A DNA stretch of 64,000 bases from Sipunculus nudus (taxonomy: Eukaryota > Annelida > Sipuncula > Golfingiida > Sipunculidae): the NCBI GenBank assembly GCA_026874595.1, contig CM049311.1:14723676-14787675 (forward strand), read 5' to 3'. How positions within the stretch are numbered: position 1 is the first letter of the stretch; the number at the start of each line of letters is the position of its first letter. Below the pieces are notes generated by a model. It worked only from the letters and a program-made list of their open reading frames with translations, ran no database searches and was not told where the DNA came from. Of the stretch, positions 1 through 64,000 are shown piece by piece. The position numbers and the translations under genes are program-made.

Positions 1-1243
1 TCACAGTGACCTAATTTCAGGTTTACAAGGAGAATTTACATAGACCTCCCAGGATGTCAAGTAAGAAGATTCCTGGTCTAGCGGTTACGATTTGTGCCCT
101 GTTAACAGACAGACGCCTGGATGGCCGGACGGACGACGGACAAAAGGTGATCCCTATAGCTCAGATGACTTTCAGTCAGCTGAGCTAAAAATTGAAAAAA
201 TACAGGTGGCGCCACCAGAATGCAGAAACTGATGAAACATTTCATGATCAATATCCATGCAAAGAATCATGGTGATCAATATAATAATTGTTCAGATACT
301 TGAGCTTTTGTATCAAATTTTCCATTATTCTGGGGGGTACTTCGGAGCCCCATAGCTCAGAGGTTATGGGTAACAGAGACCTAATTTCAAGTTTTTAAGG
401 AGACTTCTCATGGGCCTCTCAGCATGTCAAGAGAGAAGATTCTAGGTCCAGTTGTTACGATTTGTGCCATGTTAACAGATGACCGAATCTTATGAGGTCT
501 CAAAAATAGAGAAAAAAATTCGTAAAAATAAAAAAAATACAGTTGGCGCCACCATACTGCAGAAACTGATGACACATTCCATGATCAATATCCATGCAAA
601 GAATCATGGTGATCATTGCAATAGTTGTTTAGATACTTGAGCTTTTGTATCAAATTTTCCATTATTCTGGGGGGTACTTCGGAGCCCCATAGCTCAAAGG
701 TTATGGGTAACAGAGACCTAATTTCAGGTTTCCTAAGAGACTTTTTATGGGCCTCCCTGCATGTCAAGAGAGAAGATTCTAGGTGTAGTTGTTACGATTT
801 GTGCCCTGTTAACAGATGGCCGCATCTTAAGAGGTCTCAAAAATAGAGAAAAATATTGGTAAAAATCGAAAAAATACAGGTGGTGCAACCAGTCTGCAGA
901 AACTGATGAAACACTCCATGATCAATATCCATGCAAAAAATCATGATGATCAATGCATTAGTTGTTCAGATACCTGAGCGTTTGTATCAAATTTTGCATT
1001 ATTCTGGGGGGTACTTCGGAACCCCATAGCTCGAAGAATATAGGTCACAGTGACCTAATTTCAGGTTTACAAGGAGAATTTCCATGGACCTCCAAGGATG
1101 TCAAGTAAGAAGATTCCAGTTCTAGCGGTTACGATTTGTGTCCTGTTAACGGACAGACGCCCGGCACGCCAGACGGCCGGATGGACAACGGACAAAAGGT
1201 GATCCCTATAGCTCAGATGACTTACAGTCAGCTGAGCTAAAAA
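1..1243 (+). repeat. Tandem array of a 337-bp dispersed repeat, about 3.7 copies
   Basis: The same block recurs every 337 bp: the GGTGGCGCCACC-type box lies near 205, 542 and 879, and the 'catagctca..gttatgggtaacagag' segment near 351 and 688. The copies differ at scattered positions, so the array is not very recent. The partial first copy and the last copy end in the AGCTCAG hairpin (158-186 and 1210-1238) after a GGACGACGGACAAAAGG stretch. The array lies downstream of the last visible CSTF2 exon, probably in a CSTF2 intron. No coding exon was seen in it. Confidence 0.75.
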
Positions 1244-1403
1244 CAGAGACGGCTAAACACAATTTACTCTTTTTGGAAAAATAGCATATTGTGCATAGTA
1301 ACTTCAGTCAAATGCTCAGGAAACCTGTTGATGTACAAGCACCACTTAACCAATCTTGAAGACATATCCTTTTTAACTGGATTTAGAAATAAACATATCA
1401 TAC

Positions 1404-1523
1404 CATAGCCACTTGGGGATCCACAATCTTCATTACAATCTGTGCCTGCAGCAGAGCGTACGCCAGCTGAGGGTTCTGAAGTAACATGTTACGAGCCTCA
1501 TTTGGGTTATTCTGGATGCAAAC
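1404..1523 (-). CDS. CSTF2: CSTF2 coding exon 6 (hinge)
   Basis: It encodes [20 protein letters not shown] and [20 protein letters not shown]. It is 40 codons long, phase 0, with donor GTATGA. It is the last visible exon; the gene continues left of the window. Confidence 0.94.
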
Positions 1524-4500
1524 CTGAAACAACAAAATATCCAGAATATTAAACCTCCACCCACTGCTAAACAAGGACTCCTTACTGACCAAGGATGAAG
1601 ATATTCTGGCAATGTTGCTGAAGACACAGACCAAGTGTGGATGTGGAGACTGACTGATGCAGATGTACATTACTTAATACCAGAACAGGATGAGATATTA
1701 CCAAGGCCATCCTTTGTGAATGTGAAAGAATATATTCATATGATTATGGGGTAATGCAACAAGATCATGACTAACCATATTTTTAAGGAGAAGAACACTG
1801 CATTTAGTTTATACTTTCTTTGTTGATGCAACATACATAGCCATTTAAAAGGATATCAAGTTTACGGCTATGGTGAATAATCTACTGATAACAATATAAG
1901 GTTTAGTTGTATAGACGGCCATTAATGACAATGTCAGTTTCATCTAACTTTACAATTTGACTTCCTGGTCTTGCAGGCACATTCATTCCAGTGCAGTTTC
2001 CTGCCCACATAGGAAGCATATGACTGAAGCCTTTACAAAATGTCATGTGCACTAAAAACATCTGTTTAACATTTGCTTGCTATCAATCACCAGTACCAAT
2101 TCCCTCCTGGGTACAGAACACAACCCCTTGTGATAAGAACATACTGACAAAGGGTCTCTGTATGGAGGATCATTCAAATGGGCAGTAAACCCACAACCTT
2201 GTGTTCACAAGTCGAGCACCCCCACCAAAACAAGATCTTGTTTAATCTATCTTCGTAGTTGTTACCTTGATTTATTTCAAATCCTAAGTCTGAATGATAA
2301 CTGTAAAAGATACAAATAAATTCTCTTATTATGAAAATATGGTCATGGTTACCTTCATCTGTTTCATGAGTTCAAACATCTGTTCTGGGGGTAAACTGGC
2401 CACAGCTTTGGAAATGGCTTCTGGTGCCTTCTCTGGTTCCACAGGGTCACCATACGGGCTCTGTAAAACAAATATTTTCATACATCATGGTTTAAAGTCT
2501 AAAAAAAATATAACTTACTTGTCAGTTGTCACACATGAAGGTAAGAAGAGAAAATGAGAAATGCTACTGTAGGGACCAACCACATCCAAATTTATTCTAA
2601 ACAATACACATTTAAACAATTTTACTCTTGCATACTTCATAAATTTAAATCTTATTTAATTAAAAAGGAAATAATTAAAAAAAGTAAAAAATGTTTAGGT
2701 TAAAAAAAATAATTAAATATTTCAAAGGAGTTTAACTAGTTTTCCCCAGATAATGTCAGCAAATTATTATCAAATACATTTAGGGTGTACTGGTAAAAAT
2801 GTGGCATATTTATAATATTTATAATCTGCTTGGCTTTTTTGTAAATTTTTAAAAATAACATTAATTCAAACTGCCACATCCTGCTAATTTTAAACTGATT
2901 GTTATAATTATCTCCACACACACACACTTTCTCTACAATTTAGACTGATTCTCCCAAAACAATTTTTCTAATTAAAAGTATTTTAATGAAATTAATAATA
3001 TAACTATAAATCACCTCAACTGGTATTCCACCTGTTGCCTGCTGAAGACCTGAAATACATTAAAATGCTTGTATACACAAATCTAGCAGCTCATGTGTCT
3101 GCCAAAATTATTATATAAATCAAACTGATTCTATCAGACATACATGTACATTCTGCACAACCCTTGACTTTTAATGTTATCAAGACTGGTATACAGTAAA
3201 ATATCACTTAAAACCGCACTTCCGATTAAAACCGCGTCCAGACTTCGCCGAAATTCCAGGTGAGACACCGCGAGAGGCTCAAATACTAAGAACCCCCCTT
3301 TAAAACCGCACCAACTTTTGCTACGGAATGATTTGACAAAAGACACAATCAAGCTATCATATAGAAATGAACAGGCGTAGGTTGCAATTCAGCCATTCCT
3401 GTCCACATTAAAACTCCTTGGGCATATTATTTAAACACATCATAACACTTTTTTTTGCAGGGTCACTCAAGCATGAAGTTTGGGAAGACGTAAGGGCCGA
3501 TGAACCTCTGCCTGTTTATACAGATTTTATATTCCGTGCCGTATTCTTGACTACCGATTTGTCATTATATTTTGGAAAAAAAATATTCTGCTGATCCATT
3601 TCAAGTCACTGTATATTTTAATTCTAAAAGTAATATTTTGAAATCTTAATTTTTTATGAAAATTCCATTTTCTGGAATTACTCGGAAGATTCAAATCATT
3701 TTCATACCGGTTACTTCGGTATTATCATCTTCACATCGTACGTTGACATCGCTCCATGTCACAATTTGCTGGTGCGTTTGAAAACATCGCTGGTCTTCTT
3801 AACTAAATATCAAAGTAACTGAAGTTACCTTGTCGAGATACGCACGTATAGGAAACATGACGCTTGAAAACGAGTGATTTTAAGGTAAAATTAAAGTGGC
3901 CAGTCCGGGTAAGCAAGTTTTTTCCTGAAGAAAGTTTCCGTGTGGGGAGCCATTTTGTCAAGGCAGTGTTCGCGCAAGGCACGATGGGACGAAATAGGTG
4001 GCTGTTCTGTTTACCACCCACAGCGTACAGCCGTTCAAAATATTCTTGGCAGAATACCAGGGCGTTTCAGCACATGGCGGCACTCAAACTTGATTTTAAA
4101 ACGATTGTCTGCGATTGTGTGACTCTTTACGATGTCAGCCTTTTATTCATTTTACGTTTGAAACAAATAATCATTGCTAAATAATGCCGCAAATGGGTTT
4201 AAAGTAGGCTTTTATATCAATTTTGCTTGACCATGCCCAACGAAGTGGGCCGCTGTGTGTTACAGCAGGGTTGTTGTAAACGTATTATTTGGTGACAATT
4301 ACCAAGATTTTATAACTAGTTATATATCACACGAAAACTAATCAGCAATATTTAATCTATAAATAACAAATAATCGTAAATAACACATTAACACACGGCT
4401 GCCATGCATGCGAGACTGCTGCTAAGAACGGCCTTCGAAAGTTGCGATATTATCGCCCACTCGCCGGCCCGAAAACGATGTCTGTCAGGAAGATATTCAG

Positions 4501-7500
4501 GAAACCCTTCTAGTATAAACCGCACAGTGCTTTCAGGAAATCAACCTGATTTCAAGATTTTGAATTTCTTGATTAAACCGCGGTTTTAAGTGGAGATTTT
4601 ACGGTATATTGCAAACATTACCATCTAGGCAAATGTTATATGGCCCAATACATATGGCCCCATTCATCTGGTCAGGTTACAGACTTTGGAGTTAAAACAA
4701 TGAACTCAGTGGTATTTGAAACATTAATAGTTTTTAGGCAGTATAAGAAGAAAATAACACCTAAATCTGGTGTAGCCTATTATCAAATAGGCCTACTTTT
4801 GATCCAAAGATTTATTCCACATAACAGTGAAGTAAATTAAACAGACTACATTTGGCTGTACTATGGTTGTCTCCATATACCCTGGGTTATTATTGCATGA
4901 TTTCCAATGTTAAGTGTTTAACAAGGGTTCCATTTTTCATGAATTCACCAGAGTGTAAATTATACAGAATATCATCTAAACAATTCAAGGACGCTAGAAA
5001 GCATCAAACGGAATTCTTGTTCATCACAGTCAGATGATAAAACGGATCCCATGTTGTTTAAAAATATTAATCCATCAAAGATAAGGTAAACAAATGTTAT
5101 AAACAAGGTTTAATTTCAGGATTATTTTCTTTTCGTGATCATTAATCTGAAACCCTGGCAACAAAAAGGCAACCACACTGTTGGACAAAAGGTACCTTGT
5201 ATTGATCTGATCACAATACAGGTATCTTTAGTTAAGCCTGGGTATGAACTTCAGGGATACCAACACCCATTCATATATCAATCTCCTTAAAATTCATGTC
5301 TCACTTTTGATTTCATCCCTGTTCTGTTCACCGGCTGCCACGCCCACTCTGAGTGGTCGGCCGCTGAAGTCGTAGTTGTTCAGGTTACGCATGGCACTCT
5401 GGGCTGTCTCAATATCCTGATATTCACAGAATCCATAGCCCTTTGGTTTACCAGTCTCTCTGTCATATACAAGTCTGCAAAAAAGAGACAGTTTTACTGT
5501 TATGAAAGAGCTACAGTATTACACAAAGGTAATATTCTTACATTGATTTTGTGTGCAGGCTGGAAAGAAATTCTCACATTTATAAAAGATAAGGACTTAC
5601 ATAAACCCATGCGAATTTGATTGGTACATAATTTAGTTTTATACCTCCATCATTCCTTGACACTGCTGAGAATAGTAATGTAATTTTCACTGAGTGCAAG
5701 GAATGAACTTTTCATCACTGAAAGCTGATATGTCAGGAGACCCAACTTGCAGGTGCAAAATTCTGTGTAAAAGTTTAGGAGACGGCTCTAAGCCTAATTA
5801 GATAAAACAAAGAGATTCATAACTGACCACAAAATTAAGAAGCAGCATTTTTTTTATTTTTTTTATGAAAAAGTTTGCACAGACTTGCATAATCAATGAG
5901 TTCCAAAACTCTGTAGAAAATTAAAAGCCAAGATCTAGCCCTATTTGGTAAAACGACCTGAATGTGTATTGGTCAAGAAATTTGGGAAAAGAAGCTTTCT
6001 AAAAATTGTAGAGAGAAGCCAGTTAATGCATCATTAAGGTATTTAAGCTCTTACTGCCTATCACTGGAGATGTCTAATACAAAAATAACTAATACATGTA
6101 TATATCTTTCCCTCACCTGAAACTGACCACTGGGCCAGCCTGGGTAAATATCTCTTTCAACTGTTCTTCAGTTGCTTCATAAGGAATGTTGCCAACTGTA
6201 AAACAGAAGAATAAATGAAGTTAAGGATATCTGGATATGTGTTCTTTTTTTAATCTGATACTCTTCCATAAAGCAGAATCAATCACTCCAACTAATTTAT
6301 CCATAATCAGATCAGTTTAAATGCAGCCATTCATTTAATTAACAAGTTGAATTTTTTTTAATAAATAATGAAACATCAGAAATTCTGCATATGATGAAAT
6401 TTACAGAGAACAATTCCTTGATGAAGTGTATTTCTAATTAACAATAATTACAAATTGGATAGACCAATTTACGAATCTGGTCTGCATTATTGGGCATGTT
6501 TTGATTAAAATTCTTTAAAAAAGGGGCAACAAAAGAAAGAATTCCCTAGTTCAGAAGTTTGCCCCTGAATATTCTTGGATTTCTGCTTCTAGATCACATC
6601 CTGCGGCATCAGTTGTTGACTTAAGATGATATGAACATATGAAACAACACTACCGTACATACTTAACAATTTGGAAACTGAATAAACTGGGAAACAGTAT
6701 TTTCTGAAATAAATAATTATTTTTCTTTACTTAAAAATTCGAAACCGTTCAATAGCTGGAGAGAAAATATGTGATTTTCATTAGCTGTCATATTGCTGAT
6801 TCGCTGGAAGTTGCCATCTAGCCTAGGACTGCACTGAATGGAAAACACTTTAGATTTGTAATTCATACAAATCATTACTTAGGGAGAACAGTAGGCCATA
6901 ATAGCCAGGGGTACCAGCAGGGGTTTTGGAAACCTGTACATTCGGGGACTCCTGTGGGACAGCTTATATGTTTTGGCAATATTTTCTGAGGGCAGATCTC
7001 TTGCCGACCCCCAATTTGCTGAAAAAAAAATATGTTGCTGACCGCATGCCTTGATAGCCGAGGTAAACAGACAGGTTGGGAACTACCCTAGAAGACAACT
7101 GGTGCGGTGGGACATAATAATAAAATCAGAGCGACCTTTTCCCCAACACCTTTGCCTCCGTTTTCTTTTCATTTGTCAGAAAAACTTCTTTGTTAAAACA
7201 ACTAAGAACATATACATGGCCCTCATGATACCATAAAGATGTAAATGTTGTTTTAAAATTATAATTGACTTATCTATATTATATGTATACATGCTGATCA
7301 TAATTTAAATCCTAAATCAACGAGCAAAATTTTTGCTTAATCTTAAATTATTTAAATATTTAATTTTATAAACACTGAATATTCTTGCATTATCAAAGAT
7401 TTACATCCATTAAGTGATGCTTTTCATGATCAAATGTAACACAGATCTCTAACATTCTCTAATCAATAATTTACTTTCTCTAAATAAAACTATTAATAAA

Positions 7501-8182
7501 AATTTTAATATTTATAGTTCAGTCTTAGCAACTGGTTGTGTATTTTTTTGTTCTTGATTTAGCTGTCTGTATAGTATTATATATATGTATTTATATGTAT
7601 ATATATATTTATTTATATAGTATTGTACACATATATTGGTAGTGACTGTCATTTCTGTGAATTTCAGTGTTATATCAGTATATTTCAGTGTTCTCCAGTG
7701 TATTTCGGTGTTTCTTGCTAAATTCTCAGTGCATTTCGGTATTTAGTTCAACCTGTTGTTTTCCCCTTTTAAGTTTTATCACTCTTAGGTACAGATCTTG
7801 TATAGTTTTTGACCCCACCAAGTGCATATGTTGGCTGGAGATTTAAATGTTATATCGTAAAAAAAAATCTAACATTTGAGTCGACTCTATGGCTTCACAC
7901 TGTCACAGATCTGTCATTCTGCTGACACTGTCAGTCTGCTGACAGTCACATTGTGACAGTGGAGACTTGAGTGTGTGACAACAAGACCACAATGCACACG
8001 CTGGCATGTTTACATGTCTAAAGTATCAATACTACAGCACGGACACTGACTACGGACAGACGATAAAAGAGACCCTTCTTTAGACATTCTTTACCAACAT
8101 AACAAATCAAAAATACTTTACCAAACACAGAGCGAGTTGCTCTTTCTTGAGCGGACTGAGGCGGCGGTGCAAGAGCTGCCAT
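1404..8182 (-). CDS. CSTF2: CSTF2 (cleavage stimulation factor subunit 2, CstF-64), 5' part of gene
   Basis: CstF-64 binds the GU-rich element downstream of the poly(A) site in the nucleus and works in the CstF complex during pre-mRNA 3'-end cleavage. Six coding exons read leftward: 8122-8182, 6117-6195, 5305-5474, 3015-3049, 2353-2460 and 1404-1523. They total 573 nt (191 codons) with matching phases and GT-AG borders throughout. Residues about 19-95 form one RRM: RNP2 is VFVGNI and RNP1 is KGYGFCEY. After it come SPYGDPVEP, the CSTF2-specific block [16 protein letters not shown] and the hinge block [18 protein letters not shown], which binds CSTF3 and symplekin in known homologs. The ATG at 8182 gives a short Ala/Pro-rich N-terminus typical of the family. 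The Pro/Gly-rich region and C-terminal domain lie beyond the left edge. The RRM plus hinge together make CSTF2 far more likely than another RRM protein; whether the genome has a second paralog cannot be seen. Confidence 0.95.
1524..3014. other. CSTF2 introns 4-5, no recognised element
   Basis: Apart from the exon at 2353-2460, this AT-rich intronic sequence shows no convincing ORF or repeat. A short ACACAC run lies near 2916. Confidence 0.6.
2353..2460 (-). CDS. CSTF2: CSTF2 coding exon 5 (hinge start)
   Basis: It encodes [19 protein letters not shown] followed by [16 protein letters not shown], one of the most conserved CSTF2 blocks. It is 36 codons long, phase 0 at both ends. Confidence 0.95.
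3015..3049 (-). CDS. CSTF2: CSTF2 coding exon 4 (35-nt microexon)
   Basis: A 35-nt exon encodes [12 protein letters not shown] between the RRM and the hinge. The acceptor is TATTTCAG and the donor is GTGATT. It is supported by exact phase with exons 3 and 5. Confidence 0.82.
3194..4604. mobile_element. Non-autonomous pogo/Tigger-like DNA transposon in CSTF2 intron 3
   Basis: The left end reads CAGTAAAATATCACTT then AAAACCGC. The right end, as reverse complement, reads CCGTAAAATCTCCACTT then AAAACCGC. Both ends are flanked by TA (3192-3193 and 4605-4606), the target duplication expected for the pogo/Tc1 group. The 1.4-kb interior has only short ORFs, the longest 106 codons on plus at 3864, and none resembles a transposase. 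The pogo/Tigger assignment rests on the CAGTA-type ends and the TA duplication. Confidence 0.65.
5305..5474 (-). CDS. CSTF2: CSTF2 coding exon 3 (RRM, RNP1 side)
   Basis: It encodes [18 protein letters not shown] (RNP1) and completes the RRM with [17 protein letters not shown]. The acceptor is TTTTGCAG and the donor is GTGAGA, phase 1. Confidence 0.95.
6117..6195 (-). CDS. CSTF2: CSTF2 coding exon 2 (RRM, RNP2 side)
   Basis: It encodes [20 protein letters not shown] and the following beta strand up to VSFR. The acceptor is TTTTACAG and the donor is GTGAGG. Confidence 0.93.
8122..8182 (-). CDS. CSTF2: CSTF2 coding exon 1
   Basis: It starts [20 protein letters not shown] and ends with a GTAAAG donor, phase 1. 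The AAAATGGCAGC context around the start resembles a YY1 site. Confidence 0.9.
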
Positions 8183-8589
8183 TTTGGACTGTGACGGGCG
8201 AAAGATACGTCCGGTTTTTACAAAAAGTACACCAGTTTTTCTCCCGCCACAAAGCTCAAGAGCGAGTGCTTGCCACGTTCTCTGGGGAGCATGATGACAA
8301 ATGAGCTATAAGCCACGAAGTTTTTATAAAATCACAGCATATTTTGTTCTAAAAGTTGTGGGCTTTACCATTTATGACAAGTGGGGTCCAACCTATATAT
8401 AGGCCAATATTTAAATGGAGGTGGGGTGCCGTGAAATTGGTATGAAAGCTTTGAAATGTAGCGGGTGACACGGGAGGGTCCAGGTGGAAATTTGATATTA
8501 AAATTTTTAAAAGTTAGATTAAAACAAACAGTATCAGATATCACAAATTTTGAATTTACCACAATAAAGGGGACTTTCTAAGCTTTTAA

Positions 8590-8885
8590 TATATAGGCCT
8601 ATTAGGCTGTAGGCCTAATATGCCCACATAGGGCCTATCAAGGGGCCCCGAGACGAGTAGTTCGCTTTAACGGATCAGAAGGCCTAGGGCCTATATTCAG
8701 GAAAAATGAAACCGTGCTTGGACCTACCCGTGTTTACGAGACAGAGCTGATATCTTAGTGTTTTACCATGAATAGGGAAAACGTTTGCATCCCTGTCCGC
8801 TTTTTCCCTTTTCAAGACCTGGTCAGGTCAGGCCTATTATAATCCTAGCCTAGGCCCTATATAGGCCTATATAGGCCCTTTGCTT
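8590..8885. repeat. AGGCCTA-rich stretch upstream of CSTF2
   Basis: The palindrome core AGGCCT with TAGGCCTA-like flanks recurs about ten times in some 300 bp, for example near 8594, 8609, 8682, 8851 and 8866. The same core appears singly elsewhere, near 4787, 11797, 17390, 40665 and 44382. Function unknown. Confidence 0.5.
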
Positions 8886-10080
8886 TAAAGTTATGAGGGT
8901 CATATAAAAAGGTATAGATATATTTATTATCTATGGGATCTATATACATACTCTTTCGAATATTTAAACTGTTTGAAGACCAATACACGCTCTTTTTATA
9001 AGCTTCAAATTTGTAAAGGTCATATATAGCTAGGGCTATTATTTTTTCGCTGGGCATCTTAATTCTCTTTAGGCCTATTACTTAATTTTTAGTTGTAGGC
9101 ACATGGGTCTTCTATAGACTGAGAACATCAGATCGAGGTGGCAAATCCAAAACATACCGAAGGACGATGAAACTGAACCCTCTCTGCATGATGACTAAAA
9201 TGAAAAGATATAAAAAACGGTTCATATCGTATGAATTGATGGCCCAGTTTGAATTTAGGCCCCTATTTTGTCATACCTGCTTACTAATAATAGTCTGGGT
9301 GGACAAAAGTCAGCCTTCAGCCAATAGGGCCCGGGCAAAGGGGCCTTTAATATTGGAGAAAAATTTAAAAAAAAAAACATTGGTATAATCGTACCATTGA
9401 TGATATATACGAGTATATCAAACGTTGTATGTATTTTATCTTGAAGCCTCTTATACAATAAAAGAAAGAACAAACATATCAGCCACCCGTTTGCTATGTT
9501 GCTGTTTTCAAGATGTTTCACATGATGCCTTTGTTTTTCTTTATTATAAAGAAAACTGATTATTATCTCAATGATGATGTTGGCAACATGTTCCGTGTTA
9601 CATGCTTTCAGGTGTGCTTTAACTTATTTTTATACCATTGCATGCATTCAGTTTTCTATATGTAAATTGAAATAACTATAAGAGAAACCCATGCGCTTTT
9701 ATAGGGAAATTTTTCATTTGTAACGTTAGTTAAACCATATGTACACACACAAAAAGCCCTATATACGAAATATAAAATGAGAACACGCTTATAGACATAT
9801 CGCCGGTGAGACTATAAGTATAATATTATAAGCAATAATATTCAAACTAAAATATCAGACTCTTGCAAAGATTGCACCAACATTTTACACGATATAAATA
9901 ATAATAGTCATGAGTCTGGTTTGTTAAGAAGATGGGATGGGCCCAATCCATGATGTACAGCTCTAAAAGCGCACAAAATCCCGGAAATAAGGATCCTCAG
10001 TTAAAAAAAAGAGTACCCTTCGGGCAAAACCTTTCCACGACAGAGAGGAACAAATTACCCCCCTCTCAAAATATGATAAT
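8886..10080. other. Intergenic sequence upstream of CSTF2
   Basis: AT-rich, with only short, unsupported ORFs. No gene seen. Confidence 0.5.
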
Positions 10081-10083
10081 TGT

Positions 10084-10745
10084 ATCCGCCAAAACAGAAT
10101 TTTGTGGATACTATGTTTTCAGTCGGACGCCGCCGCATAGGTTTCCGGAGAACTCCTCCGTAACCACTGGGCAGATTTTTTTTTAAATTCAGATTTATGT
10201 GAACTGCTGCGTCCTCATTTTTGGTTGACCTCTGAACTTTCCTCTCTGCCCAGCGTCCATTTGTGAGTCTGTTTCCACACATAAACCCACATATCTTGGG
10301 AACCGTTTGGCCGATCAGGCTAAAATATTTGCACAAATGTAGCCTTTGGATAGCTTTATAACATACACTAAAAATGGTGGCGTCACCTGCAACCATTTTT
10401 GCACAGCGTCCATCTGTTCATCTGCCTTGGGATAAAATCACACATATATCTCTGCATTGGTTGGACTTATCCACCTGAAATTTTGCATGTGTATACATTT
10501 GGACAGCTTCTTCATTTTATGACAGGTGGCGCCACCTATATTCACGTTTACGCTGCAGACATCCAAGCTCATATCTCGGGAACCTTTTGACTGATAGGGC
10601 CAACATTTTGCATGTGTACAGATCTCGCATAGCTCTTTATCATACGCAAAACTTGTGGCGTCACCTGCAACCATTTTTGCACAGCGTCCGTCTGTTTGTC
10701 TTCCGTGGAATAAAATCACTCGTATCTCAGTAGTGGTTGTCAAGT
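10084..10745 (+). mobile_element. Helitron-like repeat, copy A (5' end intact, 3' truncated)
   Basis: It begins at TCC just inside a hairpin whose outer arms are GTATCC (10082) and GGATAC (to 10111). A TATGTTTTCAG stretch follows. The body then repeats modules found in copies B (28857) and C (59843): 'accgtttgg.cgatcaggctaaa', 'gtggcg.cacc', and 'gcacagcgtccatctgtt'. The 3' hairpin and CTAG end seen in copy C are missing. ORFs across it are repeat sequence, not genes. Confidence 0.6.
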
Positions 10746-11222
10746 GTTGCTCTAGATTTATTAATTAAATCAATTAAAGAGAACACTGAACAAGTTTCTT
10801 TGGCTTTGGATTGTACAGCACACTCCACATTTGAGAAAGAACAACACAGGATTGTGATTATATAAGTATATAATTATAATGACAACTAGAGGTAATGATA
10901 CATTTAAAACTATTATACTGTAAAACGCACATATAAATGTATCATCACTAAGTCCATGCATATTTATTCTTATAACCTAACCAGGCTAACCTTATTGTCG
11001 AATGTCCATTGTTTGTACTTCTTCCTTGGGTAAATCCGTATATATGAATCAAATATAAAATTTATTCCAGTTTAGCACCTGTATATCTCCATCCATGAGT
11101 AAATCCATTTGTGAGTCAAATGTATAAATGATTCCAGTTTCACACCTGTATATTTCCTTTCATGAGTAAATTAATCCATATATGAGTCAAATGTGTAAAG
11201 TATTCCAGTCTCACACACAATA

Positions 11223-11292
<70 letters not shown>

Positions 11293-12268
11293 TCCTTTTT
11301 GTGGCACTGTATCACTTCTGATGTATTTTAATCCTTTTAACTTGGTTTCACGTTATAATTACTTAGGTCCAGGGGGTTGTCAGGGGGCTGAGGGGGCTGT
11401 TAGGAGGGGGCTGTCACATATATTTGTTAAGATCCGTTGTTTGTAGGGACGGTGAAACATGAAAAAAATATCACCAGTACATCTTTAAATTGATAACAAA
11501 CTAGAATCTGTAATCAGGGTGTACAGACCTCCATTAGAATCTCCTTTAATATCAGTCACGGTTTCATGTGTAAACACTCATATGTTTCAGTAACACGAGT
11601 TCACCTTGCGAGTGGCAGAACAAAGGGGGATAAAGGAATGGTCTTTATCATAGTGGTTCATTAGAAAATATATATTGCGGTGATGCTTATTATCTCCAAA
11701 ATGAAATGGACTATTGGCATCTTTTTACTCTAACCCTTTACAAATGTTCAGCAAAACATTTTTCGCCTGTCACGCGTCCTCAGGATGCGACCTGTAGGCC
11801 TATAATCCCCACTGTACCCCATTTCCATTGTTCCATTATATCGCCTGTTAAGGAATTTTACTCTGTCAAAAGGAAGTAAAGATCTTCACGTCTCTTTCCA
11901 AAATTTATTTTTTGGGTGATTTCTGGAATAGAATATTTTTTCTTTCTATGTTGATATTTTCGGGCTGGGTGTTCCTAGAGAATTCTAGCAGAGGTAATCT
12001 TTATATCATATAAGTGAAACACATGACAGAAGTTCCTTCAAAAACCTTAGGATTAAAATATGCGTCGTTTAGTTCCTATCAGCTCATTACAAAAATATGC
12101 ATCAGATAGAGCCTTGGATTTTCCACGGGAGCAGCTAGTATATAAATAAATATCCTAAGGCATGAAGGAATATAGTCCGATAGTATTTAAAAGTAACCTT
12201 TCTTCGTTCAAATCATTGTCACTAAAAGAGTGCCTTAAGCATGCATGAACGTATCAAGCGTATAAAAA
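10746..12268. repeat. Intergenic sequence with an (AT)n microsatellite at 11224-11289
   Basis: About 33 uninterrupted AT units lie at 11224-11289. Just upstream, a 'catgagtaaat..gagtcaaatgt' segment is repeated three times at about 11040-11205. The remainder is featureless. Confidence 0.7.
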
Positions 12269-12310
12269 ACAAAGGACTAATGGGTCACGGCGCTCAGCTG
12301 AAGTTTGAAA
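12269..12310 (+). repeat. 5' end fragment of the AGCTCAG-hairpin repeat family
   Basis: The sequence AAAGGACTAATGGGTCACGG followed by CGCTCAGCTGAAG matches the 5' end of the family copy at 20848. No matching 3' hairpin lies close by. Confidence 0.45.
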
Positions 12311-12344
12311 AATAAAGCAAATGCAAAATATGCTGATTTCTATT

Positions 12345-14030
12345 GTAATGGTTTTCATTTGTATAAGCAAATGAGAAGCTAAGAGGAAATGGCCGTTCTA
12401 ATTGGTTATAGTAAAGTTCTATAAATTATGATTGCAAAACTAATACTCTGAAAAACTGTCATGAAGAAAAAAAGAGTAAAAGTTTTGAGATACTGTTATG
12501 CATATGAAAAATTTACATATGGACCGGCAAGTGGACAGAATAGGCTGATATCTTTATTTCATTTGCAGGGGATTAATGCATTCAAGTTTATATAAAGAAC
12601 TGTTTCTTTTTGCATATCCACTTTTTCCATTAACAGTTTTTATCAGATTCATTTTTTTAATATACAAGTTTTATAAATAATTTTTTTTAAATATAAGTTA
12701 AGATATAAGAATTGTAAATTTTATCATTATTTATCCAGAGTTTAGCTCACATCAGGTCATATTATCCCTACACATATATTTTGTTATTTTTAAATCACAA
12801 ATGTTTAAACTGAATTTAAAAGAAAATAATGCCACAACATGGCATCATCAAGATTATTCCTTGAATCGCTTATAAAAACATGTTGTACATTGGAGTTTTC
12901 AGTACATCCTTTTTTTTAATAACTGAAATAAAAGATTAAGTAAAATTGATCAAATAAAAACCAATTTTCAAATAAAGTATACAAACTGTTGGTTGAATGA
13001 GGGACAAACAATAACATTATGCTAATTACAATCTCAGCTATAATTTATTACTGGAATTAATATTCAATTTCACACCTGGTGAAGTTTTTACTCTTGTGAA
13101 GTAAGGATTTCCTTGTCTGATGAACATCTACACTTTCATAGCAATACAACACTTTTTGGACACAATTAAATGGGCACTTGTAATGTTTTTCATTTATATA
13201 AGCATATGAGAATCTAAGAGGAAAGGGGCCCTCCTACTTGGTTATATTAAAGTTCTAAATATATGATTGCAAACTATAATACTCTGACAAGAATGTCATG
13301 AAGAAAATATAGTAAAAGTTTGGAGATACTGTGATGCATATGAAAAATTTACAGATGGACAGGCAAGTGGGCAGAATGGACTAATACCTTTATTTCACTA
13401 TCAAGGGAATAATGCATTTAAGTTTATATATAAGCCCATTTTTTTAGCATATCCACTTTTTCCATTAATAGTTTTTATCTGATTCATTTTTTTTATTTAC
13501 AAGTTTTATAAAATTGTAATAAAAAACTTAAAATATACGTTAAAATATTAGAATTCTAAGTTGCAATCCATATATATCCAGAATATAGCTCATATTGGGT
13601 CATATTACGCATACACATATATTTTATTATTTTTAAATCACAAATGTTTAAACTGAATTTAAAAGAAAATAATGCCACAACATGGCATCTACAAGATTAT
13701 TCCTTGAATCACTATTAAAAGTTTTGCATATTGGAGTTTTCAGTACATGCTTAATTTTATTCACCGAAATAAAATAAAAGATTCAGTAAAATTGATAAAA
13801 TAAAAACATCTTTTCAAATAAAATTTACACACTGTTGGTTGAATGAGGGACAAACAATATCATTGTGCTAATTACTATCTCAGCAATAATTAATTACTGG
13901 AATTAATAGTCAATTTCACACATGGTGAAGTTTTTACTCTTCTGAAGTAAGGAATTACTTATCTGATAATCATCAACACTTTTGTAGCAATACACCACTT
14001 TGTGGACACAATTAAATGTGCACTTTAATC
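12345..14030. repeat. Tandem duplication of an about 840-bp AT-rich segment
   Basis: The block from about 12350 to 13185 is repeated from about 13186 to 14030. Both copies contain 'ttttcattt.tataagca', 'tctgattca', 'aatgccacaacatggcat', 'ggttgaatgagggacaaacaat' and 'ggacacaattaaatg' in the same order. Copies show many substitutions and small indels, so the duplication is old. No ORF is conserved between them. Confidence 0.8.
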
Positions 14031-14059
14031 ATTGTAACCCTGGTGGTAAAATACAAAAT

Positions 14060-15085
14060 CTAAAATGTAGCATAGCCAAGAATAAAATAAAAGATCTAAT
14101 TTTGGGTAAACAATTGAATCTTGATTAAATAAAGTTATATTCCTGAAAAAAAAGTCTCCAGCTTCAGCAATTCTCATGTAAGGTGAGTAAATATATTTCC
14201 TGATTTTTTTTAAATTTCATTATAAATGGGCCCACAACTTCTAAATAATACCCAATACTGACCTAATTTTTTATATGTTCATAGAAAATGTATGGAAGAA
14301 TATGAATACAAAATATGATCAAAAAAAGATCAGTGGTTTTGATATTAGGCAGCCTTGAAGTGTAACAATGGCTTTTATATGGAAAACGGAGGTTTTCCTT
14401 AATATCTCGAAGGAACAAAGTCCTAATGACCCAATTTTCGGTATGGTAGGAGATTTTGGGGATATCTAATGGAATGCAAAATTTTGGATTTGTAGGTCCA
14501 ATGGTTTTAAAACGTGCCCTGTTAACGGCCGGACGGCCGGACGACGGACAAAGGACCATGACCATAGCTCAGATGACTTATAGTCAGCTGAGCTAAAAAC
14601 GTGCCGTGGCCAAAGTTAGATATAACTTAAGGAAGGAACAAAGTCCTAATGACCCAATTTTCGGTATGGTAGGAGATTTTGGGGACATCTAATGGAATGC
14701 AAAATTTTGGATTTGTAGGTCCAATGGTTTTAAAACGTGCCCTGTTAACGGCCGGACGGCCGGACGACGGACAAAGGACCATGACCATAGCTCAGATGAC
14801 TTATAGTCAGCTGAGCTAAAAACGTGCCGTGGCCAAAGTTAGATATAACTTAAGTACTGATTTTTTTTATTTATGAAAATAACTTGATGAATTTGCAAAA
14901 TTCACATCTAGTTTTGAGTAAATGATTTAATTTTGATGAAATAAAGTTATATACCTGAAAAAAGAGTCTCCAACTTCAGCAATTCTCATGTAAAGTGAGT
15001 AGAAATATTTCCTGATATTTTACAAGGTGTATTATGTTCTGGCGCATGACTTCAAGAAATTACAAAATACTAACCAATTTTGTAT
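14060..15085. repeat. Second-level duplication flanking the 223-bp repeats
   Basis: A segment with 'aataaagttata..cctgaaaa' and 'cttcagcaattctcatgtaa' at 14125-14280 recurs at 14935-15085, about 811 bp later, and brackets the 14409-14854 tandem pair. This indicates nested rounds of local duplication. Confidence 0.65.
14409..14854 (+). repeat. Near-identical 223-bp tandem duplication of an AGCTCAG-hairpin repeat
   Basis: The block starting at 14410 recurs at 14633. The copies are almost identical, so this is recent. Each contains a GGACGGCCGGACGACGGAC stretch and ends in the hairpin with arms AGCTCAGATGACT and AGTCAGCTGAGCT (14566-14594 and 14789-14817), then AAAAA. Confidence 0.85.
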
Positions 15086-15104
15086 GTACAAAGGAATTGT
15101 ACGG

Positions 15105-15510
15105 GGTGGTGGTGGACATAGGGATGGTAATGGACATAGGGGTGGTAGTAGACATTGGGATGGTAGTGGACATTGGGATTGTAGTAGACATTGGGATGGT
15201 AGTGGACATTGGGATGGTAGTGGACATAGGGATGGTAGTGGACAGTGGGATGGTAGTCGACATTGGGATGGTAGTGGACATTGGGTTGGTAGTGGACAGT
15301 GGGGTGGTAGTGGACATTGGGATGGTAGTGGACATAGGGGTGGTAGTGGACATTGGGATGGTAGTGGACAGTGGGATGGTAGTGGACAGTGGGGTGGTAG
15401 TGGACATTGGGATGGTAGTCGACATAGGGATGGTAGTGGACATTGGGTTGGTAGTGGACATTGGGATGGTAGTAGGTATTGGACATAGGGGTGGTAGTGG
15501 ACATTGGGGT
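15105..15510. repeat. 18-bp minisatellite, about 22 copies
   Basis: The unit is GGATGGTAGTGGACATTG with a few recurring variants (CATAGG, CAGTGG, GGTTGG). Because 18 is divisible by 3, long ORFs run through it in four frames on both strands; these are repeat artefacts, not genes. Confidence 0.9.
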
Positions 15511-15559
15511 GGTGATGAACAGGTGTCTAGAATGTCTCGTGTACACTACAATGATTGAT

Positions 15560-18280
15560 ACATAAGTTGTCAGCTTTTTTTTATTTGTTTATGCATTGTC
15601 ATTTTAGTTGCTCTACTCAATATCTCTTAAGTGTGATAGTTTTTTTTTTTCTTCAACTGCAACGGTTTTGTAAAAGAGGACTGATGGGCATTTAATACAA
15701 TAAATATTTTGTTCATGTATAAACTTTTGCTGGCTGTATTCATTCTTTCCTTTTTTTTAATTCAAGCAGTTTATCATTCATTGCTGGATGCATTAGCCTG
15801 ATATGAATCTGCTTTGTATTTTAACAGGTATAGACACTTGGCATCATTTAAAAGGTGGGTGTGGGGTGTCACACTTCAACTCACTAATTTAGTTCTAAAT
15901 TTAAATGAATGGAAACAGTTAATTCAGTTTCCAAACTTCTGAACTGGTTTAAAGCATCAGATAACAATACAAAGGCACATATGTTAACATAACATTTTAT
16001 TAACAGAACATTAATGTACTTTGTATTTTTGCAGATAAATGACTATTAACAACCATTTAAATTGCCAATAAAGGATTTTGTATATTGTCATTATTATGAC
16101 AAACAGGATTAATAAATATCTGCAAAATAGTATGACATTAAAGATATTTTACATTTGTATATGTTTGTGCTATATTTTTGTACAAGAATGGAATGACTAT
16201 TAATAATATAAGCCATGTTTACTACAACTATTAACAGTGTTGAAAGTATGTCTGGCTTTTGGCAACACTTATTCTACTAAAGATATAAATTGACTTTAAA
16301 TGTCATATTAATAAATAGTTAAATAGTTAAGAAATTTTGTTTTACATCAGCCTTGCAAAAATGTTGGATATAAACTGTAAATGCATACAAATGTTTCATA
16401 ATGTATTTCAGCTGATAGCCAAAATTGTTTCTATACCTGTAAGTAAATATAACTTCAACTTCAGTATAAATTTTTTTTGCAGTAATGAGTACTTTAAACA
16501 ATAAATTATTAAAATTTCAGGAACATGTCTAATGCTTGTCAGTGCCATACAGAGGCAGACAGCAGCTGTTCCTGTAAGAAATTTTGTGCAGCTCCATGTA
16601 CACTAATAGATATATAACGAAGGTAAATAGTTAAATATATACTACTTTACACACAGCAATGTGATACCTGCTTATGGCTGACTGATGTTAAGCATCCACA
16701 CCAAAGGGTGTTGATAGGTAACTGCAATATACCTGCATATATACCTCCACCTGCATTCTGGATCACCAGAGCTTTCATGTGTGCTATGCTCAGCACAGGA
16801 AATATATGAATCCAAACCCAGAGAAATGTAGGTCATGACCGCTAATACCTGTGACTGACTCTGGCAATCACCTGGGAAAAACAAATTCCTTTTTCTTGCT
16901 ATAGAACAAAATCTGTTAAGAAAACCTACTGATCCATGAACATGATTAGACAGTTCCTTGGGAAGAATTTCGTAAAAAAAAAAAAAAAATCCACCTTTGT
17001 TGTGGTGAGCACAGCTGACCTGTGATGCAACCGTAAGGTTGGTGAACATATGACATACATTTATCTTGACTTAGGTTAATATATCTCCTGCACTTGTTTA
17101 CTAAACACCAGAATTCTATCAGGAATCCCTGGTAATATTCCATATATGGTGATCCTGAATGTTTAAGGTCACTGGTGGTCTCAGGGTGCTTTATAGTCAT
17201 ATATAAAGATATAGGAACAGCAGTGACCCTGGTACTGCTAGTATAATGTTCTTAGAGTATATGCGACTTCTATATAATATTATATTTTATCTATGTGTAG
17301 GCCAACTTACTCCTACTGTAACTGATATGTACACGATGTTGCAATGCTCCATATAATAGCATGCTATTCATCACTATTCTTCAATATAGGCCTATATATC
17401 TGATGCTAGTGCATAATCTTATTTGAACTATTCACTGCTAAATTTTCAGGTAAAAATAAGCTTTTGTGAATCATGTTAAAGTAAGACAGCATGTGTACCC
17501 TCAACCACTGAACATCTTAACAACCAAAACAATTAAATAATCTGCCATGAACATTTTGTAAGGCTTTATATGTAAATATTGTGAGTTATTTCAATACAGC
17601 ATTATTCTTGCTGTTGATGAAAATCAGGCATTTCCTGGAGGTTCACATAACATTCATGTCTCATGCATTAATGAAAATATGCACAATAAAGAAAATGCTA
17701 TTACAAAGATTTTGTTGACCTGGTCTGTCTGATGACAAAACATGTATATCAAAAGAGGACAGGTAAAATATTTGGCACTTGGCAGATTATCACACTGTAA
17801 ACATGTTATAAATATATCTGTATAATGAACAAGCAAAACACTTATGTCTACTTGATTATATGCAGAAATATTTTGCTAGAAAAATCATCAAAAACATAAA
17901 CATGACTAATATGTTATATAAACAGTTACAGCCCATATGTATCTAACTTATGCAAACCAAAGTCATTAAACCCACAGTATGATGTGTCTTCATGGATTTT
18001 ATTAGAATGTTAAATAAACAAAGTTGTGAAAGATTTGTGTGGAAATACATGCTGTTAATGACTATGGTAATCTGTGTTGTGTTATATATGTAATAAATAC
18101 ATTTAATTTCTTGCAACCTAAAGAAGAAAAAATTGATTGAAAATTGTTAATTATTATTAAATAATGTTTATGCAATGAAAGGATGAAAAAGAAACAAGAT
18201 TAGGTCACAGTAAACATTTGTGAGATCATGGAGAACAATATATCTATGAGATCTGTAACATTATACCTGCACATTCCTCT
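15560..18280. other. Intergenic, no gene recognised
   Basis: AT-rich, with only short shadow ORFs. The 125-codon minus-strand ORF at 16672-17049 crosses a long poly-A/T run and shows no family features. It could hold the missing 3' exon or UTR of the large minus-strand gene, but I could not place one. Confidence 0.5.
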
Positions 18281-18745
18281 TAAACTTGGTATCACAATGT
18301 ATCCTTCTTTCCATAATTCCATCAATATGTTTCAACTTCTTCTAAAAGAAAATCAAATAATCTTCTTCTTGCCATCATTTAATCACTAAATCTGCACTTT
18401 ACTTAACAAAACCATCAGATTTTCTTTTTCCCATCATTCCATCATTATGTCTGCACTTCCCCAACATTATAACATCATATAAATTTCTAAATTATTTTAA
18501 TCATTCCATCATTATGTTCGCACGTTCTTCAACAAGAACATCACACCTGTCTCATGTCTATCTGTCCATTATTATGTCACTGTCTGCAACCTCCTCATTA
18601 CATCATCTTCTTTCCATCATCCCATCATTTTGTTTGCACCCTCCTTAACATTAACATTATATAATCTTCTTTCCATCATTCCATCATTATGGTTGAACCT
18701 TCCTTAACATTAACATCACATCATCTTCTTCCTTCCATCGTAGCA
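18280..18745. repeat. Degenerate tandem repeat rich in 'ccatcatt'
   Basis: About eight imperfect units of roughly 55-60 bp contain variants of TTTCCATCATTCCATCATTATG followed by 'cttccttaacattaacatca'. Confidence 0.6.
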
Positions 18746-18949
18746 TGATCTGAAAGATAATAAAATTCTGTTGGTTCCAAATCCCAAAAATAATACATGT
18801 AGGTTCTTAGGTAATTAAAACAAAATGTACAATTCTTGAGCACTTTTTCTCAGAAAAAAATGCAAGTGGGATATTTCTATTACTTTTGTTTGTTATAAGT
18901 TTTGAAAAAAAAAAAACACATGACTGGGGGATAAGACACTGGAGAATTT

Positions 18950-19474
18950 TATCAAAATTTAACAATTTTATTTTCTGGAAGGAAATAACTGAGCAGCTGT
19001 AGCTCAAAATCAGTAAAATTCTGCTGAAAATGAAAACAAAATTTTACATTTTGGCAGATTTGACCTTGAAGATGAGAGTCAAGGTCACTGGATTTCGAAC
19101 TCAGCCAAGAACTTGGTAGGAACAATTTGTGTACAAAATTTGAGGACATAATTTGAAATGCTTCAAAAGTTACGGGGGTTCAAAAGAATTTTATATTTGA
19201 GCAGATTTGACCTTGAAGATGTGGGTCAAGGGCACCAGTTTTAGAACTTGTCCAAGATTTTTGTAGGAACCATGAGTGTATTAAATTTTGGAGGAAAATG
19301 TGTAGCCCTTCAAAAGTTATCGGGTTCACAATATAACCCAACAAATTTTACATTTTGGCAATTTTGACCTTGAAAATGAAGGTCAAGGTCACCAGTTTTG
19401 AACTCAAGTAAACAGCTGTTCAGGTATTGTGTTCACAAGATATCCTACAGACAATGTCGATGACAACGACAGAT
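18950..19474. repeat. Degenerate tandem repeat carrying TCAAGGTCA / TGACCTTGA motifs
   Basis: Three diverged units of about 150 bp share 'ttttacattttggca', 'tttgaccttgaa', a TCAAGGTCA-like motif (19079-19087 and 19383-19391, plus one variant) and 'cttcaaaagtta'. No coding signal was seen. Confidence 0.6.
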
Positions 19475-20111
19475 GATGGCACCAAATTCAACATGGCTCC
19501 CCTGAGGGGGGGGGGGGGGGGGAGGGGGAAGACATAATAAGATATAAAATCTTGACAGGCAAAAGACAGGAATACTATTTGAAGTTTGACAAATAATGCA
19601 ATTATATATAAAAGATGGGTCCACTTATGAATTAAGAAATTCATGATGGGTGGAAATGAGAAATGTGAAAATTTCAATATTTCTTTACACATGTATTAAT
19701 TACAGACTATTGAAACTGAATTCATATGATTATATTAAAATATAAACAAAATTTTAATGAGTGAAAGTGCATAAAGAACGTTAAATATAAATATGATGGC
19801 ACCAAATTCAACATGGCTCCCCTGAGGGGGGGGGGGGGGAGGGGGAAGACATAATAAGATATAAAATCTTGACAGGCAAAAGACAGGAATACTATTTGAA
19901 GTTTGACAAATAATGCAATTATATATAAAAGATGGGTCCACTTATGAATTAAGAAATTCATGATGGGTGGAAATGAGAAATGTGAAAATTTCAATATTTC
20001 TTTACACATGTATTAATTACAGACTATTGAAACTGAATTCATATGATTATATTAAAATATAAACAAAATTTTAATGAGTGAAAGTGCATAAAGAACGTTA
20101 AATATAAATAT
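19474..20111. repeat. Near-identical 320-bp tandem duplication ending at a splice donor
   Basis: Copy 1 (19474-19794) and copy 2 (19795-20111) are nearly identical apart from the length of a poly-G run after 'ctcccctgag'. Both end in 'ttaaatataaatat'. On the minus strand copy 2 starts at the third base of the intron after exon 16 of the large gene. Minus-strand ORFs here (90-95 codons) are duplicated repeat sequence. Confidence 0.85.
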
Positions 20112-20113
20112 AC

Positions 20114-20205
20114 CTGATCCCAGATATCTGGAGGACACCTGACGCCCCCTGGTGGAGCTGACCATAACCTCCGTCCAGATCTAGGGGCTGGTTTAGTTGT
20201 GATTT
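20114..20205 (-). CDS. ARM-like gene exon 16, last one found
   Basis: It encodes EITTKPAPRSGRRLWSAPPG and GVRCPPDIWDQ, then a GTATAT donor. Read-through would add 30 AT-encoded codons from the duplicated intron sequence before a stop near 20039. Confidence 0.75.
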
Positions 20206-23200
20206 CTGTCAAATAAAAGATGTGCAAGTAATAAAATATGGTAATGAATGTCTGAGGGTACATTGGGGGTGTCTAGGTTTATATCTGGGATGTTCATGCA
20301 CACTAGCTTACATCTGAATATGATAGAAAAAGGCCAGAGCAAAGTTAGGATATTATTCACACTGATTTTCTACACTAAACTTTACATAAGATACCAAAAT
20401 GAAAACATGGTACATACATTCATAATCATATCATTTTCATAGGAATTTAGGACTGACCTTTGGTTAATACCTTGAGTGTTTTGATGACCTCCTGCTTGAG
20501 GGCACCACTGGTACTGTTGACCATGGTCAGGAGCAGCTGTGAGGCATCAACCTGCTGGAACAGCTGCAGAAGTCTCACATCACTCTTCACCAGCAGCTGT
20601 GTTAACCTCAAAGCTGTTAGAAAAAATAAATATAGCTGTTAAATTTATCTCAAAGCTGTTAAAAAATAGAAAAAGAAACAACTAAATTCACTTAACTTGA
20701 TGAAACTGTTCTGCAATCATCCATAATCTTGAGAATCATAAGATGATTACCTGCAACATGTTTATAAAACATGGCAGAGTATAAAATAAATATTTGCTTA
20801 CTGCAAGATAATAGTTTGATAAATGATTTAACTATGAGAAAAATGAACAAGAGACCAATGGGTCATGATGCTCAGCTGACTGATGCTTTGCTAATATCCC
20901 CATGCATGTGCATCCAAAAGATTTCATTACCAATGTGTTTTCTTAACACTGTCATTTTTCCTCGAATAGATGGTTTGGACAAACTGTCCATCTGACAACC
21001 ACCTCTCCATATTTGATAAAAAGGGGTATCACTGTAGCTCAGATGAGTTACCGTCAGCTGAGCAAAAATTCTCTAAAGTATCTGATACTAATAGCTGTAA
21101 TGATAACAGTAACTCTTGAAAGTGAGACATGTTACTTCAACAAACCTTAGGTCAGCTCCAATATCTACCCATGAATAATGTGACCTCTGATGGCAGATTT
21201 GGTAACTGCTCAACAAATTAATATATCACAGTAGTGTTCTAGTGGGCACCCTCAAGATTTTAACTTGACATTTATGAGCATACACTTTCATCAGGATTTT
21301 TGTACATGGTTACTGAAGAAAGTTTTTTGAGCAATGGTATTTAGAGTAGATATTTCATAAATGTGATCAGTGATCCTGAGATATAATGAAAAAAAAGTTA
21401 CACAGTGGTACTTCCTAAGGTGCCTCACCTAACATCTGTGTGACTGCTTCATCTTCTGAGATGCGGAGGAAGTCAACCAGGCTCCTTACCAAACCGCATT
21501 CTGATAGTTTCATGTGGATGGCAGTCTGTTTGGGACAAAGGTAAAACTTGTGATAAATAAAACAAACAAATACAATAGTTATAATTTTTGAACTAACATT
21601 ACAGTCAAAGTGCACAAGTGACCCATGGGCTATGGTGCTCAGACCTGAGAAAAAAAGAAAGAATAAGTGGCAATGAAATATGCGGCACAGACTGACTTCA
21701 ATGAAGGAAATTAGAAATATGTAAATTTAACAAATGATTCAAATCCCAGTTGTGATTCAAATTAAGAACAAAATATCTGATGGCTGAACTAAAACTGCCA
21801 CAACTAATCTTTTTTTCTGTTTTTAGAATACATAAATTAATTTGTGTGACAAAAACACTGTAAAACCCAAGTGGCACCACCAGTCTTAACCAACTGCAAA
21901 TCAAATTCAAGGCAATCCATGCAAACATCAATGAAAAATTTGATCTTTTGTGTGAGATTTTAATGCTACAAACCACTTTTAGTGAGATTTATCAACTTTT
22001 AATTACATTTTAACAAACTGGTTAGGCAAACTTTGATCAAACTTTCCATGAGGAGAGGGCTTTAAGTATGCATGAATGAGGTACATCATTTCACTTTAAA
22101 GATCAAGTGTCAGCAAATCTTGAACATTAACAAGCCACTAAGAAAGAGTGCTGACAATTTTCCCCTAAAGCTGGTAGGGTAATGGTCACCACAAATTAAT
22201 TTAAATTTCCATGGAAAATTCATCAGGATCTGTCTAGATGTCAAATTCAAACATTTCTAGATCAAACCATTACAGTGAGTGCCTTACACAAGGCTGGACA
22301 GAAGGAACGATGATCATGATAGCTATGTATGACTGATCAATAGTCTTGGTGCTTTCATAAGGTATCAATGGTAATCAGATCATGAGTGCTCTGTGTCATA
22401 CCTTGATTTGGTAACAGGTTGAATCAGAAACAGATAAAAGTCTTTTAGTGGGTCATAGTGCTTGTTTTGAAGAAATAGTGCTCACAGTATTTGGAAAATT
22501 GTTATCAATTATATTGACTAATTTTAACTTACGTCGATCATTTTGATTACTTCTAACTTGCGTCACGCAATTTGACTACTCCTAACTTGCGTCACTGATT
22601 TTGATTACTTCTAACTTCCGTCAAGCATTTTGACTACTTCTAACTTGCGTCACTCATTTTGATTACTTCTAACTAACATCACTCATTCTGACCACTTCTA
22701 ACTTACGTCACTCATTTTGACTACTTCTAACTTACGTCACTCATTTTGACTACTTCTAACTTACGTCACTCGTTTTGACTACTTCTAACTTACGTCACTC
22801 ATTTTGACTACTTCAAACTTACGTCACTCATTTTGACTACTTCTAACTTACGTCACTCATTTTGACTACTTCTAACTTACGTCACTCATTTTGACTACTT
22901 CTAACTTACGTCACTCATTTTGACTCCTAACTTACGTCACTCATTTTGACTACTTCTAACTTACGTCACTCATTTTGACTACTTCTAACTACCGTCACTC
23001 ATTTTGACTACTTCTAACTTACGTCACTCATTTTGACTCCTTCTAACTTACGTCACTCATTTTGACCAGGCTGTAGAGAAACACTAGTGCCTCCTGTCTG
23101 GCTGGTAGACTCTTGCTGAGCAAGTCTTTGACCACATGTCTGCAGCACTGACTGACCATGCTGTTCCTGCACTGACCAGTAACAAACTGCAGAGGATCAA

Positions 23201-26200
23201 GCTTGGGTTTCCATTGCAACGGGCCCAATTTTTCATGCTGCTTGACTGCCTTCATCACTCCTGAAAACAAAACCATAACATGCCATACAACCAAGGAGAA
23301 AAAAATGTTGTGATTAGAGACCAAATGAATTAAATAAAACATGAGTTTTATCCATGGACTTAAAATAAGGTTCAACTTACTGGATGTTCAATACAAGCAG
23401 GCTTATATGTTAATAATTTAAATTCAAATTTTGAGCAGGTAACTTCAACACAAGTGGCTTATTTGATTTAAGCATGCTTGACACAAAAAGGCTTTACTGT
23501 ACAGTGGAACTTGTATGAAAGACCACCTAATAATAGGACCACCTGTCTATTAAGACCATCCACGAGTGACCCCCAAACGTGGCCAGTCCCAAAGGTGGTC
23601 TTTCTTATCACACATGGTTTACTGTATATTCCCTATTTATATTTTACTAATTTTTTGTCTCTTCCCATGGGGTCATTAAAGAAGTAGCTTCTTAAGCATT
23701 TGCACATCTATCACAACATTAATTGAAATCTAAGGCTTATCAAAGAATGCCTTGACATGGTCCTTCTAAAATGTTTAAACATGGTAGGGATCTTTGTTCA
23801 AAATAATAATTTATGATAAAAATTTAACACAACAAAAGCATAGTCACTTCCTTACTACATACAATTAAAACCTTACATAAATTACTAAGAAATACTGACC
23901 ACTGTTAGGTCTTGATTTTCTGCCTGATGGGGGTCTGTTTGAACCTGCACTGTTTACTCTAGTCCCAGCAGTCATTTTACTTTCACCAGATTTTGCTCTA
24001 CTGGGAGGACTCGGCTTGACAATGTGTTGTGATTTGACAGAGTGCGCTGCATTTACTGTCTTGTCTCCTTGACCTGCTTCGTCCTTGCCAGATTTAACTG
24101 TTGCAGAGGTTGGACGACTGCGGCTACCACTTCTAGGTCTGGGCTGGCCAATATTACTTGAACCAGCATTTTCTTTGCTGGCACTGTCGTTCATCTTACT
24201 CTTTCCAGAACTGGGCCTGATACTGTTTCTCTCCCCCTGATCATCTTTTCTTTCTTCTGACTCACTCTTGTCAGTTTTTAAAATGTGTGCACTAGACGGT
24301 CTTGTTCTTTGTCTGTTGGCCCCAGCACTCTGTGGCCTTGACCTTGCTTTTGCACTTTGAGGTCTAGATGGTGCACGTTTGAATTTTTCATAACAATCTT
24401 CATACTGGGTGGCTGGGGTTCTTGGTCTGGGAACACCTAAGTAGTTTGCATTGTCCTCATCCTTCACTTTCCTATCAGAAAGGTCTTCTGTAACTCTGAC
24501 ACAGCCATTTGATCCTGCCTCACTTTCAGCTTGACCTATAACATGACCTTTTTCAGTGACCTTGACCTTGCAGTTTGATCCTGCCTCACTTTCATCTTGA
24601 CCTTTGACCTTTACAGTATTTCTAGTGTTTGTTTCCTTGGTGATCTCGCCCTGCTGGCTGACTGTCTCAGATACTGGTTGATCTACATTTACTGATACAG
24701 GAACACTTTGATTATGATGCTGAACACTTTCTTTTTGCTGTTTCTGACTGGACTGGTTCAGAGCTGCTGCTGTGTCTGCCAGCATCTGACGAGCTGCCAA
24801 ATGTAATTTATGGTCTCTCTCCTGACTGGTCATGGCTGACACAGGTCTGAAATACAATTATATTTATAACTGTATTTACTAATTTAGAAAAGCACTCACA
24901 TAGCATATACCTCTGCTAGCACTGTATCTGCACCCTTATCCACCCAAAAATTTAAATGATCTGCCCCAAATTTAATAAAATATTAATTTACTCAAGGCCT
25001 ATTATTCCTCAAGTTTAATTAATATTTACCGAAAACTTCTGGAGATATGTACTGACAACAACAAAAGTAGAAGCCAAAATGGGTAGCAAACTGGACTGCT
25101 TATCAATTTAGGATTACTTTTATCAGCTCAAGTATCTTTCACTCTTCATGGTTCTTACTTGCCACCAGGTAGTATGTAAATTTAATGCTGAAAACAGGGA
25201 AATACATCAGAAGATCTTTATTCTATTATACCTCCTTATTATTTACTGTAATGTGGTAGTTGCTGTTATTAAGTTACACTTTTTGACATCACTGTGATGT
25301 CACACAGATCAGTCACAGACATTTAGCAATTGTTGATTGTCCCATGGTCTACCCTTTAAAATAGTCATTGAAATTAAAGGAACATAATCAAGAGCAATAT
25401 TATGCCTATTCTTAAACACTGTCAGTTAAGTTTTGCTTTATACAAAGTTTCCCAACAAAACCATCCCAGCACACAGTCTCAGTACCACCCAAATGGCTAT
25501 TTAACAACTTGTTACAGTTCGATCTGCTTGTTGGTAAACACAGTCCATGTGTCTGTTTACCATAACAAGGCCTCATGACTGGTGGTCCGATTGTGAGTCG
25601 AAACACACAGTGGTTCAGCCAGCAGGAACTTGTATCACATTTTTTGGGCTAAGTCAGTCAGACCTGTTGTGGTCCCGCGATGCACATGCTGTGTTTAAGT
25701 TAACCCCTGTGATCACGCCCGGTTGACTGTTTTTAACACTCTTGTACAGTAGTATGCAGACAGTTTCAGGGCAATATTTTGGCAGGTACAATTTATTTTA
25801 AATGGCAGAAGCTTTTTTCTATGTTAATTCAATAATTCAACATGCTTTAAAGGTGATTATGTCCCTTTAATTGAGAGTCTTTGTCTTTTTCCTATGGACA
25901 AACAAACAGATCTGATCACAAAACTCTGTTGGCAAAGGGACAAAACTTAAAAAGAAATGGTATTGCAACATACATCTGGTTGTAAAACTCCTCAAATTAA
26001 AAAAATTATTACCTTTTCAAGTGGCCTAGTTCTGTTTTAGCAGGTGAATGGATTTTCTCTGACACTGACTGGGAAAAGTTCTCAAGAATCTTGTGAATGC
26101 GACACTGAAAATAAAAGGTATTTAGGAATAAATCACTGGCAGCAGTTATTTAGGAATAAAATATATTCACATACATTATATATGAGACAAAGATCATTAT

Positions 26201-29200
26201 AATTAATTAATTTGCTTAGAATTTTTTTTAAATACAATAAAATAAGATTTTTCATGCAGGGATTATCATACCCTCTATGATTTATAAATTAAAATTATCA
26301 TTATTAACATTTTAAAGCTTACATTAAAGACACACTGAAAAGTACAATTACCTTAGCATAAAAATTATATCATAAATCAGAGTATAGTCCACTTGCGCGA
26401 TATTCAAGTATTGGTAAAACCTATTTATAAATACATAATACAATCATAACATTATCAATCTAATTATGAATATTAATTATAAAGATGAAGTTTTAATATT
26501 AGAGTGCAAGTCAACTCAAGCATCATATTCTGTCTATATATTTCATCACTGTAGAACAATCCACTAATTAATCTTTTACAATAATGATCATCATTATGGT
26601 ACAGATGCATTATGCCGGGTTGAACTTCAGGGGGCTAAAAGAACAAGTGAACCCACATATTTATGCCTGAAAATGTGGGTTTAATACGTAATAGACACTC
26701 AAATAGTGAACACACACATTTCTGCCTGTGAACCCACATTTATTTTGTGCAAAGTGAACCAACTTTTGCAGTTTGGGTATTTTTGTAAATGACGTTGCAT
26801 AAAACGTCAAGAAAAATAAGTCAAAGAAGTGACGTTTATTTTTTACTGCATATTTCTAACTTATAAAATATTATTATATATTACTTATATTAGTATACAG
26901 TAGAAGCCTATTAGGCATGAACCCACATTTTTTAAAAGAAAATGTTGGTTCACTTCATGTTTTAGCTATTCTTTGTAGGTTTATGGAGAACCCACATTTG
27001 ATGTTTTGTCAATTACGTCACCTACACATATCATGTAAAAAAAATATGTCAAGAAATGATGCTTATTTTTCCTATACAACTTGATACAAATGAGAAGATA
27101 ATGATATTTTATTTGAACAATTTATTAGAAGTCCATTCAGCAATGAACCCACATTTTTTTAAACAAAAATGTGGGTTCAGTTACTGTTTTGTCTCAATAA
27201 GTTCAGCCCAATATATTGCACCTATACCATTATTATCATTACTTTTAAAAGAAGATGTGGGTCAGAGGCATATGCTAAATGTAATGGCTTGTGAAACAAA
27301 CACATACACACACACACATATTTATATATTTATAGACACCTCACCTTTATACTTTCTGTGTCTGTTGTCAGCAATAAAAATGGAGACACAGACTCAATCA
27401 GTCCACTATTATACAAAGCAACCCTCAGAACCCTCCGCAGAGACTGGAGCTCCCTCTGGTGTTTGTCCTCTGAACTATTTGTAATATCTGGTGTCTGTGA
27501 CCTGCGCTCACACTGAGGGGTTGGGGTCCTGTTTTTTCTTGGTGATTTTGAAGGTGAGCTCTTCTTTTTATACTGTGGTGAGCTATCAGGATTTGAAACC
27601 ACCTGAGTTTCTGCTTTAAAACTCTCTAAAATATCCTCTTGATTATCCTCAGATGCACATCTGGTAAACAACATCACCACATCCAAAACGGACCTCAGTA
27701 ACTGCAGCTCTGCTTTATCAAACAGTTGTCTGGTGGACACTCCAGTGCTGCGACATGTCGCTGCTAGCTTCGCACACCAGGCCTGTGTCTGAGACAGCTT
27801 GCTGTTCTGGTGCTGGACAGACTGGTCTGCCTGCTCACATTTTACAGCATACACATGAAGCAGATCTAACATGCACTGAGCTCCTTTATCCATCAGAATT
27901 TTAGCTGCGTGTGGATAAACTTTGTCTCCTTTTGACCTGCAAAATTATGACAAAATTACTGATAATGCTATTATCCTTATAATAAATTTTCATCATTTCA
28001 CTGCTGTTACTATCATTAGAATTATATATTGTCATTATTTTTATTATTATACAACATTCAAGTAACAAGTTCAGAGGCTCAAATGTGGTAAATATATTTA
28101 AATGACATTAATTGCACTGCATATAATGTACCAGATACAGGAAGAAATAAATGAAATTTGTCTCAATCTGTTTAAAGATGCAGTATTCTCTGTTAAAAAA
28201 CCTGTCTAGTTCAAGTACAACCTGTATTACATACATATGGTTCACACAGCTGGAAATGCAATTTCATTTGATTGTGGGTTTGATTTCATAGATCTATAAA
28301 TCCTAAAATATTTTTCAGTGGCCTGGGGTATGTCCTCTATGAGCACTTTCTTGCTGGGCAATTTATCAGTATACTGATATACCCTTGATGCAACTTGTAA
28401 GATGACTGAGATGGCTATTAATGGCTCTGATAATCAACACAAATTTGATGGTTCTAATGACATACAGATTTTAGACACAAGTGTAATTGAAAGAATCAGT
28501 ATGTAGCTAATTTTAATTAGTTTAAACTTTACAAGAATTATTCTATGGTAGGGTTCTGTCAGTTTTATAAGAATATATTGGGTAAATGCAGCTTTAAAAA
28601 AGCAGTGTAGCCAATTGAAAAAGGTTTTCTGTGTTTGAAAACAAATTTGACAACATGCTGAGTTTCAGCAGCCAATTCAAGAGGTCACTCAGTACAACCA
28701 GGTTGGGGTCCAGACATCACCATGGCAACTGACCTGGCTCTGTCTGGTGTCTAGACAATGTGTCTAGACGTCTAGACACAATGTCTAAATGCAGAATTCC
28801 CAGATTATTGGAACTATATCTGTCAACTGTTTGAAAAAACTTGGGTTTGCATTTTAAGCAAATCGGGTTTATCATCAGACCACATGTGAACTGCTGTGCC
28901 CTCATTTTTGGTTGACCTCTGACCTTTCCTCGCTGCCCAGCGTTCATTTGTGCATCTGTTACCACATATAAACCCACATATCTCGGGAACCGTTTGATTG
29001 ATCAGGCTAAAATTTTGCACAAATGTAGCCCTTTGATAGTTTTATAACATACACTAAAAATGGTGGTGCCACCTGCAACCATTTTGCACAGCTTTCATCT
29101 GATAATCTGCCTTGGGATAATATCACTCATATCTTGGCAGTGGTTTGACTTATCCACTGGAAAATTTGCAGGTTTATACATCCTGAACAGCTTTTCTCGA

Positions 29201-32200
29201 TTTTATGACAGGTGGCGCCACCTACATTCACGTTTACTCTGCAGACATCTAAGCTCTTATCTTGGGAACCATTTGACCAATTGGGCCAACATTTTGCATG
29301 TGTATAAATCTCACACAGCTCTTCGTCATAGGCAAAACTGGTGGTGCCACCTGCAACCACTTATGCACAGCGTCCATTTGTTCATCTGCCTTGAGATAAA
29401 ATCACTCATATCTGAGAAGTGGTTTGACTTATCCACCTGAAATTTTGCAGGTTTATACATCCAATTTTCTTGATTTTATGACAGGTGGCACCACCTACAT
29501 TCACGTTTACGCTGCAGACATCCATGCTAATATGCAACACACCTCACTCTATTCCCCTTGCCACTTAATCCATGCCTCACTTCACCCGTTCCACTCTGAT
29601 TTCTGCAGATACACAGTCGCTTGTCAACTACCCATATTGTAGTTTTAAAATGTTCTAGTCTGAAACTTGAAGGTCCGAAACATCCATTTTGCTGAAATCA
29701 TAATTACTAAGGTAGATATGCAGGACGTAAGAGGATCAATATTAAATTTTAAAAATAAACCTCCATTCATACTCCCAAACTTTGCACAGGTTCGCATTAG
29801 ATCTGTAGGCCTTGTTTAATTTCTTTTTAATGTAGAAAACAGCAAACAAAGTCTACCAGGGTCTAATCAGATATTTTATAGAGATAAATTATGGCGATAA
29901 GATGTATTATGGAGATAAAATTTTAAGCCTTTTTCCTGGCTTCATGAAGACTCAACAATATCTCTATTTTCTTTCAAAGGGATTATGAAGTTACAAGGTG
30001 CAGGTCATTGTTTATACAGATTCTCTACAAAAATATATATACATCATCAATAACTGATCAATGCACAAGGGGCAATAATATATATATAAATATTACACCC
30101 AATAACCAGCGCTTATTTTATGATAACCGATCACAATACCAAGAAAATAACTGATTTTAACTTTCAATAAACAAATAGCCCAACTCTCTGCCTAGCAATG
30201 ACTTAGTATAATAGAGACTGGCAGTACTGACTCATCTAACGTAGCACCAGATCCTCTCAGTTTTGGTCGACTGAGCTTAAAATGCACCAGGTTTCCCAAG
30301 GTCTCAACCAACTGTGTCAGCAACTGAAGAAGAGTCGGATCTGTATCGATACACGGACTGATATGAACCTGGGTCACATGACCTCTGTCATCAACGTCCA
30401 TGCGTCCTGAAAAGACAAGAGCCAGGTCGGTTGCAGGAGGCAGGATGGTAGTACTAAATTACAGCACTAAATTATTTTAAGGTTCATTTTAGCATCTGCA
30501 TGGCTGTAAATTTAACACAAAAATATATATACCAGTATAATCTAGGATAATTATGAAATAGACATATGCTGGGCTCTAAATTGGAAAAGTCTGACAGTGA
30601 GATCAAGCAAGACACAAAATTTACCAAACACAAATGGATTTTACTCTACCCCATATTAAAAAAAAAAAAATCTATGTAACATGTTTTTAATTTATTCCAT
30701 GCTGGGGAGGGGGGGGGGGGCACTTACTTTGGTGGTCTCTCACTAATTTTGAGTCCTGTATACGCAATGCGAAACTAACATATTACTGATTTCAGAAGTC
30801 AAAATGCAGAAATTAAAACAACACAGGGCACAATTGTGCTAGTTACTCTAAATCTATACTGCAATAAAAACACTGAGAAAGATTGCAAATCTATCAAGCC
30901 ATCTTCAAGGTAAATTAAGTGCAGTAAAAGCATGTAGCCTCTTTGCTGGCTTCCTCCAGTATTGATACAGGGACATTCAGCGACAGTGATATGATAGATA
31001 ATTTTCTACTGAATTGTTAAGGTGCATCAGTAAATTGTTACAAACATACCGTATTTCTGCAGTAACATGACCAGAGCCTGTGCAAGTTCCTTCATAGCTC
31101 TCTGAACCCTGGATGAGGTGTCTGTGCGGAGGTGACCTGACGATTTAGTTGTCACTGACTGAATTTGTCCCATTATGCCTAAATGTTCTTCATGCTCATG
31201 GTAAAATTTGTCTATCTGTACAAGTAACTGTTTCTGAAAGCTCGACTTGCGAGTGGCAGTTAAGGCATGGACAGTAGCCACTGCATGGCTAACAACTTTC
31301 CTAAAATAAAAATACTGCATTCATCAAAACTGCTTGATCCCTAAAATAATTCAAACACTTTGATCCATCTGAACACATGATATTATCTTCAAATTTGCTG
31401 TAACTAGTTTATTTTTCAAATTTTTTTGTGAATTAGGCTTCTGATCATGGTTACAAAAAATTCTAGAGAATTACATCAAGATCTGTACCCATATCAACAG
31501 CACACACTATAATTATATTTTTTCTTAATTTATGCTGCATTTTTATTATAAAGACATCTCAAAAACAGAGAAAAACAGGCCACATCAAGTTAAGCTTTCA
31601 GGTACTGGATATAAAAAAGATATAATTAATTGAATGGAATTTAAATATTCACAATTAATAAACTTTTTGTAGTGAAGTACCATAAATAGTGATTTAAAGT
31701 ACATTCAATAGTTAACCTGTCCTTTACAGAAGCAAATATGATATAAAATACTGAATAAATTCTTAAAGAGAACTTCATAAAACTTAATTTTCCAACCAAA
31801 CATCCTTAATAGACATTGAGTAAATTAAAGTGTTGGTGTGTACAAATGATTTTGCTATTTACAGTGCTTTGAAGCAGATGAGCCCTTACATCCAGAAGAC
31901 AGTCACTTACTTGCACTGTGAGTCCAGCAGGGCTGACATTATATATGGGACCAGACCATGTTCCAGCACTGCTTTCAGACCATACTGACTGTGTGACAGC
32001 ACCTCCATCAGCAACAGGCCCTGCACCTGACTAGCACTGTCACAATACATTACATTAAAATATATTAAAATATATTGTCTCCAGTCTCTAGGACCTAAAG
32101 TACAGTGGTCCCTGCTTTGAGCAACCTTTCCTATCAAAGAACAAAAGCACCGCAAATATGCATAATATGTCTTGTGACCTCTAATCTCATTAAATATGCG

Positions 32201-35200
32201 TGAAATCTGCTGAGGAATTTAACTGAGGTGAGAAACTCTTTTGGTAAATATGTATAATGAGTTTCATGAAAATCCATAGGATTTTTGTTAAGTCACCACA
32301 GGGCCTCCAAAGTATGGTGACCTCTGAGGCTCTCACCTCATTAAATATGCACAGATTTTCCTGAAAATCAAACTAAGGCGAGATATTTTACTGATTAAAA
32401 TTTCTGATGATTTTTATCAAAATCCTTCATATTCTTTGTAATTTTTTCACCACAAAGTAGCCTAGTGACCCGTGTTTTTATTAAATATGCGAAGATTTTG
32501 CCTATAATTGAAATTGGGCAAATTAATATTTTTTTAGTAGTTATGGTGTGTTTGGTGAAAATCCATGAAAGTCCTTGTAAGTTATCGCGGCGACTATAAA
32601 AGTTATCAGATGGACAGATGGTGGGTATGCCATAATGATATTCCTGTCATATGACGGGCATAAAATCAGTTGGTAACAGTTTGCAGGTGTTTGTTGCATC
32701 TGTTGGTCATTAAAACCAGGCACCACTGTACGAACATTTACCCAAACACTCAAACACAATAAACATTTTAATCCTTCACACATTTTTATATGACAAGTAG
32801 TAGCTTCTGTGATATCATATATGTCTGTTTTGTAAGTCTGCTGAAAAAGTTGGTCCGATTTTTTAAGTCCTGCTACATATGCAAGGACCAGTAACTTTTA
32901 ATTACACTCTCTTCATGTCATGACAATTCATTCGGACACCTGACCTGAGCATTACCATATGCCTGTGTCATATGAAACATGGTCTGTTTTCCACTGTTAA
33001 TCAGTAAATGCTTTTCACTGCACCTCATAACAACAACTACAAAATGTTGAATACCACAAGAATGTTCCCACTCCCTTCTAGTTTAAAGCTTAATGAAATA
33101 AATTTACCATGGTCCGTTTCTCAGCATGTTGAGAGCTGTAGGCAGAGCATCTATGTTTAACACAGATGCCCGCGTGTAGTCAGTATGAGCCAGGAGATTG
33201 GTCAGCACTTCAGTGTACACTTCCTATGAAACACAAAACAATCATAATGTATACTAAGTTTTTATCCAGAAAGAATCTGTAACTTAATGTCACAATCTGT
33301 AATGTACAGTTACAATCTGTAATTTATTGTCATAATCTGTTACTTAGTGTCACATTCTGTTATGTACAGTCACAATCTGTAATTTATTGTCACAGTCTGA
33401 AATGTACAATCACATTCTGCAATTTATTGTCACAATCTATAATTTATTGTCACAATCTGTCGTGTACAGTCACAGTCTATAATTTATTGTCACAATCTAT
33501 AATTTTTAGTCACAATCTGCAGTTAATTGTCATAATCTGCAATTTATTGTCACAATCTGAAATGTCCAGTCATAATCTGCCATTTATTGTCATAATCTGT
33601 AATTTATTGTCACAATCTGTAATTATTGTCACAATCTTAATGTACAGTTACAATCTGTAATTTATTGTCATAATCTGTATTTTATTGTCACAATCTGTAA
33701 TTTATTGTCAAATTGAGCTTCCTAAGTAAGTAGATACTTCCTTTTGGAAACTGTACGTCACAAAACAGACAGGAAACAAACCACACAATCTCTACTGACA
33801 TGCTGGTAAACATTTTATAAGTTTCTCTTTTTAAAAAGCATATAGCTGTTGCAGAATATATGACAATGAAATTTTAATGGGTGACAAAGTAATGAGTTTT
33901 GAATATTCCTACCTGGCATTCTGTGTTGAGTTCCTTCAGCTTGGCTACAGCCGGGAGGAGTTGGTCTATGATGAGGATGGCCATGTCACTGTGAACAGCC
34001 AGAGCCCGTACAACACAGGCTGAGGAGTGTCTGACTCCGGCCGGCTGGCGTGGTCCCATACAATCATTCAGAACCTCCAGCCCCTCGCTCATCATCAGCT
34101 CACTGTACATCTCTAACAGGTCCGGTGCTGACACAATCTACAAGGGAATGATAATTTAAAATATTACATATTCTTTTTATTGTGAACAGTCAAGTGGTAA
34201 CCCACTTGGCTCTCTCTGCTGGTTACCCAGGTTCAAGAGGGGGTTGCAGTGGTCCTTCCGAGGTTTTTGGTTTTCTCTTGGTCCTATAGTATCCTCAAGC
34301 TCTATAGGATACCAAATGCCACCATCTGAGCTGGGGCGATTTCCTCAAGTTATCTTAATTATTTGTACAACCGATGCAAAATAAATAAGTTAAAATTAAT
34401 ATTTATAACAAATAGATGAATAGAAACCATTAAACATTTCAGATTGTGAATAAAATGTATTTCAAAATAAAAAAAAAATTTCCCCATCATTGAAGGTTAA
34501 ATCATTACATCATTAATCATATCATTTATCATCATATCACATATCATGATGTATTATATCATGTAATGTTATACTACATCTCCTTAAATAATATCATATT
34601 ACACCATGATCAAGTAAGAAATATCAGAAAAACCTCTAGGGATAAAAAGCTGAAACATCTATTTGAAGATGATATTATTTATTCATGTAAGAATACCTTT
34701 ATAATTTCCCATGCACAATGAAGATAAGGGAAGTAAAAATTTACTTATACTATCTAATTGATCATGTTTGCATATGTGCTTGCAAAATTTAAATAAATTA
34801 GAGTAAAAAATCACTGAATAAATTCATCTGGCTTCAGATGCTGCCCTGACCTTCGCAAGTGCCACAGCTGCTGCTTCTTTCACTGAAGATGCTTCGTTAT
34901 CTCGTAGTGTCTCCAGGGCCTTGTTAGCTACATCATGGAAAAGGAATTTGAACACATTGCTGTCCCTCTGACAGAGCTGAGCCACCGTCAACCATCCTAG
35001 CTCACACACTGACCAGTTATCATGCTCAATGAAGTTCAGCAGCTGAAGGATAAAAGATAATATGAAGTTTATACTATTGTATCTAACAGAAAGTACCTCA
35101 GTGTCACATTAATTGATTTCACTTTCCACTGAGTTTTTTTAATAATATTCACACTTAAAGGGACCTAATCACCTATCTGACCTTTAAAAACTAAAGGTAA

Positions 35201-38200
35201 TCCCCTGGAGCTTTTGTAAAAATAGGCCAGAAAATGTGGATATCACCACACACAGGCTGCTTGTTTTGTTTATATCAACCTGTTTATAATATGTCAGGGC
35301 CCGTCAAAATAATCAAAACAAATTCAACAACTGCATCTGACAGCAAGTCTGTTAAACAAGAGCATGGCAAATGGGGTTTTGCAACAAGTGACCATTCTAC
35401 CTCTGTATATATGCATCCTGCCACCTTAAGTTACATGTTTTTCCTCTTTGTCAACATTGCTGTGTTTACAAACATGTTGTTGATAAACTAGTTCATACAT
35501 CCTTCACAAAGGCTTTACAAGAAATTTTCACAACCAAAAATTACCCTTAGATCATTAATATATACTAAGAGGAAGCCAGAAATCACAAAAATTCTTTTTC
35601 AAAAGAAAGGTGAATGGGCACCATTTAAATATTGTTGCTTTTCTGTATGTCTTTCTGTTACCGCAATTTCTAGAATTTACTGAATGCCACCAACTGAGCC
35701 ATGGAGCATGCCTCACAATAGTTGTTTATAACTACAGGTATTTGTACATCCCATGCAAACTACATACAGTTTTAAATGAAAATTTTAAATAACATAAATA
35801 AGCAATTACAATTTCTGTACAGGTGTAGATTGTGTAGCTAGATATGTACAAGTGGTGCAGAGTTGAAATAAAATAAGTTATATATATGGCATCAGTGTTG
35901 CTATCATGGATGTAATCAAGCTTTTCAGTGGCACTATATAGCATACTTTTGGAACCATTCTTTCTTTATCAGTGATTTACCATCAATCATAAAAATAAAC
36001 CTTTTCGACAGTACTGTCATCAATATCTTCTTGACATTCAAAGCTTGATATGAGGGTTTTCACCACTGTATTCTTTCCAGGTTTTCCTTTAAGTTTGTAG
36101 AGCTCAATGGCTTTTATTATATCTTTAACATGTACCCCTGCAATACACAGAACACAGAAAAATGCATTTACATATAAATAAAAGTCAGGAAGGATTTGAT
36201 TCAGTTTGATATATGTTAAAAGTCTGATGAGTTTAATATTATAACAATGCTGAAACAGTCATTGCTAATAAATAGAGAGATATTGCTTTACACTGTTGAG
36301 ATATCAGGGTTTGGGGGGTAATACCCAGCCCACATGCATGTTGGTTTATGGGCAATATGAAATTGACTTTTCTGAAAACTTTTTGTGTTTATCTATAAAT
36401 TCCATAGTATACCGGTAGTGTAATATAGCATATCCTGTCATATATTTACAGATTATTATCATTGTTTACATGTGATTGAACTGTAAAGCATCAAGACAAT
36501 AACTGTGCATAAAACTGAATTTAGATAAACAGCAACATCAATCCTTTATGTTAATGTTCCTTATTAGAGGCTATTAATTTAGAGCCCTATGAAAAACATC
36601 AACTTGCGAACCATCTTTGACCAGTCAGTGTGTCTTATTTTAATGTGCATTGCTGTCCCATTCAGCACAGATAACTAAATAAGGTGCATTGACGAAGCAG
36701 CTGCATTGTATCAATGTTGCTGAAGAATCCCCTTCACAATCACCACCTAACTCCCTGATATTGTAATCTGGGCAATTACTAACAATTAAAAACGCAGGAG
36801 TCCTCCTTCATCCTTGTCCAGATAATTACATGGATTAGTCACATGACGGAGTTGATGCATTATGGGAATATGGATGTGCAATTTAAATATATTGACAGCT
36901 ATGGTGAAAATGAGCTGAACCATCTCATACCCATAAGTGTTACATCATATGGACAAAAAATTAAATTGAATTCAAGGTCATGATTTTGACTGCAACTTGA
37001 CTAGTTTACAAAATTTTAATATATACTGCAACACTGACAAATTTTACACATATTATTGAAGCTGCATATATCTTGTAAAAATAGGTCTTTCATTATATAT
37101 GTTACATCCCAGTAGAGACAGAATGGGGATGAATTGCAGTGAACAAGATACAGAATTAACATTGGTGACTGCAAAATCATCAACAGTATCAGCATAATAA
37201 CAGTAACTTATTATAGTTCATTACTGTACCTATAAGCATTTTAGCCTTAAAGGAACTCCTAATACCTTAAATAGGTAAACACAACTACAAAACTTATTTA
37301 CCGTCCTCATCACTGTTTGAACCACTATCATCATCACTCTGTGTTGTCGTGCTTGCCATGCTTTCCCCGTGCCTTGGTCTCTGTCCATCACAAGTACAGG
37401 TGATTCTGATGAGGGGCAGTCTCTCTGTCTGCATCTCTTCCAGATGTTCCAAAATCTGCTGCAGCTGCTGTCCATCTCTACTGTACAAAATTAAAAACTA
37501 CATAAAGAGGACTGGAGCAACTATATATTTTGGATAATATTTAACAACTCAATACAGGTAGTATACTTGTGATACTGCATTACTAGTGGATTCAGAATGT
37601 GCAGACAGGGGGGGGGGGATTGCATGTGACTCCTTAACCCCCCTTTGCCCCAGAGCATATTGACTACCCTTATGTGACATGTGCAACTTAATTCCCAAAG
37701 TGAGTCAAATTTATATATAAGTATATACACATAAAGTCTTAAAATATTCCTGGACATATACAGATTTTTCTAGGACTTTCTTAAGAGATTTTAAAAAGAA
37801 AATAAATAAACATGATACAGTTGTAAATGCAACAATTTAAAGCAATAATTGATCAGTGTAGATAGTAATTCTTCTCAAACATCTGAGAAAAAAGAGACCG
37901 AAATACTAGGTGACACTAAATCACAAGCAATTAGATTAATTTAAAACAAAGGTTTGTGTCAGTCTCTGAACATGCATCATAACAATACATGAGCAGGTAG
38001 ATTCATATTTAACACTCTTGGTATACTGAATTTAACCTGATTTGTACATTCAGATCTTGCTTTTATAACCAGTTTTCCAGGATGCTTTCATCAAATTCAA
38101 TGTTCAAAACCTATATTTTTCAGGCCTGCATTTTGATAGGTCCATATTCCAGGAAATTCAAGGAAATGAATGAAGCTTGTATACCCTGGTAGTGTGCATC

Positions 38201-39482
38201 CTGTCATACTTTGCATTTTGTGCACTAATTATAAGAAAATAGTTGCCCTGAGCATAATGATACATCTTTACTGATAGAGCTTTAAAATTTAGGTATGGCA
38301 TACTTTTAACTATATGAGCTTCAAAAGGGAATCTGGGAAGGTGAATTGACATTTTACTGTTAGTGGTTGAGGAATGGATTACAGATTAAGATCTACAGCA
38401 TATGTATCACTCTGTTCCAATATCCCTGCCCTTGCCATTTTATTATAACATTTATTGCTATCCACTTAGTTTAAAAACTTGTAAACAGATACAAAATGAG
38501 AGAAATTTTTAACCTTTCCCCCAGACCCAATGAGGTGCACTGATTTTCTACCATTACCAGTTGAAGTGGGAGAGAACACAGATAAAGTTCTAGCTTAGAG
38601 ATGATTATGTTCCAACACCCTTCTGCTTACTGTATTATTGTAATATTGATTTAAACCAATTCAGTAAGGAAAATATAAATAAATATAAAATAAGATTTTT
38701 TTTGTAGTAAAATGAAACTGATATACAAAGCCAAAAAAATAAAAGGTCTGGTTCTCAGGCTCTGCCCCCGTCAATTTTAAACCCCGGCATCAAAAATTTT
38801 ATTTTTATTTTCAATAGAAACTTACCTATTTTGAGCTCCAGCCACTCTTACATTACTTTCAAGAAGATGAAATCATACAATTTTGATAAAATTTCCTTTG
38901 TTATGTAGTGATTTTACTTGTTTAGCCAAATTAATCTGTTATTATCATGCCCTTACCATTTGACATTTTCATTGAAACATACAAAAAATTAAAAATAAAC
39001 AAAATGCCTGCCCGCTTTGATATATGAAAATTAGTGCCTGAGAACCAAACAATTTTTTTTGCCTAATCTTAAATATCTATGGTACTTAAAAAAATGTTGT
39101 TTTTGAAAATATGCTAGTGTCTTCATGACATCTTTCGAAATTTAAAATACGGTCACTGGGCCCTGCATTTGGTAACTTTGGGATGTCTAACTCTGCGTGA
39201 TGCTACGAACGCTCTGAATAATTCAATTGAGAATTCTCAGTGAAGTTTTTTGTTTAATTGCCTGTAGAAGATTAACACAACTGCTAGTCCTAGCAATTGC
39301 ATTTAACATGCTTAAGATGTGATAGAGCATTCGTGTCTATATTTGGGTCTGTCTGTCTCTGTGTCTAGCACTACACGGCAGCTGGCCGTATACCTTGACG
39401 TGTCCCCGCCACCCGTGTGAGTGATGTCACCGTTGATGGTTTGTCCGCTGATGACCAACCTCTGCTCTCGCACCAATGCCAT
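20114..39482 (-). CDS. Large armadillo/HEAT-like protein with RPxS-rich insert; 16 exons, 3' end not found
   Basis: Sixteen exons join in phase with GT-AG borders: 39394-39482, 37302-37480, 36001-36137, 34851-35042, 33913-34137, 33108-33223, 31911-32036, 31050-31300, 30232-30406, 27345-27936, 26013-26104, 23900-24846, 23052-23260, 21429-21525, 20458-20613 and 20114-20205. They give 3,675 nt, 1,225 codons, without a stop. Residues about 90-440 are alpha-helical with leucine spacing like armadillo/HEAT repeats (for example NWSVCELGWLTVAQLCQR). Residues about 725-1040 are disordered, basic and Ser/Pro-rich, with eight or so RP(Q/S/T/N)S motifs. Residues about 1041-1195 are helical again. There is no signal peptide or membrane segment, so it is probably cytoplasmic; RPxS-type basic inserts are common in microtubule-associated and ciliary proteins, but that is inference. 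I do not recognise the family. The last exon ends in phase 0 at a GTATAT donor, so at least one more exon must lie left of 20114, or the gene ends by read-through after 30 more codons. Confidence 0.8.
20458..20613 (-). CDS. ARM-like gene exon 15
   Basis: It encodes ALRLTQLLVKSDVRLLQLFQ and ..GALKQEVIKTLKVLTK. The acceptor is TTCTAACAG and the donor GTCAGT. Confidence 0.85.
20848..21063 (+). repeat. Complete short copy of the AGCTCAG-hairpin repeat family
   Basis: The 5' end reads AACAAGAGACCAATGGGTC, with a small GACC/GGTC hairpin, followed by GCTCAGCTGACTG. The 3' end is the hairpin at 21036-21063 with outer arms AGCTCAG and CTGAGC, then AAAAA. The copy is about 215 bp and lies in intron 14 of the ARM-like gene. 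Confidence 0.6.
21429..21525 (-). CDS. ARM-like gene exon 14
   Basis: It encodes TAIHMKLSECGLVRSLVDFL and RISEDEAVTQML. The acceptor is CCAAACAG and the donor GTGAGG. Confidence 0.82.
21614..22330 (+). repeat. Diverged relative of the AGCTCAG-hairpin family
   Basis: It begins AAGTGACCCATGGGCTATGG followed by TGCTCAGACCTG, and ends near a 'gatcatgatagctatg' stretch after a 'ggctggacagaagg' segment. A 'gtggcaccaccag' box lies at about 21872. The 3' hairpin is no longer recognisable. Confidence 0.4.
22510..23066. repeat. 29-bp intronic minisatellite containing copies of the exon 13 splice donor, about 19 copies
   Basis: The plus-strand unit is made of ACTACTTCTAACTTACG then TCACTCATTTTG. Read on the minus strand each unit contains CAAAATGAGTGAC then GTAAGTTAG, identical to the end of exon 13 and its donor. 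Units near the exon are almost identical; those farthest away (22510-22680) are diverged. Confidence 0.9.
23052..23260 (-). CDS. ARM-like gene exon 13, donor copied by adjacent minisatellite
   Basis: It encodes GVMKAVKQHEKLGPLQWKPK and helices to ..EALVFLYSLVKMSD. Its last 15 nt plus the GTAAGT donor form the repeat unit of the 22510-23066 minisatellite. An alternative in-phase end at LYSL (donor GTCAAA) is weaker. Confidence 0.82.
23502..23624. mobile_element. Short TA-flanked MITE
   Basis: The ends CAGTGGAACTTG and CAGTAAACCATG (reverse complement) are both flanked by TA. Internal 'aaagaccacc' and 'ggtggtcttt' form an inverted pair. It is pogo/Tc1-like in style and lies in intron 12 of the ARM-like gene. 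Confidence 0.55.
23900..24846 (-). CDS. ARM-like gene exon 12, disordered RPxS-rich insert
   Basis: A 947-nt exon with no predicted fold. A repeated pair lies early: 'QDESEAGSNCKVKVTEK' and 'QAESEAGSNGCVRVTED'. After that come many RPxS motifs: RPQSA twice, RPSSA, RPSSG, RPRSG, RPTSA, RPPSG and RPNSG. It is Arg/Lys-rich with scattered Ser, suggesting phospho-regulated binding to an acidic partner such as tubulin (inference). The GTCAGT donor keeps phase with exon 13. Confidence 0.88.
24847..26012. other. Intron 11 of the ARM-like gene
   Basis: No element or ORF that I can support. Confidence 0.5.
26013..26104 (-). CDS. ARM-like gene exon 11
   Basis: It encodes CRIHKILENFSQSVSEKIHS and PAKTELGHLK. 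The acceptor is TATTTTCAG and the donor GTAATA. Confidence 0.8.
26635..27180. repeat. Cluster of hairpin repeats based on GAACCCACATTT
   Basis: GAACCCACATTT and its complement AAATGTGGGTTC recur as inverted pairs near 26648-26682, 26917-26952 and 27142-27179. The last pair is a perfect 15-bp stem (TGAACCCACATTTTT with AAAAATGTGGGTTCA). The cluster lies in intron 10 of the ARM-like gene. Confidence 0.7.
27345..27936 (-). CDS. ARM-like gene exon 10
   Basis: 592 nt. It starts SKGDKVYPHAAKILMDKGAQ, has helices such as ELQLLRSVLDVVMLFTR, then a basic low-complexity segment (KKKSSPSKSPRKNRTP), then another helical stretch (SLRRVLRVALYNSGLIESV). Donor GTGAGG. Confidence 0.88.
27937..28856. other. 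Intron 9, including a 22-bp perfect palindrome at 28759-28780
   Basis: The palindrome is centred on TCTAGACGTCTAGA and extends with ACA/TGT on both sides. Related TCTAGAC and TGTCTAA words flank it. No gene seen. Confidence 0.7.
28857..29643 (+). mobile_element. Helitron-like repeat, copy B (5' truncated)
   Basis: It shares modules with copies A and C in the same order. It lacks the 5' GTATCC hairpin. The 3' end has a decayed version of the copy C hairpin ('cagtcgcttgtcaactac') followed by CCATATTGTAG, where copy C has CTAG. It lies in intron 9 of the ARM-like gene. Confidence 0.6.
29644..31049. other. Introns 8-9 of the ARM-like gene, remaining sequence
   Basis: Outside exon 9, this has a poly-A run at about 30660 and a G-run at about 30708. 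Nothing else supported. Confidence 0.5.
30232..30406 (-). CDS. ARM-like gene exon 9
   Basis: It encodes GRMDVDDRGHVTQVHISPCI through ..RPKLRGSGATLD. The GTCAGT donor was chosen because it keeps phase with exon 10. Confidence 0.75.
31050..31300 (-). CDS. ARM-like gene exon 8
   Basis: It encodes KVVSHAVATVHALTATRKSS through ..AQALVMLLQKY. The acceptor is TATTTTAG and the donor GTATGT, phase 1. Confidence 0.83.
31301..31910. other. Intron 7 of the ARM-like gene
   Basis: AT-rich intron with no recognised element. Confidence 0.5.
31911..32036 (-). CDS. ARM-like gene exon 7
   Basis: It encodes ASQVQGLLLMEVLSHSQYGL and KAVLEHGLVPYIMSALLDSQ. Strong GTAAGT donor. Confidence 0.85.
32103..32728. mobile_element. 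TA-flanked non-autonomous transposon with internal subrepeats
   Basis: The left end is CAGTGGTCCCTGCTTTGAG. The right end as reverse complement is CAGTGGTGCCTGGTTTTAA. Both are flanked by TA (32101-32102 and 32729-32730). Inside are three diverged subrepeats with 'gtgacctct..tctcattaaatatgc', about 110-120 bp apart. No transposase ORF. It lies in intron 6 of the ARM-like gene. Confidence 0.6.
33108..33223 (-). CDS. ARM-like gene exon 6
   Basis: It encodes EVYTEVLTNLLAHTDYTRAS and ..DALPTALNMLRNGP. Donor GTAAAT, phase 2. Confidence 0.83.
33272..33712. repeat. 20-bp minisatellite, about 22 copies
   Basis: The unit is TGTCACAATCTGTAATTTAT with alternating variants carrying 'atgtacagt'. It lies in intron 5 of the ARM-like gene. 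The 77-codon plus-strand ORF through it is a repeat artefact. Confidence 0.9.
33913..34137 (-). CDS. ARM-like gene exon 5
   Basis: 75 codons, phase 0: IVSAPDLLEMYSELMMSEGL through ..AVAKLKELNTECQ. The acceptor is CTTGTAG and the donor GTAGGA. Confidence 0.85.
34185..34375 (+). mobile_element. Possible tRNA-derived SINE fragment
   Basis: The stretch has an A-box-like AAGTGGTAACCCACTTGGC and, about 35 bp on, a B-box-like GGTTCAAGAGG. Their spacing fits a tRNA head. A non-tRNA body follows. It lies in intron 4 of the ARM-like gene. No intact tRNA fold can be drawn. Confidence 0.4.
34376..34850. other. Rest of intron 4 of the ARM-like gene
   Basis: AT-rich, with a 'tcatatcat' low-complexity patch at about 34505-34610. 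Confidence 0.5.
34851..35042 (-). CDS. ARM-like gene exon 4
   Basis: 64 codons, phase 0. It encodes LLNFIEHDNWSVCELGWLTV and further amphipathic helices, ending ..AAAVALAK, like one armadillo/HEAT repeat. Confidence 0.85.
36001..36137 (-). CDS. ARM-like gene exon 3
   Basis: It encodes VHVKDIIKAIELYKLKGKPG and ..SSFECQEDIDDSTVEK. The acceptor is TATTGCAG; the donor GTTTAT is weak. Confidence 0.75.
37302..37480 (-). CDS. ARM-like gene exon 2
   Basis: It encodes SRDGQQLQQILEHLEEMQTE and an acidic serine stretch TTQSDDDSGSNSDEDG. The acceptor is TTTGTACAG and the donor GTAAAT. Confidence 0.8.
39394..39482 (-). CDS. ARM-like gene exon 1 (start)
   Basis: It starts MALVREQRLVISGQTINGD and ends ..HTGGGDTS with donor GTATAC, phase 2. 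Its ATG is 374 bp from that of PCNP. Confidence 0.75.
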
Positions 39483-39856
39483 ATTTACAAATTAATTAAC
39501 ACATCGGCATCAAACAATGAGCTACACTGGATCAAACTTTTACACTTTTAGTACACGAGGTCATTATTTATACTCCACCGCACGGGCACCTGCAGTATGG
39601 GAGACTCCCTTCATCTGATCCACCATTTTGACGCCAAAAACTATCGCCAGGGGCAGCAGGGAGCAATTAGTAAATAAATTACACCCATACATATTAACAC
39701 TTTCTGCCTCACATATCAAATCTCTTTCTACAAACATTTTATCATATAAAATTATAAGTCTAAGATATATGCACATACAGCGGATAAAGATTTCATTTTG
39801 TCGCGGTTTGTGTATTTATAAAATTATTTTGCGAATTGCTCCCTAAGTTGAGAACT
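39483..39856. promoter_or_regulatory. Probable bidirectional promoter between ARM-like gene and PCNP
   Basis: Only 374 bp separate two divergent start codons, 39482 minus and 39857 plus, so both 5' UTRs and core promoters must fit here unless there are upstream non-coding exons. A CCACCATTTTGACG word (YY1-like in reverse) lies at 39620-39633. No TATA box is placed convincingly. Confidence 0.65.
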
Positions 39857-39887
39857 ATGGCTGACAGTGGAGAGAATCAGTCTACCG
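39857..39887 (+). CDS. PCNP: PCNP exon 1
   Basis: It encodes MADSGENQST plus one base; donor GTATGA. The ORF is too short to be found by length alone but is supported by phase and by the MAD start typical of PCNP. Confidence 0.8.
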
Positions 39888-42800
39888 GTATGATTAAGTA
39901 TTAAACCCCTAGATCTATTTAATGCGCGCATGATACACTGGTCAAGTTTAAGCATTTGCAAAATAATCCATCAATTGTGTCTCTCATTGTCGTTTATAGT
40001 ACATGGCGTCGGCTTTTTATACCATTTTGTCCAGTTAAAGTAGATGCACACCGGCCCAGCAGAGGCTCGGCCTCGGGTGTTATTCTTTCCAGACTGTTGA
40101 CGTAGTGCTCGTTTTACATGAAGCACCTGTGCCAGTGGTAGGTAGAGGGTAAGGGTGGTAGGGGCTATCCCTCCTTGGGAGCGTGTTCACCGGTGGTGAG
40201 TTGTGAAGACACCAGTGAGCATGATTTTGATTCATTTACAGCTGTGAGTGAAGCGCCATCTATTGCGTAAATGGGGAACCATTTTGTATTTGACAGCGGG
40301 TCTGTCTAAAACGCGGAGAATCCGCGGAGAAATGGAGAATTTGCGGAGAGTTTTTATATGCAATGATACTTTTAAATACGCATTAAAATCACTTATAATC
40401 TCCAACTATATTACTTGTAACATATTTTTTCTCTGTTAAATGACCGAAATAATTAAAAATCTGTACATTCACGTAAAATTCAGCTCTCAGTTGTTTGGAC
40501 AAGCAAGTTCTTCTCCGATAAGATTTTATTTGTGCCATATGCCAGAGACAACGAACAGCATCAGTAGACTGTGGACTATTTGCAATTGCAAATGCATTTG
40601 ATTTTTGTTTGATTGCAGAAATTAAACAACTTTTATTTGTGCATGTCACGTAAATTGGGTCTAGGCCTATCACCTATTAATGGTGATTGTGATTTTTTTT
40701 CTGTCGGTAAATGTAGGTAAACGTATGATTTATTTATATTATATTATATATTTCGTTCACCACCTATAAACACCTGCATGGTTTTGTTATGGTTTGCACA
40801 ATAAACTGTTGAAACATTAATTTAAGAGTGTTGCGGTTCGTCTTAAGATCTGTCAGTGTCAGCCTGTGACTCAGACGTTTGTTACATTTTGCGTAACACA
40901 TTCACCCGGCGGTGAGTCTACGGGCATGTACATTGTTAAAAATAAAATGCTTAATTATGTACATATGTTTTATTTATTATGGTAATTTAACATATTTAAC
41001 AAATATGTTAAGAGTAATATAGTTGGAGATTTGAGTGATGTTAAGGTGTATTTAAATATCATTCCATATAAAAACTCTCCGCAAATTCTCCACGAATTCT
41101 CCGCGAATTCTCCATATCTCCGCGGATTCTCCGCGTTTTAGATAGACCATTTGACAGCTTAATTTAATGTAAAGTGGGGGCTTGGGCCCCAACTTCCCCA
41201 CTAGGCAGGGACCCCTGCCCCAGACCCCTCACCTCTAATATAATAAATTCGAGTTATGAGCAATATCAAATCAATAGCTCAGGAAAATATTGGCTTTTGT
41301 AAGGTAAATAATTTATGTAACACCTGTTTTGACCAAGTGGACATGTAGGGCCAATTCTGAACAAGTGCCCTTTCTTATTCAGTGGAGGTTCCGTTTTAAT
41401 ATTATATAAATTACATCAACAATGTGCCTGAAATCATAATTAAAGGGGTAAAAAGGGGAGCGACAGTAATAAAGGATTATAGTCCGTTTCATCCCCTCAT
41501 GTCCACCTGTTTTTTGCTATGAAAATTTTTATTAGTTACATTTCAAGGGAAATAATAATAGTGGGGAGTAGAGGAATAAAGGACCTAATATTCAACAAGG
41601 TAAATTAATACCTACCTTACACCGTATTTAAGAAACAGAATTATTTGATAATATGAGAAATCAGTCTACATTTTACAACATATCAGACCGATTTATGGTG
41701 GTCAAGGTCTTTGGTCACATGCAAAAACAGCCTCATCTGACAGCTGCTGATTGGAAGATCTCATGTAAACACTCTAAAAAATATAACCAGCTAAAATAAG
41801 GTAGGCTACTTATGGAGGGAAACATCATATCTGCCAGATCATGGTGAAGAGATTAAAATGTTGTGAAACTTAAACGGTGGATTTATTGTAAAATTGTTGA
41901 TTGCCATATTAGGTTGTCACTTCCATATTTTATTTTCTTGGGCATTATTAAAAAATATAAACTTTTGAGAAAATCATTAACAAAAAACAGGTGGACAGCG
42001 GGTGGTGAAACGGACTATAGGAGCCCCACAGCCACGTTGCTGGCCTTCCTCAGTTCCTTGGTCCACAGTGGCCCCCTTCAGTGTAACACCTTCCTCCAGC
42101 TGCATGTTGTGTTAAGGTCTAATCATCGTCAAACAACCTTGGTTTAATTTAGCTTTAGAATTTATATTAATAATAATTTTAGACACAGTGATGTATATAT
42201 ATTTAAAATCCTTAGAATATTCTCTATCAGATGAGATATATTTAAAAAGTGTAACAGTGTCCACTTTGAAAATTTAAAACTTGAAATGATTTAAAATTAT
42301 TTTTTTTTAATTGGATATATCTCAAAATTGGCATAAGGTATGTATGTGGAAATAGTATCATTTGAAACTACATACAAATATCCCCAGGCGTTTTTTTTTT
42401 TATATATTTATTGTCATTTTTTCATAATGAATTTTAAATTTTAAAAAAATGTGTGATGTTAACAATACTTATTTCGTTTAAATAACATATTTCTACTACA
42501 CTAAAACGATATAGGTAAAAGAAAAAAACGCATTTTAGAATACTTGTTGATTTACCTATATGCAAAATTTGAAGACTCTATATTCGATGGTTTTTGAGAA
42601 ATATCGCTCTAAAGACCGTACAGTCTCCTGAAATACTATTTTTAGAAAACGGCCAAAAACTGTTTGGGAAGAGAAATTTCGTTTTGGGTGGAAAACAAGG
42701 ATATAAGCGCAAATGACGTATTTTTTCACTAAATGTTCGGATGAGAATCTGTTTCAATATATATATATTATAAAATTTAATGGTTTATCAATGTTAAAAA

Positions 42801-44170
42801 AAGGATTTTATTAGGCATCATGACAACTGGAGAACTGTCAAACTAAAGTAGGCGGAGCTTACTGGTCCGAGGGGTCGGTCATCGGTAATCAGGTCATGGG
42901 CTACCCTGCCGGGGCACGCGTCAGGTGTGAAGTGACTGGTAAGAACGATCACTCTGTTTACTTTGCGCTCTCATTAAGACCATCATATACCCTAATCCAA
43001 TTAACAGCTTTTCTCTCCCTCTCACAATTATACATGAGACACTACATAGCTAGCAGCAACACATATCTCTCTCTCTCTCATTAGATTTATTTACACCAGT
43101 CATATACGCGCTAAATTGTGCTGCGGCCGCTCTTCCTTTACCGATTGCTCTCATAGCTAAGACTCTGGCGTGGTTCACTTCGCAAAATTTGTTAGCAGGC
43201 GACGTGGTGGTGTAACTTGGTGCTGCATTCCTCTCACAATATTCATTTGTGCAACGCAGTCCCATATTACTGCACCACCCTCGGCGTTTATCTACATCCT
43301 CCACCAACGACACGGGAACCTTGTGATCAGCAGTATGTGACTGTCTCTCGTTCAAATAGCAAATTTTATCTTCGCTCATTCTACTCTATTTTCTTCGACC
43401 CATGACGTTCAGTGTATATTATAGAAGAAGGAACGATGTATTCGGTAATGGTTTTGGCAATGTAATGATGGACCCTAAGAGAAAATATAGTGTATAACAG
43501 GGTCAATATTACAGAAATAAAAATCGGTAAATTCATATTTCTGGGTATATTCTTGGTGCAAGGACCATTATTGGGTGACACTAACATATTTTAGGGCAGT
43601 GACATAGACATTATTGGTATTAATTAGTGCCAATTAGTAAGTGCCAGTAATAAAGAAAAGCTCTTTCCCGGCTGACTGACCGCGGCTTCCCCACGCCTGT
43701 CAATCAACCATTTGCCTCATACCGCGAGCGCATGGTTAACCAATAAGCAATTTACACGCTGCTAACTCTCGCCGAGCTGACAGTTGGTCCTGTTTGCACC
43801 CCATGTGGGGTTGACATCTGAATTAAAATACTTATTTTTCTAATTGATACAATATAACCCCAGGAACGTGTTTTTGTGAAAAGATAGATATAGCAAACAT
43901 CTATAAAACCAGATGTTTTTCAGAAAAATGTAATTTTCATGATTTTTTACGATGATTAGACCTTAACTAGTCCTTTATATTCTGGCCTGCTTCAGTTTCC
44001 TCTGTGGAATATGCCTGGCATTCACTATTTGGTGTGAACACTGACCCATGGCATGGGTGATGGGGCGTGTCACCAGGTTGTGGACACTCAGCCATTGCCA
44101 CCAGTTGTATTGCCTTTGAAGGGCAGCTCTGATTGGCTGGAAAAACTTTGAAAATAGGTATGTGTATGTA

Positions 44171-44201
<31 letters not shown>

Positions 44202-47200
44202 CATACATACATATATATATAAAGTCTCTGCAAAGAAAAAAAACTGCCTCTGCAATATCTGACAGATGTCCCACACCTTAAAAAATGTTAAAGTTTTCCA
44301 TTTTTCATGCAGAATAATCTAGTAAATGCAATTTTGCTATGACCCTCTAGTTTTACTCTCACGGCCATGTAAATAGGCCTAGGTTACCAGCTGAGCATCA
44401 TGACCCGTAAGTACTGTCCTTAAAATTTTTGTGTAATGGACTGCAGGTTATGTTTCTCATTTAAGAAAAAGGACAAAACATGCTGAATATCTTTGTTTTG
44501 GAGTTGTTATCTTGCATGTATCAGTGGTTTGAATTGTACTTGATTGTGTATATATATTTCAGTTTAATTGAAATATTCCAGAATTTAAATTTGTCTATCA
44601 GTCTAAAGAATCATCTAATGGAATCAGTATAGGAAGATAGCTCTGTAACATTCTCTTTTGCCTAATTTCTTAGTGGTTGCTCATTTAAAAATAGCAATGG
44701 CATTTTAAATTTAATGTGGAGGGCTTAGGATTATTTCAGTTTCATCTTAAACCCTTAATGATTATTTTAATTTTATTTTGATAGTTGTTTCTGTTGATGT
44801 AAAAAGATTTCAAATTTTTATGTTGCAATATATTGTAGTGAAATGGTAGGTGTAAGAAATGAAATACAAAGCAAATATATACCAGTCCCTGTGGGGCAGG
44901 TAACAGTCCATTTTCACACCTTTAATTATTCACTTGAAAATTCAAATGGCGATCTCTCATCTTTCCCAGTTTTTCCAATTCATCAGGGGCCACTGGTGAC
45001 AGCAAGAATGGGACATCAGGGAAGTCAGCGGCAAAACTGCCAGAAAACCTCACAGCAACCACTGAAACCAGTGTCAGGCAAATACAGAATGCACCAGTGG
45101 AAAAGAAAAAATTCAATATGAATTTCTCAAGGACTGTGATAGGAGAAAAGCGAAAATCTGATGGAGGTGATCCAGGGCAATTAAATTCCACTGGAAATTC
45201 CACAGAAGGGGTTGGACCGCCCACAAAACTTGGGAAAAGTCTGTGTCCACTGAACCTAAGCAAGAAAGCAGTAGCACCAATTAAGATGAGCCTTGGTGCA
45301 CAGGTTTGGGTTTTGTGGCCATATATTTGCATGGCTGCTTTTTAATCATTTATTACATGGTAGTCTTTATTTTAAATTAAAACACAGGAGAAAGTTTTAT
45401 TTTTGCTGAAATCTGCACAGCCTGAGAATATTTGTCCTCTGCAGTCATCAAGATTTAAAATACTGGTTTTATTATTATATGCATTTTTCATAAAGCAACA
45501 TCTACAGTATTTCAATTAGCTTTCAATTATTGGTTAAATACAATGCACCTGACCTTCTGAATTAAAATGTTTTAGTCTTACAAACTGCAACCATGCTGTT
45601 TTAATTGATGAACAAGCCAAAAAAACATAAAGTTGAAAACTGAGTTCCAGAAGTTGTTGTGAGTCCAATGATAAACTTATTATCCATGCTTATGCTTTCC
45701 TGTGGTGCAGTCATTTGAGCTGAACAAGTAACTTGGTGTATTTGATTTTAAGTGGCATATTTCTGGTATTTGCTTTGTGATAGGTCTGCTTTAATCTTGT
45801 GTTTATTTCCTGTAGAAAGTGACTGAGGCGCCTACACTACCTAAAGCCAAGAGTGCCTCTGTGGCAAAGGCTTTCAATGTTGATGATGATGTGAGAAAAC
45901 ATTTTCATTTAATTTTTATTTTTTTTTATTGTCTAAGAGTACATCAAAATTGAGCTGACTTTTAGTTTTGATTCTTGATTCAGGTACCATATGTAAATGG
46001 CTATAAATGTAATAAATGAAATTAATCAGTTATTTCATTCATGATTCATTTATTGAATTATGACCAGCTGTTATTCAATGCATTATGACAAACTTAATTA
46101 AATTACATCACCACCTTGTATGATGTGCAAGCCATGGGTATATGCAAATAGTATTACTCAGAATTCTTCAAAATGTCTTTAAAATAGTGGGATGTTAAAA
46201 AATTTTGTGTATTACCTGGTTTCATAAAAGGATATAATGTAACAAAAAACTTTTCACTGCTGTTATACTTATTTGGTCCAACTGGATATTTCTAGTTCAA
46301 AGTTAAGGTCCTCCATGAGTGTCAAAAACTTTCCAAAGAGAAATTTTCTTTTACTAAATTAATGCAAAAAAAATTTAAAAGATTGATTTATCAGGAATGA
46401 TTTTAAATAAATTGCTTGAGAAAACAACCTTAATTTTTGCCTGAAAATTAATTACCCCAAGCTTACTTCTTCGATGTGCAGATCCTCTAAGACTAATTTT
46501 TATTTCATGATATTATCAGAGTGATGAAGAGGAGATGCCAGTGGAAGCCAAGATGAGGATGAGGAATATTGGCAGGTAAGAGATTCACCCAATCAACCTG
46601 TAGTGTCCTGTTTTAAGGGTGATTGCTGAACAGACTACATATACAGTAATTTTACTTGGACTGGGGCAACCTTACAATTAAGGAATTAAATACTGTAAAA
46701 TTCTTAATAGAAGTCACAACCCTATAAGAAGTCACTCCCTAACTTTTGGGTAATGTCAGGCAGACCGCCATTGAAGTTTAGTTTCAGGAAAGTACCAAAT
46801 GTTGCTGCCTCTGCAGTATCTCTCCACATGAACTCCTAGGTGGGACTGGTATTCTGTGTTATGACCAATATGTGGCTCCATACATTAGTTGTTATTAGGG
46901 TGCATATAGGTTCCTAATACCATGTAAATGCCTGAAATTAAAATAGGAATTTAAAGCCCCAAATAAATCAGATGTTTGAAATAGACTACCGGTTGTTCAT
47001 CGTCTGTTCAAATGTTTGTCAGTAATTTCTGTGTATTCTGTGTTTAACAGAGAATTTTTTTTTTCACAGCATGGCTTAAAGTTGCCATTGAATTAAACCA
47101 ATCATAACTTCTCAGCATTTAAGTTTTCATAATACCAAATATGTCAAAACACTTCACAATGATATAATGTGATATATCCACTGGAGAACAGAGATATAAA

Positions 47201-47804
47201 CGAGCAATGTCAGTTGATGATGTCAGTCAGTGAGAAGTCATGTGCAACAGGTGTCACAGGCCCTAGTAACTTCTTTGTGATGTCACAATATTCATAAAAA
47301 CAGCTCTTGCAGCCTTAGACATGTAAAGCCTGTAAAAATGTAGTAGCATTTTTTGGGCTCATTTGCGTAATTTGGTTAAAGGGGTGGAAGATAAGGGCTG
47401 TGTTGGTGAAATTTGTTGGTTTTTCATGAAACTCGTAAACGTATATAGGGTTTCTCACCTGAATTCTCTACAAAACTCACATATATTTAACAAGGTCAGA
47501 GGTCACAAGACATACGGAAGGCATATTATGCACCATTGAGATGCTCTTGTTTGAAAATGTTCCAGAACCACAATCTGCAGATATTTGGTTGCCACATCAT
47601 AATACAAGTTTTAAGATAAATGGCAGCACCTCCCCATTCATCAGCTGCAATATATATGTCATCACAGATAACCTAAGATGTCTGCTTATTTTTCTCTTCA
47701 GAAACACACCTACAGCATCTGGTCCAAACTCTTTTGGTAAAGGATCCCTGGGCTTCTGTGATAGGAGGAAAATCTTACAGAGAGAATTAGAAGAAAAGGA
47801 ATGA
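39857..47804 (+). CDS. PCNP: PCNP (PEST proteolytic signal-containing nuclear protein), complete
   Basis: PCNP is a small nuclear protein with PEST sequences, reported in vertebrates as a target of the ubiquitin ligase UHRF2 and linked to cell-cycle control. Five exons join in phase: 39857-39887, 44987-45303, 45816-45890, 46520-46575 and 47702-47804, giving 193 aa with a TGA stop. Visible landmarks: MADSGENQST start; Lys/Ser/Thr-rich N-terminal half; 'PPTKLGKSLCPLNLSKK' and 'KMSLGAQ' matching the conserved KxSKFGF..IKLG region; acidic 'FNVDDDSDEEEMPVEAKMRM'; 'RNIGRNTPTASGPNSFGKG', the family signature; charged C-terminus. Human PCNP is 178 aa, so the length fits. The first intron (5.1 kb) holds two DNA transposon relics. 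The weakest call is the exon 2 acceptor, chosen for phase and pyrimidine tract. Confidence 0.92.
39888..42110 (+). other. Proximal PCNP intron 1
   Basis: Contains the MITE at 40298-41148; otherwise low-complexity AT-rich intron without ORFs of interest. Confidence 0.5.
40298..41148. mobile_element. Mutator-like MITE with long TIRs and 10-bp target duplication
   Basis: The ends read GGTCTGTCTAAAACGCGGAG on the left and GGTCTATCTAAAACGCGGAG on the right (reverse complement). The inverted similarity runs about 140 bp inward through repeated 'tccgcg' and 'ctccaactatatta' stretches. The 10-bp word ATTTGACAGC flanks it at 40288-40297 and 41149-41158. Long TIRs with a 9-11-bp duplication fit Mutator-like elements. 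No ORF of note inside. It lies in PCNP intron 1. Confidence 0.85.
42116..43962. mobile_element. TIR element, probable relict DNA transposon, containing a transposase fragment
   Basis: A perfect 19-bp inverted pair GTTAAGGTCTAATCATCGT sits at 42111-42129 (plus) and 43949-43967 (as reverse complement). If the TTAA inside the pair is the target duplication, the element proper starts GGTCTAATCATCGT and spans 1,847 bp. Flanking 9-bp words outside the pair do not match each other, so a Mutator-type duplication is not supported at these borders. The interior carries the Mutator-like ORF at 43110-43379 and a GC-richer 130-bp stretch at 43670-43800 with CCAAT-like words. Confidence 0.65.
43110..43379 (-). 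pseudogene. Relict of a Mutator-like transposase N-terminal domain
   Basis: On the minus strand the ORF contains 'CSNMGLRCTNEYCERN' and then 'KFCEVNHARVLAMRAIGKGR' and 'AAAAQF'. The order of a Cys-rich segment followed by an 'EVN.R.V.A.R.IGKG..A...F' helix is what I associate with metazoan proteins carrying the Mutator-like transposase domain. The homology ends abruptly at about 43110, and the reading frame upstream of 43379 has a stop after MGRRK. It is therefore a fragment without the catalytic part. Identification is by memory of the family motif and needs a profile search. Confidence 0.5.
44169..44222. repeat. (AT)n/(ACAT)n microsatellite
   Basis: An AT run followed by ACAT units. Poly-Tyr/Ile ORFs across it are artefacts. 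Confidence 0.8.
44987..45303 (+). CDS. PCNP: PCNP exon 2
   Basis: It starts GATGDSKNGTSGKSAAKLPE and ends ..KMSLGAQ at donor GTTTGG. The overlapping 92-codon ORF in another frame is a shadow. Confidence 0.88.
45816..45890 (+). CDS. PCNP: PCNP exon 3
   Basis: 25 codons: KVTEAPTLPKAKSASVAKAF then NVDDD. Acceptor TTCCTGTAG, donor GTGAGA. Confidence 0.92.
46520..46575 (+). CDS. PCNP: PCNP exon 4
   Basis: It encodes SDEEEMPVEAKMRMRNIG; donor GTAAGA, phase 2. Confidence 0.94.
47702..47804 (+). CDS. PCNP: PCNP exon 5 (stop)
   Basis: It encodes NTPTASGPNSFGKGSLGF and ends with ..RELEEKE and TGA at 47802. Confidence 0.94.
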
Positions 47805-50800
47805 GGGGGCGGTGCCAGAATATTATTGACACAACATTATCATGCAACTCTGCTAGAGCTCTTGTTATGAATATGACTTGTTTTGTTATATATATTCATC
47901 ATGCAATTCTAGATACACCATATCTTTCGAGTCGTTACAAGCTGATTGTCAGCCATGTTTAATAACGAGATTACTCATTTTCATATCAATTTGTCATCAG
48001 ATATTTTATATGTACAGTACTAGAAAACTGCCATGGTGTGGGAATATTGAGAATATGTTTGTGGTGTACTGGTAGCTTATACTTTTGTAGGTTGTTTAGC
48101 TGTCTTGTATTGACAATACATAGGCAGAAACAGTAAGAGAGGACATTGATTTGTTATAAAATTTAATAGTATGCAGTATTGATTTGTAAAAGGTAGCAAA
48201 TATGACTTGGACTGTATTATTAATGTATCTGTATATTAATTTGCATAGGTAGGTCAGTACAATTAACAGAGACCCTGACATTGTGTAGTACCATGAACAA
48301 TAGGAAAATTTACAATAATAAGATGGGATTTGAATTTGTTAAAATTTATTAGCACAGGTATTTAGTATTTATGTAAGTGGTAGCAAACAGGTCTTGATCT
48401 CCATTACCAATTTATCACTTCATTGATTAACTCAATGATTGACTCTGATATGGATCAGTACCGTAACTTGGGCACAGTTTTCAGACTTTTACAGTAGAGA
48501 GACAATTTTAGAGGACAAGTCCAGGTCAGTTCATCAGCCCATTAAAATGAGAATTCTATATTCTCTTAGTATATTTTCCACTGTGATACTGCATAAAATA
48601 TCCTGTGCAAATTGGATACATGATCACAGCAAATTATTGTGGCACCTGTTCATTTGTCTTTGAATTTACATTGAATCTTTGGTGTGTTTAAACTTTAAAA
48701 ACATGTTTGTGTTAAAGAATGCAAGAAAAAGAACAATATCCTTTTCTGATAAAACCACATTGTTCCCATGTGTGGGATTTACATGGTAATTGTGATATAA
48801 AAATTTATACCTTTATCAATAATGGCTTGAACAGAGGAGCAACACAGGATCATGCTCACAGAACAGAAACACACCCTGGTTCAATAGCTGAAAAATGCAA
48901 CATACTTAATCCGTATAAGCGTATGTGCTTTTCCTCTTGTTTTAAAAGTGTTTAGTGTTTATGAAGTGTTTTTGTGAATGCCCTTTTGAAATGAAATTCC
49001 TGAACAATCTTAGACACAACCAGGAAAATAAGTTTCACAGTGGAATGTGAAATGCATATGTGTATGTTTGTGTGAGTGATTACTGAAGTTAATATGTTCT
49101 TACTTACACTATCTCCACAGTTAATAGATCCTGTGGCCATGTATATAATACATTTTCATTAATTCTTGAGCTGTAAACAACTGCTTAAAAGATATGCATA
49201 AAGACTTTGTACTTTGTAGTTAAGATTTATATCAGTGCTTCTTAAAAACACATCTTGATTCAGAGTTATGCTGTTACTGATACTGACTGTATCTTTCATG
49301 GGGAGTCATTAAATTTGGAAACACTGCTGTGTGTATTGTTTTTATGAGTTCCTTGCTTTGTGTAATTAAGTGAGTGCCCCATAGTAATCACCCTGTCCAT
49401 CTGTCTGTCCATCCATAAATATGTTTCTGGATGATAACTCAAGTTTGGATTGTCTGATTGTTTTCATACTTCACTTACAAACGGCGTACAACTAAAGAAC
49501 CCTTCAGATTTTGAGGTCAAAGATCACTCACAGGACCCACTGTTTTTACAAATATTGTGGATGCATTTTAAGCCAAACTTTTCATCCCAAGCTTTTTGTC
49601 ATTTGCATGAAGCTTACCTGTCACAAGTCTTGACTAAAGTCCTAAGTAAATCGCTGTTATTAAGTTAGTGGATGCACTATAAGCAAACTTTCATCCCAAG
49701 CTTTCCATCTGTCATATGTGGCTTACCTACCAGTTTGAGAAGAAACCTGTAGATTTTGCATGTGGACACATTTCAAGCAAATTTTACATCCAAAACCTTC
49801 CATCTTTTCTCAAATGACTGGCCTACACTTTAGCAGGAACCCTGTTGATTTCCACATCACAAGGTTAAAATGACATGCTAACCAGACTTGCAGATTAATA
49901 CAACTGATGAAATTGTGCTCCTCTTGCCAGGGGTGCTCTACTTTTCAGTGCCTACATCTTCATACACCTCTGTCTCAACATACTTTTAGTTCTTCATGCA
50001 TCACTCCTCCCCAGCTAAAAGGCCTGTTGCGGGGTCTTGTCATTCTTCTATTTTGTCTCTTAAATTTTCTCTGTTCCATCAATATTTATCCACATTTTTT
50101 TCTTGCTGATAAGTCCTCTTATAACCAGGCAAAACCTGACATAGTTTACATGTGGACATTATACCTACCTTCCACAAATATTAAGAAATCAACAATATCA
50201 GAAAAAATAGTCCAGGAAGCACATCTCAAACTCCACAACATTCGATTGTCATCAGGCACATAAAAATCAACCTAGTCTGGTAGCTAGGGATGGACAATTG
50301 ACGTCATATGTAAACAGTAAAAGACATAATCAGCCAAAAACAATATGAAAGGGGCAAATATCAGTCGGGTGACAAGGGAAAGCAGATTACAAAGCGGAGA
50401 TGTGTACATATTGTGTCGGCCTGAAAAGACCCAATATTTTAATGGATTTAATTAACCTTTGTCAATTTTCTCATATAAATTAAAATATTGTATTTTTTTT
50501 GTTTAAATCACCAAATGCATGGACAGTCTGTCAATATTTAGAATAGACTATCATTACAAAGCCAGAAATACTATACTGCTAGTCCTTGGGTGAGCACCAG
50601 ACCTAAAGAGGCAGATGGTCACTGCTGCTACGTACTGAACAAGAGTGCTTCACTCCATCTGTCTCCTTATTAAGCTGTGATCCTACTAACAAATTGACTT
50701 GCCAAAGTGCCACAAGATCATAAGGGGCTTTTCACTGGGGATTCTTCCAGAGGTTTCCAAAAGGTTGGACAGAGGCCAGCCTTGGGCGTGCCAGGGACAA

Positions 50801-51029
50801 GTGTAGGCATTGTCCTGAGGTTAAATAAGGGGAGCTGCAATTGTTTCAAATTGGGCAGCCCACTTGTTTGTTCATAGGGATGCTAGTGGGTTAGTCCACT
50901 AGTGATAGAAGGGTGGCTGGAATGTCTTAATGCACCTTGATGTAACCTAATATAGCAGCATCTTGACAGTTTTTTGTGAAACTCTTAAAAATGACAGACT
51001 CATTTTTAGCAGGTTTGTTTACTACTCTT
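47805..51029. other. PCNP 3' flank and intergenic sequence
   Basis: The PCNP 3' UTR must start here, but no clear AATAAA was placed. A diverged tandem repeat lies at 49380-49870; its units contain 'catcccaagcttt' and 'gcttacct' about 130-150 bp apart. No second gene is supported. Confidence 0.5.
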
Positions 51030-51044
51030 CCACCAGGGGGCAGC
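51030..51044 (+). promoter_or_regulatory. CTCF-like core motif
   Basis: CCACCAGGGGGCAGC matches the CCASYAGRKGGCRSY core known for CTCF in bilaterians. It lies in the intergenic region between PCNP and the SASH1-like gene. A single motif match only. Confidence 0.35.
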
Positions 51045-51741
51045 ATCATACAACCTGGTTCTTGACCGTGTCCACTGCTTGGCCAAAATCAACCATGTAG
51101 TTTCAACTCTGCGTGTTCCTCTTTTTTCATGGAATTAGATTAAGACCTTTAGAAATTATGTGATGTCCATGAGAAGTCATGGGTTTGAACTGTGAGTTCC
51201 AGTATTTAAAAAGTTTACATATTTCAGAAATGTTGTAAAAGTTATAAAACCATAGGATTTAATATATAGGTGGCCTCCTAAATGTTTAATTATATCTGAA
51301 TTGGTATTTTCAAATTCATTCTATTCAGATTCTCAGCATTTCATGATTCCAGATTTGCCCCTAAAAAATTTTGAAGATTCCAGGATAATTATTTCAACCT
51401 CTTTTGACCATTTATACATTAAATAACCAGAACAATAATCCACTAGATTAGTTTTAGGACATAATACAGAATATGTCAATCTGACCACCTTCTCTTCAGG
51501 GATAATTAAATTCCCTTATTTTTTTCTATTGTATTATTTTTCAATATTCCTGGGTAAAGGGATACTCATTTCCAATTTTTCACAGATATAATTCAAGGAT
51601 GTCTGAGAATCCTGTAGTATTTCATTGTTGCCCACGATCATGGACAGTTTTTTATAAAAGGAATATCACCCTTAGGTCTCTTGTTGACAATGACCATCTT
51701 CATTTATTGGTGTGATGTATAACAGGGCATGAATTAATTGT

Positions 51742-53330
51742 ATCCCCAGACAAAGTCGGGGGATACCATGTTTTCATGACGGTCCCGCCGCCCCCGTCCC
51801 TGCCGCATATAAATCTTGTTGGCACGAAAAATAAAAAAATATTTCACAGATCTTTACCATACTTAGTATATATGTATAGATATGGGTGAGAGGAAGAGGC
51901 CTATTTAAAATGAGGTCATGAATTTTACTAGGAGTGTACTTAACCTTGAATAGGTCCAATTTTGAAGAAAATCCCACAAATTCTTACATATCTCAAGAAA
52001 TCTTGCATGGATTGATCCCAAAATCGAGTTGATTGAAGATCATGGAGAGGGTTGTCATGTTCCAGAAACTGGTGGCACCACCTATTATTCTTTACTTGCT
52101 TTTGTGCCTTTTAATACCCCCAAAATTGCCACTTGACAGTACTGTGAGCATTATTGTTATAATATTAGTGTGCAAGCGAGTTAACAACTCGGGTAACTTT
52201 ACAAATCTTTAATGTCCACTTGAATACATGATCCAAGCAGCCATGTCCCGAGAACTACTTTTTTTCAATGCCTAATTACTACGCACGTTTTTAACGTAGG
52301 TTGAAAGACAATATTAATCCGCTTATTAAAATAGACGTATCACTACAATTATAAGTCAAAAACTAATGGACAGATTTCTTTTATATTATGCATATACATA
52401 GATATGGGTTATGGGATGATGTTTAATTAAATTGGGGTCATGACCTTTCCTATGAGAGTGGCCTTGACCTTGAATATTCCCATATTTGGTGAAATTCACA
52501 CAAAATCTTTAATATCTCAGTAAGGGATGCATGGAATGATCCAAAAATCAAACTGACCTAACATCTTGGATAGCTTTGTCTTTTGCCGAAGACAGGTGGC
52601 GCCATCTTGTGTCGTTTTCTTGTTAAAATGATGTTAAAGCAATAACTTTGTAAGAATTTGAGGTACAGTCACCAAACCCACAGGTTTAATGCATCTTATC
52701 AACGGCTGGGTCAAGTTCAAACATTGAAACTTGATGCATTTATTCAAGGTCACAGCAGCAATTATGCTAAAATGAGATTAGGGCAAAAACTCAAAAAGAA
52801 TCTATGGTACAGTCACCAAACCTACAGTCAAGATGCATCTTATCAATTAAGGGCTAGGCCAAGTTTGAATATGGATGACCTTGATGCATTTTTCAAGGTC
52901 ACAGAGGTGATAACGCTGAAATGATGTTAACTTTAATATCTCACTGAGGGATGCATGGATTGGTCTAAAAATCAAATTGACACAAGATCTTTGATAGCAT
53001 TGTTTTCTGCAGAAGACAGGTTGCGCCACCTTATGTTGTTTTCATGCTAAAATGATGTTTAAATGTAATAACTTTGTAAGAATTTGAGGTAGTCACCAAA
53101 CCCACAAGTTCGATGCATCTTATCAATGGCTAGGTCAAATTTGAACATGGATGACCATTTTTCAAGGTCACATCAGTGATAATGTTAAAATGAAATTACG
53201 GCAATAACTAAAAAAACAAATTGTTGGTAGTCACCAAACTTACAGGTTAGATGCATCTTATCAAGGGATGGGGGAGGGGGGGTAATTGTCTTGGGATACC
53301 ATGGCACCTGCGGTGCCAAGAAATATCTAG
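51742..53330 (+). mobile_element. Helitron-like repeat, copy D (both ends present)
   Basis: The 5' end starts TCC just inside a hairpin with arms GTATCCCC (51740) and GGGGGATAC (to 51766), then CATGTTTTC. The 3' end has a perfect 7-bp-stem hairpin (TGGCACC, TGC, GGTGCCA at 53302-53318) followed by AGAAATAT and CTAG, with T as the next base. A hairpin a few bases before a CTRR end and insertion between A and T are Helitron hallmarks. The body has repeated modules of about 285 bp carrying TTTCAAGGTCACA, 'gatgcatcttatcaa' and 'gacaggtggcgcca'. No helicase ORF, so non-autonomous. Confidence 0.6.
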
Positions 53331-53854
53331 TTAACCAATGTCTCTGAGATGTTCAAACTGCAGAGTTTCTGGTAAACTTTCCTTGTAAATCCAATATATG
53401 TTAGATATGTTTTATGTGCTATGGTCCAAGTCTGTAGTTGTTTGTCAACTTTGACTGATCATCAAGACCTATGGGCCATTTATTAAAGAGATTTTCTGTC
53501 TGTTACATAAGATCCATTCTTAATAAGCTGGAAAATTTCTTAATTAATAGCCTATATTCAAACTGTCAGCTCATAGTTCAACTCATGAGGGCCAGGGAGG
53601 GGTGGGGGGCATGCTTTGAATTTAGGATATTTTGAAGGTAAATTGAAACATGGAAAAAATGTGTGAGTATAGAGAGGAAGATGGTTATTAAAACACAAGA
53701 CAACTCCGATTTCTGAAATAATATAACATCTTTATTAAAATTGCAGACACTGCAACTGGTTTGGCCACTTGAGAAATCATAGCAGAATGAAAAACAAAAT
53801 GACATCACAGACCAACAAGCTACACAGGAGTGCAGAAACAATTTCACATACTTC

Positions 53855-53863
<9 letters not shown>

Positions 53864-53910
<47 letters not shown>

Positions 53911-54131
53911 CATATATATATATATATATGTATATATATAAACAAGGGACTGTGGACACTGGCTTGAAATGTGTTTGGCCATAATAGAGATGTGTCTGTA
54001 TTAGAGAGGTCAAGGAACTTTAATATACTAATCACAGGACCATTTAAAGTGTCCAAATGAGAAAGATGTCCACAACAGGAGATCCCGATAAAGAGAGGTT
54101 TATATATATATACACATACACATATATAATT

Positions 54132-54185
<54 letters not shown>

Positions 54186-54195
54186 ATATATCATA
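53864..54195. repeat. AT microsatellites in two blocks
   Basis: Long AT runs lie at about 53864-53940 and 54100-54195. Between them is 'gggactgtggacactgg..ggccataatagagatg', similar to the pogo-like MITE body. Tyr/Ile-repeat ORFs on minus are artefacts. Confidence 0.8.
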
Positions 54196-57100
54196 TATAA
54201 TAATACATAGCAATAACCACATTCCAAACTTTTTTACTGATACTGGAAATTCTTCAAAATCCAACCCAATGCCCCAAACTGTACATGAATTAAATACTTT
54301 ACAGCAAGAATATTTCAATATTTGCTCTTTTGTTTTATCTTTAGTACCATTTTATCTTAATTTGTATCAACACACAATGACTATAAGTATATGGCAAAGA
54401 AGGTGTCACCTGCTCACTTCACAACAACGACAATGTGCACGTTTAAGTGTTGTGCATATCCAAAAAACATTCATGTGCACACAAATTGGTGACCGCTTTT
54501 TTAAAGTGTTCAGATTGCTTTACATATGAAAAATGAGGCACATTTTACTTACAAGACGCATATTCTTGAAAATTTTCCTGTTAATCTTAACATTATTACA
54601 CAGCTGGCCTTTCTTTGCATGTACTTCTTTCATTTATAAACATTCATGTATTAATATATAATAACTGGTTAAAGTATAGATGCTATTTACCCTGTAGTAT
54701 GTTTAACTAGAAGGACACGAGACAACACTCCCAGTGACGCAGAAACAAGTCTGCATTCATTCCTAAGGTTGTACACAATGTGAGTAGACTAAACCATGAT
54801 GCGATCATAAGTCAGCGTTGTACGCTTAATGATATGTATGCAAAACATAGTAATGATTGAATCAATAGATATGCACAACATGTTACACGTCATTCATCAC
54901 TGTTACAAGAACTAAGTATTATTAGGGAACAAACATGGCCACCCACTCTGTCATTAGCGAAGATTAAATTTGTTACCAGAATGTAACAAGAAGTAACATG
55001 AATGTCACATGACCACAATCACATGACCATATGTGACCAATGAAGAACAAGAATCACATAACAACAATGGTCAAACAATCGAACACACCTAAGAAAATGT
55101 AACGTATCCACAAACTCACGAGGAACAGTGTTTACTGTCACAAAGTGAGGTAAAATTTATTATTGCCATAAAATTAATCAGCATTTGATCGTGATGGTAA
55201 TGTACAGTCGCTAAGGTAACTGCTGTGACCATGGCAAGATTAGTATGAATCCTCTGGAATGCATATGAAAAATTTTGCAACCTTTCATGTGTGTTTGTGT
55301 ATGCATGGGGACAGCTCTCTTCCCCTTTGTCCTATTTCAGTGGGACACATGCCTGGAAGAATATATTTCGAACCAATAAAGCTGCACTTAAGATAAATAC
55401 TTTAAGATAAATATTTAACAATATTTAGCATTATACCCTTGATAGATGTTCTAAAAGATGTACAGTAGTTCCTGTGTTATGAGACCACTCATGGGACTGG
55501 CCAATAGTGGTCACAGGGGTGGTCTTTACAGACAGGTGGTCTTTCAGACAGGTTCAAATCAACAGTGTTTTCTAGCCAGTTAAACCAAAATGTTTTCACA
55601 TACCATGAATGCACAAAACATTTTGATCACGCAAAGTTTTGTGCACAAACATGCACCATTTTGCGAATCGTGGAATACTTTCTATATTCTTCTTGCAAGT
55701 TGGCAAAATTCCACATATTTTGTCTCAAAGAGAAAATTTTAAAATAATCCCAGCCTGCTCTATATTTGTTTTCTCCAGGAATCTGGTGAACAATTCATCT
55801 TGCTTGCTGTGGCTTAACATAGACTGATATGAAATGAGAATAATAATTACCTTAGACACCCCATCAAGGATACTTTTTGAGGATAGGCCACTTGTAAAAA
55901 CTCACATAAGAAGAAAACTATTATCTATCTGCAAACTTGCAAGTCTTTAATGCCCTTACCAATGGTGTAAACTGAGACAACACTTACAGCAGGTAATCAA
56001 AATAAAATCAATGTTTTGGCTTTTTCTGACTAGTTCATATGTGACCTTCAGTAAATTAAGTTTGGCAGGAGAGCTTTCCAAATAGTACAAAACTGCTTGG
56101 GGCTTGGTCAGGTTTGGCAGAAAAGCTGTCAAAAGGTACAGGACATACATAACTGCTACCTTAGTACGTATCATCCAATGGCACTAAAACAAAAATATTC
56201 CAGTTTAACATCAATTCAGGTTTGACAAGAGAGCTTTTCCAAAGGAACCAGGTGTATACTTCCAAAGACACTACTAAGTACTGTGGGTCATAGACATATT
56301 CCATGCTGATACTGAATTAGGTTTTGCAAGAGAGCTGTGCAAAGGGTGACTGCTAAACTGCTAAACCACAGAACTGTTCTTTTGACATCTCTATGTGTTG
56401 TTACTGATGCAGTTGAACTGAACTGAATCAAGTGATCATTTTGAAAAAATATAAATTTTCCCTGTGCATGTGTATATTTTCCCTGTTCATGTGTATTTTA
56501 ACAAACTCAGTGAGAAGATCTTCGCAAAAATTTGTGTACTCGAAAGATGAAGGCAATATTTGCCACATGAAATTTGCAAAAATAAGGATAAGCTTACACC
56601 ACAGCGCATTAGTACAACTTCAGATTCTACATAGTTTCATCCTATTTTGTTCAAGCAGAAAACGTAATATTTCACAACTGACAGAAATTTATTATAATTA
56701 TTAGAACATGAATGATATTGCAAGGAACTATTGTTCATTCATTTTACATTTCTACAGAACTGATATTTCATTTTTGGCACAACTTATTATACCATTAGAA
56801 CAGGAATTAATACACAAAACTGTAATTCTATCACATAATTAAATAGCAATTTTATATTGATTTTTCTGGTTAATCATAAGAAAAGAAACTTGGAGAAGAG
56901 AATACAAACTTTTCTTTTTGTTACTAAGAGGTGTATGTATATTATTAGTGTGATTCCGTAAAACAGTTAAGGTCTGATTATTCAAATTTTATTCAAATGA
57001 AAATTGTTCATCTCATATTAAAAACTGATATTGAAGAATGTGACTGTTTGTTCAAATATTGTGATGAGAATAAACTTTCAAATGTTCTAAGGATCTAGCT

Positions 57101-57835
57101 TAATTGAGTGTAGCAATTACACCAAGTCTCAACTAATGGGAGCATCAACATTAAAACCTCATGGTCACCATAGTCACTGAATAAAGAATGTGGTAATTAA
57201 CTAAATTAATGGTAGCTATATTTGCAAATTCTCTGCAGCTTGTAACAGTTGATTGTCAGAATGCAATTAACATATTACTAATGATTTCCATCACCAACTG
57301 TTTGATTGAACAACTTTATCCGAATGGAAACCCTTTTCTGTGAGATGTATAATTAGTATTCAACATGATGCAAATAGCTTTACAAGAATCCATTTTCTCC
57401 ATAAAGGTGCAAACAACATACAACATACACCACTTGTTAACATTCATATATATGTGTGTGAACCTTATCTGTTAACAGACATATTAAATAGCATGCACCA
57501 TTTGTAAAATGTTATTATTTTTCAAATGAAAATACAGCTATGAATAAAACATTTGAATGATTTTGTTATGTTTTCATAGCCACTGTATCCTTTGATGACA
57601 AAGTCTGTTCATGTGTAATATTTATAAAATCAGTCATTTTCAAAACCCAACCAGAAACGTTTTCACCATATAAGTGACCATTCAGTTACATCCAGAGTGA
57701 GGAATATTACTGCATAATTAAGGAACACAAAGAGAACTGTGTCAAGGAATAACAAAGTAGCTGACTCAATGTTTGCTGAGCTGTTGCAATAGCCCTCACC
57801 AGTAAACTGATAAGCCCATATTTAGGTTTGTACGA

Positions 57836-57960
57836 CTGTTCACAAAACTGGCACCTTTAGCTCTCATATGGCATACTACTGTTCACAAAACTGGCACCTT
57901 GAGCTCTCATATGGCATACTACTGTAAAAAAAAACGGCACCTCGAGCTCTCATATGGCTA
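57836..57960. repeat. Three tandem copies of an about 50-bp unit
   Basis: GGCACCTTTAGCTCTCATAT, GGCACCTTGAGCTCTCATAT and GGCACCTCGAGCTCTCATAT follow one another, each ending in GGC. Confidence 0.8.
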
Positions 57961-58720
57961 GATTCTCTCAGGTAAATTATTGCACATTTATTTCCAGTTC
58001 TAAAGATTCAAAGAAACATAAAGCAAACCCTCACTGTAGGAACTGTTTAAAATTTAGTAAAGATACAACCAAAGCTGAGTTTGGTATTCCATGTAATGTA
58101 AATGTAAAGAGTGCCAGAATTTGTCCGCAATCTAAGATAATGTAAACAGAAAAAAATTAAATGAATTTGATTATATTCTGTTGATAGCTTTTACAAAAAC
58201 AGCCAAATTTAAGTCATTTTTGTGTTAAAGGTCACATCCAAAACTGCTTTTCCGCTCCATCATTGGTTTGTAGCCACCTTGGTGTTTACAAAATGTTAAT
58301 CAAGTGGCTATGTGGCTGCACTCTGAATTAAGGGCTAACACTTCAGCTCAGCAGACCAAGTCCGCTAAAATGATAAACCTTTCCAATTTTCCTTATTTAA
58401 AATGATTAAGACAGCAAGTAAAAAACCCCATTTACCCTGGTGAAAATTGAAGAATGTGCTTAATACATGATTGTTGTTAAACTAAATGAATACCACTGAG
58501 TACTAAAACAAAGGTTGTGCAAATCAAGGTACCGGTATATGACAAAATTAAACTCAGGATGGAGATAAATAAAAACTTGAAACATATGGGTGGTTAAAGA
58601 TGACAAAATCTGACATTAACAGACCTCTTAAACTTATATTTGCAAAAAGGGAGGATTTAAGTTTTATCACAATTTTACAACATTTTAAAAAAAATAACAG
58701 ATGGAACAATTACAAGAATT

Positions 58721-58726
58721 TTTATT
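58721..58726 (-). terminator. Possible polyadenylation signal of SASH1-like gene
   Basis: AATAAA on the minus strand, 30 nt after the stop codon. A longer 3' UTR using a more distal signal is equally possible. Confidence 0.3.
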
Positions 58727-58755
58727 AAATTATAATTATATTAATTATATGTTCA

Positions 58756-59085
58756 TCAGACTTTGTCAATGATGGCAGACTTGTGTTTACTCCGACTGGC
58801 TTTTCTGTGTATTGCTACGCATTTGTTAGAGTCTGGAGGACTTGAGCGCAGGGTTTCGACAGCACCGAGGAGCCATTTTCTGTGACGTTGGTCCCGAATA
58901 CCACAGTGTTGTAGCTCAGGGTCTGTGGCGCAGTTGCGTAATTTTTCGATTGTGGACAGGCTGGATTCAGCCAACAGATCTACATACATGGGTAAACCAC
59001 AAGACACTAAAAACTCCTCTACACTCGTTGCGATGTATTCTGCGCTCCCTGTATTGCATGCTTCAACAAAACTATCACAGGACAT
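58756..59085 (-). CDS. SASH1: SASH1-like terminal exon with SAM2
   Basis: It begins MSCDSFVEACNTGSAEYIAT, contains the SAM2 domain, and ends in a basic tail KASRSKHKSAIIDKV with TGA at 58758-58756. Confidence 0.9.
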   Translation of the reverse strand: MSCDSFVEACNTGSAEYIATSVEEFLVSCGLPMYVDLLAESSLSTIEKLRNCATDPELQHCGIRDQRHRKWLLGAVETLRSSPPDSNKCVAIHRKASRSKHKSAIIDKV

Positions 59086-62000
59086 CTGAAACAAGAAAAC
59101 ATAACATTTATGATGTGATTACAATATATCCAAAAAAGTAAATGTCATGAAAGTGATGAAAATTAATATCACCATTAATTGCCAGAATCCTCAGGTTGAT
59201 TATTAAAGAAGATACATATCACAATTTATTGCAAAGTTGACAGAATATATATGAAAAGTGTGTTTTGATAAGTTAACAAATATTTCACGATAATGGTTTT
59301 TTTATGTCAATTATTCTTTGTATGCTACTAATAAGTAAGAAATCTTATCAACACCTACGCTTAATTTTTCTATATTGTTATTATAACAGAATGATCAATA
59401 TTTAATACACATCATATGTTCAAATCAGTGCTGTAGCAAATTAGATAGTCTAAGTAATAGTAGCAATACCACTCACTACCCGATACTCACTACTGGTTTC
59501 TTTTCATGTTGTAAGCGCTTAATTCGACAAATTTCTACAGCTGCTGCCACCTGGCGAGGATCTCTTTGCATTTCATCAGTATAACGCAAGACTAGAGCAA
59601 CTGGCACACCACATGAGCCATGCTGAAAAAAAAGTATTGTTATGTTGTGAAAACAGAAAGGTTATCTTGTGAATTTAAATTGCAGACATGTGACAACTTC
59701 ATGCAGGGTGAAAGCAGGGTATTGTAATAAATATAATACACATCATCTGAAGGAACAGAATGGATCAATGTTCAAATTGTATTTAATTTACCTGGATATA
59801 ACTTGATATATTTAAAAAAAAACTTTATATGCATTTGATAAACTAGAATACGGGTAGTCGACAAGCGACTACGTGTATCCGCCTAAATCAGAGTGGAACG
59901 GGTGAAGTGAGGCATGGATTGAGTGGCAAGGGGAAATAGAGTGTTGCATATTAGCATGGATGTCTGCAGCCAAATGGTGTATGAAGGTTGCCCCCCCCCC
60001 CCCCACCACAAAATCCAGAAAGCCATCCAAGTTGTATACATATGCCAAATATAAGGCAGATAAGTCAAACCACTACATGTATATGAGTGATTTAAGCCCG
60101 TGGCAGACAAACAGATGGACGCTGAGCAAAAATGGTTGCAGGTGACGCCACCAGTTTTGCGTATGATAAAGAGCTATGTGAGAACTATACACATGCAAAA
60201 CTTTGGCCCAATCGGTCAAACGGTTCCCAAGATATGAGCTTGGATGTCTGCTGCATAAACTAGAATGCAGGTGGCGCCACCTGTCATAAAATCAAGAGAG
60301 CTGTCGAGGATGTATAAACCTGCAAAATTTTAGGCAGATATGTCAAACCACTGCCGAGATATGAGTGATTTTATCCCATGGCAGACAAACAGACAGGAGC
60401 TGTGCAAAAATGGCTGCAGGTGGCGCCACCAGTTTTGTGTATGATAAAGAGCTAAGTGAGATCTATACACATGCAAAATTTTGGCCCAATCGGTCAAACG
60501 GTTCCTGAGATATGAGCTTGGATGTCTGAAGCGTAAACGTGAATGTAGGTGGCGCCACCTGTCATAAAATCAGAAAAGCTATCTAGGATGTATATGCATG
60601 CTGAATTTCAGGTGAATTAGTCAAGTCACTGCAGAGATGTGAGTGATTTTAACCCAAGGCAGACAAACAGATGGACACTGTGCAACCATGGTTGCAGGTG
60701 GCGCCACCATTTTTTGTGTATGTTATAAAGCTCTCCAAGGGCTACATTTGTGCAAAAAACTTTTCCGGATCGGTCAAACGGTTCCCGAGATATGAGCTTG
60801 GATGTCTGCAGCGTAAACGTGAATGTAGGTGGCGCCACCTGTCATAAAATCAGAAAAACTATCCAGGATGTATACGCATGCCGAATTTCAGGTGAATTAG
60901 TCAAGTCACTGCAGAGATATGAGTGATTTTAACCCAAGGCAAACGAACAGATGGACACTGTGCAAACATGGTTGTAGGTGGCGCCATCATTTTTTGTGTA
61001 TGTTATAAAGCTCTCCAAGGGCTACATTTGTGCAAAAAAATTTTCCTGATCGGTCAAACGGTTCCCGAGATATGTGGGTTTATGTGTGGAAACAGACGCA
61101 CAAACGGACGCAGAGCGCAGAGGAAAGGTCAGAGGTCAAAACAAAATCGGGGCGCAGCAGTTCACATGTGACCCGAACATAATCCCGGGTTTCGTAAAAT
61201 TCCGCCCAGCTGTTACGGAGGAGTTCTCCGACACCTACGCGGCAGCGGCGGCGTGCAGCTGAAAACATAGTATCAGCAAAACTCTGTTTTGGTGGATACA
61301 AATATATATACAAAGAATTTCATGTGATACTAAATAAAATATTTATAATCTTGTCTGGTTATCTATACAACTTTATGAATATTTCAATTCTGTCAATTTG
61401 TATTGATTCTCCCCAGACCCATCAACAATCACACTGACTCTTGTCAGAGCCATCGATAATTATATCAGTCTTCTTGCATCACTGGTTGATGTATCGATAC
61501 ATGCAACATGGCAGCCTCTTAGTGTAATTAAGTTTTATTTATTTTTCATATAGCATACCTGTAGTAACAGTTTTTTTTTTAATTAAACAACCAATAATTC
61601 TCTATTATTTTGAGACTGCTCCTGTTAAAATGGTATATAATGTGATAACCACCCCAAAATAAAGTGAGTTAAAGTGACTTTTTTCAGTTTTTCCATTTTT
61701 ATTTATAAACAAATAAATCATGAACAATTTCTCACCACAGTAGTGTATGGAGGCGCTGTTAAGTCTATATTTTCCTCTGCTACTTTCTGGGACAACAAAG
61801 TCTCTAGGCTTTGTGATACACTATGCCGTCTTTTTTCCGAGGAAGATTTGCCAGTGGCTTTCCTAGGGGTTTCCGGAGATTGGAATGTGGACATATAAAT
61901 ACTCCCTTCTCTCGTTGCTACACTTGATGTTGTCTGGTTTTGGTTACATACGCTACTGCAAGTCCTTGGTATATTTACGGTATTTAATTTATCCAAGGTC

Positions 62001-63892
62001 ACAAGGCTGACTCTGGATGCATCTGCACTGGAGAGTGACACGGTTCTCTGGGGAATGGAGGGTCTTGGTTTTGCATGAGCTTTGTAACGTACATTTACTG
62101 GTGTCCCTGATGCCTGGACTAGCGAGGATTCGGTGGACTTTGTAAGCCCTCGTTGTGACGATACCCTGGCAGGGGGCGCTGGTGCAGTCTTTGAATGCAC
62201 TGTTTTGCATCCCACTGATATTGGATGAGTGCTTGCAGCAGAACTTTTACTGACCGGTCCCTGAGAACCTACCAACTTATTTCTCTGATATTTGAACTTC
62301 GTTGGCAGAGTGCCTGTACCGTCCTTGTACACGTTCTTGCTTTGATTTCCAGCTGGACCTTTCCGAGTTTTAGGACTTCCATTTGATGCTGCAATAAAAC
62401 TGGGAAATTTTCCCTGAGAAGATGATACAAGTTCTACAGACCGGCGGCCATGTTCTTTTCTATTTGTAATGGAGATTACTTCCTTATCTTCAGTCGTAAA
62501 CATGGTCTCTTCTGACAGTCCGTTCGGCAAACAAACTCCAGTTTCAAGGTCCTCTTCCTCTTCCTCTGGAGGTTTGAATGTACTGAATGCACTTTTAGAG
62601 GTGGTGGTCTGACCTTCACCTTGCATTGGTTTGACCACAATTGTACAGCTGTCAGTGTTACCACAATTTTTAATACGCTCAGTCACCGGTTCATTATTAC
62701 ACTGGGTATTAGTCCCACTAACTATTTGAGTCTGGCCATTCTCTTTCACTTTATGTTTGCCGGGAGAACACGGCGTATCTCCAACTCCTAATGCACTTTG
62801 TCTTTTACTGTGTGTCACATGACTGTGTCGTGTGTGTTGCGGGATTGAGTGTCTGTGTTGTGGACTGGAATTTCTGTTGTCATGACAACCACTCTCTGCT
62901 GCCACGGTAACTGGAGAATGAGTTGACGATTCACTGGAATGGCTTGTTGGTGTTGACCTCTGGGACTCGTCAATGTCCAGACCTAAAACAACAAAAATAA
63001 TAAAATTAAAATTATTATTAAAAAAGACCATTTTGATATATAGGAATTACCCTTAGATCCTACTTTCTGTTTTACCAACAATGTCAATGTAATTTACTTC
63101 ATATTTAATCACCAACTAGTATTTATGTATATGGAATTGCTGAACCAATTATATCCAGTAATCTGTCTCTATCTACAGACAGCTTACTGGATATAAGCAC
63201 ATTTGAAAGATGAAAGTTAGCTTTATCTTCAGTTTGCAAAAACTAGGAATCACTGTACTTATTTTCTGGGTAATATCATGTTTTAATTAAAGGCTCTAAT
63301 TCTTGTGATTTAATATTCCTCACTAGTTTGTCACTAGCAGAGCAAAGTGCCAAGACCCAGTGATCAATGTTCATACAAGAGTAAAACAAAAGGATTCAAC
63401 CAAGAAGTTATTATTTAGGGCAATAATGGAAGAACTACTATTGGTTAAGGCTAAAACTGATGTGTGTCTCTGGGAACTTGACTAATTAAGGTCACAGAAA
63501 CCTAGTTGCAGGAAAAAGTATGAGAACATGACCAAAGGTATCTGCACATGATATGGGATGTACACAACCATCTGGTTGCAAAACTTAATTGTCTGACAGA
63601 CAAATGGACAGATGGAAAAACAGGGATTGCTATAGCTCAGCTGACAATATTTATAGCCCTAATGGTGGCAATATATGGGTGTCTAACAGACAAAATGGGG
63701 TAGGGTATTCACAGATGGACAAAGGGTGATGAAAATCATACCATCAAAGTCCAGGAGGAGTTCCGCTGCTGTCAAAACTTTAGCTCTGTCTTCTCCAGAT
63801 GTGATTCCAAGGTCATTCAGGTCACATTCATCAAGCTGACTGAATAAATCCAACGTCTCGAAACGAGATTTACCAAAGGTCAGCAGCAGATG
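58756..63892 (-). CDS. SASH1: SASH1-like adaptor (SAM and SH3 domain family), 3' part of gene
   Basis: SASH1 is a cytoplasmic scaffold in TLR/NF-kB and cytoskeletal signalling with an SLY region, an SH3 domain and two SAM domains. Four exons read leftward: 63742-63892, 61736-62982, 59491-59622 and 58756-59085. They give 619 residues plus stop with matching phases. The first carries the second half of a SAM domain (LFSQLDECDLNDLGITSGED). The 1,247-nt exon is disordered, Ser/Thr/His-rich, with an acidic run EEEEEDLETG. The third encodes HGSCGVPVALVLRYTDEMQR, resembling the CGVP..LV.RY.DE segment that precedes the last SAM in SASH1. The last holds SAM2, with 'VEEFLVSCGLPMYVDLLAES' and 'CGIRDQRHRKWLLGAV'. 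The SH3/SLY part is off the right edge. Family assignment rests on the two-SAM order and the GLPMY motif; another SASH member (SASH3/SAMSN1) is less likely because they have a single SAM. Confidence 0.75.
59491..59622 (-). CDS. SASH1: SASH1-like exon with CGVP..LV.RY motif
   Basis: 44 codons, phase 0: HGSCGVPVALVLRYTDEMQR, DPRQVAAAVEICRIKRLQHE, KKPV. Acceptor TTTTTCAG, donor GTGAGT. Confidence 0.85.
59843..61296 (-). mobile_element. Helitron-like repeat, copy C (both ends present)
   Basis: Read on the minus strand it starts TCC inside a hairpin with outer arms GTATC and GATAC (61299-61270) and inner arms CAAAAC and GTTTTG. It ends in a perfect hairpin (GTAGTCG and CGACTAC, 59872-59854), then CCGTATT and CTAG, with T next. 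GGTGGCGCCACC palindromes lie at 60270, 60419, 60548, 60697, 60828 and, with one mismatch, 60977. Each is followed or preceded by 'cggtcaaacggttcc.gagatatgag'. No helicase ORF. It lies in an intron of the SASH1-like gene. Confidence 0.65.
61297..61735. other. SASH1-like intron, remaining sequence
   Basis: AT-rich, no element recognised. Confidence 0.5.
61736..62982 (-). CDS. SASH1: SASH1-like large linker exon
   Basis: It encodes GLDIDESQRSTPTSHSSESS to ..ENIDLTAPPYTTV, a low-complexity linker with many Ser/Thr-Pro and basic sites and a His-rich patch (HRHSIPQHTRHSHVTH). Acceptor TGTTTTAG, donor GTGAGA. Confidence 0.88.
62983..63741. other. SASH1-like intron
   Basis: Near 63590-63660 there is a 'gacagacaaatggacagatgg' stretch and a 'tatagctcagctgac' word, a weak relic of the AGCTCAG-hairpin repeat family. 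Confidence 0.45.
63742..63892 (-). CDS. SASH1: SASH1-like exon with SAM1 C-terminal half
   Basis: It encodes HLLLTFGKSRFETLDLFSQL through ..KVLTAAELLLDFD. Acceptor TTTCCGTAG, donor GTATGA, phase 1. Confidence 0.85.
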
Positions 63893-64000
63893 CTACGGAA
63901 AGAATAAATGGAGTACAAAACTGCTTTAATCTGATTATGTAAATTCTGGAGAAATCACTATTTTATAATATTATTATTTCAATATGATAAGACAAACTAC

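Follow-up and report, generated by a model that had tools for sequence, protein, structure and literature searches.

A 29-bp minisatellite that starts in the last codons of a predicted exon and runs on into the following intron is probably a mirage, a tandemly duplicated exon-intron boundary, and among its serial 5´ splice sites the exon-proximal one is probably the one used. The phenomenon is already known: the array matches published mirages and is a well-formed, copy-rich example on a predicted exon. It most likely has no useful effect. All positions given below refer to the window, that is, the whole stretch of 64,000 nucleotides that was analysed.

Tandem Repeats Finder delimited the array (Table 1) with 90% matches and a score of 903, which bears out the original prediction of about nineteen 29-bp repeats at an exon-intron junction, the exon itself being predicted. 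The array resolves into 19 head-to-tail units on the minus strand, from 23066 down to 22519, with the consensus GTCAAAATGAGTGACGTAAGTTAGAAGTA; eighteen units measure 29 bp and unit 5 measures 26 bp. When a 24-nt core was searched for with at most three mismatches, 18 matches were found in the window, all within the array, and none in 100 shuffles. Evidently, the array is real and confined to one place in the window.

Each unit is composed of 15 nt corresponding to the predicted exon and 14 nt corresponding to the intron, donor included, and unit 1 opens with the last 15 nt of the exon (23066-23052), which encode VKMSD. The array ends abruptly on the exon side: in the 29 nt preceding unit 1, 4 positions agree with the unit, against a random mean of 7.8 (sd 2.3). 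At the opposite end, the matching level of a probable 20th unit was equalled by 0.26% of 5000 random 29-mers from the window, and the 29 nt beyond it show 6 matches to the consensus, which is background. About one third of the predicted intron is occupied by the array. Near copies of splice boundaries, defined as at least 24 of 30 nt on the same strand within 4 kb of the boundary, exist for one of the 24 modelled boundaries of the gene, and this is the array boundary with 18 copies.

The underlying gene model comprises 12 exons on the minus strand, from 37477 to 21429, and was built from open frames and splice-site consensus. It begins inside the gene, and the exon with the array, numbered 13 in the original prediction, is the 11th of the model. 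The joined frame is open through exons 1-9 and again through exons 10-12 of the model; since phases mismatch between the ninth exon (ending at 27345) and the tenth (starting at 24846), at least one exon is absent from the model between these positions. The array exon, 23260-23052, has the entry phase 1 demanded by the previous exon and the exit phase 0 demanded by the next one. Its codon score is 18.4, which speaks only weakly for the exon, because the exon itself belonged to the training set of seven and scores as high as 14.5 occur in other frames of this stretch.

Table 1. Position of the array, its parts and the neighbouring predicted gene features in the window.
Feature	Position	Strand	Basis or remark
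29-bp minisatellite, 19.2 copies	22514..23066	-	Tandem Repeats Finder, unit table
Unit 1	23066-23038	-	first 15 nt continue open frame ...FLYSL-VKMSD, then GTAAGT TAG
Young block, units 1-13, near-identical	22693..23066	-	GTAAGT in 12 of 13 units
Old block, units 14-19	22519..22692	-	2-5 differences from consensus; GTAAGT in 1 of 6 units
Probable decayed 20th unit	22490..22518	-	15 of 29 matches to consensus
Predicted exon, 209 nt	23052..23260	-	open frame and splice-site model; enters phase 1, leaves phase 0
Predicted intron, 1526 nt	21526..23051	-	modelled exon coordinates
Next predicted exon (TAIHMKLSECGL..., TAIHM)	21429..21525	-	enters phase 0
First GTAAGT, presumed real 5´ splice site (GAC|GTAAGT)	23046..23051	-	U1 duplex -5.7
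GT of alternative exon end CTG|GTCAAA, at array edge	23065..23066	-	U1 duplex -2.6
In-frame TAG, met on use of any donor of units 2-19	23043..23045	-	18 of 18 cases

In amphioxus globin genes, exon-intron boundaries have been described as duplicated in tandem in a minisatellite-like manner, many of the units carrying splice signals; the report takes the name mirages and an earlier case from amphioxus Adh3 (PMC3087553). A further amphioxus mirage lies in PGBD5, and TnC is cited beside it (PMC3902484). The array shares with the amphioxus cases (Adh3, BflGb6, BflGb9, PGBD5, TnC), as described in these sources, its minisatellite-like build, the spanning of a boundary, splice signals in many units and, apparently, partial homogenisation within the cluster. 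Its tandem unit spans the predicted exon-intron boundary and includes the splice site, and the presumed authentic boundary is the terminal copy, with the other copies intronic; this again depends on the predicted exon and agrees with the sharp exon-side edge. The dimensions differ. Here a 5´ splice site is repeated in about 19 copies of 29 bp, whereas the units reported for BflGb6 and BflGb9 have 150-160 bp, those of Adh3 10-72 bp, and the PGBD5 repeats 60 and 108 bp. In amphioxus, moreover, splicing and allele variation were examined, two haplotypes of BflGb6, for instance, differing in unit number (6 and 3; PMC3087553), whereas the present array is known from one sequence alone.

Related arrangements have been reported in human genes. 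The minisatellite of IFI6 (6-16, G1P3) provides multiple splice donors (Turri et al. 1995, cited in PMC4526556), and two downstream repeat units are used as donors there (PMC4526556). The present array resembles it, as far as that source describes it, in having several repeat units with a consensus donor (13 of 19), donor use being predicted here; in IFI6 the downstream units give isoforms, whereas in the array their use would run into a stop at once. In human paralogues within segmental duplications, minisatellites described as variable internal tandem repeats modify gene structure, with units averaging 30 bp, some at exon-intron boundaries and possibly forming novel introns (PMC2812944). According to the same source those repeats average 4 copies and are retained in exons or make new introns, whereas the present copies, about 19 in number, lie in a single predicted intron. 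Tandem duplication of AG|GT proto-splice sites as a route to intron gain was considered for the array and rejected, the consensus donor context being GAC|GT and not AG|GT.

From these features we infer an exon end at GAC and the following course of events. A 29-bp segment straddling the exon-intron boundary would have been repeatedly duplicated into a minisatellite, and later unequal exchange, slippage or conversion would maintain the likeness of the units near the exon, those farther away being left to decay. The spliceosome would use the exon-proximal GAC|GTAAGT, so that the copies are removed with the intron, and any leaky use of a downstream copy would give an early-stop transcript (VKMSDVS*), presumably cleared by nonsense-mediated decay.

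Divergence from the consensus rises with distance from the exon (Spearman 0.71 for the 18 units of 29 bp, which are non-independent; reached by 0.04% of 5000 permutations), in effect as two blocks rather than a smooth slope. Units 1-13 carry 0-2 differences (12 units of 29 bp, the 26-bp unit 5 being left out), against the higher values of units 14-19, much as the original prediction had it in calling the exon-proximal units nearly identical and the distal ones decayed. The old block alternates in a dimer-like manner, G1A being common to units 15, 17 and 19 and A10C to units 16 and 18, as would be expected from an earlier dimer duplication. The further proposal of array growth starting at the exon border agrees with the gradient, but homogenisation beside the exon predicts the same pattern. 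Boundary duplication followed by exon-side homogenisation would fit the data. Substitutions did not differ between exon-like and intron-like positions (13 of 25 in positions 1-15, P 1.0).

One detail of the amphioxus data stands against the mirage interpretation on one side of the array. In BflGb6, units at the cluster boundary are described as lying outside homogenisation (PMC3087553). In the present array, units 14-19 at the intron end show such an exemption, whereas unit 1 at the exon end, with a single change, does not.

Upon closer examination, the donor is less regular than the unit. It had been claimed that every unit carries GTAAGT, which proved incorrect: GTAAGT is present in 13 of 19 units (1, 2, 4-13 and 19), the variants being GCAAGT in units 15, 17 and 18, GTTAGT in unit 14, GGAAGT in unit 16 and GGTAGT in unit 3. 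Accordingly, the picture of a ladder of equivalent donors holds for the 13 units, whose U1 pairing is equal, but not for the other six. The window contains 33 GTAAGT on both strands together, 13 of which are those of the array.

The claim that a TAG in frame after the first GTAAGT lets the first donor alone leave the frame open was confirmed by computing all 18 alternatives. Donor use at any of units 2-19 gives ...LVKMSDVS*; the transcript would gain 29-519 nt, with the stop 20-510 nt ahead of the resulting junction. Since a later junction follows the next exon, nonsense-mediated decay of such transcripts would be expected. With a dozen identical 5´ splice sites at 29-nt spacing, the array offers a natural experiment on spliceosome choice, and the outcome can be read directly, as the first donor alone leaves the frame open. 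If the organism is not a lancelet, the range of mirages would extend beyond the lancelet and human cases found in the literature searched.

Use of the exon-proximal donor is not assured, because SRSF1 favours the intron-proximal one of the two DOK7 donors, 11 nt apart (PMC5585400), and because of the downstream units used in IFI6. For hnRNP A1, preference for the distal donor is cited (PMC5585400). As to mirages themselves, the Adh3 data and RT-PCR of the globin genes suggest, as presented in the amphioxus report, that they leave regular splicing undisturbed (PMC3087553).

The order of events might also have been the reverse. An ordinary intronic array could have come first and the exon end could have slid into it later, the GTAAGT of unit 1 replacing an upstream donor such as CTG|GTCAAA and adding VKMSD to the protein. 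We regard this as rather unlikely, although several features agree with it. Both the CTG and the GAC ends preserve the frame, leaving the exon in phase 0, and the edge of the array coincides with the codon boundary CTG|GTC. Arrays are, moreover, common in the window (for the 64 kb, the Tandem Repeats Finder output has 32 rows, overlaps included), so that an intronic array beside an exon would not be improbable.

What weighs against a former CTG end is mainly its pairing with U1, scored as a duplex with the 5´-end sequence of U1. The remaining 11 modelled donors range from -2.9 to -10.7. CTG|GTCAAA falls below all of them, by 0.3 relative to the nearest, whereas GAC|GTAAGT pairs more strongly than five and more weakly than six. 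Pairing with U1 equally good was found for 38.7% of the 7162 GT sites on both strands in the case of CTG|GTCAAA and for 6.9% in the case of GAC|GTAAGT. In a single-sequence fold of the exon peptide, the last predicted helix covers residues 51-67 of 69 and so runs into VKM, which may lend weak support to VKMSD as the exon end, the confidence of the fold being low (mean pLDDT 61.7). The Pfam Arm score hardly changes with these residues (11.1 with VKMSD, 11.2 without). An argument from protein repeats was tried and given up: local alignment to the next stretch scores at best 22 when VKMSD is included (shuffle mean 20.9, P 0.37) and 19 when it is left out (P 0.60), and a pairing of VKMSD with LVKSD made by eye is absent from the best alignment of the stretch with the following one. 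On U1 pairing, the exon end GAC|GTAAGT is favoured over CTG|GTCAAA, not proven.

Another interpretation ascribes a role to the ladder: downstream donors would be used appreciably, and array length would set the share of stop-containing transcripts and thus gene output. Its chance is slight in our estimate. In its favour, 13 of 19 units carry a GTAAGT that pairs equally well with U1, the stop is the same whichever of units 2-19 is used, and the IFI6 donors, which include two downstream repeat units, offer a precedent (PMC4526556). In addition, the donor T is hit by 5 of the 25 substitutions in units 2-19 (P 0.0015; 0.042 when corrected for 29 positions), as if old decoys had been silenced. This enrichment is, however, fragile. 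Units 15, 17 and 18 share one change, probably by inheritance, and counting 3 events of 23 gives P 0.043 and a corrected value above 1; the position was picked after inspection, and the whole donor hexamer is without enrichment (7 of 25, P 0.25). Amphioxus mirages, too, are reported in the cited sources without disturbance of regular splicing (PMC3087553, PMC3902484).

A functional ladder is possible but unsupported. In its most developed form, which we likewise hold to be improbable, the exon end and its donor would evolve in concert with 12 near-identical intron copies, the number of intact copies tuning splicing to the stop form. If true, unequal exchange would drive a dial on gene output whose setting varies with array length.

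Finally, it is very improbable that the exon prediction is wrong and that the array is just a minisatellite, in an intron or between genes, unrelated to splicing, or else a cluster of sites of the sequence TGACGTAA, which we take to be bZIP-like: coding-like scores in other frames and the 13 occurrences of TGACGTAA on both strands of the window, 12 of them within the array, could be read this way, but the exon is flanked by splice-site consensus, its phases fit both neighbours, the joined frame stays open, and there is no pointer to regulation.

The mirage interpretation, to which we return, concerns a gene whose identity gave no match at curated cut-off, either with Pfam (nine frames and the joined exons) or with NCBIfam (six frames). 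Below cut-off, Pfam yielded HEAT (E 0.053, frame 34824-35108) and Arm (E 1.2 for the upstream part, E 0.46 for the part with the array exon); PAXX, Oxidored_molyb (E 0.0061, the lowest), SNARE, Trimer_CC and three bacterial NCBIfam models, also sub-cut-off, were taken as chance. In the PDB, 41 distinct sequences showed a match to the upstream part with E values up to 1. The best were the engineered OR366, OR497 and OR329 (E 0.0005, 0.0044 and 0.01), which we take to be armadillo designs, followed by catenin beta-1 and importin alpha (E 0.3-0.8); the part with the array exon had no PDB match. These sub-threshold matches would weakly label the protein as armadillo/HEAT-like.

Relatives of the exon peptide were sought in virus and prokaryote collections, where 38 pattern matches in viral contigs and 113 in genome contigs left none confirmed; a 21-nt core of the unit had no match in viral contigs. 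As the collections searched were those of viruses and prokaryotes, this absence means little. Rfam at gathering thresholds gave no match in the window.

Several other features of the window deserve mention. The same gene contains a second minisatellite, at 33274-33710 on the minus strand, in which a 20-bp unit is repeated 22 times (77% matches); ACAG, resembling a 3´ splice site, occurs in many of the units. A gap of 51 nt separates the array from the predicted exon 33223-33108, whose acceptor it does not include. Among the 11 longer arrays measured, only this one and 22514-23066 come within 51 nt of a modelled exon. Past the last modelled exon, two tandem duplications, 19473-20111 (317 bp) and 14409-14854 (223 bp), consist of two copies each and are probably recent, as the copies match at 99%.

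Elsewhere, frames at 2341-5464 (minus strand) match the CSTF2 hinge domain and an RRM, and the gene next door therefore probably encodes cleavage stimulation factor subunit 2. A frame at 43065-43352 (minus strand) has a below-cut-off match to the Mutator-like transposase PF20700 (E 0.00024), and minus-strand frames with SAM-domain matches lie at 58774-59088, above the curated cut-off, and at 63749-63841, below it. Arrays of 337-bp and 280-bp units at 186-1150 and 60081-61074 have a consensus with GGTGGCGCCACC; as GGTGGCGCCACC also recurs near 29220, these loci may represent an interspersed repeat family.
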